Of a stretch of 64,000 bases of DNA, positions 1 through 64,000 are shown piece after piece. Source of the DNA: Metallibacterium scheffleri (GTDB taxonomy: Bacteria > Pseudomonadota > Gammaproteobacteria > Xanthomonadales > Rhodanobacteraceae); assembly GCF_002077135.1 (NCBI RefSeq), contig NZ_LDOS01000001.1, forward strand, positions 852,001-916,000, given 5' to 3'. A model generated the notes under the pieces. The model was not told the DNA's origin. It saw nothing but the letters and a program-made list of their open reading frames with translations, and made no database searches. Position 1 is the first letter of the stretch, and every line of letters starts with the position of its first letter. The position numbers were made by a program, and so were the translations under genes.

Positions 1-2
1 TC

Positions 3-146
3 CCGCAGCGCGACCTGCACTTGCGCAGCTGGTTTGGACTGACCGGCGCCGAGGCGCTGCAGGCGCTGCGCGAGTCCACACCACGGGTCGTCGCCGCGCC
101 GCCGCCGGCCATCGCGCCCGATCACCATTCCGACGCCGCGCGCTGA
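3..146 (+). CDS. 3' end of an unidentified gene (cut by window start)
   Basis: An open frame runs in from the window edge and ends in TGA 28 bp before lpdA. The 47 visible residues include a helix-like stretch (LRSWFGLTGAEALQALR) and then a proline- and alanine-rich tail. I do not recognise the family. Neighbours of lpdA are often other 2-oxoacid dehydrogenase subunits, but this tail does not look like the end of AceF. The other two forward frames are less convincing: one stops early and the other gives low-complexity arginine-rich sequence. Confidence 0.45.
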   Translation, partial: PQRDLHLRSWFGLTGAEALQALRESTPRVVAAPPPAIAPDHHSDAAR

Positions 147-174
147 GCGCGGCCGCACCCGAGGACGCCGCACG

Positions 175-1959
175 ATGGCCAGCACGATCGAAATCAAAGT
201 TCCCGACATCGGCAATTATCACGACGTGCCGGTGATCGAATTGCTGGTCAAGCCCGGCGATACGGTGACCCGGGATCAGGGCCTGGTCACACTGGAGTCC
301 GACAAGGCGACGATGGAGGTTCCGGCGCCGGCCGCGGGCGTGGTGAAGGAGCTGAAGGTCAAGCTGGGCGATGCGGTGTCCGAAGGCACGTTGGTCGCGC
401 TGATCGAGGCCGCCGCCAGCGTGGCCGCTGTGGCTGCGCCGCCCGAGCCACCCAAGGCGGCGGGCAGTACTCCTGCAACCCGGCCCGCAGCGGTTGCAGC
501 ACCGGCCACCATCGCGCCTGCGCCAGGCGCAGTCGATGGCCGCACGCCCGATATGGAGTGCGCACTGCTGGTGCTGGGCGCTGGCCCGGGGGGCTACACC
601 GCGGCGTTCCGTGCCGCCGACCTGGGCTTGGACGTGGTGCTGGTCGAACGCTACGCGAGCCTGGGCGGCGTGTGCCTCAACGTGGGCTGCATTCCATCCA
701 AGGCGCTGCTGCACACCGCCGAGGTGATCGCCGAGGCCGAGGCCATGGCTGCGCACGGCGTCAGTTTTGGCACGCCCAGGCTCGATCTGGACAAGTTGCG
801 CGCGTTCAAGGACGGTGTGGTCGGCAAGCTCACCGGTGGGCTTGCCGGCATGGCCAAACAGCGCAAGGTGCGTGTGTTGCAGGGCGTCGGCATGTTCGTC
901 GCGCCGCACGAGCTGGACGTGCAAACCGACGCTGGTGTCAAGCGCGTGCGCTTCGCCCAGGCCATCATTGCGGCGGGTTCGCAGGCGCTGAAGTTGCCGG
1001 GGTTCCCCTGGGACGATGCGCGTGTGATGGACTCCACCGACGCGCTGGCGCTGGCCGATATGCCCAAATCGCTGCTGGTGGTCGGCGGCGGCATCATCGG
1101 CCTGGAAATGGCCTGCGTGTATGCCGCCCTGGGCAGCGCGGTGACCGTGGTCGAGCTGGCCGAGCAGTTGATGCCGGGCTGCGATGCTGATCTGGTCAAG
1201 CCGCTGCAGCAGCGTCTGGGCAAGCGTCTGGCCGGCATTCATCTGCAGACCAAGGTCGCGCGCGCCACCGCGCAGAAGGATGGCATCCACGTCGTGTTCG
1301 AGGGTGCATCGAAGCCGGCGCGTGACGTGTTCGACCGCGTGCTCGTGGCGGTGGGTCGCGTGCCCAACGGCAAACGCATCGGCGCCGAAGCGGCGGGCAT
1401 CGCCGTCGATGCGCGCGGCTATATCGCCGTGGATGCGCAGATGCGCAGCAACGTGCCGCACATCTTCGCCATCGGCGACATCGTCGGCAATCCGATGCTG
1501 GCGCACAAGGCCACGCACGAAGCCAAGCTGGCCGCCGAGGTCGCCGCCGGCGAGAAGCGCGAGTGGCTGGCGCGGGTGATCCCCTCGGTGGCCTATACCG
1601 ACCCGGAAATCGCCTGGGTCGGCGTGAGCGAGCGCGAGGCGAAGGAGAAGGGCTTGGCCATCGAAGTGGCGCGCTTCCCCTGGGCGGCATCCGGGCGCGC
1701 GCTGGGCATGGATCGCAGCGAGGGCTTCAGCAAGCTGATCTTCGATGCGCAAACCAGGCGCGTGGTCGGCGGCGGCATCGTCGGCGTGCATGCCGGCGAT
1801 CTGATCGCCGAGGTGGCGCTGGCGATCGAGATGGGCGCCGAGGCCGCCGACATCGGCCACACCATCCATCCGCACCCGACGCTCAGTGAAACCGTGGCCA
1901 TGGCCGCCGAGATCATGGATGGCAGCATCACCGATCTGATCCCGTCCAGGAAGCGCTGA
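175..1959 (+). CDS. lpdA: Dihydrolipoyl dehydrogenase with N-terminal lipoyl domain (E3 of a 2-oxoacid dehydrogenase complex)
   Basis: This is a 594-residue flavoprotein disulfide reductase that reoxidises dihydrolipoyl groups with NAD+. Residues 1-80 form a lipoyl domain with the lipoylation motif ESDKATMEVP (Lys44). An Ala/Pro-rich hinge follows to about residue 125, then the E3 core. The core has the FAD motif GAGPGGYTAA near 136, the redox disulfide GGVCLNVGC (Cys167 and Cys172), an NAD-binding GGGIIGLEMA and the C-terminal HPHPTLSE with the catalytic His-Glu. E3 without a lipoyl domain is about 470 residues; the fused form is known from pyruvate dehydrogenase clusters in xanthomonads and neisserias. 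The ATG is preceded by GAGGA. Assignment to pyruvate rather than 2-oxoglutarate dehydrogenase is inference from the fused domain. Confidence 0.95.
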   Translation: MASTIEIKVPDIGNYHDVPVIELLVKPGDTVTRDQGLVTLESDKATMEVPAPAAGVVKELKVKLGDAVSEGTLVALIEAAASVAAVAAPPEPPKAAGSTPATRPAAVAAPATIAPAPGAVDGRTPDMECALLVLGAGPGGYTAAFRAADLGLDVVLVERYASLGGVCLNVGCIPSKALLHTAEVIAEAEAMAAHGVSFGTPRLDLDKLRAFKDGVVGKLTGGLAGMAKQRKVRVLQGVGMFVAPHELDVQTDAGVKRVRFAQAIIAAGSQALKLPGFPWDDARVMDSTDALALADMPKSLLVVGGGIIGLEMACVYAALGSAVTVVELAEQLMPGCDADLVKPLQQRLGKRLAGIHLQTKVARATAQKDGIHVVFEGASKPARDVFDRVLVAVGRVPNGKRIGAEAAGIAVDARGYIAVDAQMRSNVPHIFAIGDIVGNPMLAHKATHEAKLAAEVAAGEKREWLARVIPSVAYTDPEIAWVGVSEREAKEKGLAIEVARFPWAASGRALGMDRSEGFSKLIFDAQTRRVVGGGIVGVHAGDLIAEVALAIEMGAEAADIGHTIHPHPTLSETVAMAAEIMDGSITDLIPSRKR

Positions 1960-2090
1960 ATGCGCGGTTGCGGCAACAGTGTGTCTGCGCGCCGGCGCTG
2001 GTGCCGGCACGCGCTGCCCGCACATCCGGCAAGGCGTCCGATACGCATTGAGTCTTTTTGATTGTCTCTCTTCCCGCACAAGGAAATCCC

Positions 2091-2705
2091 ATGAAACTTT
2101 ACTTTTCCCCCGGCGCCTGTTCGCTGTCGCCGCATATCGTGTTGCACGAGCTGGGTCTGCCGTTCGAGGCCGTGCAGGTCGATCTGAAGTCCAAGCGACT
2201 GAAGGACGGCGCGGACTTCTGGAAGATCAATCCCAAGGGTTACGTGCCGACGCTGCAGCTCGACGACGGCGCCATTCTCACCGAGGGTCCGGCGATCGTG
2301 CAGTATCTGGCCGACCAGAAGCCCACGGCCGGACTCGCGCCCGCCAATGGCACCTTCGCGCGCTATCGCCTGCAGGAATGGCTGAATTTCATCTCCACCG
2401 AGCTGCACAAGCAGTTCAGCCCATTGTTCAATCCAGCTTCGACCGATGCCGTGAAGCAGGCGCAGCAGGAGCGTCTGGCCGAGCGTTTCCGCGAGATCGT
2501 CGCCGCCATGGGCGCCGCGCCGTATCTGCTGGGCGACCAGTTCACCGTGGCCGACGCCTACCTGTACACGGTGCTGACCTGGGCCGGGATCGTCGGGGTC
2601 GATCTGGCGCCGTACCCGGCCCTGCAGGCGTTCATGAAACGCGTCGAGGCGCGTCCTGCAGTGAAGGCCACGCTGGCCGCCGAGCGCGCGGCCAAGAAAA
2701 ATTGA
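2091..2705 (+). CDS. gstA: Beta-class glutathione S-transferase
   Basis: The 204-residue product closely resembles bacterial beta-class GSTs. An N-terminal thioredoxin fold starts MKLYFSPGACSLSPH with the class-defining Cys10. The glutathione-contacting segments KGYVPTLQL and LTEGPAIVQYLAD follow, and then an all-helical C-terminal domain with FTVADAYLYT. These cytosolic enzymes bind or conjugate glutathione and protect against electrophiles and peroxides. The start is set by AAGGA 6 bp before ATG; an upstream in-frame TTG would add 11 residues without a ribosome site. The gene stands alone, 131 bp after lpdA, and is followed by a terminator shared with the convergent gene downstream. Confidence 0.93.
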   Translation: MKLYFSPGACSLSPHIVLHELGLPFEAVQVDLKSKRLKDGADFWKINPKGYVPTLQLDDGAILTEGPAIVQYLADQKPTAGLAPANGTFARYRLQEWLNFISTELHKQFSPLFNPASTDAVKQAQQERLAERFREIVAAMGAAPYLLGDQFTVADAYLYTVLTWAGIVGVDLAPYPALQAFMKRVEARPAVKATLAAERAAKKN

Positions 2706-2747
2706 GCAGCGCGATCTGAGCGCCGGTATCGCGATCAAGGCGACACG

Positions 2748-2779
2748 AAAGCGACGTCGCTGCGGGCGTCGCTTTTCTC
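2748..2779. terminator. Intrinsic terminator between convergent genes
   Basis: AAAGCGACG at 2748-2756 and CGTCGCTTT at 2767-2775 form a perfect 9-bp stem with a 10-nt loop. The A/T ends of the stem give a short U run on either strand, so it can serve both the GST gene and the convergent monooxygenase-like gene. Confidence 0.8.
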
Positions 2780-2809
2780 ATGTCATGGCGATGGCGTGGC
2801 GGGTGACGC

Positions 2810-3139
2810 TCAGGTGCCCTGGCCGGCGGGTGGCGCCACCGCGCCCACGGTTTCGTAGTGGCGCACCAAGCCCTCTTGGTCGAGCAGGTATTGCGCTTCC
2901 TCGGCGGTATACACGGCCTGCTGCGGATCGCCGCCCACCCAGGCGCGGATGGCATCCATGGATTCCCACAGGGTCAGCACCACGAACTCGGCATGCTCGC
3001 CCTGATAGCGGCGCAACACCCAGCCGCCACGCTGGCCCGCCTTGCCGGCCAGGCCAGGCAGCGCCACGTTGTTGAGGAATGTGAGATAAGCATCGGCCGT
3101 GTCCTTGTGCGTGATGCCCCTCCAGACGCGCGCGATCAT
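2810..3139 (-). CDS. Antibiotic-biosynthesis-monooxygenase (ABM) fold small protein
   Basis: The 109-residue product looks like a dimeric ferredoxin-like ABM-family protein. It begins MIARVWRGITHKDTADAY, has a central beta segment ending FVVLTLWESMDAIRAWVG, and a C-terminal segment with Tyr-rich YTAEEAQYLL and VRHYETV. The pattern of a Trp in WESMDAI plus a late HYE-type strand is usual for small ABM proteins of unknown substrate. Its ATG overlaps the stop of the upstream polymerase gene by 4 bp (ATGA), so it is probably translated by coupling. No signal peptide is seen. A specific reaction cannot be assigned; heme degradation and quinol oxidation are both known in this superfamily. Confidence 0.75.
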   Translation of the reverse strand: MIARVWRGITHKDTADAYLTFLNNVALPGLAGKAGQRGGWVLRRYQGEHAEFVVLTLWESMDAIRAWVGGDPQQAVYTAEEAQYLLDQEGLVRHYETVGAVAPPAGQGT

Positions 3140-4518
3140 GTCTCGTCCCCTGTTGCAACCGGCCCGCCTGCGGCCGACGTGCGCAGCTTAGCAGGCCGCT
3201 CGCGTGCCGCTGCCGCGTGCGCCAATTGGCCAGCGACCTTGAAGCGATTGAGCGATTGCAGCCACAGCTCGTGCTGCGCGGCCTCGCTGGCGCTGTCGGG
3301 GATGCGATTGAACGGAATGCGCATCGGTGCGGCGTCGTGGCGGATCGCCGCGCTGAGGCCGCCGAAGTACACCGCGTTGTGGCCGAAGCGCGCGTTGATG
3401 CGATCAATGGTCGTGTCCAGTGCATTGGTCTTCGCCGGCGCCGCGAAGAGATCCGGTGCGGCGTCCGCCGGATCGCTGAGATGGTGCAAGGTCACACTCA
3501 GTGCCAGCGGTCGCGCGCCGCGCGGGCCGGGCAGTGCGGGCTGCGCCGGATCATCGAGCAGCGTACGCAATTCGCGCAGCAGCGTTGCCGTGGAGGCCGT
3601 GTCCGCGAAGCGCGCATCGCGCTCCCAGCGCGGGCGTGCGCCGGTGTAACGCACGCGCACCGCCAGCGCGCCGGCGTGCAGGCCCAGGCGGCGCAAGCGC
3701 AGCGCCGCCTTGCTCAGCAGTTTTTGCAGCACCGCGCGTGCGCCTTGCGCGTTGCGCAACTCAGGGCCAAGCACGTGCGAATGGCCCACCGAGCTGCGCA
3801 CGCTCGGTCGCTCACCCAGCCAGGCGCCGTGCAGCAGCGCGTGGAAGCGCTCACCCTCGACGCCGCCCCAGACGCGGCGCAACGCGGCGGCATCGGCGGC
3901 GGTCAGTTGCGCCACGCTGCGGATGCCGTGACGCAGCAGACGCCGCTCCAGCGCCGGGCCGATGCCGCACAGATCGCGCAGCGCCAGCGCATGCAGCGCC
4001 TGCGGCAGGTCGCCGGCCTCGAGCACGGTGAGGCCGTCGGGCTTGCGCATGTCGGCCGCGGTCTTGGCCAGGAAGGCGTTGGGCGCGATGCCGATCGAGC
4101 AGCGGATGAATTCGGCTGCGCCCGCGATTTCGCGCTTGATCGCGCGCGCCATTGCCTCGGCCTTGTCACGCCGCCGCTCGCTGCCGATCAGCTCGCAATC
4201 CACCTCGTCGATCGAGCCGATATGGCTGATCGGCAGCACGCGTCCGATGATTTCCAGCAGGCGGTGATGCCATTCCACATAGAGCGCCGGCCGTGCCAGG
4301 CACAGCACCAGCCCGGGACACAACGCGCGCGCATCGCTGACGCGCGTGCCGGTGCGGATGCCACAGGCCTTGGCGCTGTAGCTGGCGGCGATGCAGCAGG
4401 TCGAATCGGCCAGCACCGGGACCACGGCCACCGGGCGATCGCGCAACTCCGGCCGCACCTCCTGCTCGACCGAGGCGAAGTAGCTGTTGAAATCGACGAA
4501 CAGGCTGCGCAGCGTCAT
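3136..4518 (-). CDS. Y-family DNA polymerase (DinB/UmuC-like translesion polymerase)
   Basis: The 460-residue product has the Y-family catalytic core. LFVDFNSYFASVEQE carries Asp9, and SIDEVDCEL carries Asp104 and Glu105, so all three metal-binding acids are present. This distinguishes it from catalytically dead ImuB proteins. The helix-hairpin-helix region LCGIGPALERRLLRHG and a little-finger domain follow, and the tail of about 90 residues is longer than in a typical Pol IV of 350-360 residues. The ATG at 4518 starts the conserved sequence exactly; an upstream in-frame ATG at 4611 would add 31 unconserved residues. It may synthesise across DNA lesions. It is translationally coupled to the small ABM-fold gene, an unexpected partner. 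Whether it is DinB or a UmuC-like subgroup is not settled. Confidence 0.88.
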   Translation of the reverse strand: MTLRSLFVDFNSYFASVEQEVRPELRDRPVAVVPVLADSTCCIAASYSAKACGIRTGTRVSDARALCPGLVLCLARPALYVEWHHRLLEIIGRVLPISHIGSIDEVDCELIGSERRRDKAEAMARAIKREIAGAAEFIRCSIGIAPNAFLAKTAADMRKPDGLTVLEAGDLPQALHALALRDLCGIGPALERRLLRHGIRSVAQLTAADAAALRRVWGGVEGERFHALLHGAWLGERPSVRSSVGHSHVLGPELRNAQGARAVLQKLLSKAALRLRRLGLHAGALAVRVRYTGARPRWERDARFADTASTATLLRELRTLLDDPAQPALPGPRGARPLALSVTLHHLSDPADAAPDLFAAPAKTNALDTTIDRINARFGHNAVYFGGLSAAIRHDAAPMRIPFNRIPDSASEAAQHELWLQSLNRFKVAGQLAHAAAARERPAKLRTSAAGGPVATGDET

Positions 4519-4540
4519 CGGCGGCCTCCGCGTGGGGCGG

Positions 4541-4555
4541 GTAGTACAGCCTACT
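4541..4555 (-). promoter_or_regulatory. Candidate SOS-type operator upstream of the Y-family polymerase
   Basis: An imperfect palindrome with AGTA and TACT arms (4543-4546 and 4552-4555) around a 5-bp centre lies about 25-37 bp upstream of the polymerase start. Xanthomonad LexA sites have TAGTA and TACTA arms, but with a 4-bp centre, so the match is partial. The call rests on position and the biology of the target gene. Confidence 0.22.
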
Positions 4556-4661
4556 GCAGTCGCAGCGGCCAAGACGCCATGCAGCTTGCCCGGGTCCATG
4601 GCGGAGGGCATGCTGTGCCGGCCATGCGTGGGGCATGGCGTCCAATGACAAGGGGATGCAC

Positions 4662-5108
4662 ATGAATGATTTCGGTGCCCTGACGGGCATGGGTTTTGGG
4701 GTCGCGCTGATCGGCGGGCTGGTCGGGCTGGTGATCACGGTCTTGCTTGGCGCGCTGATCCTCATGTTCGCCTACAAACTGGTGGTGAAATCCAGTCCGG
4801 GTTATGGCCAGGCCGTGATCACGATGCTGGCCGTGGTCGGCGCCGCGATCGTGATTCACATCGTTCTTGGCTTGGTGCTGTTCTGGCTTGGCATGCTGGC
4901 GGGCCTGATCATTTTCATCGCCGATTTCCTGGTGACTGCCTGGCTGATCCAGAAGCTGATGAAATCGCCCATGAGTGGTGAAATCAGTTACGGTCAGGCG
5001 TGTCTCGTGGTGGTGGTCGACTGGTTGATCTGGCTGGCCATTGCCGTTGTGATGTGGGTCATCGGCATGGTGATCGGTTTCTCATTCATGCATGGAATGA
5101 TGCACTGA
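4662..5108 (+). CDS. Small hydrophobic membrane protein, unknown function
   Basis: The 148-residue product has about four membrane-spanning segments: GFGVALIGGLVGLVITVLLG, a second around LILMFAYKLV to AVVGAAIVIHIVLG, a third around LAGLIIFIADFLVTAWL, and a last one around WLIWLAIAVVMWVIGMVIG. A Met-His-rich end (FMHGMMH) closes it. The start at 4662 is chosen because AAGGGG lies 7 bp upstream; two earlier in-frame ATGs (4635, 4656) lack a proper ribosome site. It resembles generic membrane proteins of unknown function, and I cannot name a family. It is divergent from the polymerase gene and followed by a second membrane protein. Confidence 0.7.
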   Translation: MNDFGALTGMGFGVALIGGLVGLVITVLLGALILMFAYKLVVKSSPGYGQAVITMLAVVGAAIVIHIVLGLVLFWLGMLAGLIIFIADFLVTAWLIQKLMKSPMSGEISYGQACLVVVVDWLIWLAIAVVMWVIGMVIGFSFMHGMMH

Positions 5109-5173
5109 CGCTGCAGCCAGTGGCCGGGCGGCGCCTGGCGCGCCGTCCGGCCACCACGAACACTGGAATCAGG

Positions 5174-5629
5174 TTGCAATCACTGCTGCTGCCATGGCTG
5201 GGTGCATGGGCGAGCCTGGGTCCCGCCGGCGCCGTGCTGGCCGCGGCGCTGGCCTGGCTGCTGGCCACGCTGTTGCTGATGCTGGCGGTGCGCGTGGTGC
5301 TGGGGTTCTGGGCAGCGCCGGGACGCAGTGCATTGATCGTGTTGCTGGCGCTGGGGTTGACCGCGCTGCTGCTGCTGGCCTGGAATCTGGGCACGGCGCT
5401 GATGGGCAGCGTCGATCCGCTGCATTGGCATGTCGGGCTGAGTGTGCTGTTGCTGGCGCTGGCGCTGCTGGCGCAGTTGTGGGTACTCAGCCACTGGCTG
5501 GTGCTGCCCTCGGCGCGCGCACCCGGCGTCCCGGGCATGCTTGGCGTGGTGCTGCTGTTCTGGGTGCTGCTGATCGTGGCGATCTCGGCGCTGGGGTTGG
5601 CGCTGGGTCTGCCGGTGCCGCGCCCCTGA
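5174..5629 (+). CDS. Leucine-rich integral membrane protein, unknown function
   Basis: The frame encodes about 151 residues with four strongly hydrophobic segments, for example ALAWLLATLLLMLAVRVVLG, LIVLLALGLTALLLLAW and MLGVVLLFWVLLIVAISALG. A short charged linker separates the second from the third. The frame stays open upstream to 5000, but that part overlaps the previous gene and is not protein-like. The TTG at 5174 is therefore the likeliest start, with a weak GGA upstream. No family is recognised. It lies 65 bp after another small membrane protein and may be co-transcribed with it. The start is uncertain. Confidence 0.55.
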   Translation: MQSLLLPWLGAWASLGPAGAVLAAALAWLLATLLLMLAVRVVLGFWAAPGRSALIVLLALGLTALLLLAWNLGTALMGSVDPLHWHVGLSVLLLALALLAQLWVLSHWLVLPSARAPGVPGMLGVVLLFWVLLIVAISALGLALGLPVPRP

Positions 5630-5638
5630 CGCGCAGTG

Positions 5639-6103
5639 TCAGTAGGCGATGCGCGCGCGCGCGAGCAGCTTGCCGAGCAGCCAGGCCGGGCCGATCAGCA
5701 GATAAGCCAGATCGGTCAGAAACGAAGGGCGACGGCCTTCGAGTGTGTGGCCGATAAATTGCCCGATCCATGCGATCACGAACAGCACGCCGGCGAGCAC
5801 CAGCAGATGCATGGCGCCGAGCGCGGCATAAGCGAGGTGCGCGATGAAGCCGAACACCACGAACACGGCCAGCATGCCCAGGCCGATCACGCGCGACAGC
5901 CGCCAGTAGAACGTCCACGCCAGGAACATCGCCACGCCCGCCCACAGGCCGGGTTGCGCAAAGGCGCGGGGTACCGGGATCACCCACAGCGCGGCGATCA
6001 CGCACCACAGGATCAACGGCACGCAGACCCAGTGGATGGCGCAGTTGCGCGCATCGCGATGATCGTTGCCGTAGTTCTCGAACCACTGCTGCACATCGCG
6101 CAT
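5639..6103 (-). CDS. DUF962 / Mpo1-like membrane protein
   Basis: The 154-residue product begins MRDVQQWFENYGNDHRDARN and continues with several hydrophobic helices. It contains the family's conserved histidines in NDHRDARNCAIHWVCVP and IGHTLEGRRPSFLTDL. This matches the DUF962 family. Its yeast member Mpo1 is an iron-dependent dioxygenase acting on 2-hydroxy fatty acids; the bacterial role is not established. The start at 6103 is chosen because GGAGGG sits 7 bp upstream; an ATG five codons earlier lies before that site. The gene converges with the preceding membrane-protein gene, with a gap of only 9 bp. Confidence 0.82.
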   Translation of the reverse strand: MRDVQQWFENYGNDHRDARNCAIHWVCVPLILWCVIAALWVIPVPRAFAQPGLWAGVAMFLAWTFYWRLSRVIGLGMLAVFVVFGFIAHLAYAALGAMHLLVLAGVLFVIAWIGQFIGHTLEGRRPSFLTDLAYLLIGPAWLLGKLLARARIAY

Positions 6104-6264
6104 GGCATCACCCTCCACGAGATCGACGCCGCCCGGAACAGCCGGTACGGCGCCAGATCATACGAGAAGCGATGGGCAGACACGTTGCCGAGCTTGCGAG
6201 CCGCCGACCACGGTGGCCGGTTGCCGACGGGAAGGGGCAGGCTGCCGTCCACGTCGAAGCCATG

Positions 6265-7146
6265 CTAGGCCGTGAGCTTGTGCAAGGCCTCCGCATATTT
6301 GGCGCGTGTTTTCGCGATGACCTCGGGCGGAATGTGCGGACCGGGTGCCTGCTTGTTCCAGTGCTGCGTTTCCAAATAGTCGCGCACGAACTGCTTGTCG
6401 TAGCTTGGCGGGCTGGTGCCGATGCGATACCCAGCGGCCGGCCAGAAGCGCGAGGAGTCCGGCGTCAGCATTTCGTCCATCACGTAGAGCTTGCCGGCGG
6501 CATCGAGGCCGAACTCGAACTTGGTGTCGGCGATCAGAATTCCGCGCTGCGCGGCATAGGCGGCGGCGTGGCGGTACAACGCCAGCGTCGCCGCGCGCAC
6601 CTGCTCGGCAAGATCGGCGCCGAGCGTCGCCACGACCCGGTCGAAATCGATCGTTTCGTCGTGGCTGCCGGCGGCGGCCTTGGTGGAGGGCGTGAAGATC
6701 GGTTGCGGCAGTTGTTCGGCCTGCTGCAATCCGGCCGGCAGCGCGATGCCGCTGATGCGGCCGCTGGCCTGGTAATCCTTCCAGCCGGAGCCGGCCAGGT
6801 AGCCGCGCGCCACCGCTTCGATCGGCACCGGCTTGAGACGCCTGGCCACCACGCTGCGCTGCGCGTACAGCGTGGCGTCCACGCCTGCGGGCAGCACGCT
6901 GGCCACGCTGAAGCCGGTCAGGTGATTGGGCATCAGGAATGCGGTGCGCGCGAACCAGAAATTGGACAGTTGCGTGAGCAGCTCGCCCTTGCCGGGGATC
7001 GGATCGGGCAGCACCACGTCGAACGCTGACAGGCGATCGCTGGCCACGATCAGCAAACGCTCGGCATCCAGAGCATAGACATCGCGCACCTTGCCCCGAT
7101 GCAGCAGGTGCAGACCGGGCAAATCGGATTGGATCAGCAGGCTCAC
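6265..7146 (-). CDS. purC: Phosphoribosylaminoimidazole-succinocarboxamide synthase (purine synthesis)
   Basis: PurC joins aspartate to CAIR with ATP to give SAICAR. The 293-residue product carries [12 protein letters not shown] near the N terminus, the ATP-grasp-like [21 protein letters not shown], the family signatures around [19 protein letters not shown] and [12 protein letters not shown], and the C-terminal [13 protein letters not shown]. The GTG at 7146 begins at the point where xanthomonad PurC proteins begin. An in-frame ATG at 7191 would add 15 residues and cannot be excluded. The much longer open frame to 7590 overlaps the divergent cytochrome gene and is spurious. It is a single gene, divergent from the cytochrome c gene. 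Confidence 0.93.
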
Positions 7147-7245
7147 GGCATACTCGCGGGTGGGGCGAATCGCGCATTCTAATCGTGCCATCGCAGCAGC
7201 CGCGCGCGGCGCGGTTAAACTGTGCGCTTTGCCGCGAATCGCGCC

Positions 7246-7623
7246 ATGTCCTTGCTGCGTCTTTTCCTGCTGTGTGCCGTGCCCGGCCTGTTCATGCTGC
7301 TGTTGGGTGCGTGCAGTGAGCGCATGCCACGCGGCAGTGGTCGCGCCACGCTCGCGCCAGCCGGCATGCAACCGCCTGCGCAGTTGGGACTGTGCGCCGC
7401 CTGCCATGGTGCCAACGGCCATGCGCGGCAGCCGGATATTCCCGACCTTGCCGGCCAGAAAGCGGATTACCTTGACAAGGCGATGCGTGATTACGCCTCC
7501 GGTGTGCGCAACGTGCCACTGATGCGCGGTGCACTGGGCGCGATCGACCCCGCGCAGATGCGTGCGCTGGCCGACTGGTATGCCGCGCAACCCGTGTGCC
7601 TGCCGCAGGTGCGCCGCCCGTGA
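7246..7623 (+). CDS. Class I cytochrome c, predicted lipoprotein
   Basis: The 125-residue product starts with a lipoprotein signal peptide whose lipobox LLGAC predicts acylation at Cys23. A single heme-binding motif CAACH follows (Cys50, Cys53, His54), with VPLMRGAL supplying the likely axial methionine. Fold and size fit a small monoheme class I cytochrome of the c553/c4-half type, acting in the periplasm as an electron carrier anchored to a membrane. The ATG at 7246 begins the signal peptide; an upstream in-frame ATG only adds polar residues. Its stop overlaps the GTG of djlA by 4 bp (GTGA), so the two are probably co-translated. The redox partner is not evident here. Confidence 0.85.
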
Positions 7624-8435
7624 GTTTCCTGTGGACCTGGGTGGGAGCGGCTTTCGGGCTGACTTTTGGCCACAGCCTCGGTGCGCTGATCCTGGGCGCG
7701 CTGATCGGCTGGGTGGTGGACACCATGCGCCATCAGCGCCGGCGCCTGCGCGCGCAGCGCCAGTTCGTGGCGCCGCTGTTTGCGGTACTGGGTGCGCTGG
7801 CCAAGGCCGACGGCCGCGTCAGCCAAGCCGAAATCAGTGTCGCCGAGCGCATGATGCAGCGTTTCAATCTCGATGCCACGCAGCGCGCCGGGGCCATCGC
7901 GCGCTTCAACGCCGGCAAGCAAGCCGGGTTTCAACTCGCGCCCGCGCTGGCCGAACTGCGCCGGATCTGCGCGCCGCAGCCGCAACTGGCCTGGGCCGTG
8001 CTCGATGTGCTGGCCGAGGTCGCCTATGCCGAAGGCGCGGCCAGCCAGGCCGGGTTTCAATTGCTGCAACAGACCGCGCACGCGCTGGGCTTCGGCGACA
8101 TGCAACTGCTGGCGCTGTTGATGATGCGCGGTTACGCCATGCCGCAGGGCGCGGCGGGCGCGTGGCAGCAGCAGGGTTACCAGCAGGCCTACCAGCGCGG
8201 CTCGCGACAGGCGCCGGCGTCGCGCAGCAGCGGCCCCGACCCGTATGCCGTGCTCGGCGTGGAGCGCGGCAACGATGACGCCAGCATCAAGCGCGCTTAC
8301 CGCAAACTGATCTCGCAATATCACCCGGATCGCCTCGGCGACCTGCCGGAAGAATTGCGCCGCCGTGCCGAGCGCCGCGCGAGCGAAATCAACACCGCGT
8401 GGGAAGCGATCAAGGGCGAGCGCGGGATTGTGTGA
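7620..8435 (+). CDS. djlA: DjlA-type membrane-anchored DnaJ co-chaperone (TerB + J domain)
   Basis: The 271-residue product has an N-terminal transmembrane segment (about residues 5-28, [20 protein letters not shown]) and a TerB-like helical domain from about 45 to 150 ([18 protein letters not shown]). A Gln-rich linker leads to a C-terminal J domain from about 205 with [20 protein letters not shown] and the HPD motif (His235-Pro-Asp). This order is the DjlA signature. The J domain stimulates the ATPase of DnaK, and membrane anchoring links it to envelope functions. The GTG start overlaps the stop of the cytochrome gene. Confidence 0.9.
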
Positions 8436-8600
8436 ACCCTGCGCGGGTGCGCGCAGAAACCAGGGTCGCCAGGGCCTAGGGATCAAATTCCTTTGCGCCC
8501 CTCGCGGACGGGTCCGGCAACCAGCAACACGCTGACTGACGGCGCACGCTTGGTCGCGCGCGGCGTGTGGCCGACAATGCGACTTTCGTGGAGTTCTGCC

Positions 8601-9287
8601 ATGCGCCAGCCCATCGTCATCGCACCATCGATTCTGTCCGCCGATTTCGCGCGTCTCGGCGCAGATGCGCAGAAAGCGCTGGATGCCGGCGCCGACTGGT
8701 TGCACTTCGATGTCATGGACAACCACTACGTGCCCAACCTCAGCATCGGTCCGCAGGTGTGCAAGGCGCTGCGTGACTACGGCATCAGCGCGCCGATCGA
8801 CGTGCACCTGATGGTGACTCCGGTGGATCGCATCGTGCCCGATTTCGCCGCTGCCGGCGCCACGCGCATCAGCTTTCACCCCGAGGCCAGCGCGCACGTC
8901 GATCGCACCCTGCAGTTGATCCGCAGTCATGGCTGCATGACCGGTCTGGTGCTCAATCCGGCCACGCCGCTGCAGTGGCTGGACTGGACGTTGCATCAAC
9001 TCGACCTGGTGCTGCTCATGTCGGTCAACCCTGGCTTCGGCGGGCAGGCGTTCATCCCCGCCACGCTGGACAAGCTGCGCGTGGTGCGCGCGCGCATCGA
9101 CAGCAGTGGCCGCGACGTGCGGCTGGAGGTGGACGGCGGCATCAACCACGACACCATCGGCGCCGCCGCTGGCGCCGGCGCCGACACCTTCGTCGCCGGC
9201 AGCGCCGTGTTCGGCAAGCCTGATTACCGCGCCGTCATCGGGGATTTGCGCGCGCGCGCCGCGGCGGCGGTCACGCAGCGCACATGA
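8601..9287 (+). CDS. rpe: Ribulose-phosphate 3-epimerase
   Basis: The 228-residue TIM-barrel enzyme interconverts ribulose-5-phosphate and xylulose-5-phosphate in the pentose phosphate pathway. It begins [20 protein letters not shown] and has the metal-site motifs [16 protein letters not shown] and [20 protein letters not shown] and the phosphate-binding LEVDGGIN follow. GGAG lies 8 bp before the ATG; the open frame extends 36 codons further upstream without conserved sequence. The stop overlaps the next gene's ATG (ATGA). The other oxidative and non-oxidative pentose phosphate genes lie in a separate cluster at 29-37 kb, so this enzyme complements that module. Confidence 0.95.
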
Positions 9288-9520
9288 ACAACGCGCCCAC
9301 CCTGGAAAGTGTCCTCACCTGCCCGCAGTGCGCCGGACAGAGCGCACAGGTCATGCCGACCGACCGTTGCCAGTTCTTCTTCGAGTGTCCGCACTGCCAC
9401 GCCCTGTTGCGCCCCAGGGCGGGCGACTGCTGCGTGTTCTGCTCGTACGGTTCGGTGCCGTGCCTGCCGGTGCAGCTCGCGCGTGCCGCGGGCGAGTCAT
9501 CGCCCAAGCGCTGCTGCTGA
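9284..9520 (+). CDS. Small cysteine-rich GDCCVxC-domain protein
   Basis: The 78-residue product has two CxxC-type pairs (LTCPQC and [10 protein letters not shown]) and then the signature [14 protein letters not shown]. This is the GDCCVxC family of small proteins, often found beside mercury or other metal-resistance genes. Its function is not established; the cysteines suggest metal binding. Here it overlaps rpe by 4 bp (ATGA) and sits 55 bp before trpE, so it is probably co-expressed with rpe rather than with any resistance gene. I see no merR or transporter next to it. Confidence 0.8.
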
Positions 9521-9575
9521 CGCCACGCGACGGCGCTGCTATCGTGCTGCGTTCGCTTCGGGTCCATCGCACGCC

Positions 9576-11051
9576 GTGATCACCTCAGCCGAGTTCGACG
9601 CCCTCGCCGCGCAGGGCCATACCCGCATTCCCGTGGTGCGCGAGGTGTTTTCCGATCTGGATACGCCGCTGTCGGTGTATCTGAAGCTGGCCGACGGGCC
9701 GCACACGTTCCTCTTCGAGTCGGTCGAGGGTGGCGAGTCCTGGGGGCGCTATTCGATCATTGGTCTGCCGGCGCGGCGCGTGTACACGCTGCGCGCGGGT
9801 GTGCTGGAAACCAGCGAGCTGGGCGAGGTAGTCGCGCGCGACACGCCGGCCGACCCGCTGGCCGCCATCGAGCAGTTGCGCGCTGGCTTCAAGGTGCCAC
9901 GCCTGCCGGGCCTGCCGGCGTTCACCGGTGGACTGGTCGGGTATTTCGGCTTCGAGTGCATCGGCTACATCGAGCCGCGCCTGCTGCGCACCGACATGCC
10001 CGACTTGCTGGGTACGCCCGACGCGCTGTTGATGCTGGCCGAGGAAGTGGCCGTGTTCGACAATCTGCGCGGGCGCCTGTTCCTGATCGTGCACGCCGAC
10101 CCGGCGTTGCCGCAGGCCTGGCGCCGCGCCGTGCGGCGCCTGGATGAGCTGGCGTTTCGTCTGCGCCACGCGGGATCTGCCTATCCGGAAACGCAGCGTG
10201 CCAAGCCGCTGGCCGAGGCCGATTTCAAATCCGGTTTCAGCCGCGCCGGTTACGAGGCGCTGGTCGAGCGCGCCAGGGAGTACATCCGTGCCGGCGATAT
10301 TTTCCAGGTGGTGCCCTCGCAGCGTCTCAGCGTGCCGTTCGATGGGCGCCCGGTGGATGTGTACCGGGCATTACGCGCACTCAATCCCTCGCCGTACATG
10401 TATTTCATCGATCTTGGTGCTACCCAGATTGTCGGTTCCTCGCCCGAGATCCTGGTGCGTGTGCAAGACGGCAAGGTGGTGCTGCGCCCGATTGCCGGCA
10501 CGCGCCGTCGTGGCGCCACGGCGGATGAAGACCAGATGTTGGCCGAAGAGCTGTTGGCCGATCCCAAGGAGCGTGCCGAGCATCTGATGCTGATCGATCT
10601 GGGCCGCAACGATGTGGGTCGCGTCAGCGTCACCGGCAGCGTGCATGTGACCGAGTCCTTCGTCATCGAGCGCTATTCGCATGTCATGCACATCGTTTCG
10701 CAGGTCGAGGGCACGCTGGCGCCGGGGCTGGGTTACATGGATGCGCTCAAGGCCAGCTTCCCGGCGGGCACCGTCTCGGGCGCGCCCAAGATCCGCGCGC
10801 TGGAGATCATCCAGGAGCTGGAGCCGCACCGGCGCAATGTGTACGCCGGCGCGGTCGGCTGGATCGGCTGGTGGGGCGATGGCGATACGGCCATCGCCAT
10901 CCGTACCGCGGTGATCCAGGACGGCCAGTTGCACGTGCAGGCCGGCGGTGGCGTGGTGTACGACTCCGACCCGGCCGCCGAGTGGGAAGAAACCATGAAC
11001 AAGGGCCGTGCCCTGTTCCGCGCCGTGGCGCAAGCCGCGCAGGGGCTGTGA
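9576..11051 (+). CDS. trpE: Anthranilate synthase component I
   Basis: The 491-residue product converts chorismate and ammonia or glutamine to anthranilate, the first step of tryptophan synthesis. The N-terminal half has a regulatory segment of the kind that binds tryptophan ([19 protein letters not shown]). The catalytic half contains [27 protein letters not shown] and the chorismate-binding [11 protein letters not shown]. The GTG at 9576 gives the usual family length of about 490. The longer open frame from 9309 covers the previous gene in another frame and is not used. It begins trpE-G-D-C. I could not identify a trp leader peptide or attenuator in the short upstream gap. Confidence 0.95.
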
Positions 11052-11052
11052 C

Positions 11053-11631
11053 GTGCTGCTGCTGATCGACAATTACGACAGCTTCACCTGGAACCTGGCG
11101 CAGTATTTCGGCGAGCTGGGCGTGGAGGTGAAGGTGGTGCGCAATGACGCCATCGACGTTGCCGGCATGCGCGCGTTGCGGCCCGGGTACATCGTGATTT
11201 CGCCGGGGCCGGGTACACCCGGCGAAGCGGGTGTGTCGCTGCAGCTGTTGCGCCAGCTCGGCGGCAGCGTGCCGATCCTCGGCGTATGCCTGGGGCACCA
11301 GGCGATCGGCCAGGCGTTTGGCGCTGCGGTGGTGCGCGCGCCGCAGATCATGCACGGCAAGACCTCGCGTATCCGCCATGCCGGCACGGGCGTGTTCGCC
11401 GGCTTGCCGGATGGGTTTACCGCGACGCGCTACCACTCGCTGGTGGTGGCGCCGGAATCGCTGCCCGACTGTCTGCAGATCAGCGCGTGGAGCGAATATC
11501 CCGACGGCACGCGCGAGGCGATCATGGGCCTGCGCCACAAGACGCTGCCGATCCAGGGCGTGCAGTTTCACCCTGAATCCATCGCCACGCAGCACGGCCA
11601 CGCGCTGCTGCGCAATTTCCTGGATACCTGA
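11053..11631 (+). CDS. trpG: Anthranilate synthase glutaminase component II
   Basis: The 192-residue class I glutamine amidotransferase supplies ammonia to TrpE. It begins [19 protein letters not shown] and has ISPGPGTP, the nucleophile motif [14 protein letters not shown] and the catalytic QFHPESIAT. The GTG at 11053 follows the trpE stop with one base between them; the extra N-terminal residues of the longer open frame lie inside trpE. Subunits of this kind also serve para-aminobenzoate synthesis in many bacteria; its place between trpE and trpD argues for tryptophan as the main job. Confidence 0.95.
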
Positions 11632-11636
11632 AGGCC

Positions 11637-12686
11637 ATGAAATCCGTCACCATCACGCCGCACGAGGCGCTGCAACGCACGATCGAGCACCGCGAGATCT
11701 TTCACGACGAGATGATCGACCTGATGCGCCAGATCATGCGCGGCGAGGTGCCGCCGGCGCTGACCGCAGCCATCGTCGTCGGCTTGCGCGTGAAGAAGGA
11801 AACCGTGGGCGAGATCACCGGCGCGGCGCGCGTGATGCGCGAGCTGGCGGTACGCGTGCCGACCCCGGCGTATGCGCATTTCATCGACATCGTGGGTACC
11901 GGCGGCGATGGCGCGCACAGCTTCAACATCTCCACCGCCAGCATGTTCGTGGCCGCGGCCGCGGGTGCACGCGTGGCCAAGCACGGCAACCGCGGCGTGT
12001 CCTCGAAGTCGGGCAGCGCCGATGTGCTCGAGGCACTGGGTGCGCGCATCGACCTGGCGCCGCAGCAGGTCGCGCAATGCCTGGCCGAAACCGGTATCGG
12101 TTTCATGTTCGCGCCCAACCATCATCCGGCGATGAAAGCGGTCGCGCCGGTGCGGCGCGAGCTGGGCGTGCGCACCATCTTCAACATCCTCGGCCCGCTG
12201 ACCAATCCGGCGGCTGCGCCGAACATCCTGATGGGCGTGTTCCATCCCGACCTGGTTGGCATCCAGGTGCGCGTGCTGCAGCAGCTTGGCGTGCAGCGCG
12301 CCATGGTGGTGTACGGCAAGGATGGGCTGGACGAGATTTCCCTCGGTGGCGCCACCTTGGTGGGTGAACTGCGCGAGGGCGCGGTGCACGAGTACGAACT
12401 GGAGCCGGAAGATTTCGGCTTCAGCATGGCCTCCAGCCGCAACCTGCGCGTGGACGATGCGCAGGCCTCGCGCGGGCTGCTGCTGGCGGCGCTGGAAAAC
12501 CGCCACGCCATCGCGCGTGACGTGGTGCTGTTGAATGCCGGCGCCGCGCTGTATGTCGCCGGACTTGCCGCGGACCTTGGTGCTGGCATCGCGCGCGCGC
12601 GCGCCGCCATCGACAACGGTGACGCACGTGCGCGCGTGGATGATTTCGTGGCCGCCACACAACGGCTCAAAGGCGTGGCGGCATGA
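11637..12686 (+). CDS. trpD: Anthranilate phosphoribosyltransferase
   Basis: The 349-residue enzyme transfers phosphoribose from PRPP to anthranilate. The glycine-rich PRPP loop [14 protein letters not shown] is present, followed by [20 protein letters not shown] and the anthranilate-site region [11 protein letters not shown]. Length is normal for the family. It starts 5 bp after the trpG stop and overlaps trpC by 4 bp. Confidence 0.96.
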
Positions 12687-13483
12687 ACGATGTTCTGCGG
12701 CGCATCCTCGCGCGCAAGGTCGAGGAGGTAAATGCGCGCCGCGCCGCGCTGCCACTGGCTGAGCTGGCAGCGCGCGCCCGCGCCGCGCCCGCGCCGCGCG
12801 CGTTCGCCGATGCGCTGATCGCGCGTGCGGCTGCGGGCTTGCCCGCGGTCATCGCCGAGATCAAGAAAGCCAGCCCCAGCGCAGGCGTGATCCGCGCCGA
12901 CTTCGATGTTGCCGCGATCGCGCGCAGCTATGCGGCAGGTGGTGCCACGTGCCTGTCGGTGCTGACCGATGTTGATTTTTTCCAGGGTAGCGATGCGTAT
13001 CTGCAGCAGGCATGCGCGGCCTGTGCGTTGCCGGTGTTGCGCAAGGATTTCGTCATCGATCCGTGGCAGGTGTACGAGGCGCGCGCACTGGGCGCCGATT
13101 GCATCCTGCTGATCGTGGCCGCACTGGGTGACGGCGCACTGCTGGAGCTGAGCCTGTTGGCCAGCGAGCTGGATCTGGATGTGCTGGTCGAGGTGCATGA
13201 CGGCGCCGAACTGGAGTGCGCGCTGGATTTGCCGGTGCGTCTGATCGGCGTCAACAACCGCGATCTGCGTAGCTTCGAAACGCATTTGGACACCACTCTG
13301 CAGCTGCGCACGCGCGTGCCTGCCGAGCGCCTGCTGGTCAGCGAGAGCGGCATTCGCACGGGTGCGGACGTGGCTTTGCTGCGCGCCGCCGGCGTGCAGG
13401 CGTTTCTGGTCGGCGAGACCTGCATGCGCGCCGTCGATCCGGGCGCTGAACTGGCGCGCCTGTTCGCGGTCGAGCGCGCATGA
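12683..13483 (+). CDS. trpC: Indole-3-glycerol phosphate synthase
   Basis: The 266-residue TIM-barrel enzyme closes the indole ring. Catalytic elements are [15 protein letters not shown] (Lys), [18 protein letters not shown] and the phosphate-binding [11 protein letters not shown] and GETCMRA. It is the separate monofunctional form, not fused to TrpF. It overlaps trpD upstream and the HAD gene downstream by 4 bp each. trpF, trpB and trpA are not in this window. Confidence 0.96.
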
Positions 13484-14169
13484 GTATTCCGGCTGAGACC
13501 GGCGTGGCCGCATCCGCGCCGTGCACCGTGCTGTTTGATTTCGACGGCGTGCTGGTGCGCGGTGACAGCTTCAGCCATTTCCTGTGGAAGCGCTTTCGGC
13601 TTCAGCCCTGGCGCGCACTGCTGTTGCTGCCGACGCTGCCGCTGGCGCCCGTGGCGCTCAACCGGCACGGGCGCTGGTGGTTGGTGCGCTGGCTGGTGCG
13701 TGTCGCGTTGCTGGGACTGGATCAGGCGCAGTACCGCGTGGTCGTTGAATCACACGCGCGCGTGCAGGCATTGCGGCGCGGTGCGTTTCTGCGCGACGCG
13801 GTCAGCAGTTTGCGCCGACACCTGCTGCGTGGTGATCGCGTGGTCATCGTCACCGGCTGCGAGGAGCATCTGGCGCGCGCGCTGCTCGATGCGGTCGGGC
13901 TGGATGACATTGAACTGGTCGCCTCGCAATTGCGTCCGGGCGTGCTTGGCATGAGATCCGACGTGCACAACGTCGGCGCCGAGAAGGTTCGGCAACTCGC
14001 CCGCCACGGCATCGCGCCGCCGTGGGCCTGCGCGTATAGCGATGCGGGTGTCGATCTGCCGATACTTGCCGCGGCCGAGGCCGCCGTGCTGGTGAATCCC
14101 GACGCAGCGCTGCGCATGCGCATGCAGGCGCGCCTGGGTGATCGTTATGCCGAAGTCGACTGGGGTTGA
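13480..14169 (+). CDS. HAD-IB family phosphatase
   Basis: The 229-residue product has the HAD core: motif [14 protein letters not shown] with the nucleophile Asp and a second Asp two residues on, motif [15 protein letters not shown], and motif [17 protein letters not shown] helical cap with a hydrophobic stretch ([15 protein letters not shown]) lies after motif I. This places it in subfamily IB, near phosphoserine-phosphatase-like proteins. The substrate is unknown. The ATG overlaps the trpC stop, so it is the last gene of the trp group. The same neighbour is found between trpC and clp in xanthomonads. Confidence 0.82.
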
Positions 14170-14178
14170 TGCCAGCGC

Positions 14179-14871
14179 TCAGCGCGTACCCAGCACCACC
14201 ACGGTCTTGCCGGAGACGTGGATCATGCCGCGCTCTTCGAGTTGCTTGAGCACGCGCCCGGCCATCTCCCGCGAGCAGCCGACGATGCGCGACAGTTCCT
14301 GTCGCGAGATGCGGATCTGGGTGCCATCGGGATGGGTCAGCGCGTCCGGTTCCAGGCACAGGTCCAGCAGCGTGCGACTGATGCGGTGGGATACATCCAT
14401 GAAAGCCAGGCGACTGGCCTGACGCGACGCGCGCAGCAGGCGTGAGCTGAGTTGCGTGCCGATCAGGAACAGCAGCTTCGGGCATTCCTCGTGCAGACTG
14501 GTGGCGAACAGCTGGAACAGGCGCTCGTAGCTGATCTCTGCCAATTCGCAATTGGCGCGGGTACGCACGGTGGTTTCGCGCTGGGTGGGCTGGAAAAACA
14601 AACCGGTCTCGCCGATGAACTCGCCGCGATTGATGTAAGCCACGATCAACTCGCGTCCTTCATCGTCTTCGGTAAGCACGGTGACCGAACCCTCAACCAC
14701 GTAAAACAGTGTGGTAGGGGCATCGCCCGGGCGGATGATCGCGGTCTTTGGCGGATAGCGCCGCAGATGGCACTGCGCCAGGAAACGTTCCATCGATTCA
14801 GGATCGGGTGCCAGCGCGGCCGGCGCCTGACTGCGGCGAAAATTTTCCTGCAACAGGTATTTAAGGCTCAC
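14179..14871 (-). CDS. clp: CRP-like transcription factor Clp
   Basis: With the GTG start at 14871, preceded by GGGAGG, the product is 230 residues, the length of Xanthomonas Clp. It has a cyclic-nucleotide-binding-like beta barrel (about 30-130, with FRPGD-like IIRPGDAPTTLFYVVEGS) and a dimerisation helix. A winged helix-turn-helix near the C terminus includes RISRQELSRIVGCSREMAGR and ends GKTVVVLGTR. In Xanthomonas, Clp binds c-di-GMP and controls virulence, motility and exoenzyme genes; the same regulation here is inference. The long open frame upstream adds 19 residues without conservation. It converges with the HAD gene and diverges from speD. Confidence 0.93.
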   Translation of the reverse strand: MSLKYLLQENFRRSQAPAALAPDPESMERFLAQCHLRRYPPKTAIIRPGDAPTTLFYVVEGSVTVLTEDDEGRELIVAYINRGEFIGETGLFFQPTQRETTVRTRANCELAEISYERLFQLFATSLHEECPKLLFLIGTQLSSRLLRASRQASRLAFMDVSHRISRTLLDLCLEPDALTHPDGTQIRISRQELSRIVGCSREMAGRVLKQLEERGMIHVSGKTVVVLGTR

Positions 14872-14948
14872 GCGACCTCCCTGACTGGGCGCACGGCTGC
14901 GCATCACAGAACCGCATTCTGACAGCAAAGAAATGCAACCGGCATCTA

Positions 14949-14978
14949 TTCAAGTCCTGCCAGCCAAGGCGATACTAT
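14949..14978 (+). promoter_or_regulatory. Possible sigma70 promoter of speD
   Basis: TTCAAG at 14949-14954 and TACTAT at 14973-14978 are 18 bp apart in the 198-bp divergent region between clp and speD, about 90 bp before the speD start. The -35 box is weak, so this is a position-based suggestion. Confidence 0.35.
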
Positions 14979-15069
14979 AAGGCTGACCGAGCGCTGCGGC
15001 CGATGTGGCGCGGCATGCTCGCTGCTGCGTTGCGCGGCACATGCAGAACATTTCATCGAGGAAATCGCC

Positions 15070-15855
15070 GTGGTCATACCGCTGCCGCGTCTGCGCCTGC
15101 AAGGTTTCAACAATCTGACCAAGTCGCTGAGCTTCAACATCTACGACATCTGCTACGCGGTGTCCGAGGAACAGCGCCAGCGCTACATCGAGTACATCGA
15201 TGAGCAGTACGACGCCGACCGCCTGACCCAGATTCTCAGCGACGTTGCCGAGATCATTGGCGCCAACATCCTCAATGTCGCGCGCCAGGATTACGACCCG
15301 CAGGGTGCCTCGGTGACCATGCTGATCTCCGAGTATCCGGTGGTCGAGAAGCTGGGTCGCGACGTGATCTCCGGCGCCGTGGTCGCGCACATGGACAAGA
15401 GCCACATCACCGTGCACACCTATCCGGAAACGCATCCGCACAATGGTATCGCGACCTTTCGCGCGGATATCGATGTTTCCACCTGTGGTGTGATCTCGCC
15501 GCTGAAGGCGCTCAATTTCCTGATCGACAGCTTCGAGTCGGATATTGTCACCACGGACTATCGCGTGCGTGGTTTCACCCGCGACGTGAGGGGCAAGAAG
15601 CACTTCATCGACCACAAGATCAACTCGATCCAGGACTATCTCGCCAAGCACATTCAGCAGAAGTACGAGATGTTCGATGTCAACGTGTACCAGGAAAATA
15701 TTTTTCACACCAAGATGCACATCAAGGACTTCGATCTCGATACCTATCTGTTCGAGGCCAACGCATCGGATCTTTCCTTCAAGGACCGGCAGCGCATCGA
15801 AGTGCTGCTCAAGCGCGAGATCGAGGAGCTGTTCCACGGCCGCAATCTGATGTGA
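15070..15855 (+). CDS. speD: S-adenosylmethionine decarboxylase proenzyme (E. coli type)
   Basis: SpeD decarboxylates S-adenosylmethionine to supply aminopropyl groups for spermidine. The 261-residue proenzyme is of the long E. coli class. The self-cleavage site is visible as [14 protein letters not shown], with Lys110-Ser111 where serine becomes the pyruvoyl group. The conserved [18 protein letters not shown] carries the proton-donor Cys region. The GTG start at 15070 has GAGGAAA upstream at good spacing. Divergent from clp and convergent with coq7. No spermidine synthase gene is adjacent. Confidence 0.95.
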
Positions 15856-15874
15856 GCAGCGCAGGCAGCGCGGC

Positions 15875-16516
15875 TCAGATGCGGTAAGCCACGGCCTTCA
15901 TCAAAGTCGCGCTGAGGCGCATAACACGGGGTACTGGCCACGGCAGGGGTGTGCCGCCGCCGGCACTGGCCTGCCGGGCGTGACGCGCTTCATCCTGTTT
16001 CATCTGCTCGAGGATGGCGCGCGAAGCGTCGTCCGTGGCCGGCAGACGTTCCAGGTGAGACTGCAGATGCGCCTCGACCTGACGCTCGGTTTCGGCGACA
16101 AAACCCAGGCTGGGACCATCGCCTGCGCACGCGGCCAGCGCGCCCAGCACATAACTGCCGGCGTACCACAGCGGGTTGAACAGGCTCGGCCGGCTGTGCA
16201 ATTCGCGCAAACGTGCGCCGCACCAGGCGAGGTGATCGGCTTCTTCATCGGCTGCGTGCAGCAGGTGCGCGCGCGTTGTCGCGTTGCGCGCCAGCGCGGC
16301 CTGGCCCAGATATAGCGCTTGTGCGCATACCTCGCCGGTGTGATTGATGCGCATCAGCCCGGCGACATCGCGGCGCTCGGGTTCGCTCATGGGGGCCGGC
16401 TCCAGCCCGGCGGCCGGGCTGGAGCGTCGTGCAGCAGCGCTGGCGCCCAGGGTATCCAGCGCGTTGTTCAATACGATCAGCGCGCGATCCAGCGAGGTGT
16501 AGTGCGGTTCGAGCAT
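15875..16516 (-). CDS. coq7: Demethoxyubiquinone hydroxylase (ubiquinone synthesis)
   Basis: Coq7 performs the last ring hydroxylation of ubiquinone synthesis with a di-iron centre. The 213-residue product contains the expected metal ligands: RINHTGEVCAQALY, AADEEADHLAW, ETERQVEAHLQSHL and KQDEARHARQA. Hydrophobic SYVLGALAACAGD fits membrane association. The ATG at 16516 begins shortly before the conserved LDRALIVLNNALD; there is no clear Shine-Dalgarno, and the open frame continues 32 codons upstream, so the start is less sure than the identity. The clp-speD-coq7-rplM order is shared with xanthomonads. Confidence 0.92.
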   Translation of the reverse strand: MLEPHYTSLDRALIVLNNALDTLGASAAARRSSPAAGLEPAPMSEPERRDVAGLMRINHTGEVCAQALYLGQAALARNATTRAHLLHAADEEADHLAWCGARLRELHSRPSLFNPLWYAGSYVLGALAACAGDGPSLGFVAETERQVEAHLQSHLERLPATDDASRAILEQMKQDEARHARQASAGGGTPLPWPVPRVMRLSATLMKAVAYRI

Positions 16517-16661
16517 GGCGTGGGTCTTGAAGTCTCGGTTGAGTTCGGGCAACAAAGCCGCCTCAACCCGGCATGATAAGCCCATGCGCATCATCCAGGC
16601 CTGCGTCGGCAAGAGCCGCCCTGCTTGACTGTGCTACCTTAGGCGGTTGGAGCCAGCCGTT

Positions 16662-16683
16662 GGCTTCGGCTTGCGCCGAAGCC
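16662..16683 (+). promoter_or_regulatory. Perfect hairpin upstream of rplM
   Basis: GGCTTCGGC (16662-16670) and GCCGAAGCC (16675-16683) pair perfectly around a TTGC loop, 64 bp before rplM. A possible promoter, TTGCGC at 16671 and TAGACT at 16695, overlaps it. There is no U tract, so it is not a simple terminator. It could be a leader element of the L13-S9 operon if transcription starts upstream of it, or a remnant terminator. Confidence 0.35.
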
Positions 16684-16747
16684 GTGCGCGCAGCTAGACT
16701 TCCGCTTCTTATTTCGTCGATACCTGTGCCTCACGGGATGGTTTTTC

Positions 16748-17176
16748 ATGAAGACTTTCAGCGCCAAAGCCGAGAGCGTGCAGCGCGACTGGTTTGTGGT
16801 TGACGCCACCAACAAGACCCTCGGCCGCCTCTGTTCCGAAATTGCCTCGCGTCTGCGTGGCAAGCACAAACCTGTTTTCACGCCGCACGTCGACACCGGC
16901 GATTACATCGTGGTGGTCAACGCCGAGAAGATTGCCGTCACCGGCAACAAGCTCGAGGACAAGAACTATCACCGCTTTACCGGCTATGTCGGCAATCTCA
17001 AGACCACGCCGCTCAAGGACTTGCTGGCCAAGCATCCCGAGCGCGTGATCGAGATCGGCGTCAAGGGCATGCTGCCCAAGAATCCGCTGGGCCGCGCGAT
17101 GTATCGCAAGCTCAAGGTATACAGCGGCGCCGAGCACCCGCATGCCGCCCAGCAGCCGCAACCGCTGAACTTCTGA
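16748..17176 (+). CDS. rplM: 50S ribosomal protein L13
   Basis: The 142-residue protein is standard L13: [20 protein letters not shown] at the start, [24 protein letters not shown] in the middle and the L13 signature around [21 protein letters not shown]. It binds 23S rRNA early in large-subunit assembly. It is followed by rpsI after 8 bp, the classic two-gene operon. Confidence 0.98.
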
Positions 17177-17184
17177 GGACACCC

Positions 17185-17580
17185 ATGGCCACCCTGCAAC
17201 AGAACTACGGCACCGGCCGTCGCAAGAGCTCAGCAGCCCGCGTGTTCCTGCGCAAGGGCAGCGGCGCAATCACCGTCAATGGCAAGTCGCTGGATACGTT
17301 CTTCGGGCGCGAGACCTCGCGCATGATCGTGCGTCAGCCGCTGGAACTGACCCAGATGACCGAGAAATTCGACATCATGGTCACGGTAGAGGGCGGTGGC
17401 ATCACCGGTCAGGCAGGTGCGATTCGCCTGGGCATTTCGCGTGCACTGGTCGAGTACGACGAAACCCTGAAGACGCCGCTGCGCAAGGCCGGGTTCATGA
17501 CCCGTGACGCGCGCGAAGTCGAGCGCAAGAAGGTTGGTCTGCACAAGGCGCGTCGCGCCACGCAGTTCTCCAAGCGCTGA
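17185..17580 (+). CDS. rpsI: 30S ribosomal protein S9
   Basis: The 131-residue protein is standard S9, with [14 protein letters not shown] at the N terminus and the basic C-terminal tail ending ATQFSKR, which reaches the P site of the ribosome. It has its own GAGGA ribosome site 5 bp before the ATG. It is the second gene of rplM-rpsI; tRNA-Gln follows 11 bp later and may be part of the same transcript. Confidence 0.98.
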
Positions 17581-17591
17581 TTTCCCGCTTT

Positions 17592-17665
17592 TGGGAGATC
17601 GTCCAACGGTAGGACAACGGACTCTGACTCCGTTTATCTAGGTTCGAATCCTAGTCTCCCAGCCA
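17592..17665 (+). tRNA. tRNA-Gln (anticodon CUG)
   Basis: The cloverleaf is complete: acceptor TGGGAGA pairs with TCTCCCA, D stem GTCC/GGAC, anticodon stem ACGGA/TCCGT with loop CTCTGAC (anticodon CTG), and T stem CTAGG/CCTAG with loop TTCGAAT. The discriminator base is G and the CCA end is encoded. Confidence 0.95.
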
Positions 17666-17672
17666 GACTTCA

Positions 17673-17701
17673 AGGCCCCGCCTCCGCGGGGCTTCTCTTT
17701 T
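17673..17701 (+). terminator. Intrinsic terminator after tRNA-Gln, target of the group II intron
   Basis: GCCCCG (17675-17680) and CGGGGC (17687-17692), extended by flanking pairs, form the stem, and TTCTCTTTT follows as the T tract. The group II intron begins at the very next base, the typical insertion position of class C introns. Confidence 0.88.
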
Positions 17702-19590
17702 GTGCGCCCGGCAGGGCGCACCTGCTTGGAGGTGAAAGTCCTCTACTCACCCGGCAAGGGGAAGAGTTAGCCAGAGGCAAGGGCGAATCGGGTGACTGGT
17801 CGTCTGAAGGAAGCCCGAGGCAAAGCGCTGGCCTGACGAACAGGAAGCGGATACGAGGCGACACGTTGGGGTGAGGCAGCAAAAGGGGTCAAAGCCCGGT
17901 ACTTGCACAGACGACGTGGCGTATATCCGACAGGCATAAGCGGGAAGGCAGGTGCGTCATACCCGGGGAGATCTCGCCTCATGCCTGAAAGGGCGACGCT
18001 GGAAGGCGGAGCGAGAAGTCAGCAGAGGCCATCCCCCAAGGGGACTTCCTGCGGGGCGTAGTAGGTGCGTTATGACCGAAGGGCCGAACATGAGAGACCG
18101 CGATTAGGACGACTGAACCTCGATGATCGACGACGAAGCAGAAGCCCGGGAAGCCGGGGCCAAGGGCCAAGAGGCGGGACAGTATCCCGTGGGTAGGCCG
18201 TGTGGTGCCGAGTCGATCACGGCGGCAGCCGGGCAAACGAAAGCGGAGGTGTCACGGCTGATGGAGGCCGTGATCGAACGCAGCAACGTGTGGTCGGCGT
18301 ATCAGAAGGTGGTTCGTAACGGTGGCGCACCGGGGGTCGATGGCCTGACGGTGGGATCGTTCAAGGACTGGCTGAAGAGACACTGGCCCTGCGTGAGAGC
18401 AGCCTTGCTGGACGGCAGTTACCTGCCGTCGGAGGTGCGCGCGGTGGACATTCCCAAGCCCTCGGGCGGGGTGCGGACACTGGGCATCCCGACGGTGCTG
18501 GATCGGCTGATCCAGCAGGCGCTGCTGCAAGTCCTTCAACCGATCGTCGAGCCGACGTTCTCCGCATCGAGCTACGGTTTCAGGCCGGGGCGCAGTGCCC
18601 ATCAAGCTCTGCGTGCGGCCAAGCACTATGTGCAGGAGGGCCGTGCGTGGGTGGTGGATATGGACTTGGAGAAGTTCTTCGACCGGGTGAACCACGACAT
18701 CCTGATGTCGCGGGTCGCCCGGCACGTCGACGACGAGCGGGTGCTCAAGCTGATCCGCCGTTATCTGGAAGCGGGCTTGATGCGTGACGGGGTGGAAACA
18801 GCACGTGACCAAGGCACGCCGCAAGGCGGGCCGTTGTCGCCGTTGCTGTCCAACATCCTGCTCACGGATTGGGATTGCGAACTGGGAAAGCGCGGACACG
18901 CGTTCTGTCGTTATGCGGATGATTGCAACATCTATGTCCGAAGCGAAGCGGCAGGGCAGCGCGTGATGGCCGCCATGAAGGTGTTCCTGGACGAACGCCT
19001 GAAGTTGCAGGTCAATGAAGCCAAGAGCGCATGCGCCACGCCATGGAAACGCAAGTTTCTGGGCTACACCCTGACGAACGCCGGTGGTCATATCAGGCTC
19101 AAGGTCGCGCCGCACAGCGTGGCCCGCCTGACCGACCGCGTGCGTGAACTGCTGCGTCAGGGGCGCGGACGTAGCCTGACCCACACCATCGAGACACTGA
19201 ACCCGGTGCTTCGTGGATGGATCGGCTATTTCCAGCTCAGCGAGAGCAAGACGGTGTGGAAGGACCTCGACGGATGGCTGCGGCGTCGGCTGCGCTGCCT
19301 GCTATGGCGGCAAGCCAAGACGCGTCCGCGGCGTACCGCGCTGCTGCGCAAACGAGGGCTGCCGGAGGCGCGGGCTTGGCACTCGGGACACAACGGGCAC
19401 GGCCCATGGTGGAACAGTGGTGCCAGTCACATGAATCAGGCGTTTCCGAAAGCCTTCTTCGACCGGCTGAAGTTGGTCTCAATGATCGAAACCAGCCGGT
19501 ATCTTCAGCGTCACTCATGAACCGCCGTATGCGGAACCGCACGTACGGTGGTGTGGGAGGGGACCGGAGGATTCCGGCTCCCTACCCGAT
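17702..19590 (+). mobile_element. Bacterial class C group II intron, apparently complete
   Basis: The element begins GTGCG directly after a terminator T tract and ends CCTACCCGAT, matching the expected GUGYG and AY boundaries, for a length of 1,889 bp. Domains I-III occupy 17702 to about 18120. The maturase gene lies in domain IV. Domain V is a 34-36-nt hairpin at 19519-19554 with the GTATGCGG...GCACGTACGG core, and domain VI follows at 19556-19590. An EBS1 candidate AAAAGG at 17881-17886 pairs with the last six exon bases TCTTTT (17696-17701), allowing one G-U pair. All parts look intact, so the intron may be functional. Confidence 0.9.
18123..19520 (+). CDS. ltrA: Group II intron reverse transcriptase/maturase (LtrA-like)
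   Basis: The 465-residue intron-encoded protein has the reverse transcriptase blocks in order. They include GAPGVDGLTVGSFKDWL, the palm motif VVDMDLEKFFDRVNHD, QGTPQGGPLSPLLSNILL and the catalytic FCRYADDCNIYV (Tyr264-Ala-Asp-Asp267). A maturase X domain follows (LNPVLRGWIGYFQLSESK). The protein ends without a DNA endonuclease domain, as is normal for class C introns, which retarget to terminator stem-loops. It promotes RNA splicing and reverse transcription of the intron into DNA. The stop codon abuts domain V. The start may instead lie at an internal ATG about 45 codons in, where strong conservation begins. Confidence 0.93.
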   Translation: MIDDEAEAREAGAKGQEAGQYPVGRPCGAESITAAAGQTKAEVSRLMEAVIERSNVWSAYQKVVRNGGAPGVDGLTVGSFKDWLKRHWPCVRAALLDGSYLPSEVRAVDIPKPSGGVRTLGIPTVLDRLIQQALLQVLQPIVEPTFSASSYGFRPGRSAHQALRAAKHYVQEGRAWVVDMDLEKFFDRVNHDILMSRVARHVDDERVLKLIRRYLEAGLMRDGVETARDQGTPQGGPLSPLLSNILLTDWDCELGKRGHAFCRYADDCNIYVRSEAAGQRVMAAMKVFLDERLKLQVNEAKSACATPWKRKFLGYTLTNAGGHIRLKVAPHSVARLTDRVRELLRQGRGRSLTHTIETLNPVLRGWIGYFQLSESKTVWKDLDGWLRRRLRCLLWRQAKTRPRRTALLRKRGLPEARAWHSGHNGHGPWWNSGASHMNQAFPKAFFDRLKLVSMIETSRYLQRHS

Positions 19591-19749
19591 GGGATCAGGT
19601 CATTCGCCAGCATGTACTCGTCAGCGGGCGACTTGATGCCCACCGCGGCAGCTGTTGCTGTTGCCTTGCAGCCATGACCAACACCTGCCCATGCAGGTCG
19701 GAGTCCCGTGCGACAATCGCGCAGAATCTTGCTTGAAACGTGATTTGCC

Positions 19750-20034
19750 ATGGCCGCCAACACTGATGCATTCCGCCGCTTTCAGGAGGAGCTCGCGGCG
19801 CTTGATCGCGCAGCCCAGCAGCATCCAGCCCCCAATTCCCAGGAGGCTGAAATGTCACGTGCGAAGTCGGAGTTCCTACTGCTGCGCAAGCGCTACAACC
19901 TGTCGGTCGCGGACGTCATCGCCTTCTTTCCGCAGGAAGATGGAATCGAATATCTGCGCCAGATCATTGCCGAATCCGAGCATGGCGCGCGCCGCGCCGG
20001 GAAGCGGCAGGCGTCATCGAAGACGAAGACTTAG
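19750..20034 (+). CDS. Small hypothetical protein, coil plus basic tail
   Basis: The 94-residue frame has a charged helical N-terminal part (FRRFQEELAALDRAAQQ), then FLLLRKRYNLSVADVIAFFP and a Lys/Arg-rich tail ending QASSKTKT. The layout faintly recalls short H-NS-type nucleoid proteins, but the DNA-binding signature of that family is missing, so I do not assign it. The start is ambiguous. The ATG at 19750 has no ribosome site, while an internal ATG at 19852 has AGGAGG 5 bp upstream and would give a 60-residue protein. It lies directly downstream of the group II intron. Confidence 0.5.
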   Translation: MAANTDAFRRFQEELAALDRAAQQHPAPNSQEAEMSRAKSEFLLLRKRYNLSVADVIAFFPQEDGIEYLRQIIAESEHGARRAGKRQASSKTKT

Positions 20035-20051
20035 AACGTATCCGTAAATAG

Positions 20052-20543
20052 GTGAACTCCTGTTCCGAGCCGCAGGCTGCGCGGCACCGGAGCAACTGGC
20101 GAGTTGGGCCCCGGGTCGTAACGGATGCGTTCTGGCAGCAGGTTGAGCCGCTGGTTCCGCAGCGGGTGATGTCGCCGGACAAGGTGTATCAGCGCAGACT
20201 TGGCGCTGGGCGGCCACTGAAGCCGCCGCTCAGATGTTCGAAGCCACCGTGTACGCGCTACGCGCGGGTTGTCAGTGGAAAGCCCTGCCCAAGGAGCGAT
20301 TTGGAAGCGCCAACGTCGTGCGCAAGCGCTACCTGGAATGGGAGCAAGCAGGGTTCTTCGAGGCGCTGTGGGAAGCAGATCGGGCCGAATACGACGAGAT
20401 GCAGGGTATCGCGTGGCGATGCCAGCGCGTGGATGGCGCGATGAAGAAGGCGCCGCTGGCTCAGGAATCGGTCGGTCCGAACCCGACGGATCGGGGGGTG
20501 AATGGGAGCAAACGCCACCTGTGGGTAGACGGCCGTGGCGTTC
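20052..20543 (+). pseudogene. IS5-family transposase remnant, frameshifted and truncated
   Basis: The first frame reads SNWRVGPRVVTDAFWQQ and continues to GAGRPLKPP. The reading then shifts by one base near 20220-20232 into a second frame with MFEATVYALRAGCQWKALP, KERFGSANVVRKRYLEWE and APLAQESVGPNPTDRG. These are the N-terminal domain and start of the catalytic domain of IS5/IS427-type transposases. Similarity stops after VDGRGV, before the rest of the DDE domain. No A-rich slippery sequence is present at the shift, so decay is more likely than programmed frameshifting. No terminal inverted repeats could be identified. Confidence 0.85.
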
Positions 20544-20573
20544 GATTTGTGCCATGGCCAGGATGTACATACC

Positions 20574-20903
20574 ATGGACATGCCAAGCCAAATGAGGTTG
20601 ACCGTGAACGCCGCCATCGAACGCATCGTGGTGCAGGCCACCACACAAGAAAAACGCGCCATAGTCGCCAAGGCCAAGAAGCTCGACATGACCGTCTCGG
20701 AGCTGATGCGCAGCGGTGCGCATGCGTACCTGCCGGCCGACGCCGACCTCGTCGCCCTGGCCGGGGCGGCTCAGGCTTCCGCCCGGCGCTCCATGGCCGC
20801 GATGGATGAGGCATTTGCGCGCATTGCTGCGAGCAACGCGCGCATCGAGGCGATGGAAGCGGCCGCCAAGGCACCGGCATCCCGTCGCAGTCACACGCCG
20901 TAA
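20574..20903 (+). CDS. Ribbon-helix-helix-like protein, MobC/CopG type
   Basis: The 109-residue product has a putative ribbon-helix-helix: a beta strand around ERIVVQATTQEKRAIVAKA and then helices KKLDMTVSELMRSGAHAYL. A long alanine-rich helix follows (RRSMAAMDEAFARIAASNAR). Proteins of this shape act as DNA-binding factors in plasmid or ICE mobilisation or as small repressors. AGGA lies about 9 bp before the ATG at 20574; later in-frame ATGs at 20580 and 20592 are possible. Its stop overlaps the next ATG by one base (TAATG), so the two form a unit. No relaxase or toxin gene is nearby, and the role is unknown. Confidence 0.6.
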   Translation: MDMPSQMRLTVNAAIERIVVQATTQEKRAIVAKAKKLDMTVSELMRSGAHAYLPADADLVALAGAAQASARRSMAAMDEAFARIAASNARIEAMEAAAKAPASRRSHTP

Positions 20904-21103
20904 TGGGCGGCGCACAGACGATCTGGAGTGCGCTCACCACGATCATCCAGATGGAGGGGCGGGTGACGCAGCAGGCGCAGTTACTGACCGCGCAACAAGC
21001 CAGGATCGAGACCCTCACCGAGCGCGTCATTCGCCTCGAAGCGCAGATGGAGATGCTGCTGATCGGCGCCGGCGCCAAGTCGCCGAGCAAGCGACTGAGG
21101 TGA
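20903..21103 (+). CDS. Short coiled-coil protein coupled to the ribbon-helix-helix gene
   Basis: The 66-residue product is mostly one helix with heptad-like spacing (LLTAQQARIETLTERVIRLEAQMEMLL) and a basic end. It overlaps the previous stop by one base. No family is recognised. It may be a partner or oligomerisation subunit of the preceding protein; that is inference from coupling alone. Confidence 0.5.
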   Translation: MGGAQTIWSALTTIIQMEGRVTQQAQLLTAQQARIETLTERVIRLEAQMEMLLIGAGAKSPSKRLR

Positions 21104-21644
21104 CTGTTGCCGCGCGTTTGAAACAATCGCGCCGTGACCTCGATGTCCTGACCCGCCTTGCTCCACCCGCAGCACTTTCGCCGACCCTGACGGGATCCGT
21201 TCGCGGAGCGCACCCACATTCGAGGGTCACCCGCCAACAAGCGAGGATCAGTCCCGGCATCGAAGCAGCATCGCGCTCCTGGTTGCGCTGGGTATTCGCA
21301 TCCCAGAACTCGGGTCAGATTCTAGGTGTGCGCAGGAAAGTGGAAGCCTATGAGCAAGCTCTGGCCATCGATGTGCCGTGTCACAGTGACCATTACTCAA
21401 ATTTGCGTCGGGCAACCATCGACTGTCCCAGCGCTGTCCCAAAAGTGTCCCAGCCCACCCCTTGGCCTGAAAATCTGTCACATGGCCATAGGTCAACCGG
21501 GCCTGAAAGAAGTCCAAACAAAAGAGCAACAGCGGCAGGCGGCAGGCGGCAGGACTCTCGATTGTTGCGGGGTCTAGATCTCAGCCCCTTTAAAGTCAAA
21601 GCAGGCCGGCTGACCGGCCGAAGCCCGCTTTGACCAATGTCATG
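21104..21644. other. Non-coding stretch at the tRNA-Arg end of the accessory region
   Basis: I find no convincing gene here. Short open frames on both strands have no recognisable motifs. The stretch contains a short tandem repeat at 21532-21552 and abuts the 3' end of tRNA-Arg, so it is probably decayed mobile-element sequence. Confidence 0.5.
21532..21552. repeat. Three tandem copies of GCGGCAG
   Basis: A 7-bp unit GCGGCAG is repeated exactly three times. It is too short for a functional claim. Confidence 0.85.
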
Positions 21645-21721
21645 TGGCGCGCCCGGAGGGATTCGAACCCCCGACCACTGCCTTCGGAGGGCAGTACTCT
21701 ATCCAGCTGAGCTACGGGCGC
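21645..21721 (-). tRNA. tRNA-Arg (anticodon CCG)
   Basis: On the minus strand the acceptor arms GCGCCCG and CGGGCGC pair, the anticodon arm is CTGCC-CTCCGAA-GGCAG (anticodon CCG) and the T arm contains GGTTCGAATCC. Discriminator G and an encoded CCA are at 21645-21648. Its 3' end faces the accessory region, the usual side for integration. Confidence 0.95.
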
Positions 21722-21847
21722 GCGAGTGCGGATTTTGACATGGATCGCGCAGGTCGTGGCGTGCCGTTGCATGCCGTGTACATCGGGTGCGGACGCGTGG
21801 TCCGGGAGCCGCACGTATGGCGCCGGTGGGTGAAAACCGCCACTGGC

Positions 21848-21875
21848 TTGAGCGAGCACGGAGCTTGGCTATACT
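21848..21875 (+). promoter_or_regulatory. Likely sigma70 promoter of the cytochrome c gene
   Basis: TTGAGC (21848-21853) and TATACT (21870-21875) are separated by 16 bp, with the cytochrome start 58 bp after the -10 box. Both hexamers are close to consensus. Confidence 0.6.
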
Positions 21876-21933
21876 TCACCGATTGGCTGCCCCGGCAGGC
21901 AGGCTCCCTTCAGGATTGAGCAGAGGTATACCC

Positions 21934-22467
21934 GTGAGCGGACCGATCAGCCCATCCGACAAGCGTTTTCTGCGGCAGTTTTCGACCGTCCTCACCATTC
22001 TCCTGCTGGTAGCGCTCGGCCTGATTGCGCTGGCTGCATACATCTACGATCGCATGCCGCAGCCTACCGATCCGGCGTTGCAGCAACAGGTGGATGCGCG
22101 CATCGCGCCGGTCGGCGCCGTGTATGCCGGCGCCGCCGGGGCGGCGGCGATGCAGGCGGCGCAGGCCGCGGCGAACAAGGCTGCGGCGTCCCAGGTGGCT
22201 TATGGCGGCACGCTCGACGGCCATGTCATCTTCAACCATCTGTGCACGACCTGTCATACCGCCGGCGTAGCGGGTGCGCCGGTCATCGGCAACAAGGCGA
22301 TGTGGGGTCCGCGCATCGCGCAGGGCATCCACGTCCTGGTGCAGCACGCGATTCACGGTTACCACGGCCCGGATGGCAATTTCATGCCGCCCAAGGGCGG
22401 CAATCCTGCATTGACCGATGCCCAGATCGAAGCCACGGTGAAGTGGATGGTGGCGCAGGTCAAATAA
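21934..22467 (+). CDS. Membrane-anchored cytochrome c5-type protein
   Basis: The 177-residue product has an uncleaved-looking N-terminal membrane helix (about 18-43, VLTILLLVALGLIALAAYIY), then an alanine-rich linker and one c-type heme motif CTTCH. NFMPPKGGNPALTDAQIEATV carries the axial Met in MPPKGG. Spacing and the MPPKGG signature match cytochrome c5. It is an electron carrier facing the periplasm. The GTG at 21934 is favoured by GAGG upstream; the longer open frame crosses the promoter. The gene stands alone between tRNA-Arg and a hydrolase gene. Confidence 0.86.
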   Translation: MSGPISPSDKRFLRQFSTVLTILLLVALGLIALAAYIYDRMPQPTDPALQQQVDARIAPVGAVYAGAAGAAAMQAAQAAANKAAASQVAYGGTLDGHVIFNHLCTTCHTAGVAGAPVIGNKAMWGPRIAQGIHVLVQHAIHGYHGPDGNFMPPKGGNPALTDAQIEATVKWMVAQVK

Positions 22468-22562
22468 GCCATCTGCCGCACCCGACGCTGCATGCCGTAC
22501 CACGCCGCGGCGCATGCACGACCCATCACGTGCCAAGTCGTCCCGCCGTCGAGACATGCCTC

Positions 22563-23255
22563 ATGAACGCACCTCCTCTCGCAGCACTGCCGGCGCATTT
22601 CCCTGATGTCGCAGGCCGCCATGCGCTGGCCGGACCGGCCGGCAGAATCGAGGTGGCCGTGGATCGGCCTGAAGCCGAACTGGCGCGGCGCGGCACGGCG
22701 ATCATCTGTCATCCGCACCCGCTGCAGGGCGGCAGCATGAGCAACAAGGTGGTGACCATGCTGGCGCGCACGCTGCGCGAATCCGGCTTGGCCACGGTGC
22801 GTTTCAACTTTCGCGGCGTCGGTGAATCGGAAGGCGGTTACGACGAAGGCCAGGGAGAAGGCGCCGATCTGGTCGCCGTGGCCGACTGGGTGCGCCAGGC
22901 GCAACCGGGCGATGCATTGTGGCTGGCGGGCTTCTCGTTCGGCAGCTACATCAGCATCGCGCACGCCCGCCAGCTCGATGCCGCAGCGTTGATCAGCGTG
23001 GCGCCGCCGGTCGGACACTGGCCTTTCGATGCGCTGGCGCTGCCGGGCTGCCCGTGGCTGGTGGTGCAGGGCGAGGATGACGAGGTGGTCGAGCCGCAAG
23101 CCGTATTCGATTTTGTCGAGCAGCTGGAAAGCAAACCAGTGCTGATCCGCATGCCGGAAACCGGACATTTCTTTCACCGTCGCCTGATGGACTTGCGCGG
23201 TGCGGTGCGCCACGCGATTCGCGGCTGGCTGCCGCCGTTGCGCGAGGTGGCGTGA
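22563..23255 (+). CDS. Alpha/beta hydrolase (COG2945-like)
   Basis: The 230-residue product resembles the small serine hydrolases of the COG2945 group. It has the oxyanion segment ICHPHPLQGGSMSNKVV, FNFRGVGESEGGYDEG, the nucleophile elbow GFSFGSYIS, an acid in QGEDDEVV and the histidine in ETGHFFHRR. It is cytosolic, with no signal peptide. The substrate is unknown. The start is the ATG with methionine-rich context at 22563. It overlaps zapE by 4 bp, so the two are co-transcribed. Confidence 0.85.
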   Translation: MNAPPLAALPAHFPDVAGRHALAGPAGRIEVAVDRPEAELARRGTAIICHPHPLQGGSMSNKVVTMLARTLRESGLATVRFNFRGVGESEGGYDEGQGEGADLVAVADWVRQAQPGDALWLAGFSFGSYISIAHARQLDAAALISVAPPVGHWPFDALALPGCPWLVVQGEDDEVVEPQAVFDFVEQLESKPVLIRMPETGHFFHRRLMDLRGAVRHAIRGWLPPLREVA

Positions 23256-24376
23256 GCGCAGCGCCGAATCTCGTGCTGCCCAGCGCGGGTTACGCCGCGG
23301 GCGTCGCCACTGGGCACTGGCAGGATGACTCCGCGCAGCGCGCCGTGCTGCTGGCTTTCGATCGCCTGCATGCGGAGTTGAGCCTGCAGTTCGCGACGCC
23401 GCCGGGTTTGCTGCAGCGCCTGGGCCAGCATTGGCGCGTCGGGTCGGCGCCGGCGCCGCTGCGCGGTCTGTATTTGTGGGGGCGCGTCGGGCGCGGCAAG
23501 ACCTTTCTGATGGATCTGTTCTACGAAGGTTTGCCCGCGGGCAAGGCCGAGCGCTGGCATTTCCACCGCTTCATGGGCATGGTGCACGACGAATTGACGC
23601 GTCTGCAGGGCATGCCCGATCCACTGCTGCACATCGGCGCGCGCATCGGTTTGCGCATCCGCGTGCTGTGCCTGGACGAGTTTCAGGTCAGCGACATCGG
23701 TGACGCCATGATTCTGGCTGAACTGCTGCGCGGCCTCTTTGCCGCGGGCGTGACCCTGGTGACCACGTCCAACGCGCCGCCCGCCGCGTTGTATCGCGAG
23801 GGTTTGCAGCGCGCGCGCTTCGTGCCGGCGATTGAACTTCTGCAGCAGCATTGCGTGGTCGTGGAACTGGCCAGCGCACAGGACTGGCGTTTGCGCGCGC
23901 TCAAGCAGGCGCCGGCCTGGTTGACGCCGCTGAACGCGCGCAGCGAGCAGCATCTCGAGCAGGTCTTCCAGCGCCTGGCGCACGGTGCGCAAGCCGAGTG
24001 CGGCGGCTGGATCGAGGTGCAGGGGCGCAAAATCGAATGCAAGCGCCGCGCCGCGCAGGTGATCTGGTTCGATTTCGAGGCGCTGTGCGGCGAGCAACGC
24101 GCGGTGGCCGATTACATCGAGATCGGCCGCGCACATGATGCGGTGCTGGTCTCGGCGGTGCCGCAATTCAATGTCGATCACGAGGATCCGGCCTTGCGCT
24201 TCGTGCAGTTGGTCGACGAGTTCTACGATCGTCAGGTCAAGCTGGTGTGCAGTGCCGCCGTGCCGATCATCGAGCTGTACGAAGGCGAGCGCCTGCGCGC
24301 CGAATTCGCGCGCACCGAGAGCCGCCTGATCGAGATGCAGAGCGAGGACTACCTGGCGCGCGAGCACAACCCCTGA
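23252..24376 (+). CDS. zapE: Cell-division protein ZapE / AFG1-like ATPase
   Basis: The 374-residue P-loop ATPase has Walker A GRVGRGKT (residues 77-84), then FLMDLFYEGL, the RWHFHRFM segment and Walker B LCLDEFQVSDIGDAM. ARFVPAIELLQQH and a C-terminal FEAL-type region complete the AFG1/ZapE family profile. In E. coli ZapE associates with the Z-ring late in constriction. The GTG start overlaps the hydrolase stop. Length is usual for the family. Confidence 0.92.
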   Translation: MSAAPNLVLPSAGYAAGVATGHWQDDSAQRAVLLAFDRLHAELSLQFATPPGLLQRLGQHWRVGSAPAPLRGLYLWGRVGRGKTFLMDLFYEGLPAGKAERWHFHRFMGMVHDELTRLQGMPDPLLHIGARIGLRIRVLCLDEFQVSDIGDAMILAELLRGLFAAGVTLVTTSNAPPAALYREGLQRARFVPAIELLQQHCVVVELASAQDWRLRALKQAPAWLTPLNARSEQHLEQVFQRLAHGAQAECGGWIEVQGRKIECKRRAAQVIWFDFEALCGEQRAVADYIEIGRAHDAVLVSAVPQFNVDHEDPALRFVQLVDEFYDRQVKLVCSAAVPIIELYEGERLRAEFARTESRLIEMQSEDYLAREHNP

Positions 24377-24456
24377 AACGGCGCCGCGCCGAGCGCGCCT
24401 GAACCGGTATCCGCGCGGCTGCGCGGTGCCGTGCCGGGGCGCGTAGGCTTGCGTGC

Positions 24457-24927
24457 ATGGCCTTCTTGCACCTTGCGTCGGCATTGATCACCAGCATCCC
24501 CCCGCGGCTCGATGCTGGCCTCGCCGCGGGGGTGCTCGGGCTGCACATCCTGATCATTGCGTTCAACATCGCCGGTCTGGTTATGGTGCCGCTGGGCATC
24601 TGGCGCGGCTGGCGCTGGGTGCGCGAACCGCTGTGGCGCAGCTTGCACCTGCTGGCGCTGGCCGTTGTGGCGCTGCAGGCGGTGCTTGGGCGCGCGTGTT
24701 TCCTGACGGTGTGGCAGGACGATCTGCAACACGCCGCGGCGCATACACCACTGATCCAGAAGTGGGTCGACTCGCTGATCTACTGGCCGCTGCCCATGGC
24801 GTTTTTCACTATGGTGTATGTGCTGGTGTTCGTGTACGTAGCGCTGCTGTGGTGGTGCTGGCCGCCGCGACGGGACTGGCGGAATCTTGGCAGTGCCGCG
24901 GGCAAGAAACCCAAGATGTTGGGTTGA
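24457..24927 (+). CDS. DUF2784 family membrane protein
   Basis: The 156-residue product has about four membrane helices and the DUF2784 hallmark region: FNIAGLVMVPLGIWRGWRWV, then LHLLALAVVALQAVLGRACFL and TVWQDDLQ. The family's function is unknown. The stop codon lies inside the -35 box of the following nrd promoter, so transcription of nrdAB is initiated separately. Confidence 0.85.
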   Translation: MAFLHLASALITSIPPRLDAGLAAGVLGLHILIIAFNIAGLVMVPLGIWRGWRWVREPLWRSLHLLALAVVALQAVLGRACFLTVWQDDLQHAAAHTPLIQKWVDSLIYWPLPMAFFTMVYVLVFVYVALLWWCWPPRRDWRNLGSAAGKKPKMLG

Positions 24928-24952
24928 CCGCGTCACTCAAGCACACTATCTT
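24924..24952 (+). promoter_or_regulatory. Sigma70 promoter of the riboswitch-nrdAB transcript
   Basis: TTGACC (24924-24929) and TATCTT (24947-24952) are 17 bp apart, close to consensus. The expected start of transcription falls within a few bases of the 5' strand of riboswitch helix P1. Confidence 0.72.
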
Positions 24953-24957
24953 GCGGT

Positions 24958-25143
24958 TGTCGGTGTCTGCGCTCTCGTCAGGAGCGCAGCTCAAAAGGGA
25001 ATCCGGTGCGACTCCGGAGCTGCCCCGCAGCGGTCAGCGGAAACGAACCCCGCCACCAGGCACTGGGATGCGCATCCCGGGAAGCGGCGGGCAGTAGGCG
25101 ACGGCGCTGCCGTCACGTCCGCGAGCCCGAAGACCTGCCGACA
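24958..25143 (+). promoter_or_regulatory. Cobalamin (adenosylcobalamin) riboswitch
   Basis: The conserved core of the B12 riboswitch is present in order: AAAAGGGAA, TGCGACTCCGGAGCTGCCCC, the B12-box region GCAGCGGTCAGC with AACCCCGCCACCAGGCACT, GGGAAGCGGCGGGCAGTAGG, and the closing GAGCCCGAAGACCTGCC. TGTCGG (24958-24963) pairs with CCGACA (25138-25143) as P1. It ends about 200 nt before nrdA. The distance to the start and lack of an obvious terminator suggest that expression control acts further downstream, possibly at translation. It should lower nrdAB expression when adenosylcobalamin is plentiful. Confidence 0.95.
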
Positions 25144-25346
25144 CATCGGGCCACGGGCCCGGTGCGTGTCGCAGGCTATGCGATGCCCACCGGGGATGCT
25201 CGCGGTGCCGGTGCGGGTGGCCGCCTCCGCGGGGAGGACGGTCGCAGACGCGGCGCGCAAGCGTCCGCTGCGATCGTGCTCCGTTGTTCCACCCACGGCC
25301 CTGCGCGCGGGCGCAGGTCATGCCCATTTTGCCGTCGGGGAATCCC

Positions 25347-27743
25347 ATGCAATTGCAGGACACGCAAACCGCCGCCATGCAGACGGCCGCTCAGACATTT
25401 TCACTCACGCCGCCGCACGCGCCGGCGGGCATGCGCGTGACCAAGCGCAACGGCACCCACGAGGCTGTAGACCTCGGCAAGATCGTGCGCGCGGTAACCC
25501 GCGCGGCGCAGGGCCTGCACGCGGTCGAGCCGCTGCAGGTGGCGCTGAAGACCATCGGCGGCTTGTACGACGGCGCGACCACGCGCGAGCTGGACGAACT
25601 GTCGATCCGCACGGCCGCCGCGCTCACCGCCGAGGAGCCTGAATACGGCCAGCTTGCCGCACGCCTGCTGGCGCAGGTAATCGAGAAAGAGGTGCGCGGG
25701 CAGGACATCCAGTCGTTCTCGCAGGCCATCACGCGCGGCGCGCAGTTGGGCCTGATCAACACGCGGTTGAGCGGCTTCAGCACAGCCAACGCGCGCAAGC
25801 TGGACGACGCCATCGACGTGGCCGCCAGCGCGCGCTTCGAGTATTTCGGCCTGCGCACGCTGTACGACCGTTACCTGCTGCGTCATCCGGAAACGCGCCA
25901 GGTGCTGGAGACGCCGCAGTACTTTTTCATGCGCATCGCCTGCGCTCTGGGTGGCGGCGACATGGCCGAGTCGCTGCAGTTGTATCGCGCGCTGGCTGAT
26001 CTCGATTACCTGCCCAGCTCGCCCACCCTGTTCAACGCCGGCACCACGCACGAGCAGATGTCCTCGTGCTACCTGCTGGACTCGCCCGAGGATTCGCTGG
26101 AAGGCATCTACGCGCGTTACAGCGACGTCGCCCGGCTGAGCAAGTTCGCCGGCGGCATCGGCCTCGGCTACAGCCGCGTGCGCGCGCAGGGATCCTTGAT
26201 CCGCGGCACCAACGGCAAGTCCAACGGCATCGTGCCGTGGCTGAAGACGCTGGATGCCTCGGTGGCCGCGGTCAATCAGGGCGGGCGCCGCAAGGGCGCG
26301 TGCTGCGTGTACCTGGAGCCGTGGCACGCCGACATCGAGGACTTCCTCGAGCTGCGCGACAACACCGGCGACGAGGCGCGGCGCACGCACAACCTCAACC
26401 TCGCCAACTGGATCCCGGACTTGTTCATGCAGCGCGTCGAACAGGACGCCGCGTGGTCGCTGTTCGATCCGCAGCAGGTACCGCAACTGGTGGATCTGTG
26501 GGGCGAGGCGTTCACCCGCGCCTACGAGGAAGCCGAGGCGCGTGGCCTGGCCAAGCGCACCCTGCCGGCGCGCGCGCTGTACGCGCGCATGCTGAAGACC
26601 TTGGCCGAGACCGGCAACGGCTGGTTCACCTTCAAGGACCGCAGCAACGCCACCTGCAACCAGACCGCCGTGAGCGGCAACGTGGTGCATCTGTCCAACC
26701 TGTGCACCGAAATCCTCGAAGTGAATACCGAGGCCGAAACCGCGGTGTGCAACCTGGCCTCGATCAACCTCGCCCGGCATCTGGGCGAGGATGGTTTCGA
26801 TTTCGACAAGTTGGCCGTGACCGTGCGTTTGGCGGTGCGTCAGCTCGACCGCGTGATCGATCTCAACTACTACCCGATCCCCGGCACCCAGCGCAGCAAT
26901 GCGCGCTGGCGTCCGGTGGGCCTGGGCGTGATGGGTCTGCAGGACGTTTTTTTCAGGCTGCGCCTGCCGTTCGACAGTGCCGCGGCGCTGGCGCTGTCCA
27001 TGCGCATCAGCGCGGAGATCTATTTCCATGCGCTGGACACGTCGTGCGACCTGGCTGCGCAGCTTGGCGCGCACGCGGCCTTCGCCGACACCCGGGCCGC
27101 ACGCGGCGAGCTGCAGTTCGACTACTGGCCCGAGGCGCAGCCGCACGACCCCGCGCGCTGGGACGCGTTGCGCGCGCGTATCCGCGCGCACGGTCTGCGC
27201 AACAGCCTGCTCGTCGCCATCGCACCCACCGCCACCATCGCCTCGATCGCCGGCTGCTACGAATGCATCGAGCCGCAGGTGAGCAACCTGTTCAAGCGCG
27301 AGACGCTGTCCGGCGATTTCCTGGTTATCAACCGCTACCTGGTGGATGAGCTCAAGCAGCTTGGCCAGTGGACGCCGGCGATGCGCGAAGCGATCAAGCG
27401 CGCCGAGGGTTCGATCCAGGCCATCGGCGAGATCCCCGAGCCGCTGCGGCAGGTCTACCGCACGGTGTGGGAGCTGCCGCAGAAGGCGCTGATCGAGCTG
27501 GCCGCCGCGCGTGGCGCTTACGTCGACCAAAGCCAGTCGCTCAACCTGTTCATGGCCACGCCCAACCTCGGGCAGATGTCGTCGATGTACATGTACGCGT
27601 GGAAACGCGGCCTCAAAACCACCTACTACCTGCGTTCGCGCCCGGCCACGCGCATCGCGCAGACCACGGTGAGCAGCAACGCGCCGAGCCAGGCCGTGGC
27701 CTGTTCGCTGGAAAACCCGGAGCACTGCGATGCCTGCCAATGA
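25347..27743 (+). CDS. nrdA: Class I ribonucleoside-diphosphate reductase, alpha subunit
   Basis: NrdA holds the catalytic and allosteric sites that reduce ribonucleotides to deoxyribonucleotides. The 798-residue product starts with an ATP-cone (MRVTKRNGTHEAVDLGKIVR). It contains LPSSPTLFNAGTTHEQMSSC with the active-site Cys, GGIGLGYSRVRAQGS and NLCTEI around the radical Asn-Cys-Glu site. NPEHCDACQ forms the C-terminal redox CxxC that reloads the active site. The ATG at 25347 follows GGGGAA; the open frame from 25284 is longer but lacks a site. A cobalamin riboswitch precedes it, which is expected when a B12-dependent class II enzyme is encoded elsewhere. Confidence 0.96.
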   Translation: MQLQDTQTAAMQTAAQTFSLTPPHAPAGMRVTKRNGTHEAVDLGKIVRAVTRAAQGLHAVEPLQVALKTIGGLYDGATTRELDELSIRTAAALTAEEPEYGQLAARLLAQVIEKEVRGQDIQSFSQAITRGAQLGLINTRLSGFSTANARKLDDAIDVAASARFEYFGLRTLYDRYLLRHPETRQVLETPQYFFMRIACALGGGDMAESLQLYRALADLDYLPSSPTLFNAGTTHEQMSSCYLLDSPEDSLEGIYARYSDVARLSKFAGGIGLGYSRVRAQGSLIRGTNGKSNGIVPWLKTLDASVAAVNQGGRRKGACCVYLEPWHADIEDFLELRDNTGDEARRTHNLNLANWIPDLFMQRVEQDAAWSLFDPQQVPQLVDLWGEAFTRAYEEAEARGLAKRTLPARALYARMLKTLAETGNGWFTFKDRSNATCNQTAVSGNVVHLSNLCTEILEVNTEAETAVCNLASINLARHLGEDGFDFDKLAVTVRLAVRQLDRVIDLNYYPIPGTQRSNARWRPVGLGVMGLQDVFFRLRLPFDSAAALALSMRISAEIYFHALDTSCDLAAQLGAHAAFADTRAARGELQFDYWPEAQPHDPARWDALRARIRAHGLRNSLLVAIAPTATIASIAGCYECIEPQVSNLFKRETLSGDFLVINRYLVDELKQLGQWTPAMREAIKRAEGSIQAIGEIPEPLRQVYRTVWELPQKALIELAAARGAYVDQSQSLNLFMATPNLGQMSSMYMYAWKRGLKTTYYLRSRPATRIAQTTVSSNAPSQAVACSLENPEHCDACQ

Positions 27744-28800
27744 GTCCGTCCCGATGACAACGTCGCCGATCACGTCCGTGCCGGCCACCGCCGCCGCGCC
27801 GCGCCTGCTCGATCCCGGCTTCGCGCTGACCCTGCGGCCGCTGCGCTATCCGGCGTTCTACGAGATGTACCGCGCCGCGATCCGCAACACCTGGAGCGTC
27901 GAGGAAGTCGATTTTTCCAGCGACGTGACCGACCTGCGCCAGCGCATGAGCCCGGCCGAGCGCCACCTGGTCGAGCGTCTGGTGGCGTTCTTCGCCACCG
28001 GCGACTCGATCGTTTCCAACAACCTCGTGCTGAATCTGTACACGCACATCAACGCCCCCGAGGCGCGCATGTACCTCTCGCGCCAGCTCTACGAGGAAGC
28101 GCTGCACGTGCAGTTCTACCTGACCCTGCTGGACACCTATCTGCCCGATGCGCCGGCGCGCCAGGCCGCCTTTGCCGCGGTCGAGAACATTCCCTCGATC
28201 GCGCACAAGGCCGCGTTCTGCTTTCGCTGGATGGATTCGGTGCAGGGCCTGCGGCGCCTGGATACGCAGGCCCAGCGGCGCCAGTTCCTGCTCAACGTGA
28301 TCTGCTTCGCCACCTGCATCGAGGGCCTGTTTTTTTTCGCCGCTTTCGCCTACGTGTACTTCCTGCGCGCGCGCGGCCTGCTGCATGGCCTGGCCGGCGG
28401 CACCAACTGGGTGTTCCGCGACGAGTCCTGCCACATGGCCTTCGCCTTCGAGGTGATCGCCACGGTGCGCGGCGAGCAGCCCGAGCTGTTCGATGCCACA
28501 CTCGAAGCGGATGTGCGCACCATGCTGGCCGAGGCCATCGACTGCGAAGCGCAGTTCGCCGCCGATGTGCTGTCCGGCGGCGTGGCGGGTCTGGCGCCGG
28601 CGCAGATGCGCGAGTACCTGCAGTATGTGGCCGACCAGCGCCTGCGCCAGCTGGGCTATGCGGCGCAATACGGCACCGCCAATCCGTTCGCCTTCATGGA
28701 CCTGCAGGACGTGCAGGAGCTGACCAATTTCTTCGAGCGCCGCGTATCCTCGTATCAGGTCGGCGTCAGTGGCGAAGTGGTCTTCGATGCCGCCTTCTGA
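27730..28800 (+). CDS. nrdB: Class I ribonucleotide reductase, beta (radical) subunit
   Basis: The 356-residue di-iron protein makes the stable radical needed by NrdA. Metal ligands are seen in VDFSSD, YEEALHVQFY, CIEGLFFFAAF and RDESCHMAF. The Tyr four residues after the His in YEEALHVQFY is at the position of the E. coli radical Tyr122, so this looks like a tyrosyl-radical enzyme rather than a tyrosine-less class Ic type. GGAG lies 7 bp before the ATG at 27730, inside the end of nrdA (14-bp overlap); an ATG eight codons later is an alternative. Confidence 0.95.
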   Translation: MPANESVPMTTSPITSVPATAAAPRLLDPGFALTLRPLRYPAFYEMYRAAIRNTWSVEEVDFSSDVTDLRQRMSPAERHLVERLVAFFATGDSIVSNNLVLNLYTHINAPEARMYLSRQLYEEALHVQFYLTLLDTYLPDAPARQAAFAAVENIPSIAHKAAFCFRWMDSVQGLRRLDTQAQRRQFLLNVICFATCIEGLFFFAAFAYVYFLRARGLLHGLAGGTNWVFRDESCHMAFAFEVIATVRGEQPELFDATLEADVRTMLAEAIDCEAQFAADVLSGGVAGLAPAQMREYLQYVADQRLRQLGYAAQYGTANPFAFMDLQDVQELTNFFERRVSSYQVGVSGEVVFDAAF

Positions 28801-29105
28801 GGCGACCCGCGCCGGGATGGTTTGGCGCATCTCGCCAACGTCCCCGGCACGCGGTTCGGCGGCCACGCGTTAGCGTGGATGGACAACGCCGCGGCATTGC
28901 CGCCGTGTGTCGGACAGAGCCTCGGATCGAGCGCGGGTGATGGACACGCCCGCAACACGCGAGCCTGAACGAGCCGGTCACGCGCTTGCAACTATCGCGT
29001 GCGCAGAGTGTCAAAAATAATTCTGCGACTGTCGATTGATCCTGCGATTGATCCTGATTGCCTCGTTCCGAGCGCAGCATCCGGTCGCGCGTGATGGAGT
29101 ACGCC
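28801..29105. other. Intergenic region before the pentose-phosphate/glucan cluster
   Basis: No gene is seen in these 305 bp. An AT-rich patch with TCAAAAATAATTCTG at 29011-29025 is the likeliest site for the cluster's promoter. A 12-bp unit CGATTGATCCTG is repeated directly at 29033-29044 and 29045-29056, just upstream of the transketolase ribosome site, and could be a regulatory repeat. Confidence 0.5.
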
Positions 29106-31154
29106 ATGTCCGATGTCATCGATCAACTGTGCATCAACACCCTGCGTTTCCTGGCACTCGATGCCGTGCAAAAGGCCGACAGCGGCCATCCCGGCATGCC
29201 GCTGGGCGCCGCACCGATGGCTTACGTGCTGTGGACACGCTGGCTCAAGCACAACCCTGCCGATCCGCACTGGTTCGACCGTGACCGCTTCGTGCTCTCG
29301 GCAGGCCATGGCTCGGCGCTGCTGTACGGCCTGCTGCATCTGAGCGGCTACGCACTCGGTCTCGAGGATCTCAAGCAGTTCCGGCAATGGGGCAGCAGGA
29401 CGCCAGGCCATCCCGAACGCGGCCACACGCCCGGTGTCGAGGTAACCACCGGACCGCTCGGCCAGGGCATCGCCAACGCTGTCGGCATGGCCATCGCCGA
29501 GGCGCATCTGGCGGCCTGCTACAACCGCGACGGACACACGCCGATCGATCACCACACCTATGCCCTCGTCGGTGACGGCGACCTGATGGAAGGCGTCTCC
29601 GCCGAGGCCGCGTCGCTGGCCGGACACCTGCGCCTGGGCAAGCTCATCTGCCTGTACGACGACAACCACGTGACGCTTGCAGCGGGCACCGCCATCAGCT
29701 TCAGCGAGGATCGCCTGGCGCGCTTCGCGGCCTATGGCTGGCATGTGCAGCAGGTCGCGGACGGCAACGACCTCGCCGCCATCGACGCCGCGCTGCAGGC
29801 GGCGCATGCGGATACCGCGCGGCCCTCGCTGATCGCGGTGCGCACGCATATTGGCTACGGCTCGCCCGAGCAGGACAGCTTCAAGGCGCATGGCGCGCCG
29901 CTGAGCGAGGACGATGTGCGCCGCACCAAGCAGGCGCTGGGCTGGCCGCTGCAGCCGACGTTCGAGATTCCCGATGTCGCGCTGCAGACCTGGCGCCAGG
30001 CGCTGACCCGCGGTCGCGAGTCACAGGTGGCGTGGGACCGTGATTTCGCGGCTTACCTCGCCGCGCAGCCGCAGCTGGGCGCCGAGCTCCAGCGCCGCAT
30101 CGCCGGCACGCTGCCGGCGGGCTGGGATGACGCGCTGCCGCAGTTCGCGGCGGACGCGCGCGGCATCGCCACGCGTGTCGCCTCGGGCAAGGTGCTCAAC
30201 GCGCTGGCGGCGAAATTGCCCGAGTTGTTCGGTGGTTCCGCCGATCTGGATCCATCGACCAAGACCGCGCTGCTGGGCATGGGCGATTTCAACCCGCCCG
30301 CCGATCCCGGCACCGACCTGCAAGGCTCGGACAAGGCCGGCTGGAGCCACGCCGGGCGCAATCTGCACTTTGGCGTGCGCGAGCATGCCATGGGCGCCAT
30401 CGCCAACGGCATGGCCGCGCATGGCGCGATGCTGCCGTTCACCGCGACCTTCCTGATCTTCTCCGATTACATGCGTCCGCCGCTGCGCCTGGCCGCGTTG
30501 ATGCGCTTGCACGCGCTGTTCGTGTTCACCCATGACAGCCTCGCGGTGGGTGAGGACGGGCCCACGCACGAGCCGGTGGAACAACTGGCCAACCTGCGCG
30601 CGGTGCCGGGCCTGGTCGTGATCCGCCCCGGCGATGCCAACGAAAGCGCCGAGGCCTGGCGCACCGCCGTGGCGCTGCGCGATCAGCCGGTGGCGCTGGT
30701 GTTCACACGCCAGGATCTGCCGGTGCTCGATCGCACGCGCTACGCGAGTGCAGCCGGCCTGCGCCAGGGCGCCTACGTGCTGCGCGAGGCCACCGCCGGC
30801 GCGCCGCAGTTGATCCTCATCGCCAGCGGCTCCGAGGTGCACCTGATCGTCGCCGCCGCCGAGCGCCTCGAAGCACAAGGCATCGCCACGCGCTGCGTGT
30901 CCATGCCCAGCTGGGAGTTGTTCGAGGCGCAGCCGCAAGCCGTGCGCGCGGCGGTGCTGCCGCCTGGCGTGCGCGCGCGGCTGGCCGTGGAAATGGGCGT
31001 CGCGCAGGGCTGGTCGCGCTACGTCGGCGACGCCGGCGCGGTGCTCGCGGTGGATCGCTACGGCGCCTCGGCGCCGGCGGCGCGGCTGCTGCAGGAATAC
31101 GGCTTCACCGTCGACCACGTGTGCCAGCGCGCGCTGGCCCTGCTCGGTCGCTGA
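29106..31154 (+). CDS. tkt: Transketolase
   Basis: Transketolase moves two-carbon units between sugar phosphates with thiamine diphosphate. The 682-residue product carries [17 protein letters not shown] near the N terminus, [14 protein letters not shown], and the ThDP-binding [38 protein letters not shown] and a C-terminal transketolase domain follow. The start at 29106 has GGAG at good spacing; longer versions lack one. It is the first gene of the tkt-tal-pgi/glk-gnd-zwf-GH15-GT4-GH57 cluster. Confidence 0.96.
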
Positions 31155-31198
31155 ACGCCACGCGGTCCATTCGATTCGATCATCCAGGAGAGATTGCC

Positions 31199-32272
31199 GT
31201 GAACGAGATCAGTACCGCACTGGCCCAGGCCGGGCAGAGTTTCTGGCTGGACAACATCACCCGCGCGCTGCTGCGCCAGGGTGGCCTCGCCGCCTATCTC
31301 AGGGACGCCGGCATCAGCGGACTCACCTCCAATCCGACCATCTTCGAGCACGCCATCCGCAACAGCAGCGACTACGACGCGGCGATCCGCGCCGCTGGCG
31401 ACAGCAACGCCGAAGCGGTGTTCTTCGACCTGGCGCTCGACGACCTGCGTGCCGCCGCCGACGTGTTCGCGCCGGTGTATGCGCGCACGAGTGGCGCGGA
31501 CGGCTGGGTGTCGCTGGAGGTTTCCCCGCTGCTCGCCGACGATGCCGCCACCACCGTCGCCCAAGCGGTGCAACTGCACGAACGCGCGGCGCGGCCCAAT
31601 CTGTTCATCAAGGTTCCGGGTACGCACGCCGGTGTCGAGGCCATCGAAACGCTGATCCATCGTGGCGTGCCGGTCAACGTCACCCTGCTGTTCGACGCGC
31701 GCCAATACCGCGCCGCCGCCGCTGCCTACCTGCGCGGCCTCGAGCACCGCATGGACGCGGGCCTGTCGCTGGACGTGGCCTCGGTGGCCTCGGTGTTCAT
31801 CAGCCGCTGGGACGTGAAGGTGGCCGACAAGGTGCCTGCCGAGATGCGCAACAAGTTGGGTCTGGCGGTCGCCGCGCAGATCTACCGCGACTATCAGGAC
31901 GTGCTGGCCTCGGCGCGCATGCAGCGCCTGATGAATCGCGGCGCGCGCCCGCAGCGGCTGCTGTGGGCCAGCACCGGCAGCAAGGACCCCAAGGCCAGCG
32001 ACACGCTGTACGTGGACAACCTGGTTGCCCCGCTGACGATCAACACCATGCCGGAGAAAACCCTGCGGGCCGCCCTCGACCACGGTCGCCTCGACACCCC
32101 GATGGCCACCCACGGCGATGCGTACGCACCGCTGCTGGCGCGCTTCGCCGAACTGGGCTTCGAGGTCGAAGCAGTAGCGAACACCCTGCAAAAAGAGGGT
32201 GCGGCCGCATTCGTGGCCTCGTGGCATTCGCTGCTGGACAGCATCACGCAGCGCAAGGGGAAGGCGGCATGA
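31199..32272 (+). CDS. tal: Transaldolase
   Basis: The 357-residue TIM-barrel enzyme exchanges dihydroxyacetone units between sugar phosphates. It contains [13 protein letters not shown], the Schiff-base lysine in [22 protein letters not shown] and [20 protein letters not shown]. Length matches the longer transaldolase class that in some bacteria is fused to glucose-6-phosphate isomerase. Here the two are separate: the stop overlaps the next ATG (ATGA). The GTG start has AGGAGA upstream. Confidence 0.95.
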
Positions 32273-34563
32273 GTACCGCACGTCGCATCGACCCCTGGCA
32301 AGCCCTGCAAAAACACCACGCGCGCCTCGACAAACTGCATCTGCGCACGCTGTTCGAGCAGGACCCGCGGCGCGTGCAGCGCTACACGCGCGAAGCCGCC
32401 GGCTGGCGCCTGGACTACTCCAAGCACCGTATCGATGCGGCCAGCCTCGACGCCTTGTTTGAACTGGCCCGCGCGGTGCAGCTCGAAGCGCGCCGCGATG
32501 CCATGTTCAGCGGCGAAAAGGTCAACTTCACCGAACACCGCGCCGCGCTGCACACCGCGCTGCGCGCGCCGGCCGACGCGGTGATCCTGGTCGATGGCGT
32601 CAACGTGGTGCCCGAGGTGCACGCCGTGCTTGCGCAGATGCGCGCGTTCAGTGACGCGGTGCGCAGCGGTGCCTGGCGCGGGCACAGCGGCCGGCCGATC
32701 CGCAACATCGTCAACATCGGCATCGGCGGCTCCGATCTGGGCCCGGTGATGGCCCATGAGGCGCTGCGCTGGTATGGCGATCGTCGGCTAGCGCTGCGCT
32801 TCGTGTCCAACATCGACGGCACCGATTTCCAGGAAGCCGTGCGCGGCCTGCGCCCCGACGAGACGCTGTTCATCGTCGCTTCCAAGACCTTCACCACGCT
32901 GGAGACCATGACCAACGCGCACAGCGCGCGCGACTGGCTGCTGGCTTCATGCGGTGGCGACAAGCGCGCGGTGGCGCGGCATTTCGTGGCGCTGTCCACC
33001 AATCTCGACGCGGTCGAGGCCTTCGGCATCGCGCGTGCGAACGCCTTTGCCTTCTGGGACTGGGTGGGCGGTCGCTACTCGATGGACTCCGCGATCGGCC
33101 TGTCCACGATGATCGCCATTGGCGCGCCGGCGTTCATGGACATGCTGGCCGGCTTCCACGCCATGGACGAACACTTCCGCCAGGCGCCGCTTGAGCAGAA
33201 TCTGCCGGTGATTATGGGTCTGCTGAACGTCTGGTACGGCAATTTTTTCGGCAGCGAGACCGTGGCCGTGCTGCCCTACGCGCAATATCTCAAGCGCTTT
33301 CCGGCCTACCTGCAGCAGTTGACCATGGAGTCCAACGGCAAGTCGGTGCGGCGCGACGGCAAGCGCGTGGACTACACCACCGGCGCCGTGTTCTGGGGCG
33401 AGCCCGGCACCAATGGCCAGCATTCGTTCTACCAGTTGATCCACCAGGGCACGCGCCTGATCCCCTGCGACTTCATCGCATTCGCGCACGCGCTGGAGCC
33501 GCTGGGCCGGCATCAGGATCTGCTGCTGGCCAACGTCATCGCACAGGCCGAAGCGCTGGCTTTCGGCAAGAGCGCGGCGCAGGTGCGTGCCGAAGGCGCA
33601 CCGGCGGCGCTGGTGCCGCACAAGGTGTTCGAGGGCAATCGTCCTTCCAGCCTGTTGCTGGCCGACAAGCTCACCCCCGCTGCGCTGGGCAGCCTGGTGG
33701 CGTTGTACGAGCACAGCGTATTCACCCAGGCCTGCGTGTGGGACATCAACCCATTCGACCAGTGGGGCGTGGAACTCGGCAAGCAGCTGGCGCTGCGCGT
33801 GGCCGGCGAAATCGAAGCGCCGCGCAAGCGGCTGCAGCACGATGCCTCCACCAATGCGGCGATCCAGTGGTACCGGCAGGCGCGCGGTCACGCTGCGCCG
33901 CGCCGCAACGGCCATCACACCCTGGTGCTGGATGTCGGCGGCAGCCACGTCAAGGCCATGATCCAGGGGCACCGCAGCGAGATCAAGATCGTCTCCGGCC
34001 CCACGCTGACCCCGCAGCAGATGCTCAAGGATCTGCACAAGGCGCTGCGCGGCGCGGCGTTCGATCGCGTCAGCGTCGGCTTCCCGGCGCCGGTGGTGCA
34101 CGGGCGCATCCTGCACGAGCCGGCCAACCTCGGCACGGGCTGGGTGAATTTCGATTTCGAGCAGGCCTTTGCCTGCCCGGTGCGCGTGCTCAATGACGCC
34201 GCCATGCAGGCGCTGGGCAGCTACGCCGGCGGGCGCATGCTGTTTCTCGGGCTGGGCACCGGCCTCGGTTCGGCGATGATCGTCGATGGCCGTGTCGAGG
34301 CCATGGAGCTGGCGCACCTGCCGTATCGCAAGCGCAGCTACGAGTACTACGTCAGCGACGCGTACCGCGAGCAGCACAGGAAGAAGTGGCGCGACAACGT
34401 GTTCGAGATCATCGCGCTGCTGCGCAAGGGGCTGCGGCCCGAATACATCGTGCTCGGCGGCGGCAACGTCAAGCATCTGGATGAGCTGCCCGATGGTGTG
34501 CGTCGCGGCGACAACGCCAACGCCTTCAGCGGCGGTTTCCGACTCTGGGAGGATCTGGCATGA
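32269..34563 (+). CDS. pgi: Fusion of glucose-6-phosphate isomerase and ROK/polyphosphate-glucokinase-like domain
   Basis: One uninterrupted 764-codon frame. Residues 1 to about 540 are a full isomerase, with [11 protein letters not shown], the signatures [11 protein letters not shown] and [15 protein letters not shown], and [15 protein letters not shown] through [11 protein letters not shown] short linker, [10 protein letters not shown], follows. Residues about 551-764 are a ROK-type sugar kinase resembling polyphosphate glucokinases: [11 protein letters not shown] (Asp555), catalytic Asp643 in [30 protein letters not shown] and [12 protein letters not shown]. The ROK zinc motif is absent, as in polyphosphate glucokinases. 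The expected activities, not tested, are glucose to glucose-6-phosphate to fructose-6-phosphate. The phosphate donor could be ATP or polyphosphate. It overlaps tal and gnd by 4 bp each. Confidence 0.92.
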
Positions 34564-35612
34564 GCAAGACTTCGGCACGGACCAGCAAGCTGCATCTGGG
34601 ATTCGTGGGCCTCGGCCGCATGGGCCTGAACATGGCCGCGCGCCTGCATCACGGCGGCATTTCCTGCGTCGGCTACGACGCCAACCCCAAGGCGCGCGCG
34701 GCGCTGCGCAAGCTGGGCGCCACGGCCGCGGCTTCGCTGCGCGAACTGGTGACCGCGCTGCCGACGCCGCGCGCGGTGTGGCTGATGGTGCCGGCCGGCG
34801 TGGTCGACAGCGTGCTCGACGAGTTGCTGCCGCTGCTGGCCAGGGGTGATTGCGTGATCGACGGCGGCAACTCGCACTACACCGAGGACCTGCGCCGTGC
34901 CGAGCGCCTGCGCAAGCGTGGCGTCGATGCCATGGATGTCGGCGTCAGCGGCGGCGTGTGGGGTCGCGAGCGCGGCTATTGCCTGATGATCGGCGGGCCC
35001 AAACCCGCCTTCAAGCGGCTCGAACCCGTATTCGCCACGCTGGCGCCAGGCGTGGCCGCCGCGCCGCGCACCGCCGGGCGCAAGGGCAAACCGGACATGG
35101 CCGAGCAGGGCTATCTGCACTGCGGGCCCAACGGCGCCGGGCACTTCGTGAAGATGGTGCACAACGGCATCGAGTACGCGGTCATGGCGGCCTACGCCGA
35201 GGGTTTCAACGTGCTCAAGCACGCCAATGCCGGCCGCGCCGCGCAGGAATCCGATGCCGAAACCACGCCGCTGGAATATCCCGAGCACTACCGTTACGAC
35301 CTGCCGGTTGGCGAAATCTCCGAGCTGTGGCGCCGTGGCACGGTGATCGGCTCGTGGCTGCTCGACCTCACCGCCGAGGAAATGCTGCAGGACGATGAGC
35401 TGAAAGCCTACGCCGGGCGCGTGTCGGATTCCGGCGAGGGCCGCTGGACGCTGCAGGCGGCCATCGACGAGGGCGTGCCGGCGACGCAACTGGCGGCGGC
35501 GCTGTTCGCGCGCTTCTCCTCGCGCGGCAACGCGCTGTACGCCAACCAGGTGATGTCGGCGATGCGCCATGCCTTCGGCGGTCACGCGGAGAAACCGGCC
35601 GGAGGCAAATGA
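34560..35612 (+). CDS. gnd: 6-phosphogluconate dehydrogenase, decarboxylating (short type)
   Basis: This enzyme oxidises 6-phosphogluconate to ribulose-5-phosphate and CO2. The 350-residue product is the shorter GntZ/YqeC-like class rather than the 470-residue E. coli type. It has a Rossmann N terminus [20 protein letters not shown], the signature [13 protein letters not shown], and [39 protein letters not shown] carries the catalytic Lys-Asn region. Short forms often prefer NAD+; the cofactor here is not decidable by eye. It overlaps the fusion gene upstream and zwf downstream by 4 bp. Confidence 0.94.
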
Positions 35613-37072
35613 CCATGGCCGCGCAGACACTGGTGATTCTGGGTGCCACCGGCGATCTCACCCAACGCCTGCTGATGCCGGCGCTGTACCGCTTGCGCCG
35701 CGAGAACCTGACCGCGGATCTGCGTATCCTCGGTTACGCCATGGAGCCGTGGTCGCGCGCGCGCTTCCAGAGCCACATCGGCAAGGCCCTGCGCAATTTT
35801 TCCGAGGACTACGACGCGCGCAGCGCCGCCGCGTTCGTCAGGCAGCTCGACTACATCAGCGGCCAGCTCACGCCCGAGGACCTGGCGCGCATCGCCGGAC
35901 ACCTCAGCCCCGGCACGCTGTTTTACCTGGCGCTGCCACCACCGCTGTTCGGCACCGCCGCGCAGGCGCTGGGCGCGGCCGGTTTCGCGCAGGCGCCGCG
36001 CAACGGCTGGCGCCGGCTGGTGGTGGAGAAACCCTTCGGCACCGATCTGGCCAGCGCCGAGCAACTGCGCAAGCAGATGCACGCGCACTGGGACGAGGCG
36101 CAGGTGCTGCGCATCGACCACTTCCTTGGCAAGGAGGCCACGCAGAATCTCATGGTGATGCGTTTCGCCAACCGCCTGCTGGAGCCGGTGTGGAACGCGC
36201 AGCACATCGCCCAGGTGCAGATCACCTACGCCGAGACCCTCGGCGTCGAGCACCGTGCCGCCTACTACGACAAGGCCGGCGCGCTGCGTGACATGTTGCA
36301 GAACCACCTCATGCAGTTGTTCTCGCTGGCGGCGATGGAGCCGTTGTCGGCATGGGATGGCGAGGTGCTGCGCGATCACAAGGTCGAGGTGCTGCGCGCG
36401 GTCAAGCCGATCGACGCGCGCAATCTCGCCGCGCACGCGGTGCGCGGCCAGTACCGCGCCGGCCGCAGCGGGCGCAGCAAGCTGGCCGGCTACCGCAGCG
36501 AGCCCGGCATCCCGCGTGCTTCCAACACCGAAACCTTCGCCGCGCTGCGTCTCGAGATCGACAACTGGCGCTGGCAGGGCGTGCCGTTTTATCTGCGCAG
36601 CGGCAAGCGCCTGGCCGGCGAGACCTCGGAGATCGCGGTGCAATTCCGCCGCGCGGCCGGCCCGTTGCCAGGGCTGGTGCAGGCCGGCGACTCGAACTGG
36701 CTGGTGCTGCGCATCAAGCCCGAGCAGCGCATGGACCTGGAACTGACCGCCAAGCGCCCGGGGCTGAAGCTCGAAGGGCGCAGCGTCACGCTGAGCGCGC
36801 CGTATGCGGATGCCGGCGATGCGGGTTTTTCGGCCTACGAGCAATTGCTGATCGACGCGCTGGCCGGCGAACGCGCGCACTTCCTGCGCTTCGACGAGGT
36901 GGAATGGGCATGGCGCATCGTCGATCCGGTGCTGCGTGCCTGGCAGCACGGCAGCCCGGATTTCTACCCCGCCGGAGGCGAAGGCCCGGCCACGCAGGCG
37001 CGCCTGCTCGACGCCGGTCTGCGCTGGCGCAGCATCGCCGCGACCACGGCGGACGTCGCGGGTACGCCATGA
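35609..37072 (+). CDS. zwf: Glucose-6-phosphate 1-dehydrogenase
   Basis: Zwf oxidises glucose-6-phosphate to 6-phosphogluconolactone. The 487-residue product has the nucleotide motif LVILGATGDLTQRLLMPAL and the active site LRIDHFLGKEATQNLMVMRF. The structural signatures VEKPFGTDLASA and PFYLRSGKRLAG are also present. GGAGG precedes two in-frame ATGs (35609 and 35615), and either may be used. No lactonase (pgl) gene lies in the cluster, so that step must be encoded elsewhere or be spontaneous. It overlaps gnd and the glucoamylase gene by 4 bp. Confidence 0.95.
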   Translation: MTMAAQTLVILGATGDLTQRLLMPALYRLRRENLTADLRILGYAMEPWSRARFQSHIGKALRNFSEDYDARSAAAFVRQLDYISGQLTPEDLARIAGHLSPGTLFYLALPPPLFGTAAQALGAAGFAQAPRNGWRRLVVEKPFGTDLASAEQLRKQMHAHWDEAQVLRIDHFLGKEATQNLMVMRFANRLLEPVWNAQHIAQVQITYAETLGVEHRAAYYDKAGALRDMLQNHLMQLFSLAAMEPLSAWDGEVLRDHKVEVLRAVKPIDARNLAAHAVRGQYRAGRSGRSKLAGYRSEPGIPRASNTETFAALRLEIDNWRWQGVPFYLRSGKRLAGETSEIAVQFRRAAGPLPGLVQAGDSNWLVLRIKPEQRMDLELTAKRPGLKLEGRSVTLSAPYADAGDAGFSAYEQLLIDALAGERAHFLRFDEVEWAWRIVDPVLRAWQHGSPDFYPAGGEGPATQARLLDAGLRWRSIAATTADVAGTP

Positions 37073-39363
37073 ACGCGCCCGGCTGGCCGGGTATGCCGCC
37101 GGCGTGGAGCAGCAGCGCCAAGGACATCGTCGGCACCGCGCTGGGCGCAGGGCGGGTATGGTTCACGCTCGGCTACGGCATCCTCGATGAGGTGTACTGG
37201 CCTTCATGCAGCCAGCCGCAGATCCGCGACCTCGGCTTCATCGTTGCCGGCGCGGATTTCTGGAGCGAGGTCAAGCGCGAGCAGCACTACACGCTGAGCA
37301 CGCCGGAGCCGGAAGTACCGTTGCCCAAAGTGGTACACGAGCACGCGCGCTACAAGCTCGAGTTCGAGGTGCTGGCCGATCCGCTGCGCGACGTGGTGCT
37401 GATCCGCTACCGCCTGCACGGCGAGGGGCTCAGGCTGTACGCGCTGCTGGCGCCGCATCTGGGTGGCTCCGGCCACGACAACACCGCGCTGGTGCAGGCG
37501 CAGGGCCTGGCCGCGCTCAAGCAGAACGAGGCGCTGATGCTGATGGCCGACGCCGGCTTCGCGCGCGGCAGTGCCGGTTACGTGGGCGTGTCCGACGGCT
37601 GGCAGGATTTCCAGCAGCACGCTGCGATGACCTGGACACATGCCAGCGCCAGCAACGGCAACGTGGCGCTGCTGGGCGAGTTGAACGCCAGCCATGGCGT
37701 ATTGGCGCTGGCTTTCGCCAATACGCTGGAAGGCGCGCAGACGCTGGCGCGCGCGTCGCTGGCGCACGGCTACGAGTCGGCGCGGCATGGTTTCATCGAA
37801 GGCTGGAAGCAGTGGTCACGCGGCCTGCGATGCGACATCAAGGACGCGACCGCGCGCGCTGCCGTGCGCCGCGCGGCGATGGTGCTCAAGGTGCACGACG
37901 ACCGTCACCATCCTGGCGCGCTGATCGCCAGCCTCAGCATTCCCTGGGGCAATACGCGCGATGACCCGGGCGGCTACCACCTGGTGTGGGCGCGCGATGC
38001 GGTCGAAGCCGGTTTCGCCATGCTCGCCTGCGCGCACCACGAGGAAACCCGCGCGCTGCTGTCCTACCTGATCGCCACGCAGCAGGACGACGGCCACTGG
38101 GCGCAGAACTTCTACACCGATGGCCGTGCGTACTGGACCGGCGTGCAGCTCGACGAGGCTGCGCTGCCGGTGCTGCTGGCGGCCAAGCTCGATGAGCTGG
38201 GATTGCTCGATGGCCAGCGCGCCGCGGCCACGGCGATGGCGCGACGCGCGCTGCGCTTCGTCGCGCGCATCGGCCCGTTCAGCCCGCAGGACCGCTGGGA
38301 GGAAAATCCCGGCATCAATCCGTTCACCCTGGCCGCGGCCATCGCCGCGCTGGTGGCCGGCGCCGCGCACGGTTTCCTCGACGCGCGCGATGCGCGCTAC
38401 GCGCTGCAACTGGCCGACGACTGGAACACGCGCCTGGAATCGTGGGTCTACGTGCAGGACACCGGGCTGGACCGCGCACACGGCACGCGCGGCCACTACG
38501 TGCGTATCGCGCCGCCCGGGCAGGACGCGCAGCATAGCGAGGTGGCACTTAAGAATCGCGGCCGCGTGGTGGTCGCTGCGCGCGACCTGCTTGGCCTCGA
38601 ATACGTGTACCTGGTGCGCCTGGGCCTGCGCGCCGCCAACGATCCGCGCATCGCCGACACCACGCGCCTGGTCGATGCGCTGCTGCGCGTGCAAACACCC
38701 ACGGGCGCGTTTTACCGGCGCTACAACGAGGACGGTTACGGCGAGCATCACGATGGCCGCGCGTTCGACGGCAGCGGCGTCGGCCGCGCCTGGCCGTTGC
38801 TGGCCGGCGAGCGCGGCGTGCTCGCCGCGCAGGCCGGCGCGGATGCGCGCCCCTACCTCGATGCCATGCTCGCCTCGGCCAGCCTGGGCGGCATGCTGCC
38901 CGAGCAGGTCTGGGACAGCGACGCCATTCCCGCGCGCGGGCTGTTTCCAGGCCGCCCGACGGGCAGCGCCATGCCGCTGGTATGGGCGCACGGCGAGCTG
39001 ATCAAGCTGGTCATGGCGATCCAGCACCACGCGCCCGTCGAACAGCTGGCCGCGGTGGTCGCGCGCTACGCACGCGCACGCGAACCCGAGCTGCAGCTGT
39101 GGCGGCCGCAGGCGCCGGCCACGCAATGTGCCGCCGCGCGACCGATCCTGATCGAAGGTGACGCGTCGTTCGTGCTGCACATCGGCCACGACGGCTGGCA
39201 GGACGTGCGCGATATCGCCAGCACGCCCAGCGGTCTTGGCATGCACGGCGCGCTGCTGGATTGCGCGGCGCTGGGCGGGCACGACTCGATCGAATTCACG
39301 CGTCGTTTCCTGGATGCGCGCGATTGGGAAGGTCGCGACTGGCAACTCGCGCTGGTGCGCTGA
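37069..39363 (+). CDS. GH15 glucoamylase (glucan 1,4-alpha-glucosidase)
   Basis: GH15 enzymes release glucose from the non-reducing ends of alpha-glucans. The 764-residue product has an N-terminal beta-sandwich domain (about 1-270, beginning KDIVGTALGAGRVWFTLGYG) and an (alpha/alpha)6 catalytic domain. GGYHLVWARDAVEAGFAML is present, together with the general acid region QDRWEENPGINPFTL and the general base region MLPEQVWDSDAIP. No signal peptide is visible, so it likely acts inside the cell on a stored or imported glucan. It overlaps zwf by 4 bp and ends 63 bp before the glycosyltransferase. Its product, glucose, is the expected substrate of the kinase domain two genes upstream. Confidence 0.93.
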   Translation: MNAPGWPGMPPAWSSSAKDIVGTALGAGRVWFTLGYGILDEVYWPSCSQPQIRDLGFIVAGADFWSEVKREQHYTLSTPEPEVPLPKVVHEHARYKLEFEVLADPLRDVVLIRYRLHGEGLRLYALLAPHLGGSGHDNTALVQAQGLAALKQNEALMLMADAGFARGSAGYVGVSDGWQDFQQHAAMTWTHASASNGNVALLGELNASHGVLALAFANTLEGAQTLARASLAHGYESARHGFIEGWKQWSRGLRCDIKDATARAAVRRAAMVLKVHDDRHHPGALIASLSIPWGNTRDDPGGYHLVWARDAVEAGFAMLACAHHEETRALLSYLIATQQDDGHWAQNFYTDGRAYWTGVQLDEAALPVLLAAKLDELGLLDGQRAAATAMARRALRFVARIGPFSPQDRWEENPGINPFTLAAAIAALVAGAAHGFLDARDARYALQLADDWNTRLESWVYVQDTGLDRAHGTRGHYVRIAPPGQDAQHSEVALKNRGRVVVAARDLLGLEYVYLVRLGLRAANDPRIADTTRLVDALLRVQTPTGAFYRRYNEDGYGEHHDGRAFDGSGVGRAWPLLAGERGVLAAQAGADARPYLDAMLASASLGGMLPEQVWDSDAIPARGLFPGRPTGSAMPLVWAHGELIKLVMAIQHHAPVEQLAAVVARYARAREPELQLWRPQAPATQCAAARPILIEGDASFVLHIGHDGWQDVRDIASTPSGLGMHGALLDCAALGGHDSIEFTRRFLDARDWEGRDWQLALVR

Positions 39364-39426
39364 GCGCGCAGGTCGTGGCCGTGCCACGGCGTCCGGCGCC
39401 GCGGCGCAACGAGGATGGAGAACAGG

Positions 39427-40731
39427 ATGCTGCATGCCCCGCCGCTGCGGGTACTGATGCTCGGCTGGGAATACCCGCCGCGCATCGCCGGGGGTCTGGG
39501 CAAGGCCAGCCAGGGCATCGCGCGTGGTCTGGCGCAGGCCGGCGTGCAGGTGCTGTTCGTGCTGCCGCGCTACGACCGTGCCGTGCAGGCGCCGGGCTTG
39601 CGCGTGGCGGGTATCGCGGCATGGTTGCGGCACGCGCGCGCGCCAGGTGCAGCGGCCATGCCGCCACCGGCACGCATGCAGCGTCTGGCGGTGGATGCGC
39701 GCCTGCGGCCCTATGCGGCGCTGGCGCCGGCGCCGCACACGCGCATGCCCGCGGCGGCCGATCGCGTGGATGCCGACGCAGCGCTGTATGGCGGCGACCT
39801 CGCCAGCGAGGTGCAGCGCTATGCGCGGCGGGTGCGCGCGCTGGGCATGGCTGTCGAGGCGGACCTGATCCATGCCCACGACTGGATGAGTTTCCCCGCC
39901 GCGCTGGCGCTGGCCGCGGCGCGCGGCTGGCCGCTGTGCGTGCACCTGCATTCCACCGAATACGATCGCAGCGGCGCTGGCGCCGATGCGCGCATCGTGG
40001 CGATCGAGCGTGAAGCCTGCACGCGCGCCGCGCGCGTGTTCGCGGTCAGCGAGTACACGCGCGATGTGCTGATCGAGCGCTACGGCATCGCTGCCGACAA
40101 GATCGAGGTGATCTACAACGCGCCGGATGCGCCTGTGCCCGCGCCGCTCGCGCGGGCGCCGCTGGCCATGGCGCAGCGGCCGCCGTGGGTGGTGTTTCTG
40201 GGGCGCCTGGCGTTCCAGAAAGGCCCCGATCATTTCCTGCGCGCGGCTGCCGAAGTGGCGCGGCATGCGCCGCATGCGCGCTTCCTGGTGTGCGGTGATG
40301 GCGGCATGCGCGCGCAGTTGCAGCAACTGGCGCTGGATCTTGGTCTGCGCGAACACGTCGAATTTCGCGGCTTTCTGGGCGCCCGCGAAGTCACGCGCGT
40401 GCTGGGCCAGGCGCGCCTGCTGGTGATGCCCAGCGTGTCGGAGCCGTTCGGACTGGTGGCGCTGGAGGCGCTGGGCGCCGGCACCTCGGTGATCCTGTCG
40501 CGGCAATCGGGCGTGCGCGAGGTGCTCAGCCCCAGTCTGCAGGCTGATTTCTGGGATCACGAGAAGCTCGCCGACCAGATGCTGGCCGTGCTGCGCTGGC
40601 CCGAGCTGGCGCAGCAACTGGTCGATGATGGCCGCGCGCAGCTCGCGGGCCTGTCGTGGGCGCGCTCGGCGCGGAACATCCGCAGGGCCTACGCCGAGAT
40701 CCTCGCGGCGCAGCCGGGCGTGCGGCCATGA
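39427..40731 (+). CDS. GT4 glycosyltransferase, glycogen-synthase-like
   Basis: The 434-residue GT-B enzyme has an N-terminal domain starting LRVLMLGWEYPPRIAGGLGK, a feature of starch and glycogen synthases and related GT4 enzymes, and HAHDWMSFPAALAL. The C-terminal GT4 domain includes VVFLGRLAFQKGPDHFLRAA and the E-x7-E motif SEPFGLVALEALGAG. The start at 39427 has GGAG 6 bp upstream; the earlier ATG at 39415 does not. Paired with a GH57 enzyme it may build an alpha-glucan or trehalose-like product. The acceptor and donor (UDP- or ADP-glucose) cannot be told from sequence alone. Confidence 0.88.
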   Translation: MLHAPPLRVLMLGWEYPPRIAGGLGKASQGIARGLAQAGVQVLFVLPRYDRAVQAPGLRVAGIAAWLRHARAPGAAAMPPPARMQRLAVDARLRPYAALAPAPHTRMPAAADRVDADAALYGGDLASEVQRYARRVRALGMAVEADLIHAHDWMSFPAALALAAARGWPLCVHLHSTEYDRSGAGADARIVAIEREACTRAARVFAVSEYTRDVLIERYGIAADKIEVIYNAPDAPVPAPLARAPLAMAQRPPWVVFLGRLAFQKGPDHFLRAAAEVARHAPHARFLVCGDGGMRAQLQQLALDLGLREHVEFRGFLGAREVTRVLGQARLLVMPSVSEPFGLVALEALGAGTSVILSRQSGVREVLSPSLQADFWDHEKLADQMLAVLRWPELAQQLVDDGRAQLAGLSWARSARNIRRAYAEILAAQPGVRP

Positions 40732-41942
40732 GCCTCGACATCTGCATCTACTTCCAGGTGCACCAGCCGTGGCGCCTGCGCCGCTATACCTACAAGGACA
40801 TCGGCCGCGCGCACGATTACTTCGACGATACGGCCAATGCCGCCATCCTGCGCCGCGTGGCCGAGCACTGCTATCTGCCGATGAACGCGCTGCTGCTGGA
40901 CGCGATCCGCACGCATGCGCCGCATTTCCGCGTGAGCTTTTCCATCACCACCACGGCACTGCAGCAGATGGCGTTGTGGGCGCCGCACGTGCTGCTGTCG
41001 TTTCGCGAGCTGCTGGCGACCGGCGCGGTCGAGCTGCTCGGCGAAACCTCGCATCACAGTCTGGCCGCGCTGCATGACGCCGATGAATTCGCCGCGCAGG
41101 TGCGCCTGCACCGGGCGAGCTGCGCGCGCTGGCTGGGCGCGTGCGGCGGCGGTTTTCGCAATACCGAGCTGATCACCTGCAACGCCATGCTCGAGCAGGT
41201 GGCGGGCATGGGTTTCGAGAGCGTCTGCATCGAAGGTGCCGAGCGCGTGCTGCACGGACGCGCCGCCACGCGCGCGTATCGATTTTCCACCGCGCCCAGG
41301 CTGGTGGCGTTGCCGCGCCACTACCGGCTCAGCGACGACATCGCGTTCCGGTTTTCCGACCGGCACTGGAACGCGTGGCCACTGACCGCCGCGCGTTATG
41401 CCGACTGGCTGCAGGGCGAGGCCGACGCGCACGTCGCGGCGGGCGGCTGCCTCGGTCTGTACATGGATTACGAAACCTTCGGTGAGCACCAGTGGGCCGC
41501 GACCGGCATTTTCGACTTCATGCATGCGCTGCCGGGTGAGCTGTTGCGGCGCGGCTGCTTTCGCTTCGTCACGCCAGCGCAGGCCGCGTGTGCCGTGCCG
41601 GCGGATGCCGAACGTCTGGATGTACCACAGCCGTTGTCCTGGGCCGACCAGGAGCGCGATACCTCCGCATGGAATGGCAATGCCATCCAGCGCGTGGCGC
41701 TGGCGCGCTGCTATGCCATGGCCGGCGCGCTGCAACAGGCGCCTGGCGCGGTTGCGGCGACGCTGCGGGAAGACTGGCGGCGCCTGCAAACCAGCGATCA
41801 TTTCTACTACATGGCCACCAAGCATCGCAGCGATGGCGATGTGCACCAATACTTCAGCCCTTATGCATCACCCTACGACGCCCACATCAACTACATGAAT
41901 GTCATGGATGACCTGGCGGAGCGTTGCGGCCAGCGCCGGTGA
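40728..41942 (+). CDS. GH57 family glycoside hydrolase (alpha-amylase/glucanotransferase-like)
   Basis: The 404-residue product begins LDICIYFQVHQPWRLRRYTY, the hallmark His-Gln-Pro start of GH57. The likely catalytic nucleophile is Glu in VELLGETSHHSLAAL and the acid/base Asp is in LGLYMDYETFGEHQ. GH57 includes alpha-amylases, 4-alpha-glucanotransferases and branching enzymes; the 400-residue length fits the amylase subgroup better than the longer branching enzymes. No signal peptide is present. It overlaps the glycosyltransferase gene by 4 bp, so the pair is likely co-translated. It is the last gene of the cluster. Confidence 0.9.
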   Translation: MSLDICIYFQVHQPWRLRRYTYKDIGRAHDYFDDTANAAILRRVAEHCYLPMNALLLDAIRTHAPHFRVSFSITTTALQQMALWAPHVLLSFRELLATGAVELLGETSHHSLAALHDADEFAAQVRLHRASCARWLGACGGGFRNTELITCNAMLEQVAGMGFESVCIEGAERVLHGRAATRAYRFSTAPRLVALPRHYRLSDDIAFRFSDRHWNAWPLTAARYADWLQGEADAHVAAGGCLGLYMDYETFGEHQWAATGIFDFMHALPGELLRRGCFRFVTPAQAACAVPADAERLDVPQPLSWADQERDTSAWNGNAIQRVALARCYAMAGALQQAPGAVAATLREDWRRLQTSDHFYYMATKHRSDGDVHQYFSPYASPYDAHINYMNVMDDLAERCGQRR

Positions 41943-42242
41943 TCGCCGCGCCGCATGCGATGCAGCAAGCCCTGCGTGCTGGGTGCGCGGGTAGCCGTGC
42001 ATGGGCATTGCATTCGCCGACATCGTGCTTGTCAGCGCGTTGATGCAATAACGCATGTCGCGGCGAGGGGTTCAGTTTTCTACTGATTGAGTATAAATTC
42101 CATCGGGACGGCATGCGCCGCCGCTGCGATCTGGAGATGGCATGCACGATCATGGCCTGCCGGTGCGTTTGCTGCGGTCCGCGCATGGCCTGCACATGAC
42201 GATTGGCGTGAACCTGCGCGGCGCGTGGCAACGCCATCGCGC
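41943..42242. other. Intergenic region between the glucan cluster and the GGDEF-EAL gene
   Basis: No gene is seen in these 300 bp. An AT-rich patch with TATAAA at 42092-42097 and TTCAGT at 42071-42076 (15-bp spacing) could be a weak promoter for the downstream gene. No clear terminator for the glucan cluster was found. Confidence 0.4.
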
Positions 42243-45200
42243 ATGAACCTGGCCAAGCCTGACATCGTTGCCAGCGTCGGCGCACTGCTGCTCGCCGCGT
42301 TCGCGATCCTGTGGCTGTCGCGCCTGTGGCTGCGTGCACGCGCGCGATTGCGCGCGCAGACGCACGAACTGCAACGCCTGGTCGATGCGCAGAAGATGGC
42401 CGGCATCGGCTACTGGGAATACGACATCGCGCTGGGCTATCTGGTGTGGTCGGACGCCACCCTGGCGCTGTTCGGCATCGATCGCGACGCGTTTGACGGC
42501 AGCCTTGCCGATTTCATCCGCCGCGTGCATCCCGAAGACCAGCCGCGCCTGGTCGCGCTGCGCGAGCACAGCCTGCACACCGGAGCGGCGCTGGATGTGC
42601 GCTATCGCATCGCGCGCGGCGATGGCGGCATACGCACCCTGGATGAGCACGGCGAGCTGCACACGCGCAGCGATGGCCGGCGCGTGATGCGCGGCACCGT
42701 GCGCGATGTCAGCGCGCTGGTCGAGGCGGGTCGGCGCGAGCAGCAGCAGATGGCGCAATACCGCTATCTGTTCGATCGCAATCCGATGCCGATGGCGGTT
42801 TATGCGCGCGACACGCTGAGCATCCTGGCGGTCAATGACGCGGCGATCGAAATGGCCGGCTACACGCGCACCGAGATGCTGGCGTTGCGCGCCTCCGACA
42901 TGCTGGCCATGGAAGAGCGCGCGCGCTTCGCGCGGCATATCGCCAGCAGCAGTCCGGATCACGCCGATGTTGGCGTGTATGCCATGCAGCGCAAGGACGC
43001 CGCGCCGTTGCGCTGTCGCGTGTTCGGCCAGGACATCCTGTTCGATGGCCACAGTGCGCGCATGGTCATGCTGCTGGATGTGACCGCGGCCGAGCTGGCA
43101 CGCGCGGCGCTTGAGTACAGCGAAGCGCGCCTGCGCCTGGTCGCGCGCGCATCGCACGATGCCATCTGGGACTTCGATATCGTCGCCGGCACGCTGTGGT
43201 GGAACGAGGGCTACACCGCCTTGTTCGGCTACGACGCCGCAATGGGCACGCCGCACCTCGCGGATTGGACCGCGCGCATCCATGCCGACGACCGCGCCCG
43301 CGTCGAGTCCAGCTTCGCGGCGGCGCTGCGCGGCGAGCAGGAGCAGTGGCAGGAGGATTATCGCTATCGGCACATGGATGGCCGTTTCCTCGACGTGCGC
43401 GACCGCGGCTATATCCTGCGCGATGCGGCAGGCCACGCCGTGCGCATGGTCGGTGGCATGCACGACCGCAGCCGCGAGGCGAACGCGCAGCGAGAGCTGC
43501 AACAGCGCGTGGAAAACTATCGCGTGCTGGTCGAACAGATGCCGGTGCCGCTGCTGGTGCTGCAGGATGGACACGTGCGCATGGCCAACACCGCGGCAGT
43601 ACTGCTGTTGAAGGGCAATACGCTCGACAGCCTGGGCGCGATGACCGTGGAGGACTTGTTCGAGCCCGCCGCTGCAGCCGCTTGCCGGGCACCTGCGGTC
43701 ACGCCGACCCAGACACTCGAATGCAGGGTGCGTCGCCTGGATGGCAGCACATTCGACGGGCAGCTGCAGATCGCCGATTTTCGTGGCAGCGAGGTCGGCG
43801 GCGTGCAGGTGCTGATGCGCGATCTGGGTGCCGAGCGCCGTCGGGTCGCGGCCGAGCAGGAGCGCGTGGCGTTCTTCCGACTGTCCGCCGATGGCTTCGG
43901 CATCCTCGATGAGCGGATGAGCATCATCCAGGCCAATGCCGCGCTGCGCCGCCAGCTGGGTCTTGCCGAGGAGAGCGCCACCGTGCCGCTGGCTGACTAC
44001 ATCGAGGATGCGCACTGCACGCGCATGCGTGCGGCGGTACTGGACCTGCCACAGGGCGCCGCGAGCGAGGCGTTCGATTGCCGCTTGCGTGGGCGCATGC
44101 CGGAAATCTGGCTGGAGCTGGCGTTCGTGCGCGCGCGCAGCGACACCTGGTACATGGTCGCGCGCGATATCAGTCGCCAGGTGCGCGCCGAAGCCGAGGC
44201 GCGGTTGCTGCAGCGCGCGGTCGAGGCCGCGGAGAATGGCGTGGTCATCAGCGATGCGCGCGGTTCCGACCTGCCGCTGGTTTACGTCAACCCCGCGTTC
44301 ACGCGCATCACCGGTTATCCTGCGGAAACCGTCATCGGCCGCAACGCGCGCTTCCTGTATCGGGATGACACCGATCAGCCCGGGCTGCGCGAGCTGGATC
44401 AGGCACTGGCCGACGGCAATCCGGCCAGCGTCGTGGTGCGCAATTACCGCAAGGACGGCAGCCTGTTCTGGAATCGCCTGCGCATCGCGCCGGTTCGCGA
44501 CGCGCACGGTCTCAGCCACTGGGTGGGCATTCAGCAGGACATCAGCGAGGAGCGCCGCGCCGAGGAGCGCCTGCAGCAGCAGGCGCTGAGCGATGAGCTC
44601 ACCGGCTTGCCCAATCGCCGCGCGCTGCTGCTCGGTGCCAACGCAATGCTGCTGCGCGAGCCGCTGGCGCTGGTGCACCTGGGCCTGGATCAATTCAAGT
44701 TGATCAACGACGCGCTGGGTCACGCCAGCGGCGACGAGCTGCTGCGCAAGCTGGGCGCGCGCCTGCGCGGCGCGCTGCCCGATGCGATATTGCTGGCGCG
44801 CATGGGCGGCGACGAGTTCGTGGCGCTGGTGCCACGGGCCAGCACGCAACTGCAGGATGTGCTGGAGCGCATCAGCGATGGCGTGCGCCAGCCCATCGAA
44901 GTGCAGGGCACGCTGCAGCAACTCAATTGCAGCATCGGCGTGGCGCTGGCGCCCGAGCACGGCGACAACAGCGAAGCACTGATGCGCTCGGCGGACGCGG
45001 CCATGCACGAGGCCAAACGCCTGGGTCGCAACCGCAGCGTGACCTACAGCGCGGACTTGCACGACGTGGCACGGCAGCGTCTGGCGGTGATCTCGCGCTT
45101 GCGCGGCAGCGATCCCGGGCGCGAGCTGGCGCTGCACTATCAGACCATCCACGACGGCGTCAGCGGCGCCATCGTCGGCGTCGAGCTGCTGCTGCGCTGG

Positions 45201-45833
45201 CCGCGCGGACCCGATGGCCTGCGCAGCCCGGATGTGCTGGTGCCGTTGCTGGAGGAGTCTGGTCTGATCCTGCCGGTGGGGCGCTGGGTATTGAACGAGG
45301 CCTGCAGGCGTCAGCATCAGTTGCAGGGCATGGCGGCGCATGGCTGCAAGGTGGCGCTGAATGTCTCCACGCAGCAATTGATGCTGGGCGATTTAGTGGG
45401 CGAGGTGCGCGACGCGCTGGCGGTCAGCGGCGCCGAACCGGCATTGCTGGAACTCGAAATCACCGAGAGCGCGCTGATGGCCGATCCGGGCAAGGCCGAG
45501 GCGACCCTGCAGCAACTCAAGCAATTGGGCCTGGGCATCGTCATCGACGACTTCGGCACCGGCTATTCCAGTCTCGGCTATCTGCACCGGTTTCCGGTGG
45601 ACAAGCTCAAGATCGACCGCTCATTCGTCAGCGACGTGCTCACTGACCGCGACGATGCGCTGATCTGCGCATCGATCATCCAGCTCGCCCACAATCTTGG
45701 CCTGAGCGTGGTTGCCGAGGGTGTCGAAACCGAGGCGCAGTGGCGCTGGCTGGCCGCGCGCGGTTGCGAGCAGATGCAGGGGTATCACTTCGCGCGCCCG
45801 GTGCCGTTCGCGGATGCGCAAGCCGACGACTGA
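42243..45833 (+). CDS. Multi-PAS sensor GGDEF-EAL protein (c-di-GMP turnover)
   Basis: The 1,196-residue product has one N-terminal membrane helix (about 10-27) and then a series of PAS-type sensor domains. The last PAS (about 665-785) is LOV-like, with VYVNPAFTRITGYPAETVIG and GRNARFLYRDD. The LOV cysteine is replaced by Ala702. The diguanylate cyclase domain follows with intact RMGGDEFVAL (Gly855-Phe859). The C-terminal EAL domain has ELL in place of EAL (Glu981), and keeps LNVSTQQL, LEITESAL, IDDFGTGYSSLGYL, KIDRSFV and VVAEGVET. Both synthesis and breakdown of c-di-GMP look possible. The ATG at 42243 begins just before the membrane helix, without a strong ribosome site. Confidence 0.92.
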   Translation: MNLAKPDIVASVGALLLAAFAILWLSRLWLRARARLRAQTHELQRLVDAQKMAGIGYWEYDIALGYLVWSDATLALFGIDRDAFDGSLADFIRRVHPEDQPRLVALREHSLHTGAALDVRYRIARGDGGIRTLDEHGELHTRSDGRRVMRGTVRDVSALVEAGRREQQQMAQYRYLFDRNPMPMAVYARDTLSILAVNDAAIEMAGYTRTEMLALRASDMLAMEERARFARHIASSSPDHADVGVYAMQRKDAAPLRCRVFGQDILFDGHSARMVMLLDVTAAELARAALEYSEARLRLVARASHDAIWDFDIVAGTLWWNEGYTALFGYDAAMGTPHLADWTARIHADDRARVESSFAAALRGEQEQWQEDYRYRHMDGRFLDVRDRGYILRDAAGHAVRMVGGMHDRSREANAQRELQQRVENYRVLVEQMPVPLLVLQDGHVRMANTAAVLLLKGNTLDSLGAMTVEDLFEPAAAAACRAPAVTPTQTLECRVRRLDGSTFDGQLQIADFRGSEVGGVQVLMRDLGAERRRVAAEQERVAFFRLSADGFGILDERMSIIQANAALRRQLGLAEESATVPLADYIEDAHCTRMRAAVLDLPQGAASEAFDCRLRGRMPEIWLELAFVRARSDTWYMVARDISRQVRAEAEARLLQRAVEAAENGVVISDARGSDLPLVYVNPAFTRITGYPAETVIGRNARFLYRDDTDQPGLRELDQALADGNPASVVVRNYRKDGSLFWNRLRIAPVRDAHGLSHWVGIQQDISEERRAEERLQQQALSDELTGLPNRRALLLGANAMLLREPLALVHLGLDQFKLINDALGHASGDELLRKLGARLRGALPDAILLARMGGDEFVALVPRASTQLQDVLERISDGVRQPIEVQGTLQQLNCSIGVALAPEHGDNSEALMRSADAAMHEAKRLGRNRSVTYSADLHDVARQRLAVISRLRGSDPGRELALHYQTIHDGVSGAIVGVELLLRWPRGPDGLRSPDVLVPLLEESGLILPVGRWVLNEACRRQHQLQGMAAHGCKVALNVSTQQLMLGDLVGEVRDALAVSGAEPALLELEITESALMADPGKAEATLQQLKQLGLGIVIDDFGTGYSSLGYLHRFPVDKLKIDRSFVSDVLTDRDDALICASIIQLAHNLGLSVVAEGVETEAQWRWLAARGCEQMQGYHFARPVPFADAQADD

Positions 45834-45902
45834 GCTCCGCGTCGTGCCGGCGCGTCACCTACAATGCGCGGGCGCAATCGGGCGCCGCACCTGTCGCTGG
45901 TC

Positions 45903-46742
45903 ATGAATCCCTACGAACCCACCGCGCTGGGCAAGCCGGTTGCCGCCTGGCCACGCCGTGTCGATGCCGCCGTGCTGGCGCCGATCCCGCGCGCCGCGAT
46001 GCGCGCCGACCTTGGCCTCGCGCCGCATGCGCCGTTGCCGTTTCACGGCGAGGATTTGTGGGGCTGCTACGAATTGTCGTGGCTGGATGTGCACGGCAAG
46101 CCGGTACAGGCACTGGCCGAGTTGCGCGTGTCCGCGGCGTCGGCGCGATTGATCGAATCGAAATCGCTGAAGCTGTACCTCAACGGTTATGCCGGCGAAC
46201 GCATGGCCGACGCGGATGCGGTGCGCGCGCGCATCGCGCAGGATCTCGCAGTCGCGGCCGGCGACACGGTCCAGGTGGCGCTGCTGGAGTCCGCGGTGTG
46301 GGGGCGGTTGCGCCTGCATGCCGCGCCCGGCGAGGCGCTGGATGAGTTGCAGATCGCGCCGGCGAGTTATGGTCCGCCGCAGCCGCAACTGCTGCGCCGC
46401 GCGTCGGCGGGGCGCGTGCATGAAACCCTGCACAGCGCGCTGTTCCGCTCCAATTGCCCGGTCACCGGGCAACCGGATTGGGCCACCGTGGTGGTCGACT
46501 ACGCCGGGCCCGCGCTCGATCACGCGGCGCTGCTGGCGTATCTGGTCAGCTACCGCGAGCACGCGGCATTCCACGAGCAGTGCGTCGAACGCATCTGGCT
46601 GGACCTGATGCAGCATGGTGCTTGCGTGGCCTTGACGGTCTTCGCGCGCTTCACCCGTCGCGGCGGGCTGGACATCAATCCGCTGCGCAGCAGCGATGCC
46701 GCCGCGCGCCTGCCGGCATGGCAACGTTACGCGCAGCAATGA
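45903..46742 (+). CDS. queF: NADPH-dependent 7-cyano-7-deazaguanine reductase
   Basis: QueF reduces preQ0 to preQ1 in queuosine synthesis. The 279-residue product is the long, two-domain form found in E. coli. The N-terminal half has LIESKSLKLYLNGYAGER and the C-terminal half has the catalytic-Cys segment LFRSNCPVTGQPDWATV and YLVSYREHAAFHEQCVERI. The ATG at 45903 begins the conserved sequence; the open frame extends 13 codons further without conservation. Other queuosine genes are not in the window. Confidence 0.95.
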   Translation: MNPYEPTALGKPVAAWPRRVDAAVLAPIPRAAMRADLGLAPHAPLPFHGEDLWGCYELSWLDVHGKPVQALAELRVSAASARLIESKSLKLYLNGYAGERMADADAVRARIAQDLAVAAGDTVQVALLESAVWGRLRLHAAPGEALDELQIAPASYGPPQPQLLRRASAGRVHETLHSALFRSNCPVTGQPDWATVVVDYAGPALDHAALLAYLVSYREHAAFHEQCVERIWLDLMQHGACVALTVFARFTRRGGLDINPLRSSDAAARLPAWQRYAQQ

Positions 46743-46753
46743 CGTGATCCGGT

Positions 46754-46773
46754 GCCTTACCAAACGGTAAGGC
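46754..46773. repeat. Perfect inverted repeat downstream of queF
   Basis: GCCTTACC and GGTAAGGC form an 8-bp perfect stem around AAAC, 12 bp after the queF stop and about 78 bp before the cytochrome b561 start. There is no T tract. It may be a Rho-independent-like processing hairpin or an operator for the downstream gene. Confidence 0.5.
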
Positions 46774-46850
46774 GCGGGTAGTCGTGCGGCTGTGCGGACG
46801 GCGCGCGCGCGCTGTTACGCTGGCGCGCTTTCGACCTGGAGCATTTGCGC

Positions 46851-47426
46851 ATGGCATCGATGGACCCCGTGGCGGGACAGCCTGTGCCGGAACAAGCAGC
46901 GCGTGCGCGCTATTCGCGTGCCCAGCGCACACTGCACTGGCTGGTGTTCGCTTGCGTGGCGCTGGCCTACGCATTCATCAACATCAAGGGCTGGCTGCCG
47001 CGTGGCGATGCCGCGCGTGCGCAGATGCTGCAAGCGCATTTCGCGGCGGGTCTCGCGGTACTGCTGCTGATCTGGCCGCGGCTGATGCTGCGCGTGCGCC
47101 GCGGCACGCCCGCGATCACGCCGGCGCTGCCGCGTCACCTGCATGTGCCCGGGCAGCTCACGCACGTGCTGCTGTATGCGTTCCTGATCGTGCAGCCGCT
47201 GCTGGGCATCGCCGCTGTCGAACTGGGTGGTCACGCGATCAACCTGCCGTTTGGCCTGGCGATTCCGTTGTTCATCGCGCCCGATCATCTGGCGCTGGGG
47301 CACAGCATCAAGGAGATCCATGAGGATCTCGGCGACATTTTCTACTGGGTGATCGGCCTGCACATCGCCGCGGCGCTGTGGCACCACAGCTTTCGCGGTG
47401 ACGATACGCTCAAGCGCATGGTGTGA
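46851..47426 (+). CDS. Cytochrome b561 family protein
   Basis: The 191-residue membrane protein has four predicted helices and the histidines expected of bacterial cytochrome b561: AQRTLHWLVFACVALAYAF, LQAHFAAGLAVLLLIWPRL, PGQLTHVLLYAFLIVQPLLG and IHEDLGDIFYWVIGLHIAAALWHHS (only parts quoted). Two b hemes are normally bound between helices. It transfers electrons between quinols and soluble acceptors, or superoxide, at the inner membrane. The ATG at 46851 has TGGAG 8 bp upstream. The gene converges with the next one. Confidence 0.9.
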   Translation: MASMDPVAGQPVPEQAARARYSRAQRTLHWLVFACVALAYAFINIKGWLPRGDAARAQMLQAHFAAGLAVLLLIWPRLMLRVRRGTPAITPALPRHLHVPGQLTHVLLYAFLIVQPLLGIAAVELGGHAINLPFGLAIPLFIAPDHLALGHSIKEIHEDLGDIFYWVIGLHIAAALWHHSFRGDDTLKRMV

Positions 47427-47484
47427 TGCACCATGCCCCGCCGCTCCAAGCTGTTGCGCGGGGCACCGGGGCATGCAGTGCATG

Positions 47485-47856
47485 CTACATGCCGTAGATG
47501 TTGTGGTTGGCAATCGCCGCCATCAGCACGCCGAAAAACATCACGAAGCCGAGCACCATCAATGCCAGGCTGATGATGAACAGCACGCCCTGGATGATGA
47601 AATACACGCGCAGCTTGTCCAGCGCCATGCGCAGCGCGGACTCATCGCCGGCCATCTGCGCGCGCTCGATGGCGCTGCCGGATTGCACCAGCAGCACGCC
47701 CATCCAGATCGGAATCCAGGCAAAGATCAGGCCAATGATGCTGAGTGCGTAAAACGCCCCGACGATGATGTTGATGATGCCCACGAACTTGACCCAGCCC
47801 TTGCCGCTGGCCAGCGGCAGGCTGAGGTCGCGAACCAGTGCGCTGCGATCGTCCAT
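47485..47856 (-). CDS. Small membrane protein, DUF5362-like
   Basis: The 123-residue product has a short charged N terminus (MDDRSALVRDLSLPLASGKG), a helix pair around FVGIINIIVGAFYALSIIGL and IFAWIPIWMGVLLVQ, a charged loop, and a last helix pair around VYFIIQGVLFIISLALMVLG. The pattern resembles the DUF5362 family, whose function is unknown. AAGGGGAAAG precedes the ATG at 47856; the open frame is longer but overlaps the bioC end. It lies at the end of the biotin gene group without obvious connection. Confidence 0.68.
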   Translation of the reverse strand: MDDRSALVRDLSLPLASGKGWVKFVGIINIIVGAFYALSIIGLIFAWIPIWMGVLLVQSGSAIERAQMAGDESALRMALDKLRVYFIIQGVLFIISLALMVLGFVMFFGVLMAAIANHNIYGM

Positions 47857-47894
47857 AGCTTTCCCCTTGTGGCCCCTGCCACAGTGCAGCAAGC

Positions 47895-48875
47895 CTATCT
47901 GGCGGGCGCGCGCGGCGGCAAATCGCGCCGCCACGCAGCAGCGTCGCGCGCCACTTCATGCCGGCTGGCCGCAGGGTGCATGCCGCCAGTGTTGTCCTGG
48001 CGCAGCGTGCGTAGCGCGGCCAGCGAAAACGTGGCTTCCTGACCTTGCGGCGTGCGCCGCGGTTCGCCTTCGCGCGGCGCGTGGCCGTGCAGGTACACGA
48101 TCTCCCAGCTCGAGGCGATGCGGCCGTCCGCTTGCCGCGGATAGGCCGCCTGCATGCGCGCCAGGCGCGATTTGCCGGTGAGGCCGCGCGCACGTCCGGC
48201 GTCGGCGTTGGTGGCGCCGAGGCCTTTCAGTTCGCGCAGCAGGCTGCCGACATCGGCGTAGGTCAGCGTCAGGTGTTCGCAGCCCAGCACCGGATCGCGC
48301 AGGCCGGCGGCCAGCGCGGCGTCGCCCAGGTCGTGCATGTCCAGAAAGCGCGAGACGTGCGGGTGCGTGCCATCGGCCGCGGCCCAGGCGGCGCGCAGCT
48401 CACGCAGCGTGTCCGGACCGAAGCTGGACAGCAGCAGCAATCCGCCGGGGCGCAGCACGCGCAGCAGCTCGAGGAACAGCGGACGCGGATCGGCGAGCCA
48501 CTGGATGCACAGGTTCGAGTACAGCAAGTCGAACACGCCATCGGCGAATGGAAGCTGCAGCGCATCACCGGCCACGCGCGCATAGCGACGGCCGCGCAAC
48601 CCGGCATGACGGCGCGCGGCGCGCAGCATGGGCAGGGCCAGGTCCAGCGCGACGACGTGCGCGCCGGGATAATGCCGCGCCAGCGCCGCGGCACCGAGAC
48701 CCGTGCCGGCGCCGAGATCGAGGATGCGCCGTGGCGACGCATCGAGAAGGCCCAATTGTTCGCGCAGTCGCGCACCCACTTCGCGCTGCAGCGCGTCGTG
48801 CTGCTCGTAGATCGAAGCCGCGCGCGCGAACGCGCGGCGTACCTGGCGCGCATCCAGATCGAAGCGTTCGCTCAT
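47895..48875 (-). CDS. bioC: Malonyl-ACP O-methyltransferase (biotin synthesis)
   Basis: BioC methylates malonyl-ACP so that fatty acid synthesis can extend it to pimeloyl-ACP methyl ester. The 326-residue product has the N-terminal FDLDARQVRRAFARAASIYE typical of BioC, the SAM-binding LDLGAGTGLGAAALARHYPG, and LYSNLCIQWLADP and LRPGGLLLLSSFGPDTLREL. The last roughly 50 residues form an Ala/Arg-rich extension beyond the usual 250-290 residues. The ATG overlaps the bioH stop by 4 bp. Confidence 0.92.
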   Translation of the reverse strand: MSERFDLDARQVRRAFARAASIYEQHDALQREVGARLREQLGLLDASPRRILDLGAGTGLGAAALARHYPGAHVVALDLALPMLRAARRHAGLRGRRYARVAGDALQLPFADGVFDLLYSNLCIQWLADPRPLFLELLRVLRPGGLLLLSSFGPDTLRELRAAWAAADGTHPHVSRFLDMHDLGDAALAAGLRDPVLGCEHLTLTYADVGSLLRELKGLGATNADAGRARGLTGKSRLARMQAAYPRQADGRIASSWEIVYLHGHAPREGEPRRTPQGQEATFSLAALRTLRQDNTGGMHPAASRHEVARDAAAWRRDLPPRAPAR

Positions 48876-49651
48876 GCGGCGCGCTCCGCCAGCGCGCGCA
48901 GCGCCGCCGCGACTTCACCCGCGTGGCCGATGAAGCCGGCGTGCGCGGCGTGCGCCAGTTCCACGAACGTGGCGTGCGGCATCAATGCCGCCGCCGCGCG
49001 CTGCGCGCCCGGCGGCACCAGCCGATCACGGCGCCCGGCCAGCCACAGCGCCGGCTGCGCCAGCGCGGGCAGCGCGCCGCGCAGGTCGCTGCGCGCCAGC
49101 AGATCCAGCCCTGCGCGCAAGTGCGCGGGGTCGGGTTCGCCGCGCGCGAACACGCTTTGGCGCAGGCTGCGCAGATCGGCTTGCGCGCCGACATCGCCCA
49201 GCACTTCCAATGTCAGGAAGCGGTTGACCGTGGCGCGGTAGTCGGCGACCAGCGCCAGCGCGAAGGCGTCGAATTCGGCCAGCGGCATGGCCTGCGGCCA
49301 GTCCGGCGCCTGCACGAAACGCGGCGTGGACGACAGCAGCGCCAGCGCGCGCGGGGCCAGCACGGCATCGCGCGCCGCGGCCAGCGCGAACAGGCCGCCC
49401 AGCGACCAGCCCAGCCAGACCGCACCGGTCGGCACGCGCGTGCGCAGCGCGGTGCACACCGCATCCGGCTGCAGTGGCAGCGTGCTGTCGCGCGCGTGGC
49501 CGTGGCCGGGCAGGTCCACCGCGTACGCGGTGAAGTCGTCGGCCAGTGCATCGAGCAGCGGCGCGAAGATGCCGCCGTGCATGGCCCAGCCGTGGATCAG
49601 CACCAGCGGTGTCGGACCCCGGCCGCTGGTGGCGATGGACATATCACTCAT
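48872..49651 (-). CDS. bioH: Pimeloyl-ACP methyl ester carboxylesterase
   Basis: BioH removes the methyl ester and so ends the pimeloyl phase of biotin synthesis. The 259-residue alpha/beta hydrolase has LVLIHGWAMHGGIF, the nucleophile elbow LGWSLGGLFAL, the acid in AGRRDRLVPP and the histidine in ELAHAAHAGF. It lies between bioF (15 bp upstream) and bioC (overlapping), which supports the name. An ATG three codons downstream could also start translation. Confidence 0.9.
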   Translation of the reverse strand: MSDMSIATSGRGPTPLVLIHGWAMHGGIFAPLLDALADDFTAYAVDLPGHGHARDSTLPLQPDAVCTALRTRVPTGAVWLGWSLGGLFALAAARDAVLAPRALALLSSTPRFVQAPDWPQAMPLAEFDAFALALVADYRATVNRFLTLEVLGDVGAQADLRSLRQSVFARGEPDPAHLRAGLDLLARSDLRGALPALAQPALWLAGRRDRLVPPGAQRAAAALMPHATFVELAHAAHAGFIGHAGEVAAALRALAERAA

Positions 49652-49666
49652 GCGGGAAAGTACGGC

Positions 49667-50866
49667 TCATGCGCCGGCATCCGGCGCGGGTTGCGCATGA
49701 TGCTGCCGCAACGCGCCGAGTGCATCCAGCAGACGTTCGACATCGCTTTCGCCGTGCGCCGCCGACAACGCGATGCGCAGCCGCGCCTGACCTTGCGCCA
49801 CGGTCGGCGGGCGGATCGCCGGCACGTGGAATCCCCGCGCTTCGAGCGCGCTCGACCAGTCCTGCGCGGTCACGGCGCTGCCCAGCCACAGCGGCTGGAT
49901 CGGCGTGTCCGATGGCAGCAGATGCAGACCCAGCGCGGCCGCGCCGCTGCGCAGTTGCGCGATCCGCGCCTGCAACCGCGCGCGCAGGTGCTCGCCCTGT
50001 TGCGCCAGGCGCAACGCGGCCAGCGTCGCCGCGGCCAGTGCCGGCGGTGGCGCGGTGGAATACACATGCGCGCGCGCGAATTGCGTCAGCGCATCGATCA
50101 GCACAGCGTCGCCGGCGACGAAGGCGCCCTGCGTGCCCAGCGCCTTGCCCAGGGTCGCCATCAGAATCGGTACCTGGCGTGCATCCAGCCCGGCCTGCGC
50201 CACGCTGCCGGCACCCTGTGCGCCGCGCACGCCCAGACCGTGCGCGTCGTCGATCAGCAGCGTGGCGTTTTGCTGCTGCGCCAGCGCCGCGAGTCGCGCC
50301 AGCGGCGCCACGTCGCCGTCCATGCTGAATACACCGTCGCTGGCCAGCAGCGCGGCGGCGTGCGGGCACGCCGCGAGCTGGCGCGCGGCGGCATCGACAT
50401 CGCCATGCGGATAGCGGCGCAGCTCGGCGCCGCACAGGCGCGCGCCATCGAGCAGGCTGGCGTGGTTGAGTTTGTCCTGCACGCACACATCGCCGGATTG
50501 CAGCAGCGCATCGAGCACGCCAAGGTTGGCCATGTAGCCGGTGGCGAACAGCAGTGCGCGCTCGCGCCCGGTCCACGCCGCCAGCGCGGCCTCGAGTTCG
50601 GCGTGCGGCGCGCGGTGCCCGCCGAGCAGGTGTGCGGCGGTGGCGCCGACGCCCCAGCGTGCAGCGGCGCTGCACAGCGCCTCGCGCACCTGCGCGTGTC
50701 CGGCCAGGCCGAGGTAGTCGTTGCTGGCGAACGACAGCAGGCGGCGGCCGTCGAGCACGATCCACGGCGCGGTCGTTGCAGTGACGCTGCGCAGGCGGCG
50801 CAGCAGGCCGGCCTCGGCGCGCGCCTGCTGGCGCGCGGCCGCGCGCTGCAGCAAGTCGGCGCGCAT
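49667..50866 (-). CDS. bioF: 8-amino-7-oxononanoate synthase
   Basis: BioF is a PLP enzyme that condenses pimeloyl-ACP with alanine. The 399-residue product has FASNDYLGLAGHAQV, GATAAHLLGGHRAPHAELE, LIDDAHGLGVRGAQG and the PLP lysine in MATLGKALGTQGAFVAGD, where Gly replaces the more usual Ser before Lys. The start at 50866 is the first ATG near the conserved beginning; the same frame stays open for another 570 codons through bioB on the wrong frame and is spurious. It follows bioB after 23 bp. Confidence 0.94.
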   Translation of the reverse strand: MRADLLQRAAARQQARAEAGLLRRLRSVTATTAPWIVLDGRRLLSFASNDYLGLAGHAQVREALCSAAARWGVGATAAHLLGGHRAPHAELEAALAAWTGRERALLFATGYMANLGVLDALLQSGDVCVQDKLNHASLLDGARLCGAELRRYPHGDVDAAARQLAACPHAAALLASDGVFSMDGDVAPLARLAALAQQQNATLLIDDAHGLGVRGAQGAGSVAQAGLDARQVPILMATLGKALGTQGAFVAGDAVLIDALTQFARAHVYSTAPPPALAAATLAALRLAQQGEHLRARLQARIAQLRSGAAALGLHLLPSDTPIQPLWLGSAVTAQDWSSALEARGFHVPAIRPPTVAQGQARLRIALSAAHGESDVERLLDALGALRQHHAQPAPDAGA

Positions 50867-50889
50867 CGTCGTGCTCGCGGCGCGCGGCT

Positions 50890-51933
50890 TCAGGCCGCTG
50901 CGCCGCAGCCGCATGCGCCGGCGCGGCAGACCGGTTCGGCGTCGAGATCGATGTGCGCGTGCTCGCCAACGTGGCCTTCGGTGTCGCCAGGCAACGCATG
51001 CAGGCCGAGTCGCGCGAACAAGGCCTGGTCGTGGGTCACGTCGGGGTTGCCGGTAGTCAGCAGTTTCTCGCCGTAGAAGATCGAATTGGCGCCGGCGAAA
51101 AAACACAATGCCTGCAGCTCGTCGCTCATTCCGGCGCGACCGGCCGACAGCCGCACCATCGAGGCGGGCATCAGGATGCGCGCCACGGCGATCGTGCGCA
51201 CGAACTCGAATGGGTCCAGCGCCGCGGTGCCGTCCAGCGGCGTGCCCGGAACCTGCACCAGCTGGTTGATCGGCACCGAGTGCGGCGGCTCGGGCAGGGT
51301 GGCCAGCACCTGCAGCAGGCCGGCGCGCTGCGCGCGCGTCTCGCCCATGCCGACGATGCCGCCGCAACAGGTCTTCATGCCGGCGGCGCGCACCTGTTCG
51401 AGCGTGTCGAGGCGGTCCTGGTACTGGCGCGTGTGGATGATCTCGCCGTAGAACTCCGGCGCGCTGTCGAGGTTGTGGTTGTAGTAGTCCAGCCCCGCCG
51501 ATTTCAGCGTGTGCGCCTGCGTGCCGCTGAGCATGCCCAGCGTGGCGCAGGTTTCCAAGCCCAGCGCCTTCACCGCAGAGACAATTGCAGCCACCTGCGC
51601 CACTTCGCGGTCCTTGGGCGCGCGCCACGCTGCGCCCATGCAGAAGCGGCTGGCGCCGGCGGCCTTGGCCGCGCGCGCGCGTTCCAGCACGGCTTCGACC
51701 GACATCAGCTTGTGCGCCTGCACGCCGGTGTCGTAGCGCGCAGCCTGCGGGCAATACGCGCAATCCTCGGGACAGCCGCCGGTCTTGATCGACAGCAGCG
51801 TGGACACCTGCACCGCGTTGGCATCGTGATGCGCGCGATGCGTCGCATGCGCACGCGCCAGCAGATCGTTGAATGGCAGCTCGAACAGCGCCAATACCTC
51901 GGCGCGTGTCCACTCGTGGCGCAATTCGGCCAT
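50890..51933 (-). CDS. bioB: Biotin synthase
   Basis: BioB is a radical-SAM enzyme that inserts sulfur into dethiobiotin. The 347-residue product begins [20 protein letters not shown]. It has the radical-SAM cluster motif CPEDCAYC, the second-cluster residues in [10 protein letters not shown] and CATLGM, and [11 protein letters not shown]. The tail is Cys-rich (CRAGACGCG), as in several xanthomonad and pseudomonad BioB proteins. It heads bioB-bioF-bioH-bioC and is divergent from comF with 46 bp between the starts. bioA and bioD are not in the window. Confidence 0.96.
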
Positions 51934-51979
51934 GCCCAGGCTCCGCGATACAGTGGCGGCGAGTCTGCGAGGGGAGCCC

Positions 51980-52705
51980 ATGTCTGTCAACCGAGTACTG
52001 ACGCGCGCGGTTGACGGATTGCGCCGCGCCGAACACCTGTTGATGCCGCCGCGTTGTCTGCTGTGCGGCGCGGCGGCGGACGACGCTGGCCTGTGCGCGG
52101 CGTGCCGCGCCGAGCTGCCGCGCAACGCAAGCTGTTGCGCGCGCTGCGCCGAACCCTTGCCAATGCCGGCGCCGCTGTGCGGACGCTGCCTCAGACATCC
52201 CCCGCCGTGGGATGTTGCGTGGGTGCCGTTGCGTTACGCCTGGCCGCTGGATGTGCTGGAGGCGCGCTTCAAGTTTGGCGGTGATCTCGCCGCCGGGCGT
52301 GCATTGGCCGCCCAGTGGCTGGCGCAGGCGCCACCGAGCGCGCTGCCCGGCGCGCTGATTCCGGTGCCGCTGCATGTCTCGCGGCTGCGCCGGCGCGGCT
52401 ATAACCAGGCGCTGGAGCTGGCGCGCGCGCTGGGTCGGGCGCTGCAGATTCCCGTGCATGCGCGCGCCTTGCGGCGCACGCGCGCCACCGCCGCGCAAAC
52501 CGAGCTGGATCGCGTCGCACGGCGGCGCAACGTGCGTGGCGCTTTTGCGCTGGCGACGGGTTACGCGCCGCCCGCCCATGTGGCCGTGCTCGATGACGTG
52601 CTCACCACCGGCGCCACGCTGGCCGAGTGCGCGCGCGTGCTGCGCCGTGCCGGCGTTGCGCGCGTGGATGTGTGGGCGCTGGCGCGCGCGCCGGTCGCAC
52701 GCTGA
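51980..52705 (+). CDS. comF: ComF family phosphoribosyltransferase-like protein
   Basis: The 241-residue product has an N-terminal cysteine cluster ([20 protein letters not shown] and CCARCAEPL) likely to bind zinc. A type I phosphoribosyltransferase fold follows, with [19 protein letters not shown] and the PRPP-site motif [17 protein letters not shown]. ComF proteins support natural transformation in several bacteria; the enzymatic role is unclear. GGGGAG precedes the ATG at 51980. Pairing with bioB is conserved in xanthomonads. Confidence 0.92.
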
Positions 52706-52714
52706 GTACGCGCG

Positions 52715-53560
52715 TCAGATCTCGATCAGCGGCAGGTCGGCGATACGCTGGAATTGTTCGCTCCACGGCGCGCGAAACTTGTGCAACTGGAAGCGGTTTT
52801 CGGCGTAGTCGAGGCCGCGGATGCCATCAAGAAACGCCGGCGCGAAGCAGGCCGGGTCGACGAAGAACGCGTTGACGCCGTTGCGCTCGACGCTGACGAA
52901 GCGGTAGCCGCGCTGCGCGAACAACGCGCGCCAGCCGGCGATGGACACGCCGTAGTAAAGCTGGCTTGGATGCGCGGCGGTGAAGTCGAAGGCGTCGTCA
53001 TAGACGACGCTGACGCGGCGCTCGGGGCCGAACGCGGCGTTGTACTCGACCACCCAGATCTTGGGCCGCAAGCCGGCATCGAGCAGCGCGGCGGCGATGT
53101 GGTAATCGTTGCCGTCGATGTCCAGCGAGCACACGTCCGGGTCGGCATGCAGCGCGCGCGCGGCGATGTCCGTCGCGCTGGCGCGGGTGACGAACATCGC
53201 CACGCAGTCGATGGCCAGCGCATAGCCGGGCAACAGGCGCCGCGCGCGCGCCGACTTGCGCGCATCGCCCTCGATCATCAGCCCGCCGTATTTTTCGGCG
53301 ATCGCCAGCCACGCCGTGTTGTTGTCGATGCCGTCGCTGGCACCGATCTCAAGGAACGTCCGGTTGCACTCGCGCAACTGGCTGCGCAGCACATCGAGCA
53401 CGCCGTCCTCGCCGTTCTGGCTGAAGGCCGCGAACTCCCAGCTCGCGGGATCGCCCGGATCGATGCGGCGCGCGGCCATGCGCGCGCCCTTGGCCAGCGC
53501 GATGGCGATGCGCTGGCGATCCTCGAGGTCGTTGAAGTAACGGCGGATGCGTCCGATCAC
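52715..53560 (-). CDS. Putative FkbM-like SAM-dependent methyltransferase-fold protein
   Basis: The 281-residue product contains SQNGEDGVLDVL, a Rossmann-like FLEIGASDGIDNNTAWL, YGGLMIEGDARKSARARRL and CSLDIDGNDYHI. The arrangement resembles FkbM-type methyltransferases and related hypothetical proteins. The usual D-x-E/G-rich SAM loop appears only as EIGASDGID, so catalysis is uncertain. Neighbours of such genes are often glycan-related, but here comF and ubiA give no hint. The GTG at 53560 has no clear ribosome site, and an ATG 27 codons in is possible. Confidence 0.6.
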   Translation of the reverse strand: MIGRIRRYFNDLEDRQRIAIALAKGARMAARRIDPGDPASWEFAAFSQNGEDGVLDVLRSQLRECNRTFLEIGASDGIDNNTAWLAIAEKYGGLMIEGDARKSARARRLLPGYALAIDCVAMFVTRASATDIAARALHADPDVCSLDIDGNDYHIAAALLDAGLRPKIWVVEYNAAFGPERRVSVVYDDAFDFTAAHPSQLYYGVSIAGWRALFAQRGYRFVSVERNGVNAFFVDPACFAPAFLDGIRGLDYAENRFQLHKFRAPWSEQFQRIADLPLIEI

Positions 53561-53599
53561 GGGCAGGCCCGGAGAGTGCGATGGCGCGGCATCATCGCG

Positions 53600-54613
53600 T
53601 CAATGCAGCGCCAGTGCCAGCACCAGCCCCGCCCACAGGGTCATGCCCAGCCAGTTGTTCTGGCGGAATGCGCGCAGGCATTGCGCAGGCACGCGCGCGC
53701 GCATCATCCACAGTTGCCAGCCGAATTGCGCCAGCGCCAGCGCGATGCCGGCGTACCACGGCCACGCCAGCGCCGCGCGCGTGCCGATCATCACCAGGGT
53801 CAGCGCGAAACCCGCGATCAGCACGCCGAGGATGGGCAGGTCGGCGTCGCCGAACAGGATCGCGGTGGAGCGCGCGCCGGCCTTGATGTCGTCATCGCGA
53901 TCGACCATGGCGTACTCGGTGTCGTAGATCGTGCTCCACAGGATATTGGCCAGGAACAGCAGCCAGCCCAGCGCCGGCACCGTGCCCTGCACCGCGGCGA
54001 AAGCCATCGGAATCGCCCAGCCGAAAGCAGCGCCCAGCACCACCTGCGGCAGGCTGGTCCAGCGCTTGGTGAATGGATACAGCACGGCCAGCGCGGCACC
54101 GGCGAAGCTGAGTTCGATGGTCAGTCGGTTGGTCAGCAGTATCAGCAGAAACGCCAGCGCCAGCAGCACGACGAACAGGCGCAGCGCACGCCTGGGCGCG
54201 ATGCGTCCGCAGGCGATCGGGCGACCTGCGGTGCGTGCCACTTGCGGATCGAGCGTGCGGTCGGCGTAGTCGTTGATCGCGCAACCGGCCGCGCGCATCA
54301 GGAACACACCGACGGTGAAGATGATCCAGATGCCCAGCGGCGGCGTGCCCTTGGCCGCCAGCCACAGCGCCCACCACGTTGGCCACAGCAGCAGCAGCGC
54401 GCCGATCGGGCGGTCCATGCGCATCAGCACCAGATAGTCGCGTGCCGGGTCGCGCCAGCGCGCGGGCAGCGCGCGCAACAGCGTGTCGAGTACACGCGTC
54501 GAGCGCGCCGAGGCGTCGGCCGGGCGCGGCGTCGACGTGCCGCCGTTGCGCCGCGTGCGCTGCGCGGCATGCGCGATCACCGGCTGACGGCGCGGGGGAC
54601 GGGATTTGGCCAT
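53600..54613 (-). CDS. ubiA: 4-hydroxybenzoate octaprenyltransferase (ubiquinone synthesis)
   Basis: UbiA prenylates 4-hydroxybenzoate at the membrane. The 337-residue product has about eight membrane helices and both Asp-rich motifs: AINDYADRTLDPQVART and YDTEYAMVDRDDDIKAG. A basic, Pro/Arg-rich N-terminal extension of about 55 residues precedes the conserved MRMDRPIGALLLLWPTWW. Either the start is further in, or the extension is real; an in-frame ATG at residue 65 would be too late. The first ATG at 54613 is used. Confidence 0.93.
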   Translation of the reverse strand: MAKSRPPRRQPVIAHAAQRTRRNGGTSTPRPADASARSTRVLDTLLRALPARWRDPARDYLVLMRMDRPIGALLLLWPTWWALWLAAKGTPPLGIWIIFTVGVFLMRAAGCAINDYADRTLDPQVARTAGRPIACGRIAPRRALRLFVVLLALAFLLILLTNRLTIELSFAGAALAVLYPFTKRWTSLPQVVLGAAFGWAIPMAFAAVQGTVPALGWLLFLANILWSTIYDTEYAMVDRDDDIKAGARSTAILFGDADLPILGVLIAGFALTLVMIGTRAALAWPWYAGIALALAQFGWQLWMMRARVPAQCLRAFRQNNWLGMTLWAGLVLALALH

Positions 54614-54746
54614 GCGCGCAGTTTATAGGTGCTTGCCTGCAATCCGTCGCCTCCATGTGTCGGCGCGGGGATGGCAAAGACGCGGAGATGGCGTCACGGT
54701 TTTGCGCTACCTTGCGCGCCCGATCACCTTGTCTTCGGAGCCTTCG

Positions 54747-55580
54747 ATGCGCCTGCCACCCCAGTTCCGCGTCCTCATGCTCGCCGCGCTGTTGACGGGC
54801 CTGCCGCTGTTCGGCGCGGTGCCCGCGCATGCCGATGACTCCGCCGCCGCACCTGCGTTCAATCCCGCGCCCAACGGCAAGCCGGGCCTGCGTTTTGGCC
54901 ACTACACCTTTGCCCTGCTGTGGGAACCGGGCGCCTGTCTCGCGCATGACGAACTGGCCGGCCCGGATTGCGCCACGCGTGCGCCCGGCGCTGTGCGCAG
55001 CCGGCAGTGGAGCCTGCACGGCCTGTGGGCCAGCACGCCGGTCGAGCTGCAGGCGCGGCACATGCCCGATCCCACCTGGTGGCGCTACGGCTGCTACTGG
55101 TACCGGCCGGACCACGCTATTCCACAACGCTCGTGCAGCAACGCGCCGCTGCACCTGCCGGCGCGCCTGCATGCGCGCTTGTCGGTGGCGATGCCGGCCG
55201 CGGCCACGTGCCTGGATCGTCACGAATACTTCAAGCATGCGCAATGCCTGGGTTTTCAGCCGGCGCCATTCTTCACCCGGGCGTTGCAGCTGCTGGATGC
55301 CGTCAACGCCAATGCCTTCACCGCGTGGATGCGCGCGCAGCGCGGCCGCACGGTCAGCCGCGCCGCATTGCTCCAGGCGTTTCAGCACAGCTTCAAGCTC
55401 ACTTCGAGTGTGGCGCTGGAGCTGCGTTGCGGGCGCCGGCCCGGCGCGCGACGCGAGGACGTGCTGGTGCAGGCGTGGATGACGATCCGCAGCGACCGCC
55501 TCGCGCAATTCCCGGAACCCGCGAGCTTCATGGCCGGGCGCCGCGGCAACTGCCCGGCGCGCATTTTCATCGCGCGCTGA
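54747..55580 (+). CDS. Secreted ribonuclease T2 family enzyme
   Basis: The 277-residue product has a signal peptide (about 1-32, FRVLMLAALLTGLPLFGAVPAHA region) and then the two RNase T2 catalytic blocks: WSLHGLWAS in place of the usual IHGLWP, and DRHEYFKHAQC matching the HEWxKHGTC type. Several cysteines could form the disulfides of the family. It should hydrolyse RNA in the periplasm or outside the cell. GGAG precedes the ATG at 54747. An alkaline phosphatase gene follows after 85 bp, and together they could recover phosphate from RNA. Confidence 0.88.
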   Translation: MRLPPQFRVLMLAALLTGLPLFGAVPAHADDSAAAPAFNPAPNGKPGLRFGHYTFALLWEPGACLAHDELAGPDCATRAPGAVRSRQWSLHGLWASTPVELQARHMPDPTWWRYGCYWYRPDHAIPQRSCSNAPLHLPARLHARLSVAMPAAATCLDRHEYFKHAQCLGFQPAPFFTRALQLLDAVNANAFTAWMRAQRGRTVSRAALLQAFQHSFKLTSSVALELRCGRRPGARREDVLVQAWMTIRSDRLAQFPEPASFMAGRRGNCPARIFIAR

Positions 55581-55598
55581 ACGCGGCCTCGGCGACTT

Positions 55599-55633
55599 CT
55601 GTCATATGGCGGTCGTCCGTTGGCGGGCATACT
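55599..55633 (+). promoter_or_regulatory. PHO box and -10 element upstream of alkaline phosphatase
   Basis: CTGTCAT (55599-55605), ATGG, then CGGTCGT (55610-55616) match the 7-4-7 layout of the PhoB box; the first half is perfect and the second keeps 5 of 7 bases. CATACT at 55628-55633 lies 11 bp after the box, the normal distance for a PhoB-dependent promoter, and the ATG follows 33 bp later. Confidence 0.68.
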
Positions 55634-55649
55634 CTTACGATTCGTAAGA
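55633..55649. repeat. Inverted repeat at the expected start of alkaline phosphatase transcription
   Basis: TCTTACG and CGTAAGA form a 7-bp perfect palindrome around ATT. It overlaps the likely transcription start and lies 17 bp before the ATG, so it may be the operator of a TetR-type or other dimeric repressor. Confidence 0.5.
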
Positions 55650-55665
55650 ATTCACGGATGACCCC

Positions 55666-57372
55666 ATGCAATTGTCGACGCGTCTGCGCCTTGCTCTGGC
55701 TATCGGTCTCGGCCTGCTGGCAGTGGGCGGTGTGCTGCTGTATTCGACCGTGGCAAACGCCGCGCCGCCCGCGCGCAGCGCACGTGTGGAAACCCCGCAA
55801 GGCTGGTTCGCGGCGGGCGCACAGGCTGCGCGGCAGGCCATACGCGAGGCCGGCGGTGCGCAGCGCGCGCGCAACGTCATCGTGTTTCTGGGCGATGGCA
55901 TGGGCTTTACCACCGTGGCCGCCGCGCATATCTATGCCGGGCAGAAACTGGGCGTGGATGGCGAGAGCCATCGACTGAGTTTCGAGCAGTTTCCTTACAC
56001 CGCGCTCAGCCGCACCTACGAAACCAACCAGCAGACGCCTGATTCGGCTGGCACCATGACCGCGATCATGACCGGAGTGAAGACCCGGGCCGGCTTCATC
56101 GGCATCGACCAGCGTGCACGTCGCGGCGACTGCGCCAGCGCGCAGGGTGCGGCGCTGGTCACGGCGCTGCATCTCGCCGGCCGCGCCGGCATGGCCACCG
56201 GCGTGGTCACCACCACGCGCATCACCCACGCCACGCCGGCGGCAACCTATGGCCATAACCCCGAGCGCAACTGGGAAGTGGATGCCGACCTGCCGCCCGC
56301 GGCGCGCGCCGCCGGCTGTACCGATTTCGCCGCGCAACTCATCGTCAACGCGCGCGCCGGCCTGCTCGATGTGGCGCTGGGTGGCGGGCGTACCGAATTC
56401 ATGCCCGCCGGCCAGCCGGACCCGCAGCGCGCGGGCATGGTCGGCCAGCGTCTGGACGGCCGCAACCTGATCGCGGAATGGCTGGCGCTGCCGCACAGCC
56501 GCTATGTATGGAATGCCAGCGAACTGGCCGCCGTTGATCCGCGCCGCACGCGGCGGCTGCTGGGCCTGTTCAATCCCTCGCATCTCGAATACGACCACGA
56601 CCGCCGGCAGATGCAGCTGGACGAACCCACGCTGGCGCAGATGACCGGCAAGGCCATCGCGATTCTGCAGCGCGAGCGCAAGGGCTACTTCCTGATGGTC
56701 GAAGGCGGGCGCATCGATCACGCCCTGCACGCCGGCAACGCCTTTCGCGCGCTGGACGAAACCCGCGCCTTCGCCGAGGCGGTGGCCGAGGCCGTGCGCT
56801 TGAGCGCCGGCAGCGACACTTTGATCGTGGTCACCGCCGATCACAGCCACACGCTGACCTTCGCCGGTTACCCCAGACGCGGCAATGACATCCTCGGCGT
56901 GGTGGTCGGCGCCACCGACAGCAACGACGTGCCGCAGAACCCAGGCCCGGCGCTGGATGCGCTGGGCCAGCCCTACACCACACTGGGTTTCGCCAATGGC
57001 CCCGGTTACAGCGGCGCCAGCGATCGCCAGCCCGAGGGCGCCAAGCGATTCCCGCATTTCTTCGGCGCGGCGCGGGACATCGAGCACGGGCGTCCGCAGC
57101 TTGGCGCGGCGCAAACCCGCGATCCCGATTATCTGCAGGAAGCCAGCGTGCCGCTGAAGAATGAAACCCACGGCGGCGAGGATGTCGGCATCTGGGCGCG
57201 CGGCCCCGGCGCGCGCGCCTTCCACGGCGAGTTCGAGCAGAACGCCATCTTCCATCTGATCGCGCAGCAGACGCCGCGACTCAAAGCCGAACTGTGCCGG
57301 CTCGGCGCCTGCGACGCGCAAGGCGTGCCTGATCGTGTGCCGCGCATGGCGCCAGCCGGATCGGTGCCTTGA
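55666..57372 (+). CDS. Alkaline phosphatase, secreted
   Basis: The 568-residue product has a signal peptide with a membrane-like core (ALAIGLGLLAVGGVLLY) and then the alkaline phosphatase superfamily core. It has the metal-site VFLGDGMGFTTV, the phosphoserine nucleophile TPDSAGTMTA (Ser127), EGGRIDHALHAGN, VVTADHSHTLTF and the His in NETHGGEDVGIW. This is close to bacterial PhoA-type enzymes of the larger kind. It releases phosphate from phosphomonoesters outside the cytoplasm. A PHO-box promoter lies in front. The next gene is a TonB-dependent receptor 330 bp away. Confidence 0.93.
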   Translation: MQLSTRLRLALAIGLGLLAVGGVLLYSTVANAAPPARSARVETPQGWFAAGAQAARQAIREAGGAQRARNVIVFLGDGMGFTTVAAAHIYAGQKLGVDGESHRLSFEQFPYTALSRTYETNQQTPDSAGTMTAIMTGVKTRAGFIGIDQRARRGDCASAQGAALVTALHLAGRAGMATGVVTTTRITHATPAATYGHNPERNWEVDADLPPAARAAGCTDFAAQLIVNARAGLLDVALGGGRTEFMPAGQPDPQRAGMVGQRLDGRNLIAEWLALPHSRYVWNASELAAVDPRRTRRLLGLFNPSHLEYDHDRRQMQLDEPTLAQMTGKAIAILQRERKGYFLMVEGGRIDHALHAGNAFRALDETRAFAEAVAEAVRLSAGSDTLIVVTADHSHTLTFAGYPRRGNDILGVVVGATDSNDVPQNPGPALDALGQPYTTLGFANGPGYSGASDRQPEGAKRFPHFFGAARDIEHGRPQLGAAQTRDPDYLQEASVPLKNETHGGEDVGIWARGPGARAFHGEFEQNAIFHLIAQQTPRLKAELCRLGACDAQGVPDRVPRMAPAGSVP

Positions 57373-57702
57373 GCGCATGACTCGATGTCGTCATCCCCGC
57401 GGATGCGGGGATCCAGTCAGGCCGCAGGCCGGCACGGCGCCTTGAGCGCAGCGGCCCAAGAGCAGTTCGCACACGGGTCCGGGGCAGCCCGCGCTGAATA
57501 TTGCGACTTAACGTCGGCCCGCATACTGTTTCAATACAGCTGCCGGCTCCCTGGTTCGCCAGCGTGAAACGCGCGTTAGCCTTGTGTGATCGCGGGATTC
57601 AGCGCAGGCAGCGCGGCCCATGTTTCCGAATCCCCGCGTGGCAGGCGCGTCACCACAGGTGCGTGCCGCTTTCTATTGTCACTGCACACTACGGGGTACC
57701 CC
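57373..57702. other. Intergenic region with a REP-like palindrome, before the TonB receptor
   Basis: No gene is seen. The region carries the palindrome described separately (57393-57412). Near 57530 there is an inverted repeat, CTGTTTCAATACAG, that could be an operator for the receptor. Promoter elements could not be assigned with confidence. Confidence 0.45.
57393..57412. repeat. REP-like palindrome with GTCATCCCCG core
   Basis: ATCCCCGC (57393-57400), loop GGAT, GCGGGGAT (57405-57412) is a perfect 8-bp stem preceded by GTC and followed by CCAG. Related units occur at 62940-63235. It may act as a terminator-like or transcript-stabilising element after the phosphatase gene. Confidence 0.75.
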
Positions 57703-60528
57703 ATGAAACCGCAGCTCACACACAACAAGCTTTCGCTTTTCATCGGGCTGGCGCTGGCGCTCTCGTCCGGCGCGGCGCTCGCGCAAACCACCAGCAATAC
57801 GACCAGCCCGGCCCCACCGAAAAAAGTCGAACGCCTGAAGACCATCATGGTCACCGGCTCGCTGATTCCGCAGATCGACGTGGAGACGCCGGCGCCGGTG
57901 CAGATAATCACCGCCCAGCAGATCCGGCGCAGCGGTTTCACCTCGGTGTCGCAAGTCGTGCGCTCGATCAGCGCTGACAACAGCGGCACGATCCCGAACG
58001 CGTTCACGCTCGGCTTCGCCGCGGGCGCATCAGGTGTGGCCCTGCGCGGCCTCAAAGCCGACTCGACCCTGGTGCTGATCGACGGCCAGCGCACCGCGCC
58101 CTACGCGCTTGATGACGACGGACGGCGCTCGTTCACCGATCTCAACTCGATTCCGCTGAACGCAGTCGAGCGCATCGAGGTGCTGAAGGATAGCGCCTCG
58201 TCGATCTATGGTTCGTCCGCGATCGGTGGTGTCGTCAACATCATCATGTACCACACCTATCATGGTGTGGAAGCCAGCGGTGAGATGGGCACTTCGCAGC
58301 AGGGAGGCGGCACCATGACCCGCGCCAACTTCATGGCTGGCGCCGGTAGCCTGGAGCGCAATGGCCACAACGAGTACATCGACATCGAGTATCAGAAGAT
58401 TAATCCGGTTTTTCTGAGCCAGCGCGGCTTCCCGTTCAACACCAACAATTTGTCCTCGCTCGGCGGTAACAATGGCATTGGCGGCCAAGCGCCGGGCTCG
58501 GGATCGATTTATGGCGCAGTAGCACCGGCCACACTCGGTGTGCCAGGCGATTTGCTAACCGGCCAACTGATCCCCGGCGGTCTGTACCAACCGCTGCGGC
58601 CTTGCGGTCCGGGTTCCACGGCCACCACGACCGCTGGTACAGGCAGCTATTGCACGCAGAACTTCCAAGGCCAATATAACGAGGCGGCACCGAAGATTAC
58701 CCGTTACGCCGTTGACGGCCGCGTCACCTTCAAGATCAACGACAACACTACTGGCTACATCAATGCCAGTTTGGTTCAGGTTCAAACAGTAGATCAGTCG
58801 GCACCAGCGCAAATCCAGAATACATCCCCAGTCACTACCACCAGCATCGCACTGCCGCCGGTGCTGACCAATGGTCAGCTTAATCCCAACGATCCGTTCG
58901 CGGCGCAGGGCCAGTACGCGCTGATAAACTACGCCTTCGGCGATCTGCCGGGCTTCGGCAGCTTCAACTACGTCAATCACAATATGCGCTTGGTCGGTGA
59001 TTTGCATGGCTATTACGGGGCGTGGCGATGGAACACGGCCGCCGTACTCAACCACACTTCGTTGACCGAGAATTTCTATGGCTTCTTGAATATTGCGCAA
59101 TTGGAAAGCGATGTTCAGACCGGCGCTTACAACTTTGTCAACCCGGCATCCAATTCTCCAGCAACGCTGGCTGCTTTGTCGCCAACGCTGGCAAGTACGG
59201 CCACCACGGATTTGGCTGAATTCTCGATTTCGGCGTCGCGGCACCTGTGGCGCATGCCGGGCGGGCGCAGCTCGATAGGCTTGGGTGCAAGTGTGCGCCA
59301 TGACGCTCAGTATGAGCCGGCCCTCAATCCAGGTAATCAGGCATTGGGCTTGGGCAACACGATCGCGATTGGTTCGCATAATGTTGGGGCGGTGGACGGC
59401 GAGTTCCAGATGCCTTTGCTGCATTCTCTGACTGCCAACGTTTCGGCGCGCTTTGATGATTACTCCGACTACGGTAGCAATTTCTCGCCGGCAGCCGGCT
59501 TCAAATGGCAACCATTCAAACAAATCGCCTTCCGTGGCACCTTCTCCAAGGGCTTTCGCGCGCCCAGCTTTGCCGAGTCGGTCACGAACAATGCAAACGT
59601 CGGATATATTACAGTGCCTCCACTGCCGGCGTCCATGATCGCAGCACACCACGGCGACATATACGTGCAGCCGTATTCCCTCGCTATCGAATCTATTGCC
59701 AATCCCAATATCAAACCCACGACGTCCACCAGCTGGACGCTGGGTACGATCTTGCAGCCGCTGCCCAACCTCAGTGCTACGATCGATTACTACCAGATCA
59801 AAGAGCGGAACGTCATTGCCGGTCCTAATGCAGGCATCCCAATAAACGCGTACTTCAGTGGCCAGCCTGTACCGCCAGGTTACTCCATTGTTTATGACAA
59901 CCCGGACCCGTTGTACCCAAACGCGCCGTTGCGACCCATCGCGGTGGCTGGCCAATATTACAACGCGTACGCAGTGCTGACCAAAGGCGTGGATGTTAAC
60001 CTGCACGCGCATTTCAACTTGCCTTACGGGCTGCGTTGGATCAGTGATTTCAATGCGACGGATATTCTGACTTGGAAGGAAAATCGCGGCCAAGGCTACC
60101 TGCAATTCGTGGGCACGCAAGGTCCCTACAACCTGTCCTCGGGTGCGGGCACTCCGAAATGGCGTGCCTCGTGGTCCAACACGCTCACCAATGGACGTTG
60201 GTCGGCGACGGCTTCGATCTACTACGTCAGCCATCTGTACATGACCACACCTGATACGAACGGCGGAAACTATGCGTGTGACTCCACAACCCTCACGGGT
60301 GCCAACCTGCCCGCAAGTTGCACCGTGCCGTCATTTACCTACATCAACCTCAACGGAAGCTACCACCTGACGCATAACATTGATCTGTTTGGCGGCATCG
60401 AAAACGTGATGAATCGCGGCCCAGGCTTCGACCCTCTCGACTACGCCGCGCTCAACTACAATCCGACCTACCAGCAGGAAGGCATTATCGGGCGTTACTT
60501 CCAGATGGGCGTGCACATCAGAATCTGA
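57703..60528 (+). CDS. TonB-dependent outer-membrane receptor
   Basis: The 941-residue product has a signal peptide (about 1-28, ending SSGAALAQ), a TonB-box-like IMVTGSLIP region and a plug domain with QIITAQQIRRSGFTSVSQVV. LIDGQRTAPYALDDDGRRSF and VERIEVLKDSASSIYGSSAI follow, then a long beta barrel rich in aromatic and Asn/Gly residues. It belongs to the oar-less, large xanthomonad-type receptors. It imports a ligand across the outer membrane with TonB-ExbBD energy; the ligand cannot be inferred. The start at 57703 begins the signal peptide. The codon usage looks less GC-rich than its neighbours, which may mean relaxed or foreign origin. A terminator follows. Confidence 0.92.
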   Translation: MKPQLTHNKLSLFIGLALALSSGAALAQTTSNTTSPAPPKKVERLKTIMVTGSLIPQIDVETPAPVQIITAQQIRRSGFTSVSQVVRSISADNSGTIPNAFTLGFAAGASGVALRGLKADSTLVLIDGQRTAPYALDDDGRRSFTDLNSIPLNAVERIEVLKDSASSIYGSSAIGGVVNIIMYHTYHGVEASGEMGTSQQGGGTMTRANFMAGAGSLERNGHNEYIDIEYQKINPVFLSQRGFPFNTNNLSSLGGNNGIGGQAPGSGSIYGAVAPATLGVPGDLLTGQLIPGGLYQPLRPCGPGSTATTTAGTGSYCTQNFQGQYNEAAPKITRYAVDGRVTFKINDNTTGYINASLVQVQTVDQSAPAQIQNTSPVTTTSIALPPVLTNGQLNPNDPFAAQGQYALINYAFGDLPGFGSFNYVNHNMRLVGDLHGYYGAWRWNTAAVLNHTSLTENFYGFLNIAQLESDVQTGAYNFVNPASNSPATLAALSPTLASTATTDLAEFSISASRHLWRMPGGRSSIGLGASVRHDAQYEPALNPGNQALGLGNTIAIGSHNVGAVDGEFQMPLLHSLTANVSARFDDYSDYGSNFSPAAGFKWQPFKQIAFRGTFSKGFRAPSFAESVTNNANVGYITVPPLPASMIAAHHGDIYVQPYSLAIESIANPNIKPTTSTSWTLGTILQPLPNLSATIDYYQIKERNVIAGPNAGIPINAYFSGQPVPPGYSIVYDNPDPLYPNAPLRPIAVAGQYYNAYAVLTKGVDVNLHAHFNLPYGLRWISDFNATDILTWKENRGQGYLQFVGTQGPYNLSSGAGTPKWRASWSNTLTNGRWSATASIYYVSHLYMTTPDTNGGNYACDSTTLTGANLPASCTVPSFTYINLNGSYHLTHNIDLFGGIENVMNRGPGFDPLDYAALNYNPTYQQEGIIGRYFQMGVHIRI

Positions 60529-60579
60529 TCCAACCGCGGCCAAGCCGCGACCTGATCGAACCAAGGTGGTGTCACTTCA

Positions 60580-60606
60580 GCGCCGGCGCACAGCCGGCGC
60601 TTTTTT
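60580..60606 (+). terminator. Intrinsic terminator of the TonB receptor gene
   Basis: GCGCCGGC (60580-60587), loop GCACA, GCCGGCGC (60593-60600) is an 8-bp perfect GC stem followed by TTTTTT. Confidence 0.93.
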
Positions 60607-60762
60607 CCCAACGAATGGACTTGAGTCGATGCTTGCCGCGTGCCCACGGTACCGCCTGGCACGCTCGATCAGATTACTCAGCGCGTGAGCTTGCCCGCCG
60701 ATCGGGTTGAACGCATGCGCGGCGCGCGCCAAGCTCAAGGATCGTCCACGCAGGAATCAATC

Positions 60763-61440
60763 ATGCGGGTGTGTGTGTATTGCGCTTCCAGCGACGCGGC
60801 CTCGGCAAGTTTTCGCGTGGCGGCGCAGCGTCTGGGTGAATTGCTCGCCGAGGGTGGCTGCACGGTGGTGTATGGCGGCGGTTCGTCCGGCTCGATGGGT
60901 GCCCTGGCGACGGGCGCGCTCAGTCGCGGCGGCGAGGTCGTCGGCGTGCTGCCGCGCTTCATGGCCGATCTGGAATGGGGCTGGCCGGGCAAGGCGCACG
61001 CCGCGCCGCTGGACGCGCAGGGTCTGCGCATGGAGCAGGGCAGCGCCGGCTGGCGCGCGGGTCCGGGCACGCCGGCAGGCGGCAATGGCACCTTCAACAT
61101 GCAGTACGTCGAGGACATGCGCGAGCGCAAGCACCGTCTGTTGTCCGAGTCCGATGCCGTGGTCGCGCTGCCCGGCGGCTGCGGCACGCTGGAGGAATTG
61201 TTCGAGGCGATCACGCTCAAGCGCCTTGGGCTGTACTTCAAACCCATCGTGCTGCTGGATACCGATGGCCTGTTCGCGCCGCTGACCGCGTATCTCGAGC
61301 GGCTCATCGATGCGCGCTTCATGAACCCCGAGCACGCGGCGATGTGGCAGCGTGTGCCGACGCCCGCAGACGTGCTGCCGGCGATCCGCGCCACGCCCGA
61401 CTGGCGCAGCGACGCGCGCGCCTACGCCGTGCCGCGCTGA
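60763..61440 (+). CDS. LOG-family (TIGR00730) nucleotide phosphoribohydrolase
   Basis: The 225-residue Rossmann-fold protein begins [14 protein letters not shown] and has [19 protein letters not shown] and the signature [20 protein letters not shown] enzymes cleave nucleoside 5'-monophosphates, including cytokinin precursors, to free base and ribose phosphate. Between VGVLPRFM and EDMRERK there are about 26 residues more than in typical LOG proteins, with a Gly/Pro-rich run ([14 protein letters not shown]). The start at 60763 has AGGA 7 bp upstream; the open frame continues 41 codons further upstream without conservation. Confidence 0.85.
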
Positions 61441-61511
61441 AAGCTTGCGAAACGCTTGCAAAGCGACGCTGGCGCCCCATATCTCCATGCCCGACTGTTC
61501 GAGGCCGCAGC

Positions 61512-62879
61512 ATGTCCATCCCCAGCATCGCGCCCGACACGCCCATCACCGATCCGCGCATGCTCGTGGACTACATCGCCAGCGGCGAGAAGCCCGGCGA
61601 CGACTGGCGCATCGGCACCGAGCACGAGAAGTTCGGGTTCTATATCGATGGCCTCAGGCCGCCGCCGTATGCTGGCGAGCGCGGCATCCGCGCGCTGCTC
61701 GAAGGCATCGCCGCGCGCCACCGCTGGGACATCGTGCGCGAGGGCGATCTGCCGGTGGCCCTGCTGCGCGACGCTGCGTCGATCACGCTGGAACCTGCGG
61801 GACAACTCGAACTCTCCGGCGCGCCGCTGCGCGACATCCACGAGACCTGCTGCGAGGTCAACGAGCACCTGGAGGAAGTGCGCGGCATCGCCGAACCCAT
61901 GGGCATGGGTTTTCTCGGCATGGGCTTCCAGCCCAAGTGGCGCCGCGACGAAATGCCGTGGATGCCCAAGGGCCGCTACGCGATCATGCGCCGCTACATG
62001 CCGCTGAAGGGCAACCTGGGCCTGGACATGATGACCCGCACCTGCACCGTGCAGGTGAACCTGGATTTCGCCTCCGAGGCGGACATGGTGAAGAAGTTCC
62101 GCGTGGCACTGGCGCTGCAACCCATCGCCACCGCGCTGTTCGCCGACTCGCCGTTCACCGAGGGCAAGCCCAACGGTTTCCAGTCGTTCCGCTCGCAGGT
62201 GTGGACCGACACCGACCCCGATCGCACCGGCATGCTCGACTTCGTGTTCGCCGACGGTTTCGGCTACGAGCGCTATGTCGATTACCTGCTCGATGTGCCG
62301 ATGTATTTCAGTTACCGCGACGGGCGCTACATCGATCTGGCCGGGCAGAGCTTCCGTGATTTCCTCGCCGGCAAGCTGCCCGATCTGCCCGGCGCGTTGC
62401 CGACCTTGCGCGATTTCGCCGATCACCTGACCACGGCCTTCCCCGAGGTGCGGCTGAAGAAATATCTGGAGATGCGCGGCGCCGACGGCGGCCCGTGGAA
62501 TCGCCTGTGCGCGCTGCCGGCGTTCTGGGTGGGGCTGCTGTACGACGGCACGGCGCTGGATGCGGCCTGGGATCTGGTCAAGGATTTCAGCCTGGCCGAG
62601 CGCCACGCACTGCGCGATGGCGTGCCGCGGCAGGCGCTGAAACTGGCGTTCCGCAAGGCCAGCGTGCGCGAACTGGCGTTGCAGGCATTGCAAATCGCGC
62701 GGGCCGGCCTGCAGCGGCGCGCGCGCCGCAACGGCAAAGGCGCCGACGAAGCGCACTTCATCGAACCGCTGATCGAATTCGCGCTGGCCAACCAGACCCC
62801 GGCCGAGCGCAAGCTGGAACTGTTCCACGGCGCCTGGGGCGGCAGCGTGGACCCGGTGTTCCGCGAGTTTGCCTACTGA
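61512..62879 (+). CDS. gshA: Glutamate-cysteine ligase (plant/proteobacterial type)
   Basis: The enzyme makes gamma-glutamylcysteine, the first step of glutathione synthesis. The 455-residue product is the EgtA/plant-like class. It shows [70 protein letters not shown] (part quoted) and [17 protein letters not shown]. The ATG at 61512 begins the conserved sequence. It is cytosolic. The gene stands alone, 71 bp after the LOG gene. The glutathione product links it loosely to the GST at 2 kb. Confidence 0.93.
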
Positions 62880-63285
62880 GCGCGGCGCGGTTGCGCGCAG
62901 GGCAAATCCTGCGCGATCGCGATCCAGTATCGAGAATGATCAGGCCGTCATTCCCGCGCCAATCCTGCTCTCGGCGAAGGCAGGCGCAGGAAGCGCTTCC
63001 TGCTCTGGAGTCGGAAATCCGGGCAACACCCAGCTGTCGTCATCCCCGCGCACGCGGGAAGCGTTTCTCAACAGCGAAGCGGGTCATCCAGTGCCTTTGT
63101 TGTGCACTGAAAGCTGCTGGATCCCCGTCCCCGACACAAGCATTCGGGGGATGACGTTCCTTCGCGGGGATGGCGAGCCCAAGCGATCTGGCCATCTTGC
63201 GCGGGGATGACGCGCAACTTGTGCCGGGATGACGAGCCCCAGCAATCTGGCCGTTCACCGAAGAGTCTTGCCGTTTCGAATGCAC
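62880..63285. repeat. REP-like palindrome cluster, no gene
   Basis: In this 406-bp region I find no gene. It holds several copies, on both strands, of a GTCATCCCCG or CGGGGATGACG core: near 62948 (GTCATTCCCG, degenerate), 63040-63058 (CCCGCG-CA-CGCGGG stem), around 63117-63157 and near 63170-63235. The same core occurs at 57393-57412, so these belong to one repeat family, here clustered and partly decayed. Confidence 0.72.
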
Positions 63286-64000
63286 TCAGTCCGCGCGCTT
63301 CAGGGCCAGCACCGCGTTGAGACCGCCGAAGGCGAACGAATTGCTGAGCGCGGCACCGATACGCTGCGTACGCGCCTGGTTGGGCACGTAGTCGAGATCG
63401 CAGGCCGGGTCGGCGTCGAGAAAGTTGACCGTGGGCGGGATCACGCCCGCGCGCAGCGCGCCGATCACGGCGATCAGCTCCAGCGCGCCGGCCGCGCCCA
63501 GAGCGTGGCCGTGCATGGACTTGGTTGAGCTCACCATGAGCGTGCGCGCGTGTTCACCGAACACGGCGTGGATGGCCTGCGTCTCGGTGGGGTCGTTGGC
63601 CGGGGTGCCGGTGCCGTGCGCGTTGATGTAGCCGATGTCCTGCGCTGCGAGGCCGGCGTCGGCCAGCGCATTGCGCATGGCGCTGGCGGCGCCTTCGACC
63701 TTGGGGAACACGATGTCGCCGGCATCGCTGCTCATGCCGGCGCCGGCGAATTCGGCCAGGATCGGCGCGCCGCGTGCGCGCGCATGCGCGTATTCCTCCA
63801 GCACGAACACCGCCGCGCCTTCGCCCAGCACCAGTCCGCGGCGCTGCTTGCAGAACGGCCGGCAGGTGTCGTCGGAAAGCACGCGCATGGCTTCCCATGC
63901 GCGCAGGGTGCCTTGCGACAGGCAGGCTTCGGTGCCTCCGGCGAGCATGATGTCGGCCTGGCCGGAGCGGATCGCACCCAGCGCCTGGGCCAGCGCATGG
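63286..64000 (-). CDS. fabF: Beta-ketoacyl-ACP synthase II, C-terminal part (5' end outside window)
   Basis: The frame is open to the window edge, so only the last 238 residues are seen. They include GQADIMLAGGTEACLSQGTL, the catalytic His in INAHGTGTPANDPTET and the second His in SMHGHALGAAGALE, with the family end LSNSFAFGGLNAVL. The nucleophilic Cys lies upstream of the window. FabF elongates fatty acyl chains on ACP. FabB is a close alternative, but the sequence around NAHGTGTPANDPTET fits FabF somewhat better. Confidence 0.9.
   Translation of the reverse strand, partial: HALAQALGAIRSGQADIMLAGGTEACLSQGTLRAWEAMRVLSDDTCRPFCKQRRGLVLGEGAAVFVLEEYAHARARGAPILAEFAGAGMSSDAGDIVFPKVEGAASAMRNALADAGLAAQDIGYINAHGTGTPANDPTETQAIHAVFGEHARTLMVSSTKSMHGHALGAAGALELIAVIGALRAGVIPPTVNFLDADPACDLDYVPNQARTQRIGAALSNSFAFGGLNAVLALKRAD

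Follow-up and report, generated by a model that had tools for sequence, protein, structure and literature searches.

A single open reading frame in the window, the stretch of 64,000 nucleotides of Metallibacterium scheffleri DNA analysed here, encodes a glucose-6-phosphate isomerase (PGI) joined to a ROK-type kinase, and this PGI-ROK fusion is genuine and conserved in some gammaproteobacteria. PGI and glucose kinases are among the best-studied enzymes, and their natural fusion was recovered from 36 bacterial genomes. Judging from its sequence, the protein probably has two activities that serve the pentose phosphate pathway, with a flexible linker connecting a working PGI to a working glucose kinase of ROK type.

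The fused gene and its operon

Translation of 32269-34563 (+) yields 764 codons without an internal stop, which confirms the unbroken Pgi-ROK frame of the preliminary description; the kinase motifs listed there, DVGGSHVK and D643 in [19 protein letters not shown], are likewise present. The PGI domain covers residues 49-532 (Pfam PF00342, 698.8 bits, cut-off 22, E 4.4e-210). With 820.2 bits against a curated cut-off of 492, the N-terminal half is a full member of the glucose-6-phosphate isomerase family NF001211, here extended by a C-terminal kinase. Because this half alone passes the curated NCBI cut-off, automatic annotation would likely read 'glucose-6-phosphate isomerase' alone. The ROK domain is matched at residues 553-676 (Pfam PF00480, 35 bits against a gathering score of 22.9); five of six fused relatives also pass this cut-off, L066 falling slightly below it with 21.9 bits. 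The linker has about 12 residues in the window's fusion and 10-20 across the 30 loci measured. The open frame continues upstream of 32269, where the ATG overlaps the transaldolase stop codon as ATGA and is aligned with the start of the relatives' proteins. The features of the gene and of its neighbours are as follows.

32269..34563, +, PGI-ROK fusion gene: 764 codons plus stop; open frame and domains, same architecture at 36 loci
32269..33888, +, PGI half, residues 1-540: sole PF00342 match in the genome
33889..33921, +, linker, about residues 541-551: differs between loci in length and sequence; pLDDT <50 at residues 542-547
33922..34560, +, ROK kinase half, about residues 552-764
34195..34197, +, codon of Asp643, predicted catalytic base: conserved without exception in 32 aligned fusions and 23 aligned ROK sequences
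29058..31154, +, transketolase (tkt): TIGR00232, 858.3 bits; start perhaps ATG 29094 or 29106
31121..32272, +, transaldolase (tal): PF00923, 243.3 bits; NF002881, 431.7 bits; start uncertain
34560..35612, +, 6-phosphogluconate dehydrogenase (gnd): TIGR00872, 386.1 bits; NF007161, 427.1 bits; only close copy in the genome
35609..37072, +, glucose-6-phosphate dehydrogenase (zwf): TIGR00871, 500.6 bits; one of two genome matches over the cut-off
37069..39363, +, GH15 glucoamylase/glucodextranase-like enzyme: PF09137, PF00723
39415..40731, +, GT4-type glycosyltransferase: PF00534, PF08323; also matches a starch-synthase model
40728..41942, +, GH57 glycoside hydrolase: PF03065; start ATG 40728, picked for its overlap with the GT4 stop

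The genes are thus arranged in the order tkt-tal-[PGI-ROK]-gnd-zwf-GH15-GT4-GH57, all on the forward strand, with ATGA overlaps at the tal/fusion, fusion/gnd, gnd/zwf and zwf/GH15 junctions. The window genes scanned include no lactonase, ribose-phosphate isomerase or epimerase, and the operon therefore does not encode a complete cycle by itself. The hydropathy of its first residues gave no obvious signal peptide for the GH15 protein. The row of GH15, GT4 and GH57 genes after zwf (37069-41942, +) resembles a set for the synthesis and breakdown of an intracellular alpha-glucan. Just 5' of the transketolase gene lie the genes for the large and small subunits of ribonucleotide reductase (25284-28800, +), an arrangement also found in G009, and the operon is followed by a gene for a 1248-residue PAS-GGDEF-EAL protein (42087-45833, +).

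Elsewhere in the genome, neither another PGI nor another ROK match was obtained. As the only PGI, the fusion should also serve ordinary glycolysis or gluconeogenesis. Two Glk-type glucokinases are encoded as well; the fusion is therefore not the genome's only candidate route from glucose, and the kinase half would be dispensable for simple glucose use. One of these glucokinase genes adjoins the second zwf (G000 contig C2:276821-278682), and this pair suggests a separate, ordinary glucose route.

Distribution, conservation and origin

When the kinase half was used as query against 233 genomes of the window's family, taken as Rhodanobacteraceae, 36 genomes gave matches; identity was 56-100% in 31 of them and 39-40% in the other 5. 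All 31 close matches share one open frame with PGI and belong to the genera g1 (6), g13 (4), g18 (16), g23 (4) and g24 (1). Separate genes were found in three of the five distant ones (G015, G023 and G121, whose loci were read, a count that excludes G120 and G122). In the sample of the order, 38 of 398 genomes matched at E 1e-10 or better, and in the 14 of these that fall outside the family the frames span 235-365 residues and cannot accommodate the fusion. The sample of the class gave nine matching genomes of 369; besides the window's own genome, G544 alone is fused, the other seven frames measuring 230-365 residues. In the order of G544, another order of the class, matches came from 5 of 19 genomes, all of one genus and all fused. 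The 36 fused loci thus comprise 31 family genomes and five outside the family, from 36 assemblies. The 5' end lies at a contig or locus edge in seven of them, with the PGI codons still in frame with ROK, and one relative, L021 from a Rhodanobacter sp. metagenome assembly, is the same contig as G012 by its coordinates. These counts bear on two points that the preliminary description had left for checking, the reading frame in other assemblies and the spread of the architecture: PGI and ROK share one open frame at 36 loci, in five genera of the family and one genus of a second order. Since the same in-frame fusion recurs at all these loci, an assembly artefact can be rejected.

The alignment of 32 fusions has a mean column identity of 81%, and no variation occurs at the predicted catalytic and sugar-binding positions of either half. 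This holds for E354, H385, K505 and R269 of the PGI half, which we take to correspond to E357, H388, K518 and R272 of rabbit PGI. In the kinase half, Asp643 is presumably the catalytic base, by analogy with ROK kinases. The DxGG loop, the NDA with the catalytic Asp, the GTGxG loop and the ExxH sugar site, which we regard as the ROK signature, are all invariant in the 32 fusions; across 23 ROK sequences the signature is invariant too, save for the His of ExxH, kept in 90% or more. In 11 of 12 pairs tested, dN was 0.02-0.2 and dS 0.2-1.0 for both halves, and each of the 11 showed the greater dN in its kinase half; the two sequences of the twelfth pair hardly differ. A fusion with a broken kinase is disfavoured by the invariant active-site positions and by dN below dS. 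The motif CxCGxxGC, assumed here to be the zinc motif of canonical ROK kinases, occurs in none of the 36 fused proteins and is likewise missing from two aligned polyphosphate glucokinases.

A quick PGI tree was computed from 55 rows, 48 of them different because some genes were entered twice, and 33 fused rows were used; L021, L101 and L133, fused loci with little PGI sequence, were left out. All 33 fused rows fall on one side of a branch with support 92. The unfused PGI of G018 is their sister, and the branch uniting it with them has support 100; the deep part of the tree is unsure because two rows have very long branches. By its sequences, this tree fits a single origin of the fusion. G018 has two PGI genes (L073 8368-9996 and 14690-16294), namely this unfused sister, which adjoins a urease accessory gene, and a distant one. 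Behind the unfused sister, no significant match to a kinase remnant was obtained in the fetched stretch, the UreD gene being next. Genus g1 has fused PGI in some species and unfused PGI of another clade in others, and the fused genes of the second order occupy two places in the PGI tree; both patterns suggest that the fusion may have been passed on by gene transfer.

In the ROK tree, the fused and unfused cassette kinases form one clade of 52 of the 63 rows (36 fused, 16 unfused; support 100/100), far from the polyphosphate glucokinases. The free tree split the fused rows, with two changes, and a single change appeared in 0% of the bootstrap trees. A tree holding the fused rows together was 6.0 log units better and is not rejected (p-AU 0.61). 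Several independent fusions are disfavoured by this better single-group tree and by the one-sided placement in the PGI tree.

Relatives of the kinase half and their neighbourhoods

The C-terminal 224 residues match PDB 3LM2, a 'putative kinase' from Agrobacterium, over nearly the full length (phmmer, E 3.7e-73), and the polyphosphate/ATP-glucomannokinase 1WOQ at E 2.7e-13. The latter, named for polyphosphate or ATP, is the nearest characterised kinase by sequence. In line with the earlier view, the kinase half is nearer to polyphosphate glucokinases (NF045942, 1WOQ and All1371) than to other ROK kinases; these are its nearest characterised relatives and are similar in length. Nevertheless, it lies outside their clade and reaches only 62 bits with the polyphosphate glucokinase model NF045942, for which the cut-off is 250; two relatives exceed it, L135 with 338.2 and L129 with 364.4 bits. 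By sequence, the kinase half is a member of a separate, uncharacterised family of 3LM2 type, 3LM2 itself being absent from the ROK tree and linked by its phmmer match. The literature search returned no paper on 3LM2. Whereas 3LM2 and the cassette relatives are stand-alone proteins, the kinase is fused here. Among the 50 Foldseek matches listed, only PGI appeared.

The neighbours of the fusion were counted in those fused loci with enough flanking DNA. Upstream, tal was found in 24 of 29 loci and tkt in 2 of 29; downstream, gnd was present in 32 of 36, zwf in 23 of 28 and GH15 in 8 of 25. The four loci lacking a downstream gnd are those of g13, where no tal, gnd or zwf was found nearby, with 6 kb or more available on both sides in three and a short contig in the fourth. 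The link to a glucoamylase, proposed from the window, thus holds for its operon and fails as a general rule.

The unfused 3LM2-type kinases (L056-L059, L022-L026, L121) accompany zwf, mostly together with gnd and GH15, and sit on plasmids of plant-associated bacteria and Deinococcus and on Burkholderiaceae-type contigs. Martelella, Pantoea and Allorhizobium have the order GH15-gnd-zwf-ROK, Deinococcus gobiensis has zwf-ROK-GH15, and five Burkholderiaceae-type loci have gnd-zwf-x-ROK-GH15; x was tested in L022 and is there a gene of the 6-phosphogluconolactonase family. L121 has tkt-tal-gnd-zwf-lactonase-ROK, and in L120 the kinase and PGI adjoin as separate genes in reversed order. No other cassette gene was matched in the available stretches of L122 (3.7 kb) and L125 (8.8 kb) of the same clade, nor in those of the more distant L080, L124, L126, L127 and L129. 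In G054 (L079 9591-15089), the GH15, gnd and zwf matches of the cassette are each in two pieces, which suggests decay or sequencing errors. The fusion thereby points to 3LM2-type probable glucose kinases of Proteobacteria and Deinococcus whose genes often lie near zwf, gnd and those of glucoamylases.

Proposed function and alternatives

As a probable bifunctional enzyme of the pentose phosphate pathway, the fusion would work as follows. The kinase half would convert glucose, released in the window's organism from alpha-glucan cut inside the cell by the GH15 enzyme, to glucose 6-phosphate. The isomerase half would convert the fructose 6-phosphate returned by transketolase and transaldolase to the same product. 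As gnd and zwf follow the fusion, both halves would supply the neighbouring Zwf and Gnd with glucose 6-phosphate, favouring repeated turns of the oxidative pathway and supplying reduced NADP or NAD. The main effect of the fusion, as a natural scaffold, would be to keep the two sources of glucose 6-phosphate equal in amount and side by side. In the predicted structure (pTM 0.70, low-confidence linker) nothing indicates that the halves hold a fixed contact, and the benefit may lie in constant stoichiometry and proximity rather than in channelling. Several observations count against this explanation: the two Glk-type glucokinases, the context in g13, the low frequencies of GH15 (8/25) and tkt (2/29), an operon without a full cycle, the lack of any sign of inter-half contact in the model, the lack of the zinc motif and the score of L066.

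The preliminary description had instead read the protein as a forward glycolytic pair, in which the kinase hands glucose 6-phosphate over to the isomerase to give fructose 6-phosphate. The two reactions are consecutive and the window's GH15 gene can supply the glucose. However, the gnd and zwf genes downstream in most fused loci use glucose 6-phosphate or its product and would point to supply of glucose 6-phosphate rather than to channelling towards fructose 6-phosphate; the upstream tal can itself yield fructose 6-phosphate, the PGI reaction is reversible, no phosphofructokinase was found among the window genes scanned and the model has no joint site. A forward route is possible and fits the neighbours less well, and we consider it unlikely. 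A generator of glucose 6-phosphate driven by polyphosphate has a similarly small chance of being right. In such a generator, glucose from stored alpha-glucan and polyphosphate would give glucose 6-phosphate, PGI would return fructose 6-phosphate and Zwf and Gnd would be fed; if true, stored glucan and polyphosphate would be turned into reducing power without ATP, e.g., under stress or on wake-up. A polyphosphate kinase is encoded in the genome. The phosphate donor may be ATP or polyphosphate; the NF045942 cut-off is missed widely and the kinases form their own clade. In Anabaena, the polyphosphate glucokinase All1371 has been linked to the supply of glucose 6-phosphate for the oxidative pentose phosphate pathway of the heterocyst (PMC4252912), and may be regarded as a physiological parallel only.

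The remaining alternatives concern what the ROK half does and how it is made. ROK kinases differ in their sugar, 1WOQ is annotated as a glucomannokinase and a fructose kinase activity would feed PGI directly, so that another hexose such as fructose or mannose could be the substrate, with the isomerase half taking a product; in the examined cassettes, however, the genes seen include zwf and one for an alpha-glucan hydrolase but none for fructose or mannose, which makes this reading doubtful. ROK proteins include repressors and the genome has other glucokinases, as would suit a kinase half that lost its activity and became a glucose sensor or regulator of the PGI half. Such a role is quite improbable, given that none of 32 fusions departs from the predicted catalytic Asp, phosphate loops or sugar-binding positions and that the unfused relatives occur in catabolic cassettes. 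Production of two proteins by internal initiation near the linker is very improbable: many loci do have GTG codons a few residues upstream of the DxGG motif, but an ATG occurs within the 25 codons before it in only 2 of 36, no ATG, GTG or TTG in 4 of 36, and a start at the window's sole candidate, a GTG two codons ahead of DxGG, would cut into the kinase's first strand.

Both domains are known, and no description of their combination was found in the literature as searched by titles and abstract openings, with subscription journals thinly covered. A review of glycolysis names polyphosphate and ROK glucokinases, with no PGI-kinase fusion in the part covered (PMC12965863). A glucokinase-GPI fusion in diplomonads was considered and rejected, as the two enzymes are given separately in the accessible part of PMC3916229. 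By its model name, the bifunctional transaldolase/PGI (NF007080, PRK09533) is another bacterial fusion of PGI with a pentose phosphate enzyme; in the window transaldolase has its own gene upstream, the partner of PGI is a kinase, and the fusion scores 62.1 bits with NF007080 against a cut-off of 712. UDP-GlcNAc 2-epimerase/ManNAc kinase (PDB 2YHW, 3EO3) joins, by its names, an epimerase to a ROK kinase; its sugars and its isomerising domain differ from those of PGI-ROK. Pentose phosphate enzymes are also fused in the G6PD-6PGL of Plasmodium and Giardia, as stated in PMC4470864 and in the title of PMC10819308, in eukaryotes and with a different pair of reactions.
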